DNA of 37,233 nucleotides from Thermoplasmatota archaeon (GTDB lineage Archaea > Thermoplasmatota > Thermoplasmata > UBA10834), in NCBI GenBank assembly GCA_016930135.1, contig JAFGHM010000005.1:1-37233 (forward strand), written 5' to 3'. Positions 1 to 37,233 of this stretch are shown here, one piece after another; position 1 is the stretch's first letter, and each line of letters starts with the position of its first letter. The position numbers and the translations under genes were made by a program. The notes under the pieces were generated by a model that did no database searches, was not told where the DNA came from, and worked only from the letters and a program-made list of their open reading frames with translations.

Positions 1-35
1 CCGTTCTCCATCCGCTCGAAATCCCAGAGCTTCAA
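1..35 (-). CDS. 5' end of an unidentified gene, cut by the window edge
   Basis: Only about eleven codons are visible, reading MKLWDFERMEN before the edge. The start is inferred to be TTG at 33-35. A strong Shine-Dalgarno-like GGAGGGGAG lies about 5 nt upstream on the minus strand, and a TATA-like CCTTTATCTC lies around 74-84, which would give a short leader. The fragment is too short to assign a family. The call rests on the promoter, ribosome site and start arrangement rather than on protein similarity. Confidence 0.4.
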   Translation of the reverse strand, partial: MKLWDFERMEN

Positions 36-95
36 GCGTCTCCCCTCCAGTATTCAGAACGCAAATCCATGAGATAAAGGTGTTGAGTCGGCCGC

Positions 96-485
96 TCACT
101 TCGGGCTGAAGACGTACAGGGTCGGCACCCTCTGCTTGAGCCCGGTCCAGTAGCCGCACGCTCTGCACTTGTATCCCGTGGTGACAGTGCCGCCGTAGAC
201 CGTGAGGTTACGTATCTTGACCGTCTTGCCTCCGCATACGGGACACGCACCTGCCCTGGTCTTCTCCCTCGTGTCCCTTCCGTGAATATCAATCGAGGCC
301 AAGTCGTTCTGGATAGCCAGCCTTCGCACCCTCTGCTCGCTTACTGAATAGTCCGGATCGTGTCTCCGGAGCTCCTTGAGTGCCAACTCAGTCAGCTTTC
401 TCTGAGAACTGATGACACCGTGTCTTCGGAGGGCATCCTTGATCGCCTCCACCACCTCGGTGTCAGAGGGTTTTCTGTAGGCCAT
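96..485 (-). CDS. Small zinc-ribbon protein with an N-terminal helical, possibly winged-helix region
   Basis: The protein has about 129 residues. Residues 5-65 are charged and helical, with a pattern (KLTELALKEL, SEQRVRRLA) that could form a winged helix. Residues 80-115 carry two CxxC knuckles, CPVC and CRAC, which form a treble-clef or zinc-ribbon site. The family is unknown to me. Nucleic-acid binding is a reasonable inference from a zinc ribbon joined to a basic helical domain. The ORF track starts at a GTG one codon earlier, and the adjacent ATG at 485 is chosen here. The gene is divergent from the cPGS-like gene across a 188-nt gap in which I see only promoter-like sequence. Confidence 0.7.
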   Translation of the reverse strand: MAYRKPSDTEVVEAIKDALRRHGVISSQRKLTELALKELRRHDPDYSVSEQRVRRLAIQNDLASIDIHGRDTREKTRAGACPVCGGKTVKIRNLTVYGGTVTTGYKCRACGYWTGLKQRVPTLYVFSPK

Positions 486-625
486 CACGAGGGCATGGAT
501 ATCCGCTTACGAAAAGCTTTCCCAATGAGCCTGGAGCTACGCGCCTCCTGTCGCGCCGCATCACCTCACCAGTCACCCAAAAAGGCGGGATCGGGTTCGA
601 GGCAGACGGCGCTCGTTGATGGGCA

Positions 626-667
626 AAAGATATAAGAGGGCAAAGGTTACACGCGCGACGAGGTGAT
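626..667 (+). promoter_or_regulatory. TATA box and ribosome site for the cPGS-like gene
   Basis: An archaeal TATA-like element, AAAGATATAAG, lies at 626-636. About 25 nt further is a Shine-Dalgarno GAGGTGAT at 660-667, roughly 6 nt before the ATG at 674. This supports the chosen start and a short-leader transcript, unlike many neighbours that look leaderless. Confidence 0.55.
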
Positions 668-673
668 GAGGGC

Positions 674-1981
674 ATGCGAGCGAAAGTCATCATCATGGGC
701 GCGGCTGGAAGGGACTTCCACAACTTCAACACCTACTTCCGGGACAACGCCAACTACGAGGTCGTAGCCTTCACGGCTACGCAGATACCGAACATCGAGG
801 GTAGGAAGTATCCTGCGAGCCTCGCCGGGAAGCTCTACCCGAGGGGCATCGGCATCTTCCCCGAGAAGGACCTGCCCGGGCTCATCGAGAAGCACGGCGT
901 GGAGCAGTGCATCCTGGCGTACTCAGACCTGAGCCACATCGAAGTCATGCACAGGGCTTCTCTGGTGAACGCATGCGGAGCGGACTTCAGACTCATGGGC
1001 GGCAACCAGACGGCACTCAAGGCAAAGGTACCCGTGATAGCCGTGTGCGCGGTCAGGACAGGCTCCGGCAAGAGCCAGACCACAAGGGCCATCGCATATG
1101 CGCTCCGGAACAAGGGACGGAGGGTGGTGGCGGTCAGGCATCCGATGCCATATGGCGACCTCGAGAAGCAGGCGGTCCAGAGATTCGCGACACATGAGGA
1201 TCTTGACAAGTATGATTGCACCATCGAAGAGCGAGAGGAGTACGAGCCGCACATAGACAAGGGTATCATCGTCTATGCCGGCGTCGACTACGAGAAGATA
1301 CTCAGGCAGGCGGAGAAGGAGGCAGATGTCATCCTCTGGGATGGCGGCAACAATGACACGCCGTTCTACGTGCCCGACCTTCACATCGTCGTCGCGGATC
1401 CGTTCAGGGCTGAGCACGCTCGTCTCTACTACCCGGGCGAGACGAACATACGCATGGCGGACGTCGTGATCATCAACAAGGTCGATACTGCGAACCCCAA
1501 GGATGTCGAGACAGTGAAAGAAATAGTGGAGGATCTGAATCCAAAGGCGAAGGTGATCACTGCGGCCTCGCCTCTCACCGTCTCGGACCCGAAGGCGATC
1601 AAGGGCAAGTCTGTGCTCGTCATCGAGGACGGCCCGACCGTCACTCACGGCGAGATGAAGTTCGGGGCCGGCTTCATAGCGGCCCAGAAGGCGGGCGCGA
1701 AGAAGATAGTGGACCCGAGGCCATTTGCGGTCAACTCCATCAAGGAGACCTTCGGGAAATACAGGCATTTGGAGAATGTGCTCCCGGCGATGGGCTACGG
1801 CAACCACCAGGTTAAGGATCTGCAGGACACAATCAATGCGGCGACATGCGATGTCGTCGTTTCCGGGACGCCGATAGATCTCAACAGAGTCCTCAAGGCG
1901 AACAAGCCCATCATTAGAGTGACTTACGAGCTGCAGGTGCTAGGCGAACCGAGATTAGAGGACCTGCTGGCGAGGTTCTGA
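674..1981 (+). CDS. COG2403-type P-loop enzyme, cyclic 2,3-diphosphoglycerate synthetase-like
   Basis: The 435-residue protein matches the architecture of the archaeal cPGS/COG2403 family. An N-terminal nucleotide-binding-like domain (residues 1-115) is followed by a P-loop domain with Walker A RTGSGKSQT at about 128-136. An acidic DGGNN segment lies near 223-227 and a GTPase-like NKVD motif near 268-271. Characterised members make cyclic 2,3-diphosphoglycerate, an osmolyte and thermoprotectant in some methanogens. Many homologues occur in archaea not known to make that compound, so the exact reaction is uncertain. The gene stands alone, with a TATA box and Shine-Dalgarno upstream, and is followed by a tRNA gene. 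Family assignment is confident; substrate is not. Confidence 0.8.
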   Translation: MRAKVIIMGAAGRDFHNFNTYFRDNANYEVVAFTATQIPNIEGRKYPASLAGKLYPRGIGIFPEKDLPGLIEKHGVEQCILAYSDLSHIEVMHRASLVNACGADFRLMGGNQTALKAKVPVIAVCAVRTGSGKSQTTRAIAYALRNKGRRVVAVRHPMPYGDLEKQAVQRFATHEDLDKYDCTIEEREEYEPHIDKGIIVYAGVDYEKILRQAEKEADVILWDGGNNDTPFYVPDLHIVVADPFRAEHARLYYPGETNIRMADVVIINKVDTANPKDVETVKEIVEDLNPKAKVITAASPLTVSDPKAIKGKSVLVIEDGPTVTHGEMKFGAGFIAAQKAGAKKIVDPRPFAVNSIKETFGKYRHLENVLPAMGYGNHQVKDLQDTINAATCDVVVSGTPIDLNRVLKANKPIIRVTYELQVLGEPRLEDLLARF

Positions 1982-2021
1982 CCTCCAAACGGTTAATACC
2001 ATCCGCGGGAATTACCGCCCC

Positions 2022-2129
2022 GCGGGAGTAGCTAAGCCTGGACAACGGCGCAGGACTTAAGGTTCTGGACACTCAGAATGGGATATCCTGTCTCACAGGA
2101 GTCCGGGGGTTCAAATCCCCTCTCCCGCA
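2022..2129 (+). tRNA. tRNA-Leu (anticodon UAA) with an intron
   Basis: The acceptor strands GCGGGAG and CTCCCGC pair fully, with discriminator A at 2129 and no encoded CCA. The T arm is GGGGG-TTCAAAT-CCCCT. The anticodon stem is CAGGA (2051-2055) with TCCTG (2086-2090), and the loop C-T-TAA-G-A is interrupted by an intron. The anticodon TAA is at 2058-2060. A long variable arm is present, as expected for class II tRNA-Leu. A TATA-like GGTTAATACC at about 1990-2000 fits transcription starting near 2020. It decodes UUA and possibly UUG codons. Confidence 0.95.
2062..2084 (+). other. 23-nt tRNA intron at the canonical 37/38 position
   Basis: The intron folds into the canonical archaeal bulge-helix-bulge. 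The central 4-bp helix pairs CUUA (2056-2059) with UGGG (2079-2082), using two G-U pairs. Each side has a 3-nt bulge containing a cut site. The outer helix is UUCUG (2063-2067) with CAGAA (2074-2078). Removal by the tRNA splicing endonuclease would restore a 7-nt loop CUUAAGA. Confidence 0.9.
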
Positions 2130-2189
2130 CGACTCCCTCCTGCATGGATATGTGCTGGTTTTATACTGGGCTCAGGCATTCCGTCGTAG

Positions 2190-2726
2190 ATGGGACGGAA
2201 GCCATCGTCAAGAGCCCACACCAAGAACCGGATCACGGTACGAGGATACAGAAAGAACGACCTAGACAGCTGCAGAGCACTGTGGCGGGAACTTGTAGAG
2301 AAACACCGTGAAATCTACGCCGACCCGACGATAGGCGGCAACGACCCAGGCGTTTTTTTCGATGACCACCTCAAGCATGTCGGTCCGGGACGGATATGGG
2401 TCGCCGTGGACGGAGACGAAGTGGTCGGATTAGTCGGCCTGCTCGTGGAAGGAGAGGACGCGGAGATCGAGCCTCTCGTGGTCACAAGAAGGAAGAGAGG
2501 CAGAGGCATAGGGAACTTGCTGGCGAAGGAGGCGATGAGATCCGCAAGCGGGATCAAGGGGGTCAGGTTTCTGACCGTACGACCGGTCGCGCGCAACAAG
2601 GAAGCGCTCGCATTCTTCCGGAAACAAGGGTTTGTCAACATAGGGAGGATGGAGCTCTTCGCTGATCTCGAGGGCAAGAAATGGAAGAGGGGGCTGAGGA
2701 TTCACAGCCTTGAATATAATTATTAA
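2190..2726 (+). CDS. GNAT-family N-acetyltransferase
   Basis: The protein has 178 residues, the usual size for GNAT enzymes. The acetyl-CoA pyrophosphate-binding motif A is RKRGRGIG at about 101-108, preceded by the typical beta4 strand IEPLVV. A C-terminal RNKEALAFFRKQGFV segment matches the conserved motif B helix and strand. The family transfers an acetyl group from acetyl-CoA to an amine, such as a protein N-terminus, a lysine or a small molecule. The substrate cannot be read here. A TATA-like TTTTATAC centred near 2163 lies 27 nt before the ATG, so the mRNA is probably leaderless. That supports this start. Confidence 0.85.
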   Translation: MGRKPSSRAHTKNRITVRGYRKNDLDSCRALWRELVEKHREIYADPTIGGNDPGVFFDDHLKHVGPGRIWVAVDGDEVVGLVGLLVEGEDAEIEPLVVTRRKRGRGIGNLLAKEAMRSASGIKGVRFLTVRPVARNKEALAFFRKQGFVNIGRMELFADLEGKKWKRGLRIHSLEYNY

Positions 2727-2766
2727 GGAGAGGTTCGAGGCAGCGGCCCAATGACCATTTATGTAC

Positions 2767-2784
2767 ATGCTCAGGCATGAGCAT
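2767..2784. repeat. Short inverted repeat between the GNAT and PKD genes
   Basis: ATGCTCA (2767-2773) and TGAGCAT (2778-2784) are perfect inverted arms separated by 4 nt. It lies about 40 nt after the GNAT stop. No U-run follows, so a terminator is unlikely. It could be an operator or a chance dyad. Confidence 0.35.
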
Positions 2785-2923
2785 AGGGTCGGTTTCCGGT
2801 GGAGCGCATGCGCATGAAGCAGCACTCCTTACGCCGAGAGGAGGGAAAGGCATTTATCATACACTGACCTAACTTTCGCTATCTAGCCCGGGAGGGAGAG
2901 AAATCAACCCTACTAGAAAGCTA

Positions 2924-3709
2924 GTGATAGTGGCCATCACGGCAGCGTTAGCACTGATCGTGGTGGTCGTGGGTCTAGCATCGCTGGAGCCGAAGTCGAA
3001 ACCGCAGTTTGTGAACGAGCTGCCGGTGGCGGACTTCGACTTCGTTGTTACCAACCTGGAGGTTGCGTTCAACGCGTCTGCATCGAGCGACCCTGACGGG
3101 ACTATCGCGAACTACTCCTGGAGCTTCGGAGACAACAATGTCGGCCACGGCGAACTTGTAGATTACGTCTACGAGCAGGCAGATACGTACGAAGTGGAGC
3201 TTACGGTCACGGATGACGATGGAGACACGAACTCGACGACCAAGGCGGTCACCACATCGAAGGCAGTGCCGCCTGAGCCTCCTGTCGCGAGCGAACTCGA
3301 GGCAATCATCGAAGTCGTTTCCAAGAAGAACTTGACCGTGGTGGTAAGCGGAGAGAACTCCAAGTCGCCCGAGGGTGCCGAGATAGTCTCCTACGAATGG
3401 AACTTCGGGGATGGGATGTCAGGAATCGGCGTTGAGGCCACGCACACGTACACCGCGAACGGCACGTACACGATCACCTTGACTGTATTCGACAGTCAGG
3501 GCGACTCAGACAGCGCCTCAATCGAAGTGAAGGTCAAGAGGGACAGCCCATCACCACCGCCACCTGATGAGAAGGAAGGTCCGCCAGGACTCTACATCGC
3601 GATAGAGAATCACGAGGATATGGCGGGGAAGAACAAGGGCATGCAGAACTCGCTTGACCACATCAGGTGGAGCCTGGAGAGCTGGATAGAGAAGCACGGG
3701 AACACATGA
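2924..3709 (+). CDS. Membrane-anchored or secreted protein with two PKD domains
   Basis: From the GTG at 2924 the product has 261 residues. It has an N-terminal hydrophobic anchor (about 3-20), a first PKD domain (about 34-110, with DPDGTIANYSWSFGD), a second PKD domain (about 120-206, with YEWNFGDG) and a proline-rich linker followed by a short charged tail. PKD domains are extracellular beta-sandwich modules in surface and secreted proteins. The start is odd. The reading frame continues upstream to an AUC at 2903 that sits about 7 nt after a strong GGGAGGGAG, and the added residues NPTRK would give a normal positively charged signal-peptide N-region. The GTG has no nearby ribosome site. Either AUC is the start, or one base differs from an original ATG. 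Confidence 0.75.
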   Translation: MIVAITAALALIVVVVGLASLEPKSKPQFVNELPVADFDFVVTNLEVAFNASASSDPDGTIANYSWSFGDNNVGHGELVDYVYEQADTYEVELTVTDDDGDTNSTTKAVTTSKAVPPEPPVASELEAIIEVVSKKNLTVVVSGENSKSPEGAEIVSYEWNFGDGMSGIGVEATHTYTANGTYTITLTVFDSQGDSDSASIEVKVKRDSPSPPPPDEKEGPPGLYIAIENHEDMAGKNKGMQNSLDHIRWSLESWIEKHGNT

Positions 3710-3741
3710 GCGGTATCGAAACCGTCTGAAACCTGAGGGAA

Positions 3742-3782
3742 CGAAGGGGCCCAAGGGCCCCTTCGCCCATCGTTTTTGTTTT
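3742..3782 (+). terminator. Hairpin plus U-run terminator after the PKD gene
   Basis: CGAAGGGGCCC (3742-3752) and GGGCCCCTTCG (3755-3765) form a perfect 11-bp stem. A T-rich stretch, GTTTTTGTTTTA, follows at about 3772-3782. It lies 33 nt past the PKD stop, between convergent genes. Archaeal termination depends mainly on the U-tract, so the hairpin may stabilise the 3' end. Confidence 0.7.
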
Positions 3783-3873
3783 ACAAGTCAGAAGGCGTGA
3801 CTTCTCACGAGCACAGAGCAGATCGCCATGTTCAATACCAGTCGTTCCGAGAACTGAATCCGAAACCGCCAGT

Positions 3874-4020
3874 TCATCTCTTGATGGTGTGAATGTAGTG
3901 GCACTCGGGACACTCCATCGTCTTTCCATCTACTTCGACAAGACGTACGTGCTTCTGGTGCTTCGCACACTCCGGGCAGTTCAAGTCTTCCTTCTTCCTG
4001 AACAAATCCCTGATTCCCAT
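3874..4020 (-). CDS. 48-residue zinc-ribbon protein
   Basis: This ORF is too short for the track. It starts MGIRDLF and ends TIKR. Two CPEC knuckles about 28 residues apart form a zinc ribbon. A TATA-like TTTATATGG (4052-4060) lies about 36 nt before the ATG, giving a leader of about 10 nt. It faces the PKD gene tail to tail across the terminator. Small single-ribbon proteins of this kind often bind nucleic acids or partner proteins, but the function is not readable here. Confidence 0.65.
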   Translation of the reverse strand: MGIRDLFRKKEDLNCPECAKHQKHVRLVEVDGKTMECPECHYIHTIKR

Positions 4021-4088
4021 GATTCTTACCCGGACGGAGTATCAGGCCTTTCCATATAAAACCTTTCAACCGTCCAGAGAGACCGATG

Positions 4089-4826
4089 CTATGCTCCATG
4101 GACGCGGTCAACTATCAGCCTGAGATCTCTCTCGTAGCTGCCGTTCTCCACGAGCGTGCCCGTGACGACAATGTCCGCTCCTGCGGAGGCAACCTCTGCC
4201 GCCTGCTCAGGAGTGACTATCCCTCCCCCGACGACTATCGGGATGCTCACACTTCGCCTGACCGCACTTATCATCTCGGAGGGCACGGGCTCAGGGGCTC
4301 CGGAGCCTGCCTCGAGGTAGAGCAGGTCCATTCCGAAGAACTCCGTGGTGAGGGCGTACCCGACGATCGTCTGCAGGTCGCCTCTTTTGACGAGGTCGGC
4401 CTCGCCAACCTCACCAACCTTCATTCCAGGCTCAACGATGACGTATCCCATAGATATGGTCTCGATGCCCATCTTCTTGATCACGGGAGCGCCCTTGACG
4501 TGCTCACCCGTCAGATTGCGGACGTTCCTCGAGTTGAGCACGCTCATGAAGTATATCGCGTCGCACTTCGAGGCGATCGCATGGGCCCCTGAAGGGAAGT
4601 AGATGACCGGCAGCCTGCACCTCTGCTTGATGTCCTCGACACTCGCGTCGAGATTCTCCTGTGTCACGCCGGTGGACCCGCCGACCATGATCGCATCCGT
4701 GCCCGCGGCCTGAGCTTTGGCGGCGATATCGCCCGAGGTGGCAGGATCCTGCTTCGCCGGGTCGATCAGGGTCATATGTATCTTGTGCTTCTTGAGCGTC
4801 TCGAAAACGTACTCTCGGACTTTCAA
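4089..4826 (-). CDS. Geranylgeranylglyceryl phosphate synthase (GGGPS)
   Basis: The 245-residue TIM-barrel protein catalyses the first committed step of archaeal ether lipid synthesis, joining sn-glycerol-1-phosphate to geranylgeranyl diphosphate. Family signatures are the opening HMTLIDPAKQ, the GGSTGVT loop, YFPSGAH, LYLEAGSGAP near residue 170, and the phosphate-binding IVVGGGI and VVTGTLVE loops near the C-terminus. The length is typical for the family. Its start overlaps the stop of the upstream UbiA gene by 4 nt. The two genes are therefore almost certainly co-transcribed and act in sequence. Confidence 0.93.
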   Translation of the reverse strand: MKVREYVFETLKKHKIHMTLIDPAKQDPATSGDIAAKAQAAGTDAIMVGGSTGVTQENLDASVEDIKQRCRLPVIYFPSGAHAIASKCDAIYFMSVLNSRNVRNLTGEHVKGAPVIKKMGIETISMGYVIVEPGMKVGEVGEADLVKRGDLQTIVGYALTTEFFGMDLLYLEAGSGAPEPVPSEMISAVRRSVSIPIVVGGGIVTPEQAAEVASAGADIVVTGTLVENGSYERDLRLIVDRVHGA

Positions 4827-5671
4827 AAAACCCCTCCGAACAGGAAAGCCAGCAAAGCGACCAACATCGCCAGCTTCGCCATTTTCTGCCCCTTCTCCGG
4901 ATTTCTGAAGTGAATCAGCGCGCAGTATATAAAGATTGCATCAGCGAGCACGACTACTGGCACATATGGCCAGGAGAGGAGTTCGAGTGCGTAGGGGACA
5001 GGACTGAGACACACCGCGAGACCGAACGAGGCCGAGGCGAGGACACCGGCTCTCTTCGCGCCGATGCGCATGGGAAGCGTGTGCCTCGCGCCTCTGTCGC
5101 CCTCGATGTCCTGAACATCTTTGACGATCTCGCGGCCAAGAGTCGCCAAGAAGGCAAGTGCTGCCAGGATCCATGCGAGGTCAAGTCTCTCAACCGCAGC
5201 GCCTCCGAAAAGGAAGAGAGCCCCGGTCAACCAGCTTATCGCCAGGTTGCCGGCGAACCCCTCTGCCTTGAGCAGCTTCTCGTATCCGATCATCACCAGT
5301 ATCGAAGCTGCGACTATTGCGACTGCCCACTCATTCACAAGAAAGCTGAGGACTTGGGCACATGTGAAGAGGGCGACGGAGAGACCGAGCGCCTGTGACG
5401 GCCTCACCGATCCCGACGGAATTGGCCTTCGCGGATGAGCTACCTTGTCGGTCTCTCTGTCGTAGTAGTCATTCAGCGAGTTCCCAGCGGCTGTGAACAG
5501 GACCACCACCGCCATCGACAGGGGCACCGCCACGGAGTGTTCCTCAAGTCCGTCGACTCCCACGCACACGATGGCCGCCAGAAGGGCTCCCAGCGCGGCC
5601 ATGGCGCAGTTGCCCAACCGGAACAGACCGAGCACTCCGCTGACGGGGCCCGAGCCGCTCTGCGATTGCAT
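4823..5671 (-). CDS. UbiA-family prenyltransferase, probable digeranylgeranylglyceryl phosphate (DGGGP) synthase
   Basis: The 282-residue integral membrane protein has about eight or nine predicted helices. It carries two Asp-rich Mg-diphosphate motifs: NSLNDYYDRETD (64-75) and DVQDIEGD (185-192). DGGGP synthase adds the second geranylgeranyl chain to GGGP, the product of the overlapping downstream gene, so this role is favoured over a quinone or chlorophyll role. The ORF track extends much further upstream. The true start is put at the ATG at 5671 because a TATA box (CTTATATGC, centre about 5697) lies 26 nt upstream and the longer N-terminus is non-membrane low-complexity translation. Confidence 0.9.
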   Translation of the reverse strand: MQSQSGSGPVSGVLGLFRLGNCAMAALGALLAAIVCVGVDGLEEHSVAVPLSMAVVVLFTAAGNSLNDYYDRETDKVAHPRRPIPSGSVRPSQALGLSVALFTCAQVLSFLVNEWAVAIVAASILVMIGYEKLLKAEGFAGNLAISWLTGALFLFGGAAVERLDLAWILAALAFLATLGREIVKDVQDIEGDRGARHTLPMRIGAKRAGVLASASFGLAVCLSPVPYALELLSWPYVPVVVLADAIFIYCALIHFRNPEKGQKMAKLAMLVALLAFLFGGVF

Positions 5672-5767
5672 CGCAGTTGGCACATTCTGTGCGCATATAA
5701 GCGTTTTCACCAGAGCGGAATCGCCGCCCAAAGGGTTATGTAGCGGGGCCTGTTTGGTCATTCTGGC
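5672..5767. promoter_or_regulatory. Divergent promoter between the lipid operon and the M50 protease
   Basis: The 96-nt gap holds two opposed TATA-like elements. CTTATATGC on the minus strand (about 5693-5701) is 26 nt from the UbiA start, and GGTTATGTAG on the plus strand (about 5735-5743) is about 30 nt from the protease start. Both transcripts would be leaderless or nearly so. Confidence 0.55.
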
Positions 5768-7579
5768 ATGGCACCTCCGATACCGCCCGAGGCCTCGAAA
5801 GAGATAGAGCGGGTGAAGAGCCTCGTGGCGAGGCGTTTTCCTGTCTACGACGTCAGGGTCACCTACGACGTTGTCGAGTTCTTCGTCAAGGTGGACATGA
5901 CCACCCTCGAATACAACTTCGAGCAGATGCGGGAGGAGATGAAAGAGAATGGCTACATCCCGATGATCATGTACGACAAAGGAGAGCACATCGTCACCGT
6001 GGCCAGGAAGCCTCCCGCCAAGTACCGCAGCTCCTACGTCAACCTCGCACTCCTGATAATCACATTCTTCACCATGCTGATTGCGGGTGCGACAGCATGG
6101 GCCGGATACAAAGGGTCTGATGGGTCGTTGCTGTCCTCGGAGGCAATCGTCAACGGCGTACTGACCTTCACGCTGCCACTGCTCGCGATCATAGCAGTCC
6201 ACGAATTCGGCCACTACCTGGCAGCTAGGCGGAGGGGAATAGCTGCGTCCCTCCCGTTCTTCATACCGTCAATACCGCCTTTCGGGACCTTCGGGGCGGT
6301 CATATCGATAAGAGACCCTCTGCCGGACAAGAAGACGCTTCTGGAGGTCGGAATCGCAGGCCCGCTTGCGGGCCTAATAGTAGCCATTCCGCTAGGTGTC
6401 ATCGGTCTCATCCTCACGAACAGCGAAGCAGTGCTCGCGCCGGTCAACATCGGCTCCGGAGGACTCCTTGCAGTGCAATTCCCCATACTGTACCAGGCCT
6501 TCACGTACCTGGTGCCCATCGAGGGCGACTACCTGATGCACCCAACAGCGTTCGCTGCCTGGGTCGGCTTTCTGGTCACTGCGCTGAACCTCTTGCCCAT
6601 GGGCCAGCTTGACGGGGGGCACATCGCAAGGGCCCTCTTGGGGTCCAAGTCGAAGTATCTCGGCTATGCGACCATCGTGATCCTCGCCGGCATAAGCATG
6701 ACTCTCTTTTTCGGGTGGATCATCCTCGTTGTCTTGGTCTTGTTCCTGGGCGTGAGACACCCACCGCCTCTGAACGATCTCACACCGCTCGACGTGAAGC
6801 GGAAGGGGCTCGGGGTGTTCGCCTTTGTGATACTCGTCCTTGCATTCGCTCCCGTCCCGATGCAATCCATCACCGCAGACTACTCCTTCGAGCTGGTGCC
6901 TCAAGGCGACACGAACCTGACCATTGAGCAGGGCGGGACTCTGGCGTTGTCGCTGATGGTCAACAACACAGGCAATTCGATGAACCAGATAGTCGTGTAC
7001 GAGCTGGACTCACCGGACGGCTGGAGACTGAAGTTCAGGCTGGCTGGGGCTCTGGAACAGGAGTTCGGTGATGCCCTGACGGTGCTGTTGAACTCGGGAG
7101 AGACCGCTCTCGTCGACGTCAGGATGATGGCGTCTCCCGGAGCCGAGCTGGGACTGCGCTACAACGTGAGTGTCGGAGGTGTCTCCGAGAATTCAACTGA
7201 GAAGAGAGAGGTCGTCTACGAAACTGCTGTCAGCTCTTCTGTTTTCACATACGAGATAGTCACGGCCTTCGAGCCCGCGACTCAGGACGATTGGAGCAGG
7301 TGCACTGTCCTAGTCGTCAACAACGGAACCGAGCCCGCGTTCATCACGATCGCTCCAAGCGAGGTTCGCCCGCATTCAGTTGACGTCTTCGTTGTGGGTG
7401 ATGGATCCAACTCCACAGAAGCTGTCGAGCTCATGGTTCCTCCCGAGGACAGCGCCTACTTCTCGGTAGATGTCTACGTCAACGCCATCGCCGCACCAGG
7501 CGGGAGAGTGATCTCAATCGAGATCTATAGCGGCGACACCCTGCACAAGCTTCTGGAGCTGCCTCTCACTGTCGTCTAG
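5768..7579 (+). CDS. M50 site-2-protease-like membrane peptidase with a large C-terminal exported domain
   Basis: The protein has 603 residues. A soluble N-terminal alpha/beta region (1-85) precedes a polytopic membrane core. The zinc motif HEFGH is at 145-149, and the second catalytic motif NLLPMGQLDGGH is at 274-285. More helices follow to about residue 365. Residues 370-603 form a beta-rich region with Asn-X-Ser/Thr sites, resembling immunoglobulin-like modules and predicted to lie outside the cell. M50 proteases cut membrane-anchored substrates within the bilayer, often releasing regulators. The substrate is unknown. The long C-terminal ectodomain is notable and may recognise substrates or act as a sensor. 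The stop codon overlaps that of the convergent methyltransferase gene in the palindrome CTAG. Confidence 0.88.
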   Translation: MAPPIPPEASKEIERVKSLVARRFPVYDVRVTYDVVEFFVKVDMTTLEYNFEQMREEMKENGYIPMIMYDKGEHIVTVARKPPAKYRSSYVNLALLIITFFTMLIAGATAWAGYKGSDGSLLSSEAIVNGVLTFTLPLLAIIAVHEFGHYLAARRRGIAASLPFFIPSIPPFGTFGAVISIRDPLPDKKTLLEVGIAGPLAGLIVAIPLGVIGLILTNSEAVLAPVNIGSGGLLAVQFPILYQAFTYLVPIEGDYLMHPTAFAAWVGFLVTALNLLPMGQLDGGHIARALLGSKSKYLGYATIVILAGISMTLFFGWIILVVLVLFLGVRHPPPLNDLTPLDVKRKGLGVFAFVILVLAFAPVPMQSITADYSFELVPQGDTNLTIEQGGTLALSLMVNNTGNSMNQIVVYELDSPDGWRLKFRLAGALEQEFGDALTVLLNSGETALVDVRMMASPGAELGLRYNVSVGGVSENSTEKREVVYETAVSSSVFTYEIVTAFEPATQDDWSRCTVLVVNNGTEPAFITIAPSEVRPHSVDVFVVGDGSNSTEAVELMVPPEDSAYFSVDVYVNAIAAPGGRVISIEIYSGDTLHKLLELPLTVV

Positions 7580-8559
7580 AGCTTCTCCAGGATGCTGAAG
7601 TGCCTCGTCAGGGAACGATGCACCCAGAGCTTGTGCGAATCCACCACTCTGAACAGTCCGCCCGACTCGACGGGCCGGAGCGCGGGGAGCACGACCACCA
7701 ACCTCTCGCCCGCATCCAGGACCTCACCGAACGCGCGGAACGCCCTCTCGTAGAGAACGGCGAGGCCCTCTCCCCCGGTGCTCGTGGACCGCCCATAAGG
7801 GAGGTCGGTCGCAATGCCCTCGACCTTGCCGATAACCGAAAGTATCTCGCCCACATCGCACTCGTGGAGCTCAGCGCTAACACCGGAATGAGCGAGGTTC
7901 ATGCTCGCGCCCTCGATCATCCTTCCCGATAAGTCGCTGCCTATTGTCTGGCATCCCGCCAGAGCCGACTCGATAAGTATGGCTCCCGTGCCTGAGAACG
8001 GGTCCAGCAGTCTCCCTCCCAGCCGGACTTCCGTCAGGTTCACCGCGGCCCTCGCGAACTTCGGATGTATCGATGCCGGGTACACGAAGGGCATGTATCT
8101 GTTCTTCCTCTTCTCGAAGGAGGCCCGGTCTATCGACGCGAGCAGCCTTCCGATGTGCACCTTCTCAGAGAACACAAGCCTGACCTCGCTTGCAGGTCTG
8201 CGAAGGTCAACACCCCTGGACCTGCCCACCACTCCTCCGACCACCTTCGCTGCGTGGGCTAGGTCGACGGCCCTGTCGCCGACCTTGGTCGCCCTCACTC
8301 CGATCGGGCCTGGCACATCGATGTCTTCCGCACGCGTGTTCAGCTCGGAAGGAGCGCACGACGCCATCCACTCGCTGATATGATGACAAAGCGCGAGCCG
8401 AGACGCGAGCGCTCTCGGATCCGCCTCTGTCAACACGATGAGCACGCCCTCGTCCTCCCCCAGGACCTGGGGCTTGTCGCCAAGCGCGCACATTGCGGAC
8501 ACAGCCTCTGCTCGGGCAAGCGATTCGCACTCCATCGAGAGCTCCAGCAAGAGACGCAT
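7576..8559 (-). CDS. tRNA (guanine-10-N2) methyltransferase, Trm-G10/Trm11 type
   Basis: The 327-residue protein has an N-terminal THUMP-like region (about 1-145) and a Rossmann methyltransferase domain. SAM motif I, DPFSGTG, is at 186-192. Catalytic motif IV, DLPYG, is at 252-256, a D-(L/P)-PY form typical of N2-guanine methyltransferases. Archaeal members make m2G or m2,2G at position 10 of tRNA. The ORF track starts further upstream, but a TATA-like TTTAATTC (8583-8590) lies about 28 nt before the ATG at 8559 and the homologous domain begins there. Its TAG stop is shared on opposite strands with that of the M50 gene. Confidence 0.88.
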   Translation of the reverse strand: MRLLLELSMECESLARAEAVSAMCALGDKPQVLGEDEGVLIVLTEADPRALASRLALCHHISEWMASCAPSELNTRAEDIDVPGPIGVRATKVGDRAVDLAHAAKVVGGVVGRSRGVDLRRPASEVRLVFSEKVHIGRLLASIDRASFEKRKNRYMPFVYPASIHPKFARAAVNLTEVRLGGRLLDPFSGTGAILIESALAGCQTIGSDLSGRMIEGASMNLAHSGVSAELHECDVGEILSVIGKVEGIATDLPYGRSTSTGGEGLAVLYERAFRAFGEVLDAGERLVVVLPALRPVESGGLFRVVDSHKLWVHRSLTRHFSILEKL

Positions 8560-8671
8560 GCCACTCGGACAGGCCAGACGGCGAATTAAACCTTCGCTCA
8601 GTCCTGTTCTGTCGCAATCCGGGTGGTGAAGACAGACTGGTTGAAATCGACCCTCGATGCAACAGAACCGC

Positions 8672-10135
8672 TCAGTCTGATATCCCGGCCTCTGAGACCA
8701 TGAAGACGGCCTCTGCCTCAGGCAGGTTCGGGGAGTCAATCAACCTGGCGATCCTCTTCCCTCCCTTGCTCTTCCGGAGGTAGATCCTGAATGTCGCAGT
8801 GTGGCCGACTATGTGCCCTCCTATCGGCCTGGTGGGGTCACCGAAGAACGCGTCTGGCTTCGCGGCGACCTGGTTCGTGACGGCTATGACCGCGTTGTGC
8901 AGGTCGCCGAACCTCAGAAGGTCGTGCATGTGCTTGTTCAGCATCTGCTGCCTCTCCGCGAGGGCGCCCCTGCCTATGTACTCGGCCCTGAAGTGGGCAG
9001 TCAGCGAATCGACGACCAAAAGGCGCACCGGGATCTCCCTGGCCATCTCCAGGGCCTTGTCGACCAGGAGCGTCTGGTGGTGGCTATTGAACGCGCGCGC
9101 GACATGTATCTTCTTGAGCACCTCCTCGGGGTCGAGGTCCTTCGCCTCCGCCATCTGGGTTATCCTCTCCGGCCTGAAGGTCTGCTCCGTGTCTATCATG
9201 ATGGTCTCGCCCTCCAGGCCGCCATCCTCCTTGGGCATCGTACAGTTGACCGCGAGCTGGTGACAGAGCTGCGTGTTGTGCAGTACCGTCGGCAGGTTGC
9301 CCCCTACATAAGAGTGCGTCTTCGGCACGACTAGGTCGTACACGAAGTCGTTGTAGACGAACGGTCTGACAGACCTGACCTCGTCCCAGGCCAGTGAGTC
9401 CTTCCGCTCAGAATACCTCGGGTCTTCGTAGCAGTCCTTGCTCATCGGCACAGCGACGTGGTCTCCTGGCTTGAGAGACCAGGCAGGTGTCCAAGCGATA
9501 TCTGAGTCACGCATGGTGAACAGCTTGTGCGGGCCCGTGAGCTCCAGAACCCGACCTCCTCCGGTGACTAACTCGTACAGCTGTGACACGCGTTCCTTGT
9601 AGATCGCAGCGGTGGGCGTCCTGGTGAGCACGCCCTCGTTCAGGCTTGGGACTGAGACGCCCTCGAGCGCCACTATTTGCCCGGCATCAAAGGGGACCGC
9701 TCGTCCCTCACCGAACCTACCGTACAGCTTCTCGATCGTCTCGGTGCGTGAAGTCCCGTCCCTGAAATAGACCAGGTCGGTCCTTGCGGACACGCACTTG
9801 CCGGAGCCGAACTCGCCGAAGAACTCGCTGATCGCACGGGTCTCGAAGCCTCCCCCCATGAGCTCGTCCAGGGACTTGGACCCTGACGTGAGTTTCGCGA
9901 CGCTCTTCCTCCTCTCGAGGATGACGTCACCGGTCTCGAAGCCCCCAACATCCGCAGCCTTCTTCGCCGCCGCTATGATTTTCGCGGCTGTCGCCTCGCC
10001 TATCTCTGCGACCTCCGCAAGGTTCCTGGGCGAGTCGACAGCGATCATCATCAGGTCGTTGTATCCCGCCTCTCTGAGCTTCTCGGCTATGGCGGGACCG
10101 ACACCTGGGAGCTTCTCGATATCCTCCTCGGACAT
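8672..10135 (-). CDS. radA: RadA recombinase precursor containing an intein
   Basis: The 487-codon precursor splices to a 313-residue RadA, a normal size. The N-terminal helix-hairpin-helix domain ([11 protein letters not shown], 10-20) is followed by the ATPase core. Walker A is GEFGSGK-TQ, split by the intein after Lys113. Walker B is LLVVDS, and loop L2 lies near [11 protein letters not shown]. RadA forms filaments on single-stranded DNA and performs strand exchange in homologous recombination. The ATG at 10135 is chosen because the conserved N-terminus begins there. A TATA-like CTTATATGC lies near 10173-10181 and AGGTG near the start. Without splicing the ATP-binding loop would be broken, so activity depends on intein removal. 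Confidence 0.95.
9275..9796 (-). mobile_element. Mini-intein in the Walker A motif of RadA (174 residues)
   Basis: The insert begins with Cys1 ([10 protein letters not shown], block A). It has the block B histidine motif (LTGPHKLF), a block F region ([16 protein letters not shown]) and ends in the catalytic His-Asn pair (VLHN), followed by Thr as the +1 extein residue. All residues for class 1 protein splicing are present. At 174 residues there is no room for a homing endonuclease and no LAGLIDADG motif is seen. It is therefore a mini-intein that cannot home by itself. The same insertion site (GSGK/TQ) is known in RadA of some Thermococcales. Confidence 0.93.
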
Positions 10136-10293
10136 ATGCTCGCACCTGCCCGTCTCCAAACCCCTGGGACAGCATATAAGGGTATTGATTGGAGGTATCC
10201 GAAAGTGGTGGGGCCTGCACCTGGCCAGCGGTTGCGGCCGAAAGAGCGCGCCCACCAAAAGGTATTAAGCAGACCTCGCTTTTCGAGGACCAG

Positions 10294-11064
10294 ATGGCCA
10301 AGAAGAGAAAGAAGACGAAGGCCGAGAAGGAAGAGTACGAGTTCCGGCCGCCGGACTTCGACGAGAAGGAGTTCCTCAAGAAGGAGATGAAGGACACCAA
10401 GACTCTCATCTGGACGGTGCTCTACGCGGTCCTGTTCGGCATCATCGCGGGCTTGTTGATGCTTGCGAGCGAGGACCTGCTCGGAGTCGCGTTCATGGTG
10501 GGGATAGCCGGCATCGTGAGCCTGAAGTACTTCTATCCGCTGATCAAGGTCGACATCACGTCCTTCCAGAAGAAGAACTGGTTGGGGAACATAGCGACCT
10601 TCTTCTTCACATTCCTGGCGATCTGGGTGTTGTTGCTCAATGTGCCGATATCGGACCACGCCAAGCCGGCCGTCGAGAACGTGATAATCTGGGTCTCTGA
10701 CGGCACAACGGCCAGAGGCATGGAGTACAAGCACATTCCGACGCAGGGTATCTACGGCTGGGTGCCCTTGAACTCCTCTGACACCCTGGAGACGATGATA
10801 AGCGTCTCTGCTGGCGCGACGATCAACATCACCGCCAAGGTGACCGACAATGGGAACCTGCAGTCGGTGGTCATCCAAGTCACCACTTCTGGAGACCCGT
10901 TGACGTCTTCCATGCTTGGAGAGGAGGAGTACAGGTTCGGTTTCCAAGTCAACAGTGGCGAGCTGAGCGCGTCCTCCGGGCTCACGTTCACGATCACCGC
11001 GACCGACAAATCGGGGAACGACTTAACCTGGCGTCCTGAACGCGCCGCCCCGGTCGCACCCTGA
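10294..11064 (+). CDS. Membrane protein with an exported beta-rich domain, function unknown
   Basis: The 256-residue protein starts with a very lysine-rich cytosolic segment (1-35). Three hydrophobic helices follow (about 36-58, 60-80, 97-118). Residues 125-256 form a soluble domain rich in Thr, Ser and beta-strand patterns, ending after TITATDKSGNDL, and resembling an immunoglobulin-like fold. I do not recognise the family. A TATA-like GGTATTAAGC (10261-10270) is 28 nt before the ATG, so the mRNA is probably leaderless. The longer track start at 10189 is rejected because it runs through the promoter. It is divergent from radA. Confidence 0.75.
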   Translation: MAKKRKKTKAEKEEYEFRPPDFDEKEFLKKEMKDTKTLIWTVLYAVLFGIIAGLLMLASEDLLGVAFMVGIAGIVSLKYFYPLIKVDITSFQKKNWLGNIATFFFTFLAIWVLLLNVPISDHAKPAVENVIIWVSDGTTARGMEYKHIPTQGIYGWVPLNSSDTLETMISVSAGATINITAKVTDNGNLQSVVIQVTTSGDPLTSSMLGEEEYRFGFQVNSGELSASSGLTFTITATDKSGNDLTWRPERAAPVAP

Positions 11065-11080
11065 GCCTCTGAAGTCCAGC

Positions 11081-12406
11081 TCATCTCTCCCAGGGCATGC
11101 GCGAGTCGAAATGGTGCGTAAGCGCCTCCAAGTGTTGCTTCTTGAGCAGATCGGAGCCGCTCACGACCTCGAACTTTCCCTGTTCCTTAACGTCCTTACC
11201 CAGAGGTATCTCCCTGAGCATCTCCCTCACCAGGTCGTCGCCCCTGAGCCACCGACGCTCCCTCATCACATACCATCGGCCGTCCTCGACGTATGGGGCT
11301 GAAACGCCTCCCGCCCTCCACTTCGCGAGGAACTCGTCCACGTTCTCCGACCTGACAGGCGGGCCTCTGTGCTTCCTCGTCTTCGGCAGAGCCATGGACG
11401 CGAGCTCGACCGTCAGGTGCGTGAGCGAATCGACATGTATCGATGTCTTCTCGGTCTCGAACTCCTCCCGCTCGAGGAGCGCCGTGACCGCGGATAGCGA
11501 CTTCCTCAGCTGAGGGTACACGACATCGTCTATGAGGTCCAGATTGGGGAAGACGATCGAGATCATGTTGTCGAGGCGTTTCCCAGCGACCTTTCTTATC
11601 TCCTCTGAGGACATCGCGCGCCTCTCGTCGGGGAAGAAGAACTTGGTGCTCGGGCGACGGAGGTACTCCCTCGAGGCCAGCACGAACCTGACGAGCGTGT
11701 CTGACGAGACGGCGGAGGCAACGTTCCTCGTTGGGTCGACCGGGTCGACGAAGGTCAACGGCTCGGGGAACTCCTTGCCCGGATGACCTGGAAGCTCCAG
11801 GGCCTCGCCGACCTTCCAATCTCTGGCCGCTTCCAGCACTTTCTTGAACGAGCCGAAGCGCATGACCAGGAGCTCGCAAAGGTATCCTGAGAAGCCCTGA
11901 ACCTTCGCCTCCGCACCGTAGCACTCGGTGCCCTTCATGAAGCGCTTGAGCAGCCTGACCTGGTCAGCCAGGCCCTTCTCTAGGTTCTTCCTGACGAACT
12001 CCGTATGGAATGGCGTTCTGTCGACCGCGCTCAACTTCTTGCGCGTGTCCCTGATCCGGAACGCGGGCACGAGGTCCACCTGGAATCCCCTGAAATCGCC
12101 CCTGACGTAGGGATGCTGGGCGTAGTGCTCCCGCCCACCTATGATCTTCCTGCCTATCTCCAGGCCTGCGTTCCTGAGTTCCTCCACGGCTGTGCTCTCT
12201 GGGAACAGCATGAAGAGGTCGATGTCCGGGCCCTTGAGATGAGTGCCCTTTGCGACGGACCCCACGAGCATCGGCTCGACATGCGCCTTGATCTTCCTGC
12301 TCGTGGAGACGACCTTCTTGGACAGCTCCTCGGCGACTGCGAGGACCTTCCGGTCCTCCGCTGCCGTCGGCTTGATCCTTGCTAGAACCTCGGCCTCGAT
12401 GGACAT
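11081..12406 (-). CDS. cca: CCA-adding enzyme (class I archaeal tRNA nucleotidyltransferase)
   Basis: The 441-residue enzyme adds or repairs the 3' CCA of tRNA. That fits both tRNA genes in this window, which do not encode CCA. The class I nucleotidyltransferase signature GS-VAKGTHLKGPDID is at 49-63, with the metal-binding Asp61 and Asp63. A further carboxylate lies in the FQVDLVPAF strand near 110. The central and tail domains follow the archaeal pattern. The start is put at the ATG at 12406 rather than the upstream GTG. A TATA-like TTTATTAGG centred near 12443 would place transcription initiation close to 12417. The gene is preceded by the candidate small RNA on the same strand. Confidence 0.93.
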   Translation of the reverse strand: MSIEAEVLARIKPTAAEDRKVLAVAEELSKKVVSTSRKIKAHVEPMLVGSVAKGTHLKGPDIDLFMLFPESTAVEELRNAGLEIGRKIIGGREHYAQHPYVRGDFRGFQVDLVPAFRIRDTRKKLSAVDRTPFHTEFVRKNLEKGLADQVRLLKRFMKGTECYGAEAKVQGFSGYLCELLVMRFGSFKKVLEAARDWKVGEALELPGHPGKEFPEPLTFVDPVDPTRNVASAVSSDTLVRFVLASREYLRRPSTKFFFPDERRAMSSEEIRKVAGKRLDNMISIVFPNLDLIDDVVYPQLRKSLSAVTALLEREEFETEKTSIHVDSLTHLTVELASMALPKTRKHRGPPVRSENVDEFLAKWRAGGVSAPYVEDGRWYVMRERRWLRGDDLVREMLREIPLGKDVKEQGKFEVVSGSDLLKKQHLEALTHHFDSRMPWER

Positions 12407-12480
12407 GCTCACTGCCACATGCACGGATGTTACGGAGACCTAATAAAGAAGATTGTGGGGCAGGGACGAGCGTTCGCGAG

Positions 12481-12568
12481 AAAATAGTGTCTGAGAGGTC
12501 GGCGTGGTGGGGATTGTTAAAATCTTGTCTTTCTTAGGAGGAAAGTTGAGCCGCCGACCTAAGACACC
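12481..12568 (-). ncRNA. Candidate structured small RNA, about 88 nt
   Basis: On the minus strand, a closing stem pairs GTGTCT with AGACAC and AGGTCGGCG with CGCCGACCT. That is 15 bp in total, with a small asymmetric internal loop. Inside are two hairpins: CTTTC-(CTCCTAA)-GAAAG (12529-12545) and GATT-(TTAAC)-AATC (12512-12524). A TATA-like CTAAATAG at 12591-12598 lies 26 nt before the first stem base, and the stem is followed at once by TATTTT. Promoter, stem and U-run agree with each other. The loop and flank read CCUCCU, the same as the anti-Shine-Dalgarno core, so pairing to mRNA ribosome sites is possible. It could instead be a 5' leader element of the CCA gene. No ORF of note covers it. 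Confidence 0.55.
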
Positions 12569-12590
12569 GAGAATACCTTACCTGCATGTT

Positions 12591-12598
12591 CTATTTAG
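12591..12598 (-). promoter_or_regulatory. TATA-like element for the candidate small RNA
   Basis: CTAAATAG on the minus strand is centred about 26 nt upstream of the predicted 5' end at 12568. This is the same spacing seen for the leaderless genes of this window. Confidence 0.45.
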
Positions 12599-12643
12599 GC
12601 GTTTCCAGCATACCCCGCGAAGTCGGACCCAGGAGTCCGATAT

Positions 12644-13000
12644 CTACATCCCGTGGCGCATGATTTCGGAGTAGAAGTTCGAATAGCGTATGCTGTCCTC
12701 GATGTCCTTCAGTGCGACCTCGTCCGTCAAAGAGACGCTCACGAGTTCGGTGCTAGTGCCTGCCATGAAGAGCATCACGAGCACCTTGTCACCCGAGCTC
12801 ATTTCGGCGATGTAGAAATCCGACATAGGGGAAGAGTATATCCTAGACCGCTTCACCCCGAGCCTGCTCTCTGCATCCTCGAGAAGAGGCGTGAGCCCGC
12901 CTGGAGCGTGCTGCGTTCTGACAAGTGCGAGAGTCATGTCATGGGCACTCATGTGGGCCTTTATGCGCAGGAACTCCGACTCGGCGAGCGTATCTGCCAT
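12644..13000 (-). CDS. Hypothetical 118-residue protein
   Basis: I do not recognise this protein. It is mixed alpha/beta with no Cys cluster and no membrane segment. It has a central strand pair (SDFYIAEMSSGDKVLVMLFMAG) and ends in a helical region. The fold pattern is compatible with a small profilin- or roadblock-like domain, but this is only a guess. The start at 13000 is well supported by GGAGGGG about 6 nt upstream. The longer track start is rejected. It is divergent from the small Cys-rich gene at 13132. Confidence 0.65.
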   Translation of the reverse strand: MADTLAESEFLRIKAHMSAHDMTLALVRTQHAPGGLTPLLEDAESRLGVKRSRIYSSPMSDFYIAEMSSGDKVLVMLFMAGTSTELVSVSLTDEVALKDIEDSIRYSNFYSEIMRHGM

Positions 13001-13131
13001 GTGACCCCTCCAGAAACCCGGGCTTAGATAACGGTTGCGCAATAGCTGTGCTTTCACTCGAACCGACGGTTCCACTGCGCGCAGCCATGAACGTTTATTA
13101 CGCCGCAGGATGATTGCGTCACAGAAGTGGG

Positions 13132-13287
13132 ATGGGACGCATGTGCACCGAGAAGGACTGTGACATATTCAGAGGGAAACTCTTGGCCTGCGACGGTTGC
13201 GAACGCATGAGAGAGAAGGTGGCCAATGGGCCCCGCGAAGCCGCGCCTGGCGCAGTCAGATGCCCGAAGCCGGCCGAGATGCCCTGA
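13132..13287 (+). CDS. Small cysteine-rich protein, 51 residues
   Basis: This ORF is too short for the track. It starts MGRMCTEKDC and contains five cysteines, including a CDGC pair, a pattern suited to binding zinc or an iron-sulfur cluster. A TATA-like GTTTATTACG lies near 13093-13102, about 35 nt upstream. The stop TGA abuts the convergent stop of the metallo-hydrolase in the palindrome TGATCA. Family and function are unknown. An alternative start is the internal ATG three codons later. Confidence 0.5.
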   Translation: MGRMCTEKDCDIFRGKLLACDGCERMREKVANGPREAAPGAVRCPKPAEMP

Positions 13288-14097
13288 TCACTTCCCGGGT
13301 TTCTTTATCCTGTCGGTGACCGCGACAGAGTCCTTTCTCAGATCCAACATCATGAAGTCCCGGGCGGCAACGGTCTTCACGCCCGACCTCTCCTCAATCC
13401 ACTTGGCCTGCGTCTCCGGGTTCTCCTGTATCAAGCGCATGCCGAAGTGGGTTATCACAGCGAGCTCGGGCTTCACCTTCTCTATCAGATACCCCGCGTC
13501 CTCCGTGCTGAGGTGGTGCGGTATCCTCTGCCCGAGCGGGCGGGTGACACATGCGATCATGACTCTGCAGTTCCTGTGCGCCTTGATGACCTGTTCTACG
13601 AGCTGCGTGTCGGAGACGTAGGACACGAGGCCGGCAGTCGTCAGTATCCTGAATCCTACCGAGCTTGTGTCGGAGTGCGCAGACGGCGTCGCCGATATCT
13701 CGTAGGGCTTGATGCTGACCTTGTTGAAAGGATGCATGACCTTGACCACCTTGGGCTTCGCGAGGTGGTAGTCCGATATCGCGGGGCCGAAGTCGCCGTT
13801 GCCCTCGATGACGCTTTGGCTGCCAAGGAGTATGCCCTGTCTTCTGGTGCCACCCTCCGTCATGGCCTCTATTAATATCTCTGCATCAAGATAATGGTCG
13901 GGGTGGCAGTGGGAGATCAGTATCGCGTCCGTCGTGACCGGGTCGATGCCCACCGAACGCATCCTGACGAGCGCTCCAGGTCCGGGGTCCACATGAAGGT
14001 TCCTTCCGTCCTCGAAGTATATCCCGCCCGTCGCCCGGGCTTGGTATATGGTCGCGAATCTGCCCCCACCAGTTCCGAGAAAAGTTATCCTAGCCAT
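13288..14097 (-). CDS. Metallo-beta-lactamase-fold hydrolase
   Basis: The 269-residue protein starts MARITFLGTGGG, the typical first strand of RNase Z-like and PhnP-like enzymes. The metal motif HCHPDH is at 63-68. A later His (ATPSAHSD), an Asp (YVSDTQ) and a C-terminal THFG supply the other ligands. Members hydrolyse phosphodiesters or thioesters. The size and HCHPDH motif suggest a phosphodiesterase or a tRNA-processing-like enzyme, but the substrate is not clear. The longer MAG start on the track uses a TTG without a clear ribosome site. Confidence 0.85.
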   Translation of the reverse strand: MARITFLGTGGGRFATIYQARATGGIYFEDGRNLHVDPGPGALVRMRSVGIDPVTTDAILISHCHPDHYLDAEILIEAMTEGGTRRQGILLGSQSVIEGNGDFGPAISDYHLAKPKVVKVMHPFNKVSIKPYEISATPSAHSDTSSVGFRILTTAGLVSYVSDTQLVEQVIKAHRNCRVMIACVTRPLGQRIPHHLSTEDAGYLIEKVKPELAVITHFGMRLIQENPETQAKWIEERSGVKTVAARDFMMLDLRKDSVAVTDRIKKPGK

Positions 14098-14158
14098 GCC
14101 TGCCAAACCTTAATGACAGGTGCCCTTAATACCCTTCCGGAGCCAGGAGGGGGCGGAC

Positions 14159-15451
14159 TTGAGCATTCTCATCAAGAACGGCCTCGTAGTCACCCAGAAC
14201 TGGAAGCGTGAGGTTCTCAAGGGCGATGTGCTCGTCGACGGAGGCAAGATCGCCGCCGTCGGGCACGTCAAGAGCAGGCCCGATGAGGTCGTGGACGCTT
14301 CGGGGTGCATCGTCATCCCCGGCCTCATCAACTGCCACACCCATGTCGCTATGACGCTCATGAGGAGCGTCGCGGATGATGTCGGGCTCGAGGGCTTCCT
14401 GGAGAAGACCTTCGCCATAGACTCGAAGAGGATACCGGAGGACATAGAGGTCGGAGCGGCCCTCGGATGCCTCGAGATGGCGAGGTCGGGCACCACGACT
14501 TTCTTGGACCTCTACTACTCCGAGGACGCGATAGCGAAGAGCGCGGAGGAGGGCGGCCTGAGGGCGTACCTTGGCTGGGCGGTGCTGGACGAGGAGCTGA
14601 CGACCCAGAAGGGCAAGCCGATCAAGAATTGCGAGGCGTTCGTCAAAGCGTACAAGGGCAAGCCGCTGGTCAAGCCCGTGGTCGCTCCGCAGGGCGTGTA
14701 CGTGTGCGGCAGAGAGACCCTCGCCCAGGCAAAAGAGCTCGCCGCGAGGGAGGGCACATTCTGCCACTATCACCTGTCCGAGACAAGGTACGAGGTCTAC
14801 GAGCACCAGAGGAAGACCGGGAAGAGACCGGTCGAATACCTCGCAGACATCGGGTTCCTGTCGAAGGGCGACGTGGCCGCGCACGGCGTCTGGCTCACGA
14901 TGAGCGAGGTCAGGCAGCTCGCGAACGCAGGAGTGGCCGTGGCCCACTGCCCCACATCCAACATGAAGCTCGCGAGCGGAGGCGTCGCGCCCTTGCCGGA
15001 GATGTTCGCCGAGGGCGTGACGGTCGGCTTGGGCACAGACGGTTGCTCAAGCAACAACGGCCTCGACATGTTCCTCGAGATGAAGTTCTGTTCCCTTCTG
15101 CACAAGTCGCACAGGTGGGACGCCTCGGTCCTCAACGCGCAGAAGTGCCTTGACCTGGCCACGATCGACGGGGCCAAATGCCTCGGCGCTGAGAAGCAGC
15201 TGGGGTCGATAGAGGTCGGTAAGAAGGCGGACCTGGTCGTCATCGACTGCAACACCCCTGCGATGACGCCGACCACGCCTGAGAATGCTGTCGCAAACCT
15301 GATCTACGCGGGACCGAGCCACTCAGTCAGAGACACGATGGTCGAAGGCAGATTCGTCATAAGCAACTGGAAGGCGACCACCGTCGACGAGAAGAAGCTC
15401 CTCAGAAAGGCCCAGGATGCCGCGGCCGCATTGATGTCGAAGGCGCGATGA
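14159..15451 (+). CDS. Amidohydrolase, MTA/SAH or 5'-deoxyadenosine deaminase family
   Basis: The 430-residue enzyme belongs to the metal-dependent amidohydrolase superfamily. Metal ligands are visible: HTH at about 60-62, the His of CHYHLSE near 200, the His of AAHGVW near 240 and the Asp of GLGTDG near 290. The family deaminates adenosine-type thioethers such as S-adenosylhomocysteine, methylthioadenosine and 5'-deoxyadenosine. In archaea lacking an MTA phosphorylase this opens salvage of SAM by-products. The start is TTG at 14159, supported by AGGAGGGGG about 6 nt upstream. The earlier in-frame start on the track lacks such a site. Which adenosyl substrate is preferred cannot be read. Confidence 0.88.
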   Translation: MSILIKNGLVVTQNWKREVLKGDVLVDGGKIAAVGHVKSRPDEVVDASGCIVIPGLINCHTHVAMTLMRSVADDVGLEGFLEKTFAIDSKRIPEDIEVGAALGCLEMARSGTTTFLDLYYSEDAIAKSAEEGGLRAYLGWAVLDEELTTQKGKPIKNCEAFVKAYKGKPLVKPVVAPQGVYVCGRETLAQAKELAAREGTFCHYHLSETRYEVYEHQRKTGKRPVEYLADIGFLSKGDVAAHGVWLTMSEVRQLANAGVAVAHCPTSNMKLASGGVAPLPEMFAEGVTVGLGTDGCSSNNGLDMFLEMKFCSLLHKSHRWDASVLNAQKCLDLATIDGAKCLGAEKQLGSIEVGKKADLVVIDCNTPAMTPTTPENAVANLIYAGPSHSVRDTMVEGRFVISNWKATTVDEKKLLRKAQDAAAALMSKAR

Positions 15452-15572
15452 AGCCAGGAGCACTCTGGCCAAGCCGGGCTCTCGGCCCAACGAGCGCCTT
15501 CTCAGACGGTTGAAAACACATCACAGAAACAGGGATAAGGGGTTTGAGGGTTTTCCTCTTCCGAGCAGGAAC
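15452..15572. other. Convergent intergenic gap
   Basis: This 121-nt gap lies between the ends of two convergent genes. I see no ORF, promoter or clear terminator hairpin in it. Confidence 0.4.
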
Positions 15573-16670
15573 CTACTCCTTCTTCTCGGTCTTCTGCGAC
15601 AGCTTGGCGATCTCCTCGGCCTCTATCCTGTCGGCCTCCATCGCCTTCTCGAGCTGCTTCAACTCCGCGTGCAGTTCCTCCGGGGTGGGGATCGGCCCCA
15701 GGATCTCGTCCGCCTTCCCGACTGCGCGCTCGATGTCCTCCGGCTTCGTTACATCCCTCTGGGGAGTCAGCCTACCCACGCCGAGGTACTCGCTCGCGCC
15801 CTCGATCAGCTTCGTGAGCTCGAACGGGAAGATGATCTTCGTGGCCTGGCCGTCGCCGATGGACTTCATCGTGTCGAGCGACAGGACCGTCAGGGCCTTC
15901 GAGTCCAGCGGGCTCGCGCCGACACTGAGTATGCGAAGCTTCTGCGCATCGCCCTGAGACCGCAGGATGATGGCGAGCCTCTCGCCCTCGGCCTCCAGTA
16001 TCTTGGCCTGTCTCAGCCCCTCGGCCGCGAGGATCCTGGCCCTCTTCTCTCCCTCGGCGTTCAGGATGGCTGCCCTCTTGGACCCGTCGGCCTTGAGGAT
16101 CGCGGCTCTCCTCAGCCTCTCGGCCGAGGTCTGCTCCTCCATCGAGTCCTTGACCTTGCCCGCCGGGTCGACCTCCCTGATCTCGACGCCCTCGACCTTG
16201 ACGCCCCACTTGTCTGTGGCCTCGTCGAGCACATCCCTCAGGTGGAGGTTGATCTTCTGCCTGTTTGACAGGATCTCGTCGAGCTCCATGTCGCCGATGA
16301 TGGACCTCAGGGTTGTCTGCGCGAGGTAGATGGTCGCGGTCCTGTAGTTCGTGACCTGGAAGAAGGCCTTCTTCGGGTCGATAACCTTGATGTATATGAT
16401 CGCGTCCACGTTCGTGGGCGAGTTGTCCTTGGTGATGACCTCCTGCCTGGGAACATCGAGCACCTGAGTCCTGAGGTCTATCTTCACGACCTCGTTTATC
16501 ATCGGGGCGACGAGGTTGAACCCCTGATCGAGAATCCTCACATACCTCCCGAGCCGCATGTATATGGCCTGCTCGTAGGGCCTCACGATCTTGATCCCGC
16601 TGGACATCACGGCAAGGATGACGATTATGCCCAGGACTACCAGCGCTACTATCGCACTTGCACTTACCAT
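15573..16670 (-). CDS. SPFH/band-7 membrane protein (stomatin-like)
   Basis: The 365-residue protein has one N-terminal membrane anchor (about 5-27), a SPFH domain (about 28-200) beginning with the typical VRPYEQAIYMRLGRYVRIL pattern, and a long coiled coil (about 180-265) of repeated A-x-A-E-G-E-x-x-A heptads. A variable C-terminus follows. Stomatin-type proteins form ring-shaped oligomers at membranes and work with NfeD proteins and proteases in membrane quality control. The NfeD gene lies 53 nt upstream on the same strand, the classic SPFH-NfeD pairing. GGAGGAGGGAG precedes the ATG. Confidence 0.92.
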   Translation of the reverse strand: MVSASAIVALVVLGIIVILAVMSSGIKIVRPYEQAIYMRLGRYVRILDQGFNLVAPMINEVVKIDLRTQVLDVPRQEVITKDNSPTNVDAIIYIKVIDPKKAFFQVTNYRTATIYLAQTTLRSIIGDMELDEILSNRQKINLHLRDVLDEATDKWGVKVEGVEIREVDPAGKVKDSMEEQTSAERLRRAAILKADGSKRAAILNAEGEKRARILAAEGLRQAKILEAEGERLAIILRSQGDAQKLRILSVGASPLDSKALTVLSLDTMKSIGDGQATKIIFPFELTKLIEGASEYLGVGRLTPQRDVTKPEDIERAVGKADEILGPIPTPEELHAELKQLEKAMEADRIEAEEIAKLSQKTEKKE

Positions 16671-16723
16671 ATCTCTCCCTCCTCCTTCACATACGACGCC
16701 GAAGGCCTAAGGCCCAGTGGGCC

Positions 16724-17176
16724 TCACTGTACCTCCTCGACGGTTACATGCACGCCCTCGCTGGCGACCACTTTCACAGGCGTTCCGGCCGGCAACGCCT
16801 TGTCGGCGGTGGCGCTCCAGGTGTCGTGATCTATCCTGACCTTGCCCTTGAGGCTGTTCGGGACCACCTCGATCTCGACGACGCCAATCTGACCGACCAG
16901 GGAGGACGCCACGGTGGTCTCAGGCGGCGCCGGGGGCGCCAGCTTCTGGTACATCTTCATCGAGACGTAGGTCATCGGTATGACGATGAGGCCCGCGACC
17001 ACGGGCGACCACCAGCTGAGGAGCACTTCAGGGGCGATGATCCCTATGGTCCCCAGGACCATGAGGACCGTCGCCGGAACTAGTATGAACGCGCCCGGGG
17101 ACGAGGCCTCAGCTAGCAGCATCAGAAAGCCGATTATCAGGAACGCGAGTCCTAGCTCGAAACCCCCCAGAGCCAT
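16724..17176 (-). CDS. NfeD-family membrane protein (short form)
   Basis: From the ATG at 17176 the protein has 150 residues. Hydrophobic helices run near residues 3-25 and 30-70. A soluble OB-fold domain follows (about 90-150), with LVGQIGVVEIEVVPNSLKGKV and a final VTVEEVQ. This is the short NfeD type without a ClpP-like protease domain. It is upstream of, and probably co-transcribed with, the SPFH gene. The start is moved eight codons inward from the track start because CCATATATATGG (17197-17208) is a TATA box 26 nt upstream of 17176. The longer start would lie beside the box. Confidence 0.87.
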   Translation of the reverse strand: MALGGFELGLAFLIIGFLMLLAEASSPGAFILVPATVLMVLGTIGIIAPEVLLSWWSPVVAGLIVIPMTYVSMKMYQKLAPPAPPETTVASSLVGQIGVVEIEVVPNSLKGKVRIDHDTWSATADKALPAGTPVKVVASEGVHVTVEEVQ

Positions 17177-17196
17177 GGATGACGCTACCGCCATGT

Positions 17197-17208
17197 CCAT
17201 ATATATGG
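17197..17208 (-). promoter_or_regulatory. TATA box for the nfeD-SPFH pair
   Basis: CCATATATATGG is centred 26 nt before the ATG at 17176, predicting a leaderless transcript. It overlaps the start codon used by the ORF track, which argues against that longer start. Confidence 0.55.
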
Positions 17209-17296
17209 TTTATGACGGAGTGCCCTGCATGGCCAGGCCCTGAAGGGGAATCGAAACAAGAGAACGAGAACGACGCATCCAAGAGGTATCGCGGGC

Positions 17297-17674
17297 CTAT
17301 CGGATCCTCATCCTCGCTATGTGGTAGCACCAGAGGCCATGCTTCCGGAGGGCCTCGTTCGTGCTGTTCAATGTGATCCTCTCCGGCTCCGTCCTGTGCG
17401 TGAGCACGTCCTCGATGGGATATCCGAGGAAGTCCGACAGCTTGAGCAGCTTCTCGAACGGGAAGGGCTGCTCTCCCACCAGGATCTGCCTGACACTCCA
17501 TCCGGGATGGATCCTCGACCGATAGCCGAGTTCACGCGCCAGCCGGTTTATGCTGCCGGCCTTCTCCATGCCGTTCTTGATGAACTCCACCCGGAATGTC
17601 GATTCCAACCAGACCCTCTTGTCCGTGTTGTGGCCCCTGAAGGGCCTTCCATAGTACCAGTGGTCAGAGCCCAT
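17297..17674 (-). CDS. Putative helix-turn-helix DNA-binding protein
   Basis: The 125-residue protein has a central region (about 45-95) with the shape of an HTH of the XRE type. It reads SINRLARELGY, then a turn, then WSVRQILVGEQPFPFEKLLKLSDFLGYP. Similar domains occur in archaeal regulators and beside homing-endonuclease domains. No LAGLIDADG motif is present here. TATA-like GATATATATCC (17702-17712) is about 33 nt before the ATG at 17674. It is divergent from the YjbQ-family gene, with two strong dyads between them that could be its operators. The direct target is not known. Confidence 0.6.
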   Translation of the reverse strand: MGSDHWYYGRPFRGHNTDKRVWLESTFRVEFIKNGMEKAGSINRLARELGYRSRIHPGWSVRQILVGEQPFPFEKLLKLSDFLGYPIEDVLTHRTEPERITLNSTNEALRKHGLWCYHIARMRIR

Positions 17675-17732
17675 GTATGAGAGGCAACATTGCAAAACGT
17701 GGATATATATCTCTTGCTATGCGACGCGAGGG

Positions 17733-17787
17733 CAGCGATGGTATGTACCATCGCTGTAAGAGGCTTCCATCGAATGGCATTCGAAGC
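17733..17787. promoter_or_regulatory. Two adjacent dyad elements between divergent genes
   Basis: CAGCGATGGTA and TACCATCGCTG (17733-17756) form a perfect 11-bp inverted repeat with a 2-nt centre. A second dyad at 17763-17787 pairs GAATG with CATTC and GCTTC with GAAGC, with a 4-nt bulge. They lie upstream of both the HTH gene and the YjbQ gene. Operator function is inferred. Confidence 0.5.
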
Positions 17788-17849
17788 GTCACCGGGAAGC
17801 GGATAACTGTTATCGATTTTGACAACATTACACGACTTGGAGGTTGCAG

Positions 17850-18272
17850 ATGTCAACCGAGCGCGACAGAATCTCTTTGAGGACGGCTGCGAAGGATGAG
17901 ATCATAGATGTGACGGCGAAGGTGCAGGAGGTAGTCACCAGGTCCAAGGTCAAGGAGGGCCTTGCGTGCGTGTTCGTGGTGGGCTCGACCGCGGCCGTGA
18001 CGACCGTGGAGCACGAACCCGGCCTCGTCGCGGACATGCAGGAGGCTATGGACAGGCTCTACCCCAAGGAGGCTGACTACAAGCATCACAGGCGATGGGG
18101 GGACGGCAACGGGCACTCGCACATCAGGGCGTCCTTCGTGGGGCCCTCCCTGACCGTGCCGGTCGCGGACGGGAGGCTGCTGCTGGGCACCTGGCAGCAG
18201 ATCGTATTCATGGAGTTCGACAACAAGCCGAGAACGAGGGAGTTGGCGGTCCAGGTGGTCGGAGAGGGCTGA
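17850..18272 (+). CDS. YjbQ/UPF0047 family protein
   Basis: The 140-residue protein matches the compact YjbQ fold. The family core is seen in GLACVFVVGSTAAVTTVEHEPG and the HHRRWGDGNGHSHIRASFVGP segment, with clustered His residues that form the active site in homologues. C-terminal LLLGTWQQIVFMEFD is also typical. Members have weak thiamine-phosphate synthase activity, but their main role is not settled. The ATG at 17850 follows GGAGG by about 7 nt, which decides the start over the upstream TTG. Confidence 0.9.
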   Translation: MSTERDRISLRTAAKDEIIDVTAKVQEVVTRSKVKEGLACVFVVGSTAAVTTVEHEPGLVADMQEAMDRLYPKEADYKHHRRWGDGNGHSHIRASFVGPSLTVPVADGRLLLGTWQQIVFMEFDNKPRTRELAVQVVGEG

Positions 18273-18320
18273 CTAGCTAGGGCGCAAGGATATTATAGTC
18301 TGCGCCATTGGCCTGTCAAG

Positions 18321-19556
18321 ATGGCGATAGAAGGGGAGTTCCTCGGCGGAGGGCACGAGGTCGGCAGGCTGGGCATACTTCTCAAGTGCCGCGACCAGCG
18401 GATGCTCTTCGACTACGGCATGACGGCCACTGACCCGCCCCAGTACCCCGCGCCCGCGCCGCCGATCGACTTCATGTTCCTGACCCACTCGCACCTGGAC
18501 CACTGCGGGATGATACCCTGGCTGACCGCCAGGTATGACATAGACATAACGAGCACCGGCGTCTCGCGCGAAGTGGGCGTGCTGCTCATGGAGGACAGCG
18601 TCAAGATAGGAGCGGCCGAGGGATACCCTGAGCCCTACACCTCGGAGGACATAAAGATCGCGAAGAGGAGGTTCTCTGACATCATGTTCGGGGACACCGT
18701 CGATGCTGGGGACACGCAGGTGGTGGCCCACCCCGGAGGGCACATACCAGGCGCCACGATGTACGAGCTCGTGGACAGGAAGACCACGCTCGTGACGGGG
18801 GACATACACACTCTGGAGACACGCCTCGTCCAAGGGGCAAAGCCGGTCAAGTGCGACAACCTGATCATGGAGTCGACCTACTCTGGCAGGAACCACCCCT
18901 CGAGGCTGAAGACCGAGTACTCCCTCCTCAAGAAGATAGAGGAGGTCACGAACAGGGGGGGCACCTGTATCATACCGTCCTTCGCCGTCGGCAGGACCCA
19001 GGAGCTCATGCTCCTGCTCAAGGACAGCAGGTACGAGTTCTGGCTCGACGGGATGGGGAGGAAGGTCAACAAGATATACCTCAGGTACCCGGAGTACGTC
19101 AAGTCCGCCAAGCGGCTCAGGCAGGCCTTCAGGAAGACGCGGGAGGTCAGAAGCGTGCACGCGCGTTCGCGGGCGCTCAAAGGGGACATAATACTCACGA
19201 CCAGCGGGATGCTCGATGGGGGCCCTGTCGTGAGCTACATAGAGGCCATCAGGGACGACCCGAAGAGCGCGATCCTTCTCACGGGATACCAGGTCGAGGG
19301 CTGCAACGGCCGGAAGCTGCTCGAGACGGGGACCATGGACTTCAGGGGCGTCACGGAGCGAGTGCAGTGCGAGGTGTTGAAGTTCGACTTCTCGGCGCAC
19401 GCGGGACACGACGAGCTGCTCGCATTCGCGAAGGGGTGCGACCCCGAGAAGATAGTCCTCATGCACGGAGACCAGAGGGAGATTCTGGCGGGCGATCTCA
19501 GGGCGGATGGGTTCGAGGTGCTCCTGCCCAGGAACGGCGAGAAGTTCAACCTATAA
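18321..19556 (+). CDS. Beta-CASP metallo-RNase of the archaeal CPSF2 type
   Basis: The 411-residue protein has the metallo-beta-lactamase motif HSHLDH (56-61) and then a beta-CASP domain. Family motifs follow: ESTYSGRNHP, IPSFAVGRTQE, TTSGMLDGGP and FDFSAHAGH. It lacks N-terminal KH domains, which separates aCPSF2 from aCPSF1. Related archaeal enzymes process or degrade RNA as endonucleases or 5' exonucleases. A TATA-like GATATTATAG is near 18289-18298, about 28 nt upstream of the ATG, consistent with a leaderless transcript. The long antisense ORF over it is a codon-bias shadow. Confidence 0.92.
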   Translation: MAIEGEFLGGGHEVGRLGILLKCRDQRMLFDYGMTATDPPQYPAPAPPIDFMFLTHSHLDHCGMIPWLTARYDIDITSTGVSREVGVLLMEDSVKIGAAEGYPEPYTSEDIKIAKRRFSDIMFGDTVDAGDTQVVAHPGGHIPGATMYELVDRKTTLVTGDIHTLETRLVQGAKPVKCDNLIMESTYSGRNHPSRLKTEYSLLKKIEEVTNRGGTCIIPSFAVGRTQELMLLLKDSRYEFWLDGMGRKVNKIYLRYPEYVKSAKRLRQAFRKTREVRSVHARSRALKGDIILTTSGMLDGGPVVSYIEAIRDDPKSAILLTGYQVEGCNGRKLLETGTMDFRGVTERVQCEVLKFDFSAHAGHDELLAFAKGCDPEKIVLMHGDQREILAGDLRADGFEVLLPRNGEKFNL

Positions 19557-19613
19557 GGGCACTTCAGGCTTCTCCAAAACTTTGTTATGCCAGGAAGCAC
19601 TCCCAGAGGGTGC

Positions 19614-20456
19614 ATGAGGGCGAGGATACAGGAATACCTCAAAGAGGACCTGGGCTCAGGGGACATCACCTCAGACCTGGTCATCCCACCGGACGAGCTG
19701 GCCCGCGGCAAGGTCTTGTGCAAGGAGGACTGCGTGGTCGCCGGACTCGAGGAGGCTTCCGCCGTGTTCGAGGAGCTGGGCGCCAAGACCGTCAAGATGG
19801 CGGAGGACGGCTCAGAGGCGAGGAGGGGGGATGTGGTCCTCGAAGTCGTCGGCACCGCGAAGGCGATACTTGCAGGTGAGAGGCTCGCTCTCAACTTCAT
19901 CATGCGAATGAGCGGGATCGCGACGCTCGTGAACCGCCTCGCGAAGAAGGCGAGGGAGGTCAACCCGGAGGTCAGGGTCGCGGCTACCAGGAAGACCACA
20001 CCGGGCTTCCGGGAGTTCGAGAAGAAGGCCGTGATGCTGGGGGGAGGGGACCCTCACAGGTCTGGGCTGTACGATGCGGTGCTCATCAAGGACAACCACA
20101 TACGGATAGCCGGAGGGGTCGCGGAGGCGCTGAGGCGCGCGAGGAGAGGCAGCTTCACGAAGAAGGTCGAGATCGAGGTCGAGACGCTGGAAGATGCCCG
20201 AGTGGCGGCCCAGGAGGGGGCGGACATAATCATGCTCGACAACTTCGGGCCCGAGAAGGTCAAGACTGCGGCTGCCGAGCTGAAGGGCATCAACCCGGAG
20301 GTACTTATAGAGGCCTCGGGAGGGATCAGACCGGAAGAGATCGAGAGATACGCCGAGGGCGCGGACATCATATCGCTCGGCTGGCTCACGCACTCGGTGA
20401 AGTCGATTGACTTCTCCATGGAGATAGAGCGTACAGCCCCTGGAGGAGGCGAATGA
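19614..20456 (+). CDS. nadC: Nicotinate-nucleotide pyrophosphorylase (quinolinate phosphoribosyltransferase)
   Basis: The 280-residue enzyme converts quinolinate and PRPP to nicotinate mononucleotide, CO2 and pyrophosphate in NAD synthesis. Family motifs are clear: EDLGSGDITSD near the start, ERLALNFIMRMSGIAT, ATRKTTPGFR, the GGGDPHRSGLYDAVLIKDNH active-site stretch, and IEASGGI near the C-terminus. The ATG at 19614 is chosen over the upstream one at 19587, because the conserved N-terminus starts there and GAGGGTGC precedes it. No nadA or nadB lies in the window. A membrane zinc-ribbon gene follows on the same strand. Confidence 0.93.
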   Translation: MRARIQEYLKEDLGSGDITSDLVIPPDELARGKVLCKEDCVVAGLEEASAVFEELGAKTVKMAEDGSEARRGDVVLEVVGTAKAILAGERLALNFIMRMSGIATLVNRLAKKAREVNPEVRVAATRKTTPGFREFEKKAVMLGGGDPHRSGLYDAVLIKDNHIRIAGGVAEALRRARRGSFTKKVEIEVETLEDARVAAQEGADIIMLDNFGPEKVKTAAAELKGINPEVLIEASGGIRPEEIERYAEGADIISLGWLTHSVKSIDFSMEIERTAPGGGE

Positions 20457-20498
20457 TGCGCCGGCGTCCCGGACCTGGAATCTCAGCTGGTGCGTGAG

Positions 20499-21146
20499 AT
20501 GAGCCCCAAGCAAGCTTGGGTGGTCTTCTCGTTCCTGGTGGTCCTGACGGACTTCGTGGCGATGATAGCTCTTGTGGCCTTCGGCTATCCGGAAGCCGTC
20601 GTGATCGCCTCAGGCATGATCATCCTGCTGTTCTACTTCTACGTACTGTACAAGAGATACAATGTGGAGGTCATCTCCGAATCGGACTTGGCCCTGTTCA
20701 CGGACCTGGACGACCTTCGGATACTCTGCACCATATACGGCCTCGACAAGGCAGGCAAGGAAAGCGACTTGAATGAGCGCCTGCTGGCTTTCTCGAGGGC
20801 ACACAGCTCGCGGGCTTTCACATGGGTGGCTCCGAGATTGGTCAGATCCGTGGGGGAGGCCCTCGAAGTGCCCCAGGTCCCAAGAAGCACAAACGCGGTC
20901 GAGACGCGCCCGCTCACGGGCGGGCAGAAACGCTCCGACTCAAGGCTGATGGCCATCGGCCTGTGCCCTGTGTGCGACGCCAAGCTTCCGAGAAAGGGTA
21001 CTGTGTGCATGGAATGCGGTGCAGATCTCGAGTTCTACTCCGTGCTTCAGGAGTCAAAGGTGGGCAAGAGGCTCGTGTCAGAGAAGTCGAGGGTCGTGAG
21101 GCGAAAGCTTCGTAAAGATGTATCTGCGTCGGGTGGAAAGAGATGA
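20499..21146 (+). CDS. Membrane protein with SAP-like helix pair and C-terminal zinc ribbon
   Basis: The protein has about 215 residues. Two hydrophobic helices (about 7-27 and 31-51) anchor it. Residues 65-100 resemble a SAP-type helix-extension-helix (LRILCTIYGLDKAGKESDLNERLLAFSR). A zinc ribbon, CPVC with CMEC, lies near 155-175, and the tail is strongly basic. The combination suggests a membrane-associated nucleic-acid or protein binder. I do not know the family. The ATG at 20499 follows GGTG by about 6 nt and is preferred to the GTG at 20490. It overlaps the next small gene by 4 nt. Confidence 0.7.
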   Translation: MSPKQAWVVFSFLVVLTDFVAMIALVAFGYPEAVVIASGMIILLFYFYVLYKRYNVEVISESDLALFTDLDDLRILCTIYGLDKAGKESDLNERLLAFSRAHSSRAFTWVAPRLVRSVGEALEVPQVPRSTNAVETRPLTGGQKRSDSRLMAIGLCPVCDAKLPRKGTVCMECGADLEFYSVLQESKVGKRLVSEKSRVVRRKLRKDVSASGGKR

Positions 21147-21313
21147 AGACGGACGAGAAGTGCGAGATCTGTGGCAAGCCCGCGACGAGGTTCTTGTTCT
21201 GCGCCTACGTGTGCGACGACGACACGTGCATCCAGGAGGCCAGGAAGAGGCGAGGGGGGCCGGGCGGGCACCAGAAGCAGAGGATGTTCAGCGCGATGAT
21301 GCCCAAGAAGTGA
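21143..21313 (+). CDS. Small cysteine-rich zinc-finger protein, 56 residues
   Basis: This ORF is too short for the track. It begins MKTDEKCEICGKP and has five cysteines (7, 10, 20, 24, 29), which could form one treble-clef zinc site, followed by a basic Gly/Arg/Lys tail. Its ATG overlaps the stop of the upstream membrane protein by 4 nt, so translation is probably coupled. The family is unknown; nucleic-acid binding is possible from the basic tail. Confidence 0.65.
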   Translation: MKTDEKCEICGKPATRFLFCAYVCDDDTCIQEARKRRGGPGGHQKQRMFSAMMPKK

Positions 21314-21352
21314 TGCTGAGAAGGTTTAAGCGGACCTCGCTGATTCGCCAAC

Positions 21353-22516
21353 ATGGACAGGCGGGCGTTCGCTGGGCTGATGATCATAGAGATGATGCTC
21401 GCGTTCGGCAACACGTTCGCTGGCTCGTTCAACATGGTCTACCTGTTCAAGGTGCTCGAGATGCCCCTCTGGTCCGGGCCCCTGTACCTGGGGATCGGGT
21501 TCGCAATATCCATATTCGTCAGCCTCTGGATGTCCCGGAGCCCGAGCATCGACCCGCGGAACATCATGATCGCCAGCCTGTGCTTCCTCATAGGCGAGTA
21601 CTCGTTCCTCCTGACAGTCAAGGAGGGCTGGATGCTCATGATCGTGGTCGGCCTCGCCTTCGGCATGTTCTACCCGCTCTTCTGGACGCCCTTCAACATA
21701 CTGATGGCGCAGATGACCGAGAAGGGCGACCGGGGAGTCATCTATGGTGCGCTCTTCTTCGTGTGGCCGCTGGCGACCTTCTTCGCGCCGTTCCTCGGCG
21801 GTCTTGTAATAGGCTTCGGGAATTACCAGGTGCTGTTCGGTCTCGGCATATTCATCATCGTGATGACCGCAGTGGTTGTCGCGGCCTACAGGAAGTACAT
21901 ACCGAAGGACCAAAGGATGCGCATAAGGCTCGACGCCATCGGCAGGCGGAACGTCATCGCACTCCTGGGCGAGGGCGGCTTCGAGGGGATCTTCTGGACC
22001 GACTACGTGATCATGGCATGGTGGTTCTCCCAGGACGAAATCGAGATAGGGGCGCTGTTCTCCTTGTTCGGGCTAAGCGCTGGTGTGATGGCTATCATCC
22101 TTGGCAAGGTCTCTGACAGGATACAGAACCGGCGCTTCTTCGTCCAGGTCAGCGCGCTCAGCACCATACCGTGCGTGGTGCTCGTGGCAGCCGCATCCTC
22201 GATCAGTGAGTACGCGATCGGCATGGGCCTGCTCGAGTTCGCCTGCTTCATGTTCCCGGTCTTCCTGTTCGCGATACTGACCGACAAGCTGGAGGATGCA
22301 AAGAACGATTCCGTCATAGGTAGGGAGTATCTTCTGAGCATAGGCAGAACGGTGTCGATAGCCATGCTGATGACGCTGCTCTATCTGGGTGTGACGGCGC
22401 AGATTTGTTTCCTGCTCTGCATACCGTTCCTGCTGCTGAGCGCGCTCGCATACGAGCCGAGGAAGGGGCCTGCAGTGCTCCCGGTCGGAACGGGACACAC
22501 CGACCAGCTGCACTGA
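21353..22516 (+). CDS. Major facilitator superfamily transporter
   Basis: The 387-residue protein has about eleven or twelve hydrophobic helices in two halves, with a central cytosolic loop (about 180-200, PKDQRMRIRLD). An MFS-like loop motif, GKVSDRIQNRR, lies at the start of the second half. The substrate cannot be predicted. TATA-like GGTTTAAG centred near 21327 is 26 nt before the ATG, so the mRNA is leaderless. The stop lies one base from the stop of the convergent membrane gene. Confidence 0.8.
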   Translation: MDRRAFAGLMIIEMMLAFGNTFAGSFNMVYLFKVLEMPLWSGPLYLGIGFAISIFVSLWMSRSPSIDPRNIMIASLCFLIGEYSFLLTVKEGWMLMIVVGLAFGMFYPLFWTPFNILMAQMTEKGDRGVIYGALFFVWPLATFFAPFLGGLVIGFGNYQVLFGLGIFIIVMTAVVVAAYRKYIPKDQRMRIRLDAIGRRNVIALLGEGGFEGIFWTDYVIMAWWFSQDEIEIGALFSLFGLSAGVMAIILGKVSDRIQNRRFFVQVSALSTIPCVVLVAAASSISEYAIGMGLLEFACFMFPVFLFAILTDKLEDAKNDSVIGREYLLSIGRTVSIAMLMTLLYLGVTAQICFLLCIPFLLLSALAYEPRKGPAVLPVGTGHTDQLH

Positions 22517-22517
22517 C

Positions 22518-23012
22518 TCAGCCCCTGAGCGAGATGATCATCCAGCCGAACGAGACGATGGCGAGAACCAGGAAGAACAAATAGACGGTCTGCTCCAAGG
22601 CCGAGTTCGATACTCCCATCAGCGCAATGCCCTCGAGCAACATGAAGAGGCTCACGAGGAACCCAAGGAGAGGCTTGGCGAAAGCAGTCGCATTGAACTC
22701 CCACCCAGCTGAGTATTCTCTTGTGATCTCCCTCTCCTCAAGAGCAGCCAGATACCAGACCAAGAGCACTCCTATGCAACCGGCGAAGATGATTCCCACT
22801 CCCATCTGCCACATGCCGTATTCGAAGTACGCCATCGCCGCGATGAGCGTGAGTATGGCAATGAACATTCCCAGGGGCACCGCCAGAACAGGGTGACCTA
22901 TCCTGTGCTTCTCTGTGATCGAGGGCCTCGTATTCGCAGGAAAGACCGGAAGAGAAGGCGACGGAGCAGCGGGTTCCGGCGGACCTGAACCTGGGGCGTG
23001 AGGTGGTTGCAT
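22518..23012 (-). CDS. Four-helix membrane protein, function unknown
   Basis: The 164-residue protein has a proline-rich cytosolic N-terminus (1-40) and four predicted helices (about 42-62, 66-88, 110-130, 137-160). No family is recognised. It lies 68 nt downstream of the HdrD-like gene on the same strand. It may be part of that operon or have its own promoter, since a weak TATA-like element is seen near 23045. Confidence 0.65.
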   Translation of the reverse strand: MQPPHAPGSGPPEPAAPSPSLPVFPANTRPSITEKHRIGHPVLAVPLGMFIAILTLIAAMAYFEYGMWQMGVGIIFAGCIGVLLVWYLAALEEREITREYSAGWEFNATAFAKPLLGFLVSLFMLLEGIALMGVSNSALEQTVYLFFLVLAIVSFGWMIISLRG

Positions 23013-23080
23013 TCTGACCGATTGATGGAGGGGCCACAGCAGCTAAGAAGCTTGCTCTGGATTCCCCGAGGCGGATACGG

Positions 23081-24304
23081 CTATGCAGCATCAGCCGCGA
23101 TGGCCACGAGCTCCATGATGTCCATCATCCGTAGCTTCGAACCTTTGGCCTCGATGGTCGCTTTCAGGCTCTGGTAGCAGAACGGGCACGAGGTCGTCAG
23201 GATGGCGGCTCCCGTCCTCTCCGCGTCCTCGACCCTCATCGACGATATCTTCTGAGCCAGGTCAGGGAACGCTGTCTTCACGCCGCCTCCCGCGCCACAG
23301 CATCTGGCATCCTCCCTGTTCCTCTCCATCTCGACCAGCTCGAGGCCAGGTATCGACTCGAGTATCCTCCTGGGCTGGTCGTAGAGTTTGTTGTGCCTTC
23401 CTAGGTGGCACGGGTCGTGGAAAGTCACTCTCCCATCGACCCTGCCATCTAACTTGAGTCTGCCAGAGTCGATGAGCTCCAGAACGTATTCGGTGATGTG
23501 GGCAATCCTCGCATCCACCTTGCCTATCTTCGGGTAGTCCTGCTTGAGGGTCTTGTAGCACCCGGCGCAGCTCGTGACTATCAGGGAAGGCGCGGCCTCC
23601 TCGAACATCGCTATGTTCTTGTTGGCGGTCTTCCTGGCTTCCTCGACCAAGCCGGTCCTGAGAAGAGTGGAGCCGCAACAGGCTTCTTCGTTCCCAAGCG
23701 TTCCGAAGTCCACCTTCGCCTTCGCCAACACCTTGGCTGTGTTGATGGCCATGTCCCTTATGTTCGGGTCATAGGCTGCGGTGCACCCGACGAAGTACAG
23801 GACCTCGCAGCTTTCCTTGAGCACGTCCTTGATCTTGACCTCCTTGTCCAGCCTCTTGGCCCACCGGGATCTCTGCACCCTCGGCTGCATCCATGGATTG
23901 CCGTAGTTCTCGACGCTCTTGATGATCGACTCGTGCGCGGGCAGAGGCGCGAGCCCGTTGGCCACCAGGAATTCCCGCATGTTCTCCCACATCGGGATGG
24001 TGTCCAAGTGCGCCGGACACACAGCCCTGCACTGCCCGCATATAGTGCACTCGTACGCGCGCGATGTGAGCTCCTTGAGCTCCTCCTCCGGGATCTCCTT
24101 CGGGCCGAGTATCTTCGCTCGGAGCCCGTATTGCCTCCTGTAAAAGTCCCGGAGCTTCAGTATCTTGCCCCTCGGGGTCACGAGTTCGACATCCTGCGCC
24201 TCCCCGCCCGTCGGACATGTGGCCGTGCACTCGCCACAGCGAGTGCACGCATCGAACTGCATCATGGCGAGGACGTCCAGCTTCGATATGTCGAGCTTCT
24301 TCAA
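23081..24304 (-). CDS. HdrD-like iron-sulfur protein (two ferredoxin clusters, two CCG domains)
   Basis: The 407-residue protein has two [4Fe-4S] motifs, Cys20/23/26/30 and Cys86/89/92/96. Two complete CCG domains follow, each with a Cys, a CCG triplet and a CxxC. In HdrD/HdrB these bind the non-cubane [4Fe-4S] clusters that reduce disulfides. Its start overlaps the stop of the membrane cytochrome-like gene by 4 nt. The pair resembles HdrDE and DsrMK/HmeCD systems, which move electrons between a membrane quinol-type carrier and a thiol/disulfide or another cytosolic acceptor. The natural substrate is not clear. No methanogenesis genes lie in the window, so heterodisulfide CoM-S-S-CoB is only one option. 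Confidence 0.88.
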   Translation of the reverse strand: MKKLDISKLDVLAMMQFDACTRCGECTATCPTGGEAQDVELVTPRGKILKLRDFYRRQYGLRAKILGPKEIPEEELKELTSRAYECTICGQCRAVCPAHLDTIPMWENMREFLVANGLAPLPAHESIIKSVENYGNPWMQPRVQRSRWAKRLDKEVKIKDVLKESCEVLYFVGCTAAYDPNIRDMAINTAKVLAKAKVDFGTLGNEEACCGSTLLRTGLVEEARKTANKNIAMFEEAAPSLIVTSCAGCYKTLKQDYPKIGKVDARIAHITEYVLELIDSGRLKLDGRVDGRVTFHDPCHLGRHNKLYDQPRRILESIPGLELVEMERNREDARCCGAGGGVKTAFPDLAQKISSMRVEDAERTGAAILTTSCPFCYQSLKATIEAKGSKLRMMDIMELVAIAADAA

Positions 24305-25215
24305 GCCGTCCTCACCTCCTTAGACATGAGCCTGTCGACCTCGATTGCTATCGGGGTGGCGATCATGTGGAAGAGCTTGCTGAATGGTATGTAGGCGATC
24401 AGGAGGGCGCTCATGATGGCGTGGACCAGCCACGCGTGGTCGTACCACTCGCCCGCGGATGCAGGCATCGCGAGCGAGAATGCGTATCCCAAGAAAGAGT
24501 ACTCCACGTTCCTCCCGTGGTCCGGGATCCCGCCAGCGATGCCCATCCCCTCAAGAATGAACCCTCCAAGGACGACCGCTAGCAGGAAGAGAATGGAGGC
24601 GGCATCGGGAAGCTCCGTCCTGACCATCTTGGGCCTCTGGATAAACCGCCTCACGGCGGCTATCAGCAGCCCCGCGAGCATCATCGCGCCCACGAGGTCG
24701 AACCCGAAGTCCCTGAGCCAGAGCTTCGCCCATCCGTCCTCGCTGATCATCGGCTCGTACTTGAGGAAGTCGAGCGAGAAAGTGACTACAAGGTCGAGGA
24801 CGAACATGACGGCGAAGCCGCCCAGGATAAGGAGGTGCATCAGCCACCTGGTGACGCTCCTGTCCTTGAGCTTGGAGAGATACATGGCGTCGCGCAAGAA
24901 CACCACGACAAGCTTCGCGAACCTCCTGCTGAAGACCAAGCGAATGCACCTGCCGAGCCAGCCGAGGACCCTCCTCTCCGGTGATCCTGAGAGCCCCTTC
25001 CCGTGGGCCCACAGGAGCACGTTGTACAGCGTGCCGATGAAGAAGACCGCAACGCACACCACGACAGTGACGAGGAACATCTCGAGATAAACCCGCTCAC
25101 GGACATACACCGTCTCGTAAGGAAGCAGAAGGATGACAGCAGATACCAGGATGACGACCGCGAAGAAGGGGAAGTACAGCCATGCCTTGTCCTTCAGGTA
25201 TCGGCCTTCTGGCAT
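24301..25215 (-). CDS. NarI/HdrE-like membrane cytochrome b subunit
   Basis: The protein has 304 residues from the ATG at 25215, with about six hydrophobic helices. Helix His residues lie in TRWLMHLLILGG and in the C-terminal WYDHAWLVHAIMSA...FSKLFH block. These match the heme-ligand pattern of nitrate reductase gamma-like subunits, as in HdrE and DsrM. It probably passes electrons between a membrane carrier and the overlapping HdrD-like protein. The start is shortened from the track because a TATA box at 25238-25249 lies 28 nt upstream of 25215, while the ATG at 25230 is too close to it. Confidence 0.83.
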   Translation of the reverse strand: MPEGRYLKDKAWLYFPFFAVVILVSAVILLLPYETVYVRERVYLEMFLVTVVVCVAVFFIGTLYNVLLWAHGKGLSGSPERRVLGWLGRCIRLVFSRRFAKLVVVFLRDAMYLSKLKDRSVTRWLMHLLILGGFAVMFVLDLVVTFSLDFLKYEPMISEDGWAKLWLRDFGFDLVGAMMLAGLLIAAVRRFIQRPKMVRTELPDAASILFLLAVVLGGFILEGMGIAGGIPDHGRNVEYSFLGYAFSLAMPASAGEWYDHAWLVHAIMSALLIAYIPFSKLFHMIATPIAIEVDRLMSKEVRTA

Positions 25216-25237
25216 CGTTGCTGGAATCATGCTGGCG

Positions 25238-25249
25238 GATATATAGTCA
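25238..25249 (-). promoter_or_regulatory. TATA box for the HdrE/HdrD-like pair
   Basis: GACTATATATCC on the minus strand is centred 28 nt before the ATG at 25215. It overlaps the last bases of the upstream BPL_N-type gene, showing that the hdr-like pair has its own promoter. Confidence 0.55.
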
Positions 25250-26317
25250 TCTGCCTCTGACAAGGGACTGGAAATGGTCGTCGACGCACGCTCTCGCGGT
25301 CTCGACGAGCAGCTGCGTCGTCTCGTCCGCCTCTGACTCGATGCCGACATTCATAGCGATCACAGCCTCTCTCACCCGCCAAAGAGCGGTGGCGATCTCC
25401 TCGGCAAGATCATCGCTCAAGGTCCATGTCCTCGCCTCTATCGCCCTCACGAGTTCGAGGTACCTGCCGGCATCCCAGAGCTTCTTGCCGACGATGAAAG
25501 ACCTGTTCTCGAGGCCGACTATCGCCACCTTGAGGTCCGCTATAGCGGACTCTAGCGACTGGGTATCGCGCACGCCCTCTGACCTCGGGAGAGCGGAGGG
25601 TCTGAGCCCCAATAACTTAAGGAACTGCGTGTTGGCCTCCGGGTATTTTGGGTGTTCCAGGTGGGGTCCTAATAGCAGAAGTTCGCCCTTTCCAAACCGA
25701 GATCTTATCGCGGCGGGCCTCCCTGGAAGCACATAGTCGACCAAACGCCTGCTCATCTGCACTTCCGTGTTCTCCGTGAGGCCCCTGTACCTCAGGAGCA
25801 CATGGTCCTCTGCGGGCTCCTTGAAGATCGGGCCACCATAAAGAGGTGCGAGGAGTGTGCACCCGTCCGCATCCAGGACCAGCTCGCCCCTTATCGGATG
25901 CACGATCGAGCACGAGCCGTATCTGACCGCGATCCGGGAAGGCACATTCGGAGGATCCTGACCATGGAATCCTATGTTCTCAATCCGCGTGCTGGATAGG
26001 TTGAACTCTAAGAATGGGTCGATAGTGGATGGCAGAGGGAGATATGCTCCTGCGCAGATGCCCACGTATCTTCCGCCGAAGGAGATGAACTCCCGCAGCC
26101 TTTCGAAGCCTTTGCCCCTCAGCTCGTCCGCGATGGCGAATCCGTCTCCGCCTGAGATGATGACCATCGAGGCTTGGTCTCCTAAGTGGAGAACGAACTC
26201 GGACGAGTCCAGGAACCTGACTCTGAAGATGCCCTTCGACTCGAACAGGTCTGCGAGCCAAGTCCATGAGTGCGAGGAGCCCCTCCCTGCATAGACGACT
26301 ATATCCCTAGATGTCAT
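25247..26317 (-). CDS. BPL_N-type class I glutamine-amidotransferase-like protein
   Basis: The 356-residue protein has an N-terminal domain (about 1-225) similar to the biotin-protein-ligase N-terminal (BPL_N) family. It shows VVYAGRGSSH at the start, a MVIISGGDGF strand-turn and the nucleophile elbow GICAGAYL with Cys88. A helical C-terminal region (about 250-356) is extra and has no assigned function. BPL_N domains resemble glutaminase domains, but the reaction is unknown. A TATA-like TTTATTGCC (26347-26355) lies about 34 nt before the ATG at 26317, which supports this start over the earlier one on the track. Confidence 0.75.
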   Translation of the reverse strand: MTSRDIVVYAGRGSSHSWTWLADLFESKGIFRVRFLDSSEFVLHLGDQASMVIISGGDGFAIADELRGKGFERLREFISFGGRYVGICAGAYLPLPSTIDPFLEFNLSSTRIENIGFHGQDPPNVPSRIAVRYGSCSIVHPIRGELVLDADGCTLLAPLYGGPIFKEPAEDHVLLRYRGLTENTEVQMSRRLVDYVLPGRPAAIRSRFGKGELLLLGPHLEHPKYPEANTQFLKLLGLRPSALPRSEGVRDTQSLESAIADLKVAIVGLENRSFIVGKKLWDAGRYLELVRAIEARTWTLSDDLAEEIATALWRVREAVIAMNVGIESEADETTQLLVETARACVDDHFQSLVRGR

Positions 26318-26432
26318 GTCTGCTCGAGCACAAGGGATGAGGCGGGCAATAAAGCAAGCGCCGACCAATCTGGCATGTCATCGGAGAAACAGAAAGGGTT
26401 ATAGACGGCCTCGCCTTATGTCGCCGCACCAG

Positions 26433-26505
26433 GGGCCCATGGTCTAGTGGTTATGACGTCTGCTTGACACGCAGAAGTTCACCGGTTCGAATCCGGTTGG
26501 GCCCA
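26433..26505 (+). tRNA. tRNA-Val (anticodon GAC)
   Basis: Acceptor GGGCCCA pairs with TGGGCCC, with discriminator A at 26505. The anticodon stem TCTGC/GCAGA encloses loop TTGACAC with anticodon GAC. The T arm is CCGGTTCGAATCCGG. No intron and no encoded CCA are present. A TATA-like GGTTATAG at about 26398-26405 lies upstream. Confidence 0.95.
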
Positions 26506-26571
26506 CTCCATCGCACAGAATCGACACGTGCATTGCGGAAGAAGCTCGGTCTGAGAAATAGCCGGGATGGA

Positions 26572-28245
26572 TCAGATGAGCTCTGCTTTATCAGTGCCCG
26601 AATCCAGCATCAGAAGCAGCCTGTCCAACTCCACGTCTGTGATCCTGCCCCGGAGGTAGAGGTCGACTATCCGCAGCCTCTGGCTGTCGTTCTTCACGGA
26701 TATCGCGGCCGGAGACATCTGCGGCTCATCGCTCGTAATCTCGACGTCTTTCGCGGTCAGCTCGGGCGACGTGCCCTCAGGTCCAAGGAAGTCTTGACAG
26801 GCCTGCTTGACCACGTCCTGCGTGACGCGCGTGTAGGACACTGCGCTGTCGTACGCCTGCTCCACCAGCTCCTCGGTCATGTTCGCGTATTTCCTGACGG
26901 TCTCAAGGCTCCTCTCCTTCGAGGCGGCGATGGCCTTCTCGACCTCGGTCATGCTCGATAGATCGCCGGTTATGCCCTTCGCGAATTGGTCGATGTTCCT
27001 CACTCTCTTGCCGATCTCCCCAGCGAGCATCGAATTAGTCCTGAACATGCTCAGGTTGGTGAGCTCGATGCACTTCGCGAAGTTGTCCTTCGCCAGGGCT
27101 TCCCTTGCCATGGAGATGTAGTCCTCAGAGTCGGGAATCGCTATGCCAATATCCCGGGCCAGCTTGGCTGCCCTGTCGGCGAGTGCGGTCGCCTCGGCCG
27201 CTCTGTCGTGTGCGGCCTGCTTCATGTCCGAGATTATCTCCCTGGAAGCGTGGACGCACAGGTCATACTTACCCTCCTTGAACTGCTTCGTGACGGCCTC
27301 GAAGCGCTCCCTCGCGGAGGCGACGTCAACACCCACGCTCTCGGCAGCTCCTATCGCCCTGTTACACATCAGGAGCGTGCTACTGGCTTTCTCGTGAGTT
27401 CCCAGGACAGCGTTGATGGCCATGACGCCTCTTTTTGCAAGCAATATCGCCTTCTCGATCTCGCCATCCCTGAGCTTCCTCCGGGATTCGTTCACAAGTT
27501 CGACCGCAGGACCGATATTCAGCCCTGCCCTGTTCGCAATCATGAACCTGCTCTTGGAGTCGTAGAGTATGCGGAGCACGAGTTCTGCCTGGGAATCCCT
27601 CAGCATCTTCTCTGATTCGAACAGCTGGGCCACCGCCTCCCTCATCTCTCCTGCCCCGATCTTCTGCTTGGATTGGGACAAAGCGCTCTTCGCACCGGCG
27701 ACGTTCCCGCCTGCATGGGCAGTGCGGATGATCCTTCTAGAAATCGCAGCGTACCTCAACTCACACTCAGACGAGATGGCGTCCCGAAGCGTAGAGTTCA
27801 CCTTGTGGACAGCGTAGCTCGCTCTTCCAATCTCCCCCTTTCGGATAGCCCGCTTCGCGAAGGCCAGCCTCTCTCTCGTTTGGGAGAGGTCGGTTCCGAG
27901 CGTGCCGGCAAGCACCGCGAGGTGCTGGGCATTGGCAATGCCCTTCTTGACCGCGGAGGAACTGGCGCTGTTGTTCCTTCGCTTAGCGGCTTTCGGCACG
28001 CTCTTCGTCTGCGCCTTCAGAACGCGGATCCTGGTCCTTGTAGGTGATGGAGCGAAGGTCACGACGGGCACGGAGAGGACCTGCGGATTAAAGGCCTGGT
28101 GCTCCAGAACCCTGTGGAGACTCTCGAGCGTCTCGTCGGTGCCCATGCGCCCGAGCACATTCTGTCTCCCTGCTCGATCGAACAGTATGCCCCCGGATTC
28201 GTGCGGGACGTTGCTCGCCTGAAAGGCACTCGCTCCGTGAGCCAT
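26572..28245 (-). CDS. Large alpha-helical repeat protein with a SHOCT-like tail
   Basis: The protein has about 557 residues. It has a low-complexity N-terminus (1-100, rich in Ser, Ala and Lys) and then five helical repeats. These begin near track residues 120, 183, 244, 308 and 370, about 62 residues apart. Each follows a pattern of Gly, a hydrophobic-rich turn, a helix ending in (K/R)xG or similar, then E/N-x-x-x-A and a second helix. The C-terminus (about 525-553, RLRIVDLYLRGRITDVELDRLLLMLDSG) resembles a SHOCT motif. Repeat scaffolds like this bind proteins or ligands, but no function is known. The start is uncertain. The frame is open upstream past a GGGGGGAGG near 28340, with no ATG/GTG/TTG close to it. 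Confidence 0.75.
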   Translation of the reverse strand: MAHGASAFQASNVPHESGGILFDRAGRQNVLGRMGTDETLESLHRVLEHQAFNPQVLSVPVVTFAPSPTRTRIRVLKAQTKSVPKAAKRRNNSASSSAVKKGIANAQHLAVLAGTLGTDLSQTRERLAFAKRAIRKGEIGRASYAVHKVNSTLRDAISSECELRYAAISRRIIRTAHAGGNVAGAKSALSQSKQKIGAGEMREAVAQLFESEKMLRDSQAELVLRILYDSKSRFMIANRAGLNIGPAVELVNESRRKLRDGEIEKAILLAKRGVMAINAVLGTHEKASSTLLMCNRAIGAAESVGVDVASARERFEAVTKQFKEGKYDLCVHASREIISDMKQAAHDRAAEATALADRAAKLARDIGIAIPDSEDYISMAREALAKDNFAKCIELTNLSMFRTNSMLAGEIGKRVRNIDQFAKGITGDLSSMTEVEKAIAASKERSLETVRKYANMTEELVEQAYDSAVSYTRVTQDVVKQACQDFLGPEGTSPELTAKDVEITSDEPQMSPAAISVKNDSQRLRIVDLYLRGRITDVELDRLLLMLDSGTDKAELI

Positions 28246-28608
28246 GGCCTTCACTACCCCATCATTGCCACTGGTCGACTTCTGTTTCAGATTCTCGGCT
28301 TTGTGGTCGTGGTGAGCACTGTTCGCAGAAGGAGACAGATTCCTCCCCCCTCGTTGTGATAACTGACTATTAAAACAACTAGCACTTGGTCCCTATTTGA
28401 TTTTTCGGTGTCGTCCAGTCGCCCCTTTTCCGCTAGCCAGACATCCGCGGCTTTACCGCAATTCTATCACTTCTGATAATGTCAGGCCCTCCGCGGGGTA
28501 GCCTTGAATGGTCGCCACATCCCTGAGCATTCGGGCGCAGCCTAGGAACCCACAAGACCGCGTTCAAAGGGAAAATACTCAAATAGTAATGAATCTTTAT
28601 TCATTTCG
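28246..28608. other. Divergent intergenic region, 363 nt
   Basis: It holds a minus-strand TATA-like GTTTTAATAG near 28367-28376, which would give a leader of about 100 nt for the helical-repeat gene. A small dyad, TATCA-CTTC-TGATA, is at 28465-28478. Two CCGCGG palindromes lie at about 28445-28450 and 28491-28496. The promoter and operator of the UPF0251 gene are at the right end. I see no convincing gene in the middle 180 nt. A small RNA cannot be excluded. Confidence 0.45.
28579..28605 (+). promoter_or_regulatory. TATA box and overlapping inverted repeat upstream of the UPF0251 gene
   Basis: TCAAATAG (28579-28586) is centred about 27 nt before the ATG at 28609, so the transcript is probably leaderless. 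Between them, AATGAAT (28588-28594) and ATTCATT (28599-28605) form a perfect 7-bp inverted repeat with a 4-nt centre. A protein bound there would block initiation, which fits autoregulation by the UPF0251 product. Confidence 0.5.
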
Positions 28609-28962
28609 ATGCCCAGGCCAAAGAGATGCAGGAACGTCGCATTCGACCCGGCCCACAGGTTCTTCAAGCCACAGGGAGTGCCGATGAGCGATCTGGACTG
28701 CCTCGACCTCGGCCTGGATGAACTTGAGGCCCTAAGAATCGCGGATTTGCTGGGGATCTCTCAGACAGAGGGTGCGCACATGATGAACGTGTCTCAGCCC
28801 ACCTTCAACCGTATACTCAGCTCGGCCAGGTCCAAGGTTGCTGATAGCCTGGTCAACGCGCATGCGCTCCGCATCGAGTCCACCCAAGGGCACGTGGCGG
28901 TATCGAACGGGCGGGACGCGGCTAGAGGCGGCAGACGGAGCTGCAGGAGGTCCGGCACATGA
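28609..28962 (+). CDS. UPF0251/DUF134 family DNA-binding regulator
   Basis: The 117-residue protein begins MPRPKRCRNV, the family signature. It contains a sigma-like helix-turn-helix (LDELEALRIADLLGISQTEGAHMMNVSQPTFNRIL, about 36-71). The basic tail is short, and the NifX-type domain that is fused to this module in some bacteria is absent. In other genomes UPF0251 genes sit beside NifX-like and Mrp/MinD genes, and exactly those genes follow here. It probably regulates the downstream metal-sulfur block and perhaps itself. Its stop overlaps the next start by 4 nt. Confidence 0.88.
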   Translation: MPRPKRCRNVAFDPAHRFFKPQGVPMSDLDCLDLGLDELEALRIADLLGISQTEGAHMMNVSQPTFNRILSSARSKVADSLVNAHALRIESTQGHVAVSNGRDAARGGRRSCRRSGT

Positions 28963-29594
28963 GGGCAGCCACGATGGTCGTGCGCATACCTGGCAACTGG
29001 ATCGGCGACCTTGCGACCTCCTGCGACCTCTCCATCCGGGTGATCAAGTGCGTCCCCCGTGAGGGCTCCGGTGGGCAGAGCCTGGTCCAGATAGACACGG
29101 TCGACGGGACGACCGGCACGGACCTGGTGGAGAAGATACGCTCGGCCGAGCCCAAGTGCCGCGTGCAGCTCACATCGGCCGGACCGGGCAGGTTCATAGG
29201 CACTGTCGAGACGAACACATGCGTCGTCTGCAGGCTCGTGGCCGAATCGGGCTGTTTCCTTGACTCCGCAATGTCCATCGGCGACGGGACCATCATGTGG
29301 AACATCCTCGCGCCCAACGCTGCTGCACTGAGGCTGCTACACGACAAGGTGACGAAACTCGGCTGCTCTGTCGACCTGAAGAAGGTCTCGCTCCTCAGAA
29401 CCTCTTCGGAACTCACCAGGGCCCAGGAGAGAGTCCTGCAGATTGCTTACGAACTGGGCTACTTCGACATACCGAAGAAGATCGACCTCGCGAAGCTGGC
29501 GAAGAGATTGGAGATATCGAAGGCCACGCTCGACATCATGTTGAGGAGGGCCCAGAGGAAGGTCATCGCGAACCATGTCGGAGGGCTCCCGTAG
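28959..29594 (+). CDS. HTH_10-type transcription regulator with a Cys cluster
   Basis: The 211-residue protein ends in an HTH_10 (bacterio-opsin-activator-type) domain (about 151-205, ending DIMLRRAQRKVI). The N-terminal region (1-145) contains a CVVC pair plus another Cys (residues 88, 91, 99), which could bind a metal or iron-sulfur cluster or sense redox state. It overlaps the UPF0251 gene in the form ATGA. The two are therefore translated together, giving a two-regulator module at the head of the block. The sensor role is an inference from the cysteines. Confidence 0.82.
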   Translation: MRAATMVVRIPGNWIGDLATSCDLSIRVIKCVPREGSGGQSLVQIDTVDGTTGTDLVEKIRSAEPKCRVQLTSAGPGRFIGTVETNTCVVCRLVAESGCFLDSAMSIGDGTIMWNILAPNAAALRLLHDKVTKLGCSVDLKKVSLLRTSSELTRAQERVLQIAYELGYFDIPKKIDLAKLAKRLEISKATLDIMLRRAQRKVIANHVGGLP

Positions 29595-29661
29595 GCTCCT
29601 GCGAGGCTGGGCTAACCGGTTCGCCATGCAAGGCTTATACGGAACCCCATCTGGGTGAAGC

Positions 29662-30645
29662 ATGGCAGACGCCGCGAAGGCTCTGGGGTCAGAACGGAAG
29701 CTCGCCTGTGCCGAGGACATAGCCTTCGGGCCGATCGTCTCGAGACGCCTCGGGCAATCCTTGGGTGTCAACACCGTGCCGTGCAAGACCTGCGCATATT
29801 CTTGTGTCTACTGCCAGCTCGGGCCGACGCCCGACAGGACCGTCGTCAGGAAGGCCTATATCGATTCTGAATCCGTGGCGAGGGCGGTGGGGCGCACTCT
29901 CGGAAGGACGCGCACTCGCCCCGACTTCGTCACATTTCTCGGCTGCGGCGAGCCGACCCTAGCTGCCAATCTCGGGCAGTGCCTCGAAGCGGTCAAGAAG
30001 ATCTGGCCGGGCAGGACCGCGTTGCTGACAAGCGGCGCGCTGTTCTCCAGGCCGGAAGTCATGGACGAGGCGATGGGCTTCGACGTCGTCATGCCCACAG
30101 TCGCAGCCGGGAATGAGCGACTTTTCAAGAGGGTGCACCATCCGCACCCGAAGGTCGTCTTCGACGAGGTTGTCAGGGGGCTCAGGATGTTCTCTGAGCG
30201 GTTCGAGGGCAGGTTCCTGCCGGAGGTGATGCTCGTAGGGGGCATGAACGACACTGAGGCAAGTCTGCAGGAGATCGGCAGGACCCTGGATAGCATGCGG
30301 GTTGACGGTGTCCACTTGACCGCGCCCGTGCGAGCACCGACACAGAGCTGGGTGAGGCCACCAGCCGAGCACGCAGTTGCCCGCGCACTGAGCATACTCC
30401 CGAGAGCGGTCGACTTCACGAGACCTGAGGGGATGGCCGTGACCGAGATAGTCAGCATCCGTGTCGAAGAGCTCCTTGGCATCGCATCGATGCACCCTCT
30501 CACTGAGGGACAGGTGGTTTCGGCGCTCACAGATGCAGGTGCCTCCGAGAGAGAGGCGCTCGCGCTGCTGAACGGACTGGTGGAATCATCCAAGATGGTG
30601 AGGACGGGATACCGAGGCAAGAGCTTCTACAGGACAAGGAAGTGA
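29662..30645 (+). CDS. Radical SAM protein
   Basis: The 327-residue protein has the CxxxCxxC cluster motif (Cys44, Cys48, Cys51 in CAYSCVYC) preceded by FGPIVSRRLGQSLGVN, a pattern shared with a COG0731-like group. The partial TIM barrel shows FLGCGEPTL, the usual SAM-binding GxGEPT strand. A C-terminal helical region (about 255-327) resembles a small winged helix. The reaction is unknown. A TATA-like CTTATACG centred near 29636 is 26 nt before the ATG, predicting a leaderless start for this and possibly the next gene. Confidence 0.87.
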   Translation: MADAAKALGSERKLACAEDIAFGPIVSRRLGQSLGVNTVPCKTCAYSCVYCQLGPTPDRTVVRKAYIDSESVARAVGRTLGRTRTRPDFVTFLGCGEPTLAANLGQCLEAVKKIWPGRTALLTSGALFSRPEVMDEAMGFDVVMPTVAAGNERLFKRVHHPHPKVVFDEVVRGLRMFSERFEGRFLPEVMLVGGMNDTEASLQEIGRTLDSMRVDGVHLTAPVRAPTQSWVRPPAEHAVARALSILPRAVDFTRPEGMAVTEIVSIRVEELLGIASMHPLTEGQVVSALTDAGASEREALALLNGLVESSKMVRTGYRGKSFYRTRK

Positions 30646-30650
30646 ATCAC

Positions 30651-31244
30651 ATGGCTATTGAATGCGCCCGATGCAAGGCGAAGGACTGCTACGAAGGCAA
30701 GGACTGCTTCGGACTGGCTGGTGCGGCTATGAAGGGCTACACTGATCGGGAGCTGCGGTCGATGGCCGTCTCGGGTGACATCGAGGCGGACCATTACATG
30801 AAGCTCACCAGACTGGAGGAGATCATGCTGTACGCGAAGCGGATGGGCATGAACAAGCTCGGCATTGCCTTCTGCGTGGGCCTCTCGCGTGAGGCTGAGA
30901 CGATAGACCGAATACTGACGAAGCACGGGTTCGAGGTCCACAGCGCCTGCTGCAAGATATGCGGCATGGACAAGGCCAAGCTGGGCGTCAAGAAGCTGCA
31001 TGGAGGCTCTGGCATAGAGGCTGTCTGCAATCCGGTCGGGCAGGCTCTTAGGCTCCAACAGTGCGGGACCGAGATGAACATAGTGGTGGGGCTGTGCATA
31101 GGCCATGACATGATATTCACAAAGCACTCGCACGCGCCGGTGACCGTGCTGGTCGTGAAGGACCGGGTGCTTGCCCACAACCCGATCGGTGCGGTCTACA
31201 GCGACTACTACCTCGAGACGAAGTTCGGCCTGACGCAGGGATGA
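30651..31244 (+). CDS. DUF1847 cysteine-rich protein
   Basis: The 197-residue protein begins MAIECARCKAKDCYEGKDC, a CxxC-rich metal-binding opening typical of DUF1847. Later cysteine groups (SACCKICGMDK, AVCNPVGQA, QQCGTE) and the stretch GLCIGHDMIFTKHSHAPVTVLVVKDRVLAHNP are also characteristic. The function of the family is unknown; the cysteines suggest an iron-sulfur or zinc site. The ATG at 30651 lies 5 nt after the radical SAM stop, so the two genes are co-transcribed. Confidence 0.85.
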   Translation: MAIECARCKAKDCYEGKDCFGLAGAAMKGYTDRELRSMAVSGDIEADHYMKLTRLEEIMLYAKRMGMNKLGIAFCVGLSREAETIDRILTKHGFEVHSACCKICGMDKAKLGVKKLHGGSGIEAVCNPVGQALRLQQCGTEMNIVVGLCIGHDMIFTKHSHAPVTVLVVKDRVLAHNPIGAVYSDYYLETKFGLTQG

Positions 31245-31357
31245 CCTCCTGGCTGGACTTCACACCTGATCGGACGAACACAGCCTGTCCCGCGGCTAAC
31301 CTGTTTGCCGTCATTGGCTTAGCCTCTGGGGGATAAGTCCACCGTTGAGGCGTGAAG

Positions 31358-31744
31358 ATGGCCAGGAAGACAGACTACACGAAGAAGTCGTTCATAGTGA
31401 TCGGAACGCACGGAGCGGACCACCCAGAGAAGGCTACCATGACCTTCGCATGTGCCGGCGCCGCTCAGGCGATCGGCATCAAGACCAAGGTGTTCCTCGC
31501 GGGCGACGCGGTCGAGTTGGCGAGGAAGGGCTTCGCGAAGAAGCTGCCCAAGATCGAGGGCATGGCCCCCGTGGACGAGCTGATGGAGGGGTTCATCAGG
31601 GGAGGAGGGAAGGTCCAGGTGTGCATCCCATGCATGGAGTCGAGGCACATCTCGAAGAAGAACTACCTCGAAGACGTGGAGTTCATCAACCTGATGGACT
31701 TCGCAGCCGGGACCGTGGACGCCGACAGGGTCTTCACCTGCTAG
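31358..31744 (+). CDS. DsrE-like sulfur-relay family protein
   Basis: The 128-residue protein has the DsrE/DsrF-like fold pattern: an N-terminal strand (FIVIGTHG), helical TMTFACAGAAQAIG, a second strand KVFLAGDAVEL and a late CIPCMESR. The CxxC near 90-93 takes the place of the catalytic Cys of persulfide-carrying relatives. DsrE-type proteins accept or pass sulfane sulfur. It sits 14 nt before the Mrp ATPase gene, so sulfur delivery to cluster assembly is a fair inference. The ATG at 31358, after GAGGCG, is preferred over the GTG at 31352. Confidence 0.8.
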   Translation: MARKTDYTKKSFIVIGTHGADHPEKATMTFACAGAAQAIGIKTKVFLAGDAVELARKGFAKKLPKIEGMAPVDELMEGFIRGGGKVQVCIPCMESRHISKKNYLEDVEFINLMDFAAGTVDADRVFTC

Positions 31745-31758
31745 AGGAGGATGTCTCG

Positions 31759-32613
31759 ATGGCAACAGAAAGCCAAAACGTGCAAAAGAACATACCCTCC
31801 GCACCGAAGGCAGGACCGTCTTCGGTCGTCAAGGAGAACCTCGCGAAGGTCAAGCACAAGCTCGTCGTCATGAGCGGCAAGGGAGGTGTGGGCAAATCGA
31901 CGGTGGCCGTGAACCTCGCATTCGACCTGGCCCGGAGAGGGCTGAAGGTCGGCCTGCTTGACGCGGACATGCACGGGCCGAGCGTACCCAAGTTGCTGGG
32001 CATACCCAACCTGCCTTTGACCGTTGGCGAGAACGGCAAGATCGTGCCCATGTTGGTGCCTCCCGGCATCAAGGTCATCTCGATCGCGTTCCTCCTGATG
32101 AACAGGGACGCACCGGTGATCTGGAGGGGACCGATCAAGATGGGTGCCATCAAGCAATTCCTGGAGGAAGTCGAGTGGGGAGAGCTGGACTACCTGGTCG
32201 TGGACCTTCCACCGGGAACCGGGGACGAGCCTCTCAGTATCGCTCAGCTCCTGCCCGCGCCGGACGGAGCGGTAATCGTCACGACGCCTCAGGACGTCGC
32301 GCTGTTGAGCGTGAGAAAGTCGATCAACTTCGCAAAGACCGTCGGCCTGAGGGTGATAGGCCTCGTGGAGAACATGAGCGGGCTGGAATGCCCCCACTGC
32401 GGCAAGCAGATCGATGTCTTTGGGAACGGGATGGCCGAGAAGGCGGCACAGGACCTCTCAGTGCCTTTCCTGGGCAAGCTGCCCCTGAGCCTCGGTGTCT
32501 CCAGGAGCGGGGACGACGGGAAACCCTTCGTGCTCGCCAGTGAGGACGGTGTCTCGAAGAAGTTCGAGGAGATCGCGAACAAGATCGTCAGCTCGGTCGA
32601 GAAGAGGAAGTGA
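31759..32613 (+). CDS. Mrp/NBP35-type P-loop ATPase, iron-sulfur cluster carrier
   Basis: The 284-residue protein has the deviant Walker A SGKGGVGKST (39-48), DADMHGPS near 69-75, VVDLPPGTGDEP near 148-157 and the C-terminal CPHC pair (Cys211, Cys214) that binds a bridging [4Fe-4S] cluster in dimeric homologues. The family carries and transfers iron-sulfur clusters. A GAGGAGG lies about 8 nt before the ATG. The ORF track joins this to an upstream run of bases that is an out-of-frame shadow of the DsrE gene. In bacterial ORP loci an Mrp ATPase occurs beside NifX-like and MinD genes, as here. Confidence 0.92.
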   Translation: MATESQNVQKNIPSAPKAGPSSVVKENLAKVKHKLVVMSGKGGVGKSTVAVNLAFDLARRGLKVGLLDADMHGPSVPKLLGIPNLPLTVGENGKIVPMLVPPGIKVISIAFLLMNRDAPVIWRGPIKMGAIKQFLEEVEWGELDYLVVDLPPGTGDEPLSIAQLLPAPDGAVIVTTPQDVALLSVRKSINFAKTVGLRVIGLVENMSGLECPHCGKQIDVFGNGMAEKAAQDLSVPFLGKLPLSLGVSRSGDDGKPFVLASEDGVSKKFEEIANKIVSSVEKRK

Positions 32614-32644
32614 CGACCGGCAGGGGATTATGGAGGCGCATGAC

Positions 32645-32866
32645 ATGTCAGGTAACAGGGTTTTCAAATGCTACGCGTGCGGCAACGAATGGGAGGAGCC
32701 CTACGGCACTGGAAGACCTCTCGCGTGCCCCAAGTGCAGAAGCCCCAACATACACAGGACCGACGCCGACCGTGGCAAGAGAACGGCCGGAGGTGGCTTC
32801 GGAGCGGGCAGGGCTGCGTACGACCAGGGCAGAGGACGGGACATGTCCGGCCGTGGGCAAAGATGA
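32645..32866 (+). CDS. Zinc-ribbon protein with a Gly/Arg-rich tail
   Basis: The 73-residue protein has a zinc ribbon (CYACG and CPKC, about 9-31), then a tail rich in Gly, Arg and Asp (about 45-73). The start at 32645 is favoured by GGAGG about 8 nt upstream over the ATG at 32630. Its place between the Mrp and NifX genes suggests a partner in cluster assembly. The RG-rich tail is similar in style to that of the NifX-like protein two genes later. Confidence 0.72.
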   Translation: MSGNRVFKCYACGNEWEEPYGTGRPLACPKCRSPNIHRTDADRGKRTAGGGFGAGRAAYDQGRGRDMSGRGQR

Positions 32867-32876
32867 GGTGATGTAG

Positions 32877-33032
32877 ATGGAAGGAGAACTCGAGTTTGGT
32901 TCGAGCATATGCTACTGCCCGAAGTGCGAGAAGGAGTTCCCGCACAAGCACCGTGGCGTACCGTGCTCCGAGACGAAGTGCCCGAAATGTGGGTCGCCAA
33001 TGATAGGCAGGAAGTGCAGGGAGGAGAGCTGA
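32877..33032 (+). CDS. 51-residue double CxxC zinc-ribbon protein
   Basis: This ORF is too short for the track. It starts MEGELEFG and has CYCPKC and CPKC knuckles separated by a basic, His-containing loop ([10 protein letters not shown]) with an extra Cys. A Shine-Dalgarno GAGGTGAT is about 4-10 nt upstream. Its stop overlaps the NifX-like start (TGATG). It has the look of a rubredoxin-type or ribbon metal site; whether it binds zinc or iron is unknown. Confidence 0.68.
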
Positions 33033-33451
33033 TGAACGGCAAGAGGATATGTCTGACATCGACCGGGCCGAGACTGAGCGATCCGGCGGATCCGAGGTTC
33101 GGAAGGTGCGCGTATTTCATATTCGTGGACGAGGCGACGGGAGCGACGGAGGCCGCCCCCAACGACGCCAGGCTCCTGGGGAACGGTGCGGGCATCCAGG
33201 CGGCCCAAGACATCGTCACGAAAGGAGCGGGAGTCGTCATCACAGGCGACATGGGCCCGAACGCCTTCAGGGTGCTCAGCGCTGCCGGCGTGCGCGTGTT
33301 CGTGGGAGTCAATGGCTCCTGCGAGGCTGCGCTCGACGGCTATCGAAAGGGGCTGATGAAAGAGATTGGGTCGCCGACCGCCCCTGGACACCACGGCGGA
33401 AGAGGAGCCGGAAGGGGGCAGGGGATGGGCCGCGGAGGCGGATGGTTGTAG
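33032..33451 (+). CDS. NifX/dinitrogenase-cofactor family protein, first copy
   Basis: The 139-residue protein matches the NifX/MTH1175-like fold, with RFGRCAYFIFVD near 22-33 and GAGVVITGDMGPNAFRVLSAAGVRVFVGV near 65-93. In bacterial 'orange protein' homologues this fold holds a Mo-Cu-sulfide cluster; other relatives carry nitrogenase cofactor precursors. A C-terminal tail (about 117-139) is rich in Gly, Arg and two adjacent His. Cys26 and Cys97 are candidate ligands. A second NifX-like gene lies about 1 kb downstream. Confidence 0.85.
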   Translation: MNGKRICLTSTGPRLSDPADPRFGRCAYFIFVDEATGATEAAPNDARLLGNGAGIQAAQDIVTKGAGVVITGDMGPNAFRVLSAAGVRVFVGVNGSCEAALDGYRKGLMKEIGSPTAPGHHGGRGAGRGQGMGRGGGWL

Positions 33452-33453
33452 TG

Positions 33454-33936
33454 ATGACCGACGGCGTGAGCGACCGCAGGGATCTGACGAAGGAGCTGGA
33501 CCTCCTGGCGGAGAACGTCATCAGGATGCTCGAGGAGAACGACGCGAAGATATACTCGAGGGAGGTTATCGAGGAGTTCCGGAACCCATCCAACATAGGG
33601 CGCATGCAGGATGCGGACGGCGAAGGCGTCGGTGACGGCATCTGTGGGGACAGCATGGAGATCTATCTGAAGATCAAGGATGGCGTAATCGAGAGGTGCA
33701 CGTTCTTCACAGACGGCTGCGGCGCAACGATCGCCTGCGGGAGCAGGCTGACCAGGTTCGTCAAGGGGATGTCGGTTGAGGGAGCGAAGGCCGTGAAGCC
33801 TGCCAGCCTCATCCACCTGCTGAACGGCCTCCCGGAAGAGCATGTCCACTGCGCCTCGCTTGCCGTGGTAGCACTGAAGGGCGCCATAAGGAACTACGAG
33901 TCCAGGCAGAGGGCCAAGGAGGGCGCAAGAGCATGA
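33454..33936 (+). CDS. NifU/IscU-like iron-sulfur scaffold protein
   Basis: The 160-residue protein has the three scaffold cysteines in order: Cys64 (ICGDSMEI, followed by the conserved Asp66), Cys89 (TDGCGATIACGS) and Cys133 (HCASLAVVALKGAI). A short N-terminal extension precedes the fold. IscU/NifU scaffolds build clusters from iron and sulfide. No dedicated cysteine desulfurase (NifS/IscS) gene is in the window, so sulfur may come from the DsrE-like protein or another source. The start could be ATG 33442, GTG 33451 or ATG 33454; spacing from GGAGG is not decisive. Confidence 0.85.
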   Translation: MTDGVSDRRDLTKELDLLAENVIRMLEENDAKIYSREVIEEFRNPSNIGRMQDADGEGVGDGICGDSMEIYLKIKDGVIERCTFFTDGCGATIACGSRLTRFVKGMSVEGAKAVKPASLIHLLNGLPEEHVHCASLAVVALKGAIRNYESRQRAKEGARA

Positions 33937-34091
33937 GGTTCTTGAGATTCCGGTGCAGGAACTGCGGCCTGCAGATGGCTCTCAACGAGCCGCCTGAGAA
34001 GTGCTTCTCATGTGGCTCCACGGACATAGTCAGAGAAGGCTGGAGGCAGCGGTTCTCACAGTCGAAGGATGATCGGAAGAAGAGGAGTTGA
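33933..34091 (+). CDS. 52-residue rubredoxin-like zinc ribbon
   Basis: This ORF is too short for the track. It starts MRFLRFRCRNCG and has a second knuckle, CFSCG, with a short spacer, a single-ribbon metal site of the rubredoxin type. A basic tail follows (KDDRKKRS). The ATG overlaps the stop of the NifU-like gene in the form ATGA, so translation is coupled. It is one of three small ribbons in this block. Confidence 0.7.
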   Translation: MRFLRFRCRNCGLQMALNEPPEKCFSCGSTDIVREGWRQRFSQSKDDRKKRS

Positions 34092-34095
34092 TTGA

Positions 34096-34455
34096 TTGAA
34101 AGTATGCATACCAACCAACGGCCGCGGAGGGCTCGAGGATATCGTCTGCGAACACTTCGGGAGAGCGCCGACTTTCACGGTAGTCGATATGGACACGAAC
34201 TCCGTAGTCGTCGTGCCGAATGCCAGCGAGCACATGGGGGGCATGGGCAAGCCCCCCGAGCACATAATCAGTACTGGCTCCGAGGTGCTCGTGTGCTCAG
34301 AGCTGGGGCCGAGAGCGATCGGGATGTTCGAGTCCTACGGGGTCGAGGTCTTCGTGGGAGCTCGGGGAACGGTCAGGGAAGCCGTGGAGCTGTGGAGACA
34401 GGGCAAGCTAGAGAGGGCTTCGGACGTGAACGCGTGCCGGGAGCACCGGCACTGA
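34096..34455 (+). CDS. NifX/dinitrogenase-cofactor family protein, second copy
   Basis: The 119-residue protein starts at TTG with MKVCIPTNGRGG and has the family core EHFGRAPTFTVVD, then MGGMGKPPEHIISTGSEVLVCSELGPRAIGMF. A short tail ends CREHRH. It diverges from the first copy, which has a longer Gly/Arg-rich tail. Two copies in one operon suggest different metal or partner roles. It lies 4 nt after the rubredoxin-like stop. Confidence 0.85.
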   Translation: MKVCIPTNGRGGLEDIVCEHFGRAPTFTVVDMDTNSVVVVPNASEHMGGMGKPPEHIISTGSEVLVCSELGPRAIGMFESYGVEVFVGARGTVREAVELWRQGKLERASDVNACREHRH

Positions 34456-34525
34456 CGCGGACGGATGGCGCCGGCGGACGGCGTGGTCTGAGCGTGAATT
34501 CAGTCTATGAACAGGGTGAGCACGG

Positions 34526-35362
34526 TTGAGAATAAGCGTAGCGAGCGGCAAGGGCGGCACTGGCAAGACCCTTGTGGCGACCAACCTGGCCGCCGTCACT
34601 CAGTCATCGCTGCTGGTGGACCTCGATGTCGAGGAGCCGAACTGCTACATCTTCGTGGAGGGCGAGCAGAGGAGCGAGCAGGTCTTCCGGCCCGTGCCTG
34701 TGATTGACGAGGAGAAGTGCACGAGGTGCGGCACATGTGCGGAGGTGTGCGAGTATCATGCGATCGTCGCTCTCCCTAAGACGATAATGACCTTCGAGGA
34801 GCTCTGCCACGGGTGCGGGGCGTGCAGCATGTTCTGCCCCGAGGGCGCTATCACGGAGAAAGGCAGGGCCATGGGGGAAATCATATCCGTCCAGGCGAAC
34901 GGCTGCCAGAAGCTGCTCTATGGCAGGATGAGGATAGGGGAGCCAGCGCCCGTGCCTCTCATACGCCAGGTCAAGAAGAGGATACCGAAGGACATCCTGG
35001 CCATCGTCGACTGCCCTCCCGGAACCGCTTGTCCTGCGGTCGAGAGCATGCGCGGGACCGACTTCTGCGTGCTGGTGACCGAGCCAACACCGTTCGGCTT
35101 CCACGACCTGAAGCTCGCACTCGAGGTGGTCAGGAAGCTCAGGATACCGCACGCGGTCTTCGTCAACAAGCACGGCCTACCCGGCCCGGACATCCATGAG
35201 TATTGCAGAAGCAAGGGCATACCAGTCGTAGGGCAACTGCGGCATGACATGCAGATTGCCAGAAACTACTCAGAGGGACGGATGATCGTGACCGACCCGG
35301 CGCACAGGAAGACCTTCGAAGGGCTCCTGAAGCGAGTGCTGGAGGAGGCTTCCAGGCGATGA
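34526..35362 (+). CDS. MinD-family ATPase with an inserted 2[4Fe-4S] ferredoxin, first copy
   Basis: The 278-residue protein begins with the deviant Walker A SGKGGTGKT (7-15). A ferredoxin insert (about 60-110) has Cys65/68/71/75 and Cys94/97/100/104. The ATPase fold then resumes (AIVDCPPGTACPA, VTEPTPFGFHDL). This is the COG1149 type seen as a tandem pair in bacterial ORP loci. The start is TTG after a weak GGGTGAG. It overlaps the second copy by 4 nt. The family probably couples ATP use to an iron-sulfur or redox step. Confidence 0.9.
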   Translation: MRISVASGKGGTGKTLVATNLAAVTQSSLLVDLDVEEPNCYIFVEGEQRSEQVFRPVPVIDEEKCTRCGTCAEVCEYHAIVALPKTIMTFEELCHGCGACSMFCPEGAITEKGRAMGEIISVQANGCQKLLYGRMRIGEPAPVPLIRQVKKRIPKDILAIVDCPPGTACPAVESMRGTDFCVLVTEPTPFGFHDLKLALEVVRKLRIPHAVFVNKHGLPGPDIHEYCRSKGIPVVGQLRHDMQIARNYSEGRMIVTDPAHRKTFEGLLKRVLEEASRR

Positions 35363-36282
35363 AAGAGATAGTGGTCCTGAGCGGAAAGGGCGGCACGGGG
35401 AAGACGATGCTCGTGGCCAACTACGCCGCCCTGGCCAAAGAAGCGATTCTTGCGGACTGCGATGTCGACGCACCCAATCTGCACCTGCTGATGGCACCCG
35501 AGGTCAAGGAATCGGGGCCCTTTCCCAGCATGAAAGCTGCATCTATCGATGGAGCCAAATGCGTCAACTGCGGTGAGTGCGTCCCTCTCTGCCGGTTCGA
35601 GGCGATCAAGTGGATAGGCAATTCGAGCCTCAGGAAGGTCGCGATCTCGGTCGACGAGTGCGAAGGGTGTGGCGTCTGCGCCCGAGCCTGTCCTGAGGGG
35701 GCGATCTCGATGGTCGAGCGCAAAGGCGGGGACTGGTTCATCTCCTCGACAAGGTACGGGACCATGGTGCACGCGCTGCTCGAACCAGGAGGGGAGAACT
35801 CAGGAAAGCTGGTTGCTCTGGTCAAGCAGAAGGCGAGGATGCTAGCAAGGAACACTGGTGCGAAGCTGGTCATCGTCGACGGACCTCCAGGGATCGGATG
35901 CGCCGCAATATCGGCCCTCTCGGGAGCGAACCTGGTGTTACTTGTGACCGAGCCCACGAAGTCCGGGGCTAGCGATTTCACGAGAGCCCTTAACCTGGCG
36001 GAGTCCTTCAGGTGCAAGACCTGCTACGTCATCAACAGGGCCGACATCAACGCACGCATGGCGGAGGAGATAGACAGGACAGCAGCAGACAAGGGGGTGC
36101 AATGCGCGGGTAAGATACCTTACGACGATGAGGTGGTCGCATCGATGGCCTTGGGCAAGACAGTCGTCGAATCCGGTAAAGGAGAGGCCAGGAAGAGCAT
36201 AGTGGATTCGTGGAACGCGCTCATGGACATCGTCAGCACTGGCGACGATACGGCAGCCTCGGAGGGCCCCCATGACAGGTGA
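35359..36282 (+). CDS. MinD-family ATPase with an inserted 2[4Fe-4S] ferredoxin, second copy
   Basis: The 307-residue protein starts MKEIVVLSGKGGTGKT. The ferredoxin insert has Cys68/71/74/78 and Cys101/104/107/111, and a longer middle region carries a basic stretch. Later ATPase motifs are VIVDGPPGIGCAA and VTEPTKSGASDF. It is a paralogue of the overlapping upstream gene; the pair probably forms a heterodimer. Its end overlaps the metallo-hydrolase start by 11 nt. Confidence 0.9.
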   Translation: MKEIVVLSGKGGTGKTMLVANYAALAKEAILADCDVDAPNLHLLMAPEVKESGPFPSMKAASIDGAKCVNCGECVPLCRFEAIKWIGNSSLRKVAISVDECEGCGVCARACPEGAISMVERKGGDWFISSTRYGTMVHALLEPGGENSGKLVALVKQKARMLARNTGAKLVIVDGPPGIGCAAISALSGANLVLLVTEPTKSGASDFTRALNLAESFRCKTCYVINRADINARMAEEIDRTAADKGVQCAGKIPYDDEVVASMALGKTVVESGKGEARKSIVDSWNALMDIVSTGDDTAASEGPHDR

Positions 36283-36952
36283 GAGAGCAAGGGTGTCGAT
36301 CGTGTACGACTCCGTCGCGGTCCAGGGGTTCGAGACGGGATGGGGGTTCTCGGCGCTCATACACACATCTGACAGCATGGTCTTGTTCGACTGTGGCTGG
36401 GACGGACACGTTCTGATCAGGAACCTTGCGCGCCTTGGCGTGCACGCAGCGGCGATAGACAAGGTCGTGCTGTCCCACATGCACTGGGACCACATATCTG
36501 GTCTGACGGAGCTGCTGTCTCAGACGACCCCCGCAAAGCCGATCGAGGTCTACCTCCCTGAAGCGTTCTCGCAGAATCTCAAGAGGGAGATCGTGAGGCA
36601 CGCGATCGTCACAGAGGTCGAAGGGCCTTACGAGATCGCCACCGGTGTAATCAGCACGGGAGCACTCGGATCCGATATCAAGGAGCAGTCCCTGGTTGTC
36701 CGCTCCGGCGAGAAGGCTGCGGTGCTAACAGGCTGCGCTCACCCGGGATTGAGGGCAATAATGGCAAGGGCTTCCGAGATCGCCAAGCCGACCGCGCTCA
36801 TCGGAGGATTCCATGGAGCGCGCGCGGACGATGTGCCGAAGGACCTGGAACTCCTGGTCCCATGCCACTGCACCCAGGCAAAGACGGAGCTGCTGAAGGC
36901 ATTCGGAGATAGGGCCTCGGAGGGATTGGCCGGGGCCAGCTATACTCTATGA
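36272..36952 (+). CDS. Metallo-beta-lactamase-fold protein at the end of the NifX/MinD block
   Basis: The 226-residue protein has SHMHWDH (68-74), a LTGCAHPG segment and a late GGFHGA; these supply metal ligands of the fold. It resembles the group annotated as dihydropterin/RFAP-synthase-like metallo-hydrolases, which are common beside redox and cluster genes. The ATG overlaps the second MinD gene and follows GGAGGG by about 7 nt. The exact reaction is unknown. Confidence 0.82.
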   Translation: MTGERARVSIVYDSVAVQGFETGWGFSALIHTSDSMVLFDCGWDGHVLIRNLARLGVHAAAIDKVVLSHMHWDHISGLTELLSQTTPAKPIEVYLPEAFSQNLKREIVRHAIVTEVEGPYEIATGVISTGALGSDIKEQSLVVRSGEKAAVLTGCAHPGLRAIMARASEIAKPTALIGGFHGARADDVPKDLELLVPCHCTQAKTELLKAFGDRASEGLAGASYTL

Positions 36953-36992
36953 CCTCCGGTCGCTCTGGCCCGCTCCGATATCGACCGACAGA

Positions 36993-37233
36993 TCAGAGCT
37001 TCTTGTGGCAGAACCACCAGTCGTAGCACTCGTAGCTCTTCAGCCTCTCCTTGGCTGTCTTCTCGTCACTTGCAGGCGGTATTATGACCCTGTCCTTCAG
37101 GATGGCGTTGTTGGGCCAGTTCGCGGGCACAGCGACCTTGTTGTTGTCAGCTGTCTGCAGGGCCTTCACAGCCCTGAGCACCTCGTCGATGTTCCTTCCG
37201 ATCTCCTGCGGGTAGTAGAGTATCAGCCTGAAG
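36993..37233 (-). CDS. Peroxiredoxin, C-terminal part (5' end outside the window)
   Basis: About 79 codons are visible on the minus strand. The sequence [22 protein letters not shown], then VAVPANWP, and the terminal [12 protein letters not shown] are typical of archaeal Prx6-type thiol peroxidases with extra C-terminal cysteines. The catalytic peroxidatic Cys is not in view. Members reduce peroxides using thiol donors. It is convergent with the metallo-hydrolase, with only 40 nt between stops. Confidence 0.9.

Follow-up and report, generated by a model that had tools for sequence, protein, structure and literature searches.

What would an oxygen-avoiding archaeon do with two NifX-like proteins, a NifU-type scaffold and a pair of MinD-ferredoxin ATPases encoded in a single block? 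The question arises from the window analysed here, a 37,233-nt stretch of DNA from a Thermoplasmatota archaeon, in which 15 open frames, all on the + strand, occupy positions 28609 to 36952. Iron and sulfide storage and distribution in anaerobes is a largely open field, and the orange-protein (ORP) system has been worked on mainly in Desulfovibrio. The archaeal island unites a scaffold, a sulfur carrier, two NifX classes and the ATPase pair, joined in relatives by an iron regulator and transporter. Since such genes are gathered at one place, a function that the bacterial locus leaves unreadable can be put to the test in the cultured Methanohalophilus and Methanococcoides, both of which carry the core. 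We put at about even the chance that the block represents an iron-sulfide island specific to anaerobes and of the ORP/IssA kind, and the 15-gene unit probably builds, holds and passes on iron-sulfide clusters.

The layout and the families named in the initial annotation were confirmed by the open frames and by Pfam and NCBIfam profile searches. The many 4-nt overlaps that it described are found at exactly four junctions (between the two regulator genes, the radical SAM and DUF1847 genes, the NifU and rubredoxin-like genes, and the two MinD-ferredoxin genes), but at the other junctions the overlap is 1 or 11 nt, or there is a spacer of 2–113 nt. The widest spacers, of 67 nt (after 29594), 113 nt (after 31244) and 70 nt (after 34455), make more than one transcript possible. 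The starts of Mrp (31759), NifX1 (33032) and NifU (33454) are slightly shifted from the naive ORF starts. Of the three zinc ribbons announced, one has a Gly/Arg-rich tail (32645–32866), one is a small protein with two CxxC knuckles that is kept in relatives (32877–33032), and one is rubredoxin-like (33933–34091). All three are two-CxxC proteins of zinc-ribbon or rubredoxin-like type by sequence, but a Pfam cut-off is passed only by the third (RUBY_RBDX, PF21349, 1.2e-6), the match of the first to Zn_ribbon_8 falling below it. The contig ends 281 nt past the last gene, so that of the downstream flank no more is visible than the stretch up to a convergent 1-Cys peroxiredoxin fragment.

Is this more than a chance adjacency? 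Twelve to 13 of the genes, with their order kept, are shared by five further genomes of this Thermoplasmatota family, and a congener has 12 of them in the same order without DUF1847; in relatives the block is found at several unrelated chromosomal sites with differing flanks. Because the order is kept in the five family genomes despite these different flanks, the block lies far beyond chance, and chance adjacency can be ruled out. The block is genuine and travels as a single piece, and the conservation of order, whose absence would have refuted the initial annotation, is established. Most congeners lack it, which suggests a dispensable niche function, and in genome G011 its middle has gone through one deletion. 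Outside the family, a reduced core of DUF134, Mrp, NifX1, NifX2 and the two MinD-ferredoxins, often joined by NifU, DUF1847, the metallo-beta-lactamase-fold (MBL) hydrolase and the radical SAM protein, turns up again in Hadesarchaea, Methanosarcinales and Methanocellales, and also in a small number of bacteria. The radical SAM (29662–30645) and MBL (36272–36952; PF00753, Lactamase_B, 2e-11) genes are absent from the block of the nearest relatives and present in the wider archaeal version; the MBL gene adjoins the core in other archaea. DUF1847, whose co-occurrence with both NifX and the MinD pair the initial annotation had put forward as a check, is optional (9 of the 48 pair-bearing genomes of the class).

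The two NifX proteins had been taken for copies. NifX1 (33032–33451; PF02579, Nitro_FeMo-Co, 1.7e-18) has the Desulfovibrio gigas orange protein 2WFB as its best PDB match (3.6e-21) and groups in the tree with ORP and MTH1175, while NifX2 (34096–34455; PF02579, 3.9e-20) stands apart in a separate NifX lineage (support 99/96). The tree thus indicates ancient, distinct paralogues instead of copies. NifX1 falls on the MTH1175 side yet nearer the ORP group, with weak support and in a tree without Pyrococcus furiosus IssA; its sequence would place it near the IssA (thioferrate) clade. IssA stores thioferrate, and its cationic tail has been proposed as the binder (PMC5524996). Gly-rich cationic tails were found in 17 of 51 NifX1 and in none of 50 NifX2 proteins; that of the window NifX1 is Gly/Arg-rich and about 34 aa long, against 70 aa in IssA, and several NifX1 relatives have little tail. 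NifX2 conserves H20, H46, C67, C114, H117 and H119. The motif CxHF, an idea from the MrpORP paper, was dropped as a NifX2 signature, only 3 of 51 proteins having it.

The claim that this archaeal block has its own scaffold and sulfur-relay protein holds for the families concerned. The NifU_N protein (33454–33936; PF01592, 3.3e-29) is 44% identical to the other NifU of the genome and retains the IscU-type ligands (C64, C89 and H132 in 21/21 homologues, C133 in 20/21). The family's other NifU gene stands apart, near a class-V aminotransferase (desulfurase-type) gene, and the second is found only alongside the block; no SufBD was found in the family genomes. By its sequence, the NifU of the block is a diverged second scaffold, and differs in this island setting from the NifU/IscU systems whose ligands it shares. 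The DsrE/DsrF-like protein (31358–31744; PF02635, 4.4e-15), a candidate sulfur carrier, conserves C32, C89xxC92 and C128 in 7/7 homologues and matches YchN (1jx7) weakly. At the head of the block, a DUF134/UPF0251 HTH regulator (28609–28962; PF02001, 8.4e-20) precedes an HTH_10 regulator (28959–29594; PF04967, 3.8e-19) with a Cys-rich N-terminal domain, in which C31, C88xxC91 and C99 are conserved in 13/13 homologues and which is a candidate Fe-S or redox sensor.

The adjacent MinD-like ATPases (34526–35362 and 35359–36282; CbiA plus Fer4) each have two [4Fe-4S] motifs, the first with an inserted 2x[4Fe-4S] ferredoxin of the Orp3/Orp4 type. They are in tandem in 41 of the 48 pair-bearing genomes of the class, and in G063 and G103 they are fused into a single frame. 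Among 220 genomes, the haem-copper oxidase gene COX1 occurs in 0/48 with the pair and in 87/172 without it. The pair is restricted to oxidase-lacking genomes, and the island is probably anaerobe-specific. The Mrp/NBP35 P-loop Fe-S carrier (31759–32613; PF10609, NUBPL, 4e-97; CPHC) aligns only to positions 2–254 of the MrpORP model, below the cut-off, and has no fused NifX domain.

The ORP-type assignment is supported by sequence, since NifX1 is nearest to D. gigas ORP and the MinD-ferredoxin pair and Mrp match Orp3/Orp4/Orp9. With the Desulfovibrio vulgaris complex (Orp3, Orp4, Orp5, Orp8 and MrpORP), the block shares two MinD-ferredoxin ATPases, an ORP-type NifX, an Mrp carrier and the restriction to anaerobes. 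It differs in that Mrp and NifX are separate genes, whereas MrpORP is Mrp fused to a NifX domain, and in the addition of two NifX classes, NifU, DsrE, DUF1847, radical SAM and MBL proteins. The D. vulgaris operons are divergent and sigma-54-controlled, whereas the block lies on a single strand with DUF134 and HTH_10 regulators. No counterpart of Orp5, a small [2Fe-2S] protein, was identified in the block, which has its three small Cys proteins. The block is an unfused version and, as initially proposed, an enlarged one, but archaeal ORP-type loci are not new: Archaeoglobus fulgidus AF2378–AF2380, likewise with ORP-like NifX and CbiA-type ATPase genes, had already been linked to D. vulgaris ORP (PMC3949148), of which that source describes just a core, its passage on these genes leaving NifU, DsrE and DUF1847 unmentioned. 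What is new here is the two NifX paralogues, the block-linked second NifU and the MinD pair kept apart from haem-copper oxidase. With P. furiosus IssA, which holds thioferrate in nanoparticle form, and the IssX clade, the block may share a NifX domain with a Gly-rich cationic tail and an iron/sulfide context; unlike IssA, NifX1 has a shorter tail and is set in a multi-gene assembly island.

Which metal is handled? DtxR is found near 18 of 67 core loci, FeoB near 7 of 67 and DUF5320, whose proteins at these loci are Gly/Arg-rich, near 21 of 67, against 0 of 48 in each case for DUF1847 loci without the core, which are unmatched controls; the iron-gene adjacency rests on about 4–5 independent lineages. 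The present genome has its DtxR-FeoA and FeoB genes on a different contig, away from the block. An ordinary metal is probable because DtxR, FeoB and DUF5320 recur at the loci and NifX1 appears to lie near the IssA clade, and iron sulfide is probably a better guess than Mo/Cu. This neighbourhood argues against the unusual metal-sulfide cluster first suggested.

In the iron-sulfide reading, the block NifU, supplied with iron and receiving sulfur from the DsrE-like protein, would make Fe-S units. NifX1 would bind anionic iron-sulfide through its domain and cationic Gly/Arg tail, and NifX2 may take up or hand on a discrete cluster through its conserved His and Cys ligands. Mrp and the MinD-ferredoxin pair would load and transfer clusters at the cost of ATP and electrons; MrpORP passes Fe-S to Orp3-Orp4-Orp8 in vitro (PMC6345978). 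The DUF134 and Cys-rich HTH_10 proteins may monitor the cluster or redox state, and DUF1847, radical SAM and MBL proteins may form an attached submodule. Much more tentatively, the second scaffold could load a bulk iron-sulfide store from which the MinD-ferredoxin pair and NifX2 withdraw clusters, an anaerobic counterpart of ferritin with its unloading machinery; the store could, just as tentatively, be held by NifX1 with its Gly/Arg tail or, in trans, by DUF5320 proteins.

Other readings have to be weighed against this one. Assembly on NifX1 of a heterometal sulfide cluster, whether Mo-Cu or some other mixture, would follow D. gigas ORP, the nearest solved relative and reported with a Mo-Cu sulfide cluster (PMC6345978). 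However, the neighbours are the iron genes DtxR and FeoB, with no molybdate or copper gene among the recurrent families listed, and Fe-S is what its family members MrpORP and IssA bind; we regard this option as unlikely. MrpORP is polar, and the D. vulgaris ORP proteins have been putatively tied to division (PMC6345978). Fe-S ATPases serving division or polarity instead of cluster supply would also suit the MinD-like ATPases and an FtsZ-like gene seen by eye beyond FeoB in some relatives. Such a complex leaves NifU, DsrE, Mrp, the two NifX and the metal-gene neighbours unexplained, and the absence of the block from most congeners suggests a dispensable role, so that we consider it quite improbable.

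The patchy distribution and dedicated scaffold would suit a maturase with a single client, such as a tungsten or CODH-type enzyme or, by F430 delivery, MCR. A NifX protein has been proposed from network data as an F430 shuttle (PMC12622379), and the third NifX of this genome adjoins an aldehyde ferredoxin oxidoreductase gene. Yet no recurring catalytic-subunit gene was recognised beside the block, and CODH/prismane and NiFe-hydrogenase-family genes were rejected as clients, occurring in family genomes with and without the block; a dedicated maturase seems rather doubtful. The Pfam labels NifX and NifU could suggest an ordinary nitrogenase accessory cluster, which is hardly conceivable: the 85% complete genome has no PF00148 protein, and the block radical SAM protein (PF04055, 3e-10; CxxxCxxC) has no NifB model match, in agreement with the initial statement that nitrogenase genes are lacking.

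DUF1847 and DUF5320 are nearly absent from the literature searched and gain a context from the island; no mention of DUF1847 was found, nor any paper naming two or more of the six COG/UPF/Pfam identifiers searched. The block DUF1847 protein (30642–31244; PF08901, 1e-53) has at least nine near-invariant Cys (80 rows), and its AlphaFold2 model is alpha/beta (pLDDT 88.6). Against the PDB the model had no match below 1e-3, the aspartate racemase C-domain and Dph2, the best at about 3e-3, being unusable. At DUF1847 loci without the core, the most frequent neighbours are again MBL and radical SAM genes. In the DUF1847 gene of G013 an in-frame TAG stands in place of a conserved Gln, which probably reflects decay or an error, and the TAA in that of locus L036 lies merely upstream of the likely start.

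The 1.83-Mb draft genome of this Thermoplasmatota archaeon, 85% complete, includes the window as one entire contig (C57, 37,233 bases), whose plus strand carries the fifteen-gene block at 28609-36952. Domain searches of the block proteins bore out the family list of the initial annotation. Exact 4-nt overlaps occur at four gene junctions; at three others the genes are 67-113 nt apart, which leaves room for possible internal promoters. Just past the block, a convergent 1-Cys peroxiredoxin gene (36993-37232, minus strand) is cut by the contig end.

The most economical reading of the genomic observations is an archaeal ORP/IssA-type island that would assemble, hold and deliver iron sulfide, each of these biochemical steps being one that we infer. 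MrpORP binds Fe-S clusters and transfers them to Orp3-Orp4-Orp8 (PMC6345978), IssA is a thioferrate holder whose cationic tail is the proposed thioferrate binder (PMC5524996), and AF2378-AF2380 are archaeal ORP-like genes noted as highly expressed (PMC3949148). Unlike the strict ORP complex, the block has neither the fusion nor the sigma-54 arrangement. A nitrogenase cluster was rejected for the block on a search of the 85% complete draft.

In a tree of 113 NifX domains, NifX1 and NifX2 separate across phyla (support 99/96). NifX1, whose best PDB match is the D. gigas orange protein (3.6e-21), lies on the same side of the tree as that protein and MTH1175, described as an IssA-type protein (PMC5524996). 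Gly/Arg-rich cationic C-terminal tails are found in 17 of 51 NifX1 proteins and in 0 of 50 NifX2 proteins; the NifX1 of the window ends in GHHGGRGAGRGQGMGRGGGWL. Residues H20, H46, C67, C114, H117 and H119 of NifX2, conserved in 45-52 of 52 rows, make a plausible ligand set. NifX1 and NifX2 are old partners, probably of differing chemistry, rather than copies. A third NifX-domain protein of the genome (locus L143, contig C87, 2136-2525) lies near an aldehyde ferredoxin oxidoreductase gene (3081-4883, PF02730/PF01314), a possible link to tungsten.

As for the metal, recurrent neighbours without prior assignment were clustered and then identified. They are FeoB, an iron repressor of the DtxR type that in the window's family is fused to FeoA, and DUF5320, a small protein rich in Gly, Arg and aromatic residues whose composition is similar to that of the IssA tail. 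At 67 core loci (DUF134-Mrp-NifX1-NifX2-MinD1-MinD2) versus 48 DUF1847 loci without the core, we counted DtxR 18 versus 0, FeoB 7 versus 0 and DUF5320 21 versus 0, the core rows being related and the iron-neighbour counts amounting to about 4-5 independent lineages. These neighbours favour iron sulfide over Mo or Cu, without proving it. In the window genome, DtxR-FeoA-FeoB lies on a contig other than C57, and at the end of contig C93 a second DUF134 is followed by two DUF5320-type genes (L147, 154-1235), probably another, cut-off NifX-type locus. DUF1847 has at least nine near-invariant Cys; no paper in the library searched deals with it, and a fold comparison gave no match.

The block also appears to supply a specialised additional NifU scaffold, since its NifU tracks the block, is diverged, and SufBD is absent from every family member searched. 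All genomes of the family encode one high-scoring NifU outside the block. Among 40 genomes, the low-scoring block type is confined within the family to those that have the block; G019 and G021, two relatives with the core, have it as well. The two NifUs of the window genome share 44% identity; non-block NifUs share 65-86% between genera. The block NifU keeps its IscU-type ligands intact.

Five other family genomes (G008, G010, G013, G016, G017) have the gene order of the window: DUF134, HTH_10, DUF1847, DsrE, Mrp, small Cys proteins, NifX1, NifU, zinc ribbon, NifX2 and two MinD-ferredoxins. Their blocks lack the radical SAM and MBL genes, and in G008 the first zinc ribbon was undetected. The congener G004 has the same block minus DUF1847. 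No flanking ORF is common to the window and G004, G008, G010, G016 or G017, and just two upstream ones are shared with G013; G008, G010, G016 and G017 have a common downstream flank, and G004 has no flank in common with any compared genome. In G011, a relict (L020, contig C1, ~10,700-11,470) retains frame-broken DUF134 fragments and HTH_10, then DUF1847 joined directly to the MinD-2 end, the middle having been lost through one deletion. Most congeners are missing the block. The shared order, the differing flanks, this deletion and these absences show that inheritance, relocation and loss affect the block as a whole, and that it is dispensable. Binning contamination of the window is argued against by the NifX1 and NifX2 gene trees, which place it within its family, congener nearest. 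In G013, whose block is otherwise intact, the DUF1847 gene has a TAG codon in frame in the position of a conserved Gln (L019, ~10,075), which may be decay, error or a recoded codon.

Beyond the family, a DUF1847 scan of species genomes and a class-wide MinD-1 search recovered the reduced core, accompanied by NifU, DUF1847, MBL and radical SAM in an order that varies, from other Thermoplasmata, Hadesarchaea (L029), Methanosarcinales (L032, L062), Methanocellales (L065, L080), and Methanohalophilus and Methanococcoides (L039, L063); Chloroflexota and WOR-3 (L040, L055) have parts of it only. Because they stand beside the core in these wider lineages, radical SAM and MBL are genuine members although missing from the nearest relatives' blocks. 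DUF1847, MBL and radical SAM are also found together without the core. In several lineages (L026, L029, L040, L110, L118), a pyridine nucleotide-disulfide oxidoreductase lies within or next to the block and may serve to reduce sulfur or disulfides.

The MinD pair is present in 48 of 220 genomes of the class. In 41 of them the two genes are neighbours on a single contig, and in two (L115 and L130, in G063 and G103) they form a single open frame of 614-623 codons; the fused frames suggest that the two ATPases act as a fixed pair. No pair-bearing genome has a haem-copper oxidase gene (0/48, versus 87/172 without the pair), and therefore the block is an anaerobe's system; the direction of this contrast is clear, although the split is clustered by family (16 versus 6, no overlap), so that p = 7e-13 overstates independence.

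Comparison of the CODH/prismane and NiFe-hydrogenase families yielded no client, both occurring with and without the block. Elsewhere in the window, two minus-strand genes (23081-25350) resemble an HdrD/GlpC-type iron-sulfur protein with CCG domains and a membrane protein similar to nitrate reductase gamma, and a long RadA-like recombinase frame (8672-10258, minus strand) appears by eye to contain an intein-like insert.

Follow-up and report, generated by a model that had tools for sequence, protein, structure and literature searches.

Three small cysteine-ribbon proteins in an archaeal gene cluster resembling the Desulfovibrio orange-protein complex

Within the window, the 37,233-nucleotide stretch of Thermoplasmatota DNA analyzed here, a run of plus-strand genes separated by short gaps or overlapping extends from position 28609 to 36952. 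In order, the run encodes a DUF134 helix-turn-helix protein (28609–28962), which is a probable regulator of the cluster; a putative HTH_10 regulator whose gene overlaps that of DUF134 (28959–29594); a radical SAM protein (29662–30645); a cysteine-rich DUF1847 protein (30642–31244); a DsrE-family sulfur-carrier-like protein (31352–31744); an Mrp/ApbC iron-sulfur carrier ATPase (31759–32613); the small proteins P1 (32645–32866) and P2 (32877–33032); NifX1 (33032–33451), a NifX/ORP-like domain (PF02579) with a Gly-rich tail; a NifU-like scaffold (PF01592; 33454–33936, with an alternative GTG start at 33451); the small protein P3 (33933–34091); NifX2 (34096–34455; TTG start), a second NifX/ORP-like protein; the paralogous MinD-like P-loop ATPases CooC1 (34526–35362; TTG start) and CooC2 (35359–36282), both Orp3/Orp4-like with inserted 4Fe-4S motifs; and, as the final gene, a metallo-beta-lactamase-fold (MBL) protein (36272–36952). 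For the radical SAM gene, which lies inside the run, no match was found at the corresponding place in six syntenic relatives.

P1, P2, and P3, of 73, 51, and 52 residues, sit between the end of Mrp (32613) and the start of NifX2 (34096), just as the first-pass annotation had described three small cysteine-ribbon reading frames at this position. P1 has a CxxC-x15-CxxC pattern, a WxEPYGTGRP motif, and a Gly/Arg-rich C-terminal tail, and would be 78 residues long if translated from an in-frame ATG at 32630. P2 carries the pattern CxCPxC...H..RG.PC....CPxCG.xM.G..C, and P3 is a rubredoxin-like protein with CxxCG-x11-CFxCG followed by REGWxxR. The P2 stop and the NifX1 start have one nucleotide in common (TGATG, 33030–33034), and the NifU stop and P3 start overlap by four (ATGA, 33933–33936), arrangements that favor translational coupling. 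Overlap of the ribbon genes with scaffold genes, as originally noted, is therefore correct for P2/NifX1 and NifU/P3 and incorrect for P1, which overlaps no gene and starts ~16–31 nucleotides past Mrp.

By sequence, the window's module resembles the orange-protein (ORP) complex of Desulfovibrio in a split archaeal version. The D. vulgaris complex (Orp3, Orp4, Orp5, Orp8, and Orp9/MrpORP) likewise combines paired MinD-like 4Fe-4S ATPases, an ORP/NifX protein, and an Mrp carrier, and the Desulfovibrio MrpORP hands Fe-S clusters to Orp3/Orp4/Orp8 (PMC6345978). CooC1 and CooC2 both contain CbiA/ParA plus Fer4, which is the Orp3/Orp4 architecture, and CooC1 used as a query matched the window's CooC2 at 34% identity. 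The best solved relative of the NifX1 profile was ORP 2WFB (E 9e-26), and the best NCBIfam match of Mrp was MrpORP (NF041136), at 362.9 bits over model positions 2–254 of 365. This score falls below the cutoff of 450 because the second (NifX) domain is a separate gene here; the window contains no two-domain Mrp-NifX fusion of the MrpORP type. The module differs from the Desulfovibrio complex in being archaeal, in its separate Mrp and NifX proteins, and in the addition of NifU, DsrE, DUF1847, DUF134, and three ribbons, and the descriptions of the ORP complex that we compared name no ribbon subunit.

P1, P2, and P3 are genuine genes that are conserved within this archaeal cluster. Searches covering 21 genomes of the window's order found all three in the same order at one locus in G003, G013, G014, G015, and G020, and found P2 and P3 in G018, where a Gly/Arg-rich CRCGC reading frame (locus L035) takes the place of P1; the order of the ribbon genes is fixed across three genera of the window's family. 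Among 19 genomes of that family, the module ATPase CooC1 is present in seven, P2 and P3 in exactly those seven, and P1 in six of the seven, although these carriers share ancestry and do not represent seven independent events. In the other 12 family genomes, CooC1 is absent and no ribbon was matched with confidence. Two genomes of a sister family also carry CooC1, on contigs too short to show ribbon positions. In the family alignments, the metal-ligand cysteines of all three proteins are invariant: P2 retains seven cysteines (12, 14, 17, 30, 35, 38, and 47) and His23 in 7/7 sequences, CxxCG, KCFxC, and the GW pair persist in P3, and GTGRP and the two CxxC knuckles persist in P1. Between closest relatives, dN/dS was 0.07–0.09 for P2, 0.20–0.32 for P3, and 0.23–0.42 for P1, within the range of NifU (0.17–0.24) and NifX2 (0.29–0.46). 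The reading frames are short, two of them below usual length cutoffs, and might thus be chance or artefactual open frames. However, their position, frame, and cysteines are kept in six to seven genomes of three genera, their dN/dS ratios are well below 1, and P2 occurs in distant phyla. On the strength of conservation, synteny, cysteine invariance, and dN/dS, we reject the chance-frame explanation, which we regard as extremely improbable. The expectation in the first-pass annotation that syntenic loci would retain the cysteines and reading frames was thus borne out, and the gene overlaps and co-inheritance point, as it had proposed, to coupled roles with the NifX, NifU, and Mrp genes. In G003, an additional DUF5320-like gene (L030; below the Pfam cutoff) with a CRCG motif and a coiled coil lies between Mrp and P1.

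The ribbons had been viewed as one matched set, a description that did not survive comparison, as P1 is similar to a DUF134 ribbon, P3 is a lineage-restricted rubredoxin-like protein, and P2 crosses phyla. A P1-type ribbon is fused to the C-terminus of DUF134 proteins in G025, G028, G233, and G262, which account for 4 of the 30 DUF134 proteins inspected; one of the four (L149) has a partial pattern. These fused ribbons share with P1 the pattern [FY]xCxxCxxxWxEP...CPxCGS, and the G025 fusion also has the GTGRP motif. The P1 search matches in G025 and G028 were not accepted as P1 genes because they are DUF134 C-termini, and hence serve as evidence of fusion. Unlike the fused ribbons, P1 is encoded by a separate gene and has a Gly/Arg tail (33% Gly, net charge +5), and the DUF134 protein of the window has no ribbon of its own. 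Because this ribbon is found on DUF134 proteins and is absent from the window's DUF134, P1 is most simply, and probably, a regulator ribbon that has become detached and carries a Gly/Arg tail. Its probable link to the regulator rests on ribbon similarity to those four proteins. P1 is also weakly similar to RNA polymerase subunit P.

Outside the window's family, P3 is nearly absent. The window copy narrowly passes the gathering score of RUBY_RBDX (PF21349; 28.3 bits, cutoff 26.5), and a close relative scores 19.9 bits. P3 departs from RUBY_RBDX proteins in standing alone, in having a second knuckle without the usual proline of CPxCG (CFSCG), and in its conserved REGWxxR tail. A moderate-confidence AlphaFold model of P3 shows a three-stranded ribbon resembling those of rubrerythrin and MCM, without significance: when PDB structures were searched with this model in Foldseek, no match was significant, the best hits (lowest E 0.025) being generic ribbons and rubrerythrin. 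P3 is a lineage-restricted rubredoxin-like protein, probably coupled to NifU, and the overlap of the two genes suggests a redox or metal function tied to NifU.

P2 is the founding member of an undescribed family, which is found alongside ORP-like machinery in many archaea and some bacteria. A P2 profile search yielded convincing matches in 58 of 293 genomes of the phylum, a count from which weak matches inside long reading frames (E > about 3e-5) were excluded, and P2 loci also occur in Chloroflexi, Dehalococcoidia, Dojkabacteria, Kazan, Spirochaetota, and Ethanoperedens. Across the 293 genomes, 52 have both P2 and CooC1, 6 have P2 only, 15 have CooC1 only, and 220 have neither (Fisher P 5e-37, with no correction for relatedness); the genomes with an ATPase and no detected P2, together with those showing the reverse, weigh against the module role proposed for P2 below. 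The corresponding numbers for P2 and DUF134 are 49 with both, 9 with P2 only, 30 with DUF134 only, and 205 with neither. CooC1 lies no more than 4 kb from P2 at 42 of 59 P2 loci, DUF134 lies within 6 kb at 32, and nearly every P2 locus has NifX, Mrp, CooC, or DUF134 as a neighbor. The order at one Chloroflexi locus is P2-NifX1-NifX2-NifU-CooC1-CooC2. At seven Patescibacteria loci (L042, L044, L045, L048–L050, and L054), P2 directly precedes DUF134, and NifX and CooC were not detected in the flanks that were fetched. Matches in Lactobacillus (L057–L071) were rejected as P2 because they fall inside a long protein of ~1,450 residues, which we take to be a PolC-type DNA polymerase III. A search of plasmid records for P2 found nothing. 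The window's P2 matched no Pfam or NCBIfam model above cutoff, and 22 P2 members gave weak, scattered matches to these models. Sequence comparison with the PDB identified no solved structure close to P2, and a Foldseek search of the PDB with a moderate-confidence AlphaFold model gave no significant match (best 1dfx, E 0.42). In the literature on DUF134, COG1433, and NifX with zinc ribbons, we found no description of this family, nor did we find experimental work on relatives of P1, P2, or P3.

The P2 core reads CxCPxCG...PH..RGxPC....CPxCGxxM. In 22 archaeal and bacterial members, six cysteines are invariant, the histidine is present in nearly all, and the seventh cysteine is common but not universal. 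Judged by these putative metal-ligand residues, which exceed what a ribbon needs, P2 is more than a simple ribbon. The original description of all three proteins as ribbons accordingly requires amendment for P2, with its seven family-invariant cysteines and one histidine as against the four cysteines of a plain ribbon. In three genomes, P2 forms the N-terminal part of a larger protein with a C-terminal ferredoxin domain (2x4Fe-4S; L136:4723–5199, L040:5196–5672, and L043:1682–2149); the ferredoxin part was established for L136 and L040, for L043, which is closely related to L040, the reading covered the shared P2 part and the length. Directly beside the P2 gene at L135 (5918–7309), and also at L053, a cation-efflux (CDF) transporter is fused to a NifX domain, an arrangement that may connect P2 with metal homeostasis.

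These features of P2 bear on whether all three ribbons could be ordinary one-domain zinc-finger micro-proteins whose zinc is structural and which serve as small regulators or binding adaptors in the manner of haloarchaeal CPxCG proteins such as Brz, with their place in the operon reflecting co-regulation rather than cluster chemistry. Micro-proteins of the CPxCG type are widespread in archaea, zinc is bound by most of those tested, and one is a transcriptional regulator (PMC11241148, PMC2253796); in Haloferax, zinc is bound by most and no metal by some (PMC11241148). By size and motif, P2 (51 residues) and P3 (52 residues) qualify loosely as C(P)XCG micro-proteins, P1 has 73 residues, and the similarities of P1 to DUF134-fused ribbons and RNA polymerase subunit P would also fit such a role. 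P2 differs from these proteins, however, in its six to seven conserved cysteines, three of them additional, and its histidine, in its fixed ORP-like context, in its fusions to ferredoxins, and in tracking ORP-type ATPases across a phylum. We consider the zinc micro-protein explanation doubtful for the three as a group. As to the metal in the ribbons, sequence cannot distinguish zinc from iron.

The tails of several module proteins raise a different possibility, namely a metal-sulfide store like that of IssA, in which cationic tails on NifX1, P1, and most P2 proteins outside the window's family would hold an anionic metal-sulfide polymer and the cysteine sites of the ribbons would hand out metal. 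IssA of Pyrococcus furiosus is a NifX-domain protein with a cationic, Gly-rich tail for which thioferrate binding has been proposed (PMC5524996), and NifX1 likewise joins a NifX-type globular domain (PF02579) to a Gly-rich basic tail with 46% Gly, three Lys/Arg residues, and no acidic residue. Outside the window's family, the 25 residues that precede the P2 core contain at least 30% Gly in 33 of 46 proteins and have a net charge of at least +2 in 40 of 46, and the tail of P1 is also glycine-rich and cationic. However, the window's tails are short, at 24–30 residues (24 in NifX1) compared with 70 in IssA; within the window's family, an acidic N-terminus replaces the cationic tail of P2; and glycine-rich tails may have other uses. 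IssA is, moreover, a single protein, whereas the short-tailed NifX proteins of the window belong to an ATPase/Mrp operon. We think a store of this kind unlikely.

The explanation that best accounts for the whole, held with a little less than even confidence, is a split archaeal ORP module in which each of the three ribbons is an accessory subunit with a role of its own. In the scheme of metals, contacts, and transfer direction that we infer, the module presumably serves, in the absence of oxygen, to build or retain a metal-sulfide cluster, Fe-S or other, with DUF134 and HTH_10 as regulators, DsrE as a sulfur-carrier-like protein, NifU as a scaffold, Mrp as a carrier, the two ORP/NifX proteins as cluster holders, and two 4Fe-4S MinD-like ATPases. 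P2 would be a core accessory cysteine-rich metal protein, combining a ribbon-type site with a histidine and two or three further conserved thiols, and would link the Mrp/NifX proteins to the ferredoxin-containing ATPases, either as a carrier or as an adaptor. A more specific version, in which P2 is a dedicated subunit of the ORP-type ATPase/NifX machinery that bears a second metal or Fe-S center and relays metal-sulfide units, with Mrp/NifX on one side and the MinD-like ferredoxin ATPases on the other, is one we advance tentatively and rate well short of an even chance. P3, co-translated with NifU, would supply electrons or metal to NifU-dependent cluster assembly, and P1 would most likely sense cluster or metal status for the operon. 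The roles of metal donor, electron carrier, or adaptor initially suggested for the ribbons are putative. P2 offers a direct handle on the product of the module: it is small, easily expressed, and, in archaea as in candidate bacterial phyla, almost always found with these ATPases. It also illustrates that tiny ribbons missed by gene finders can be core subunits.

Elsewhere in the window, on the minus strand (8672–10258), lies a RadA-like reading frame whose Walker A region (GEFGSGK) is apparently split by a mini-intein that ends ...VLHN before TQLCHQ.
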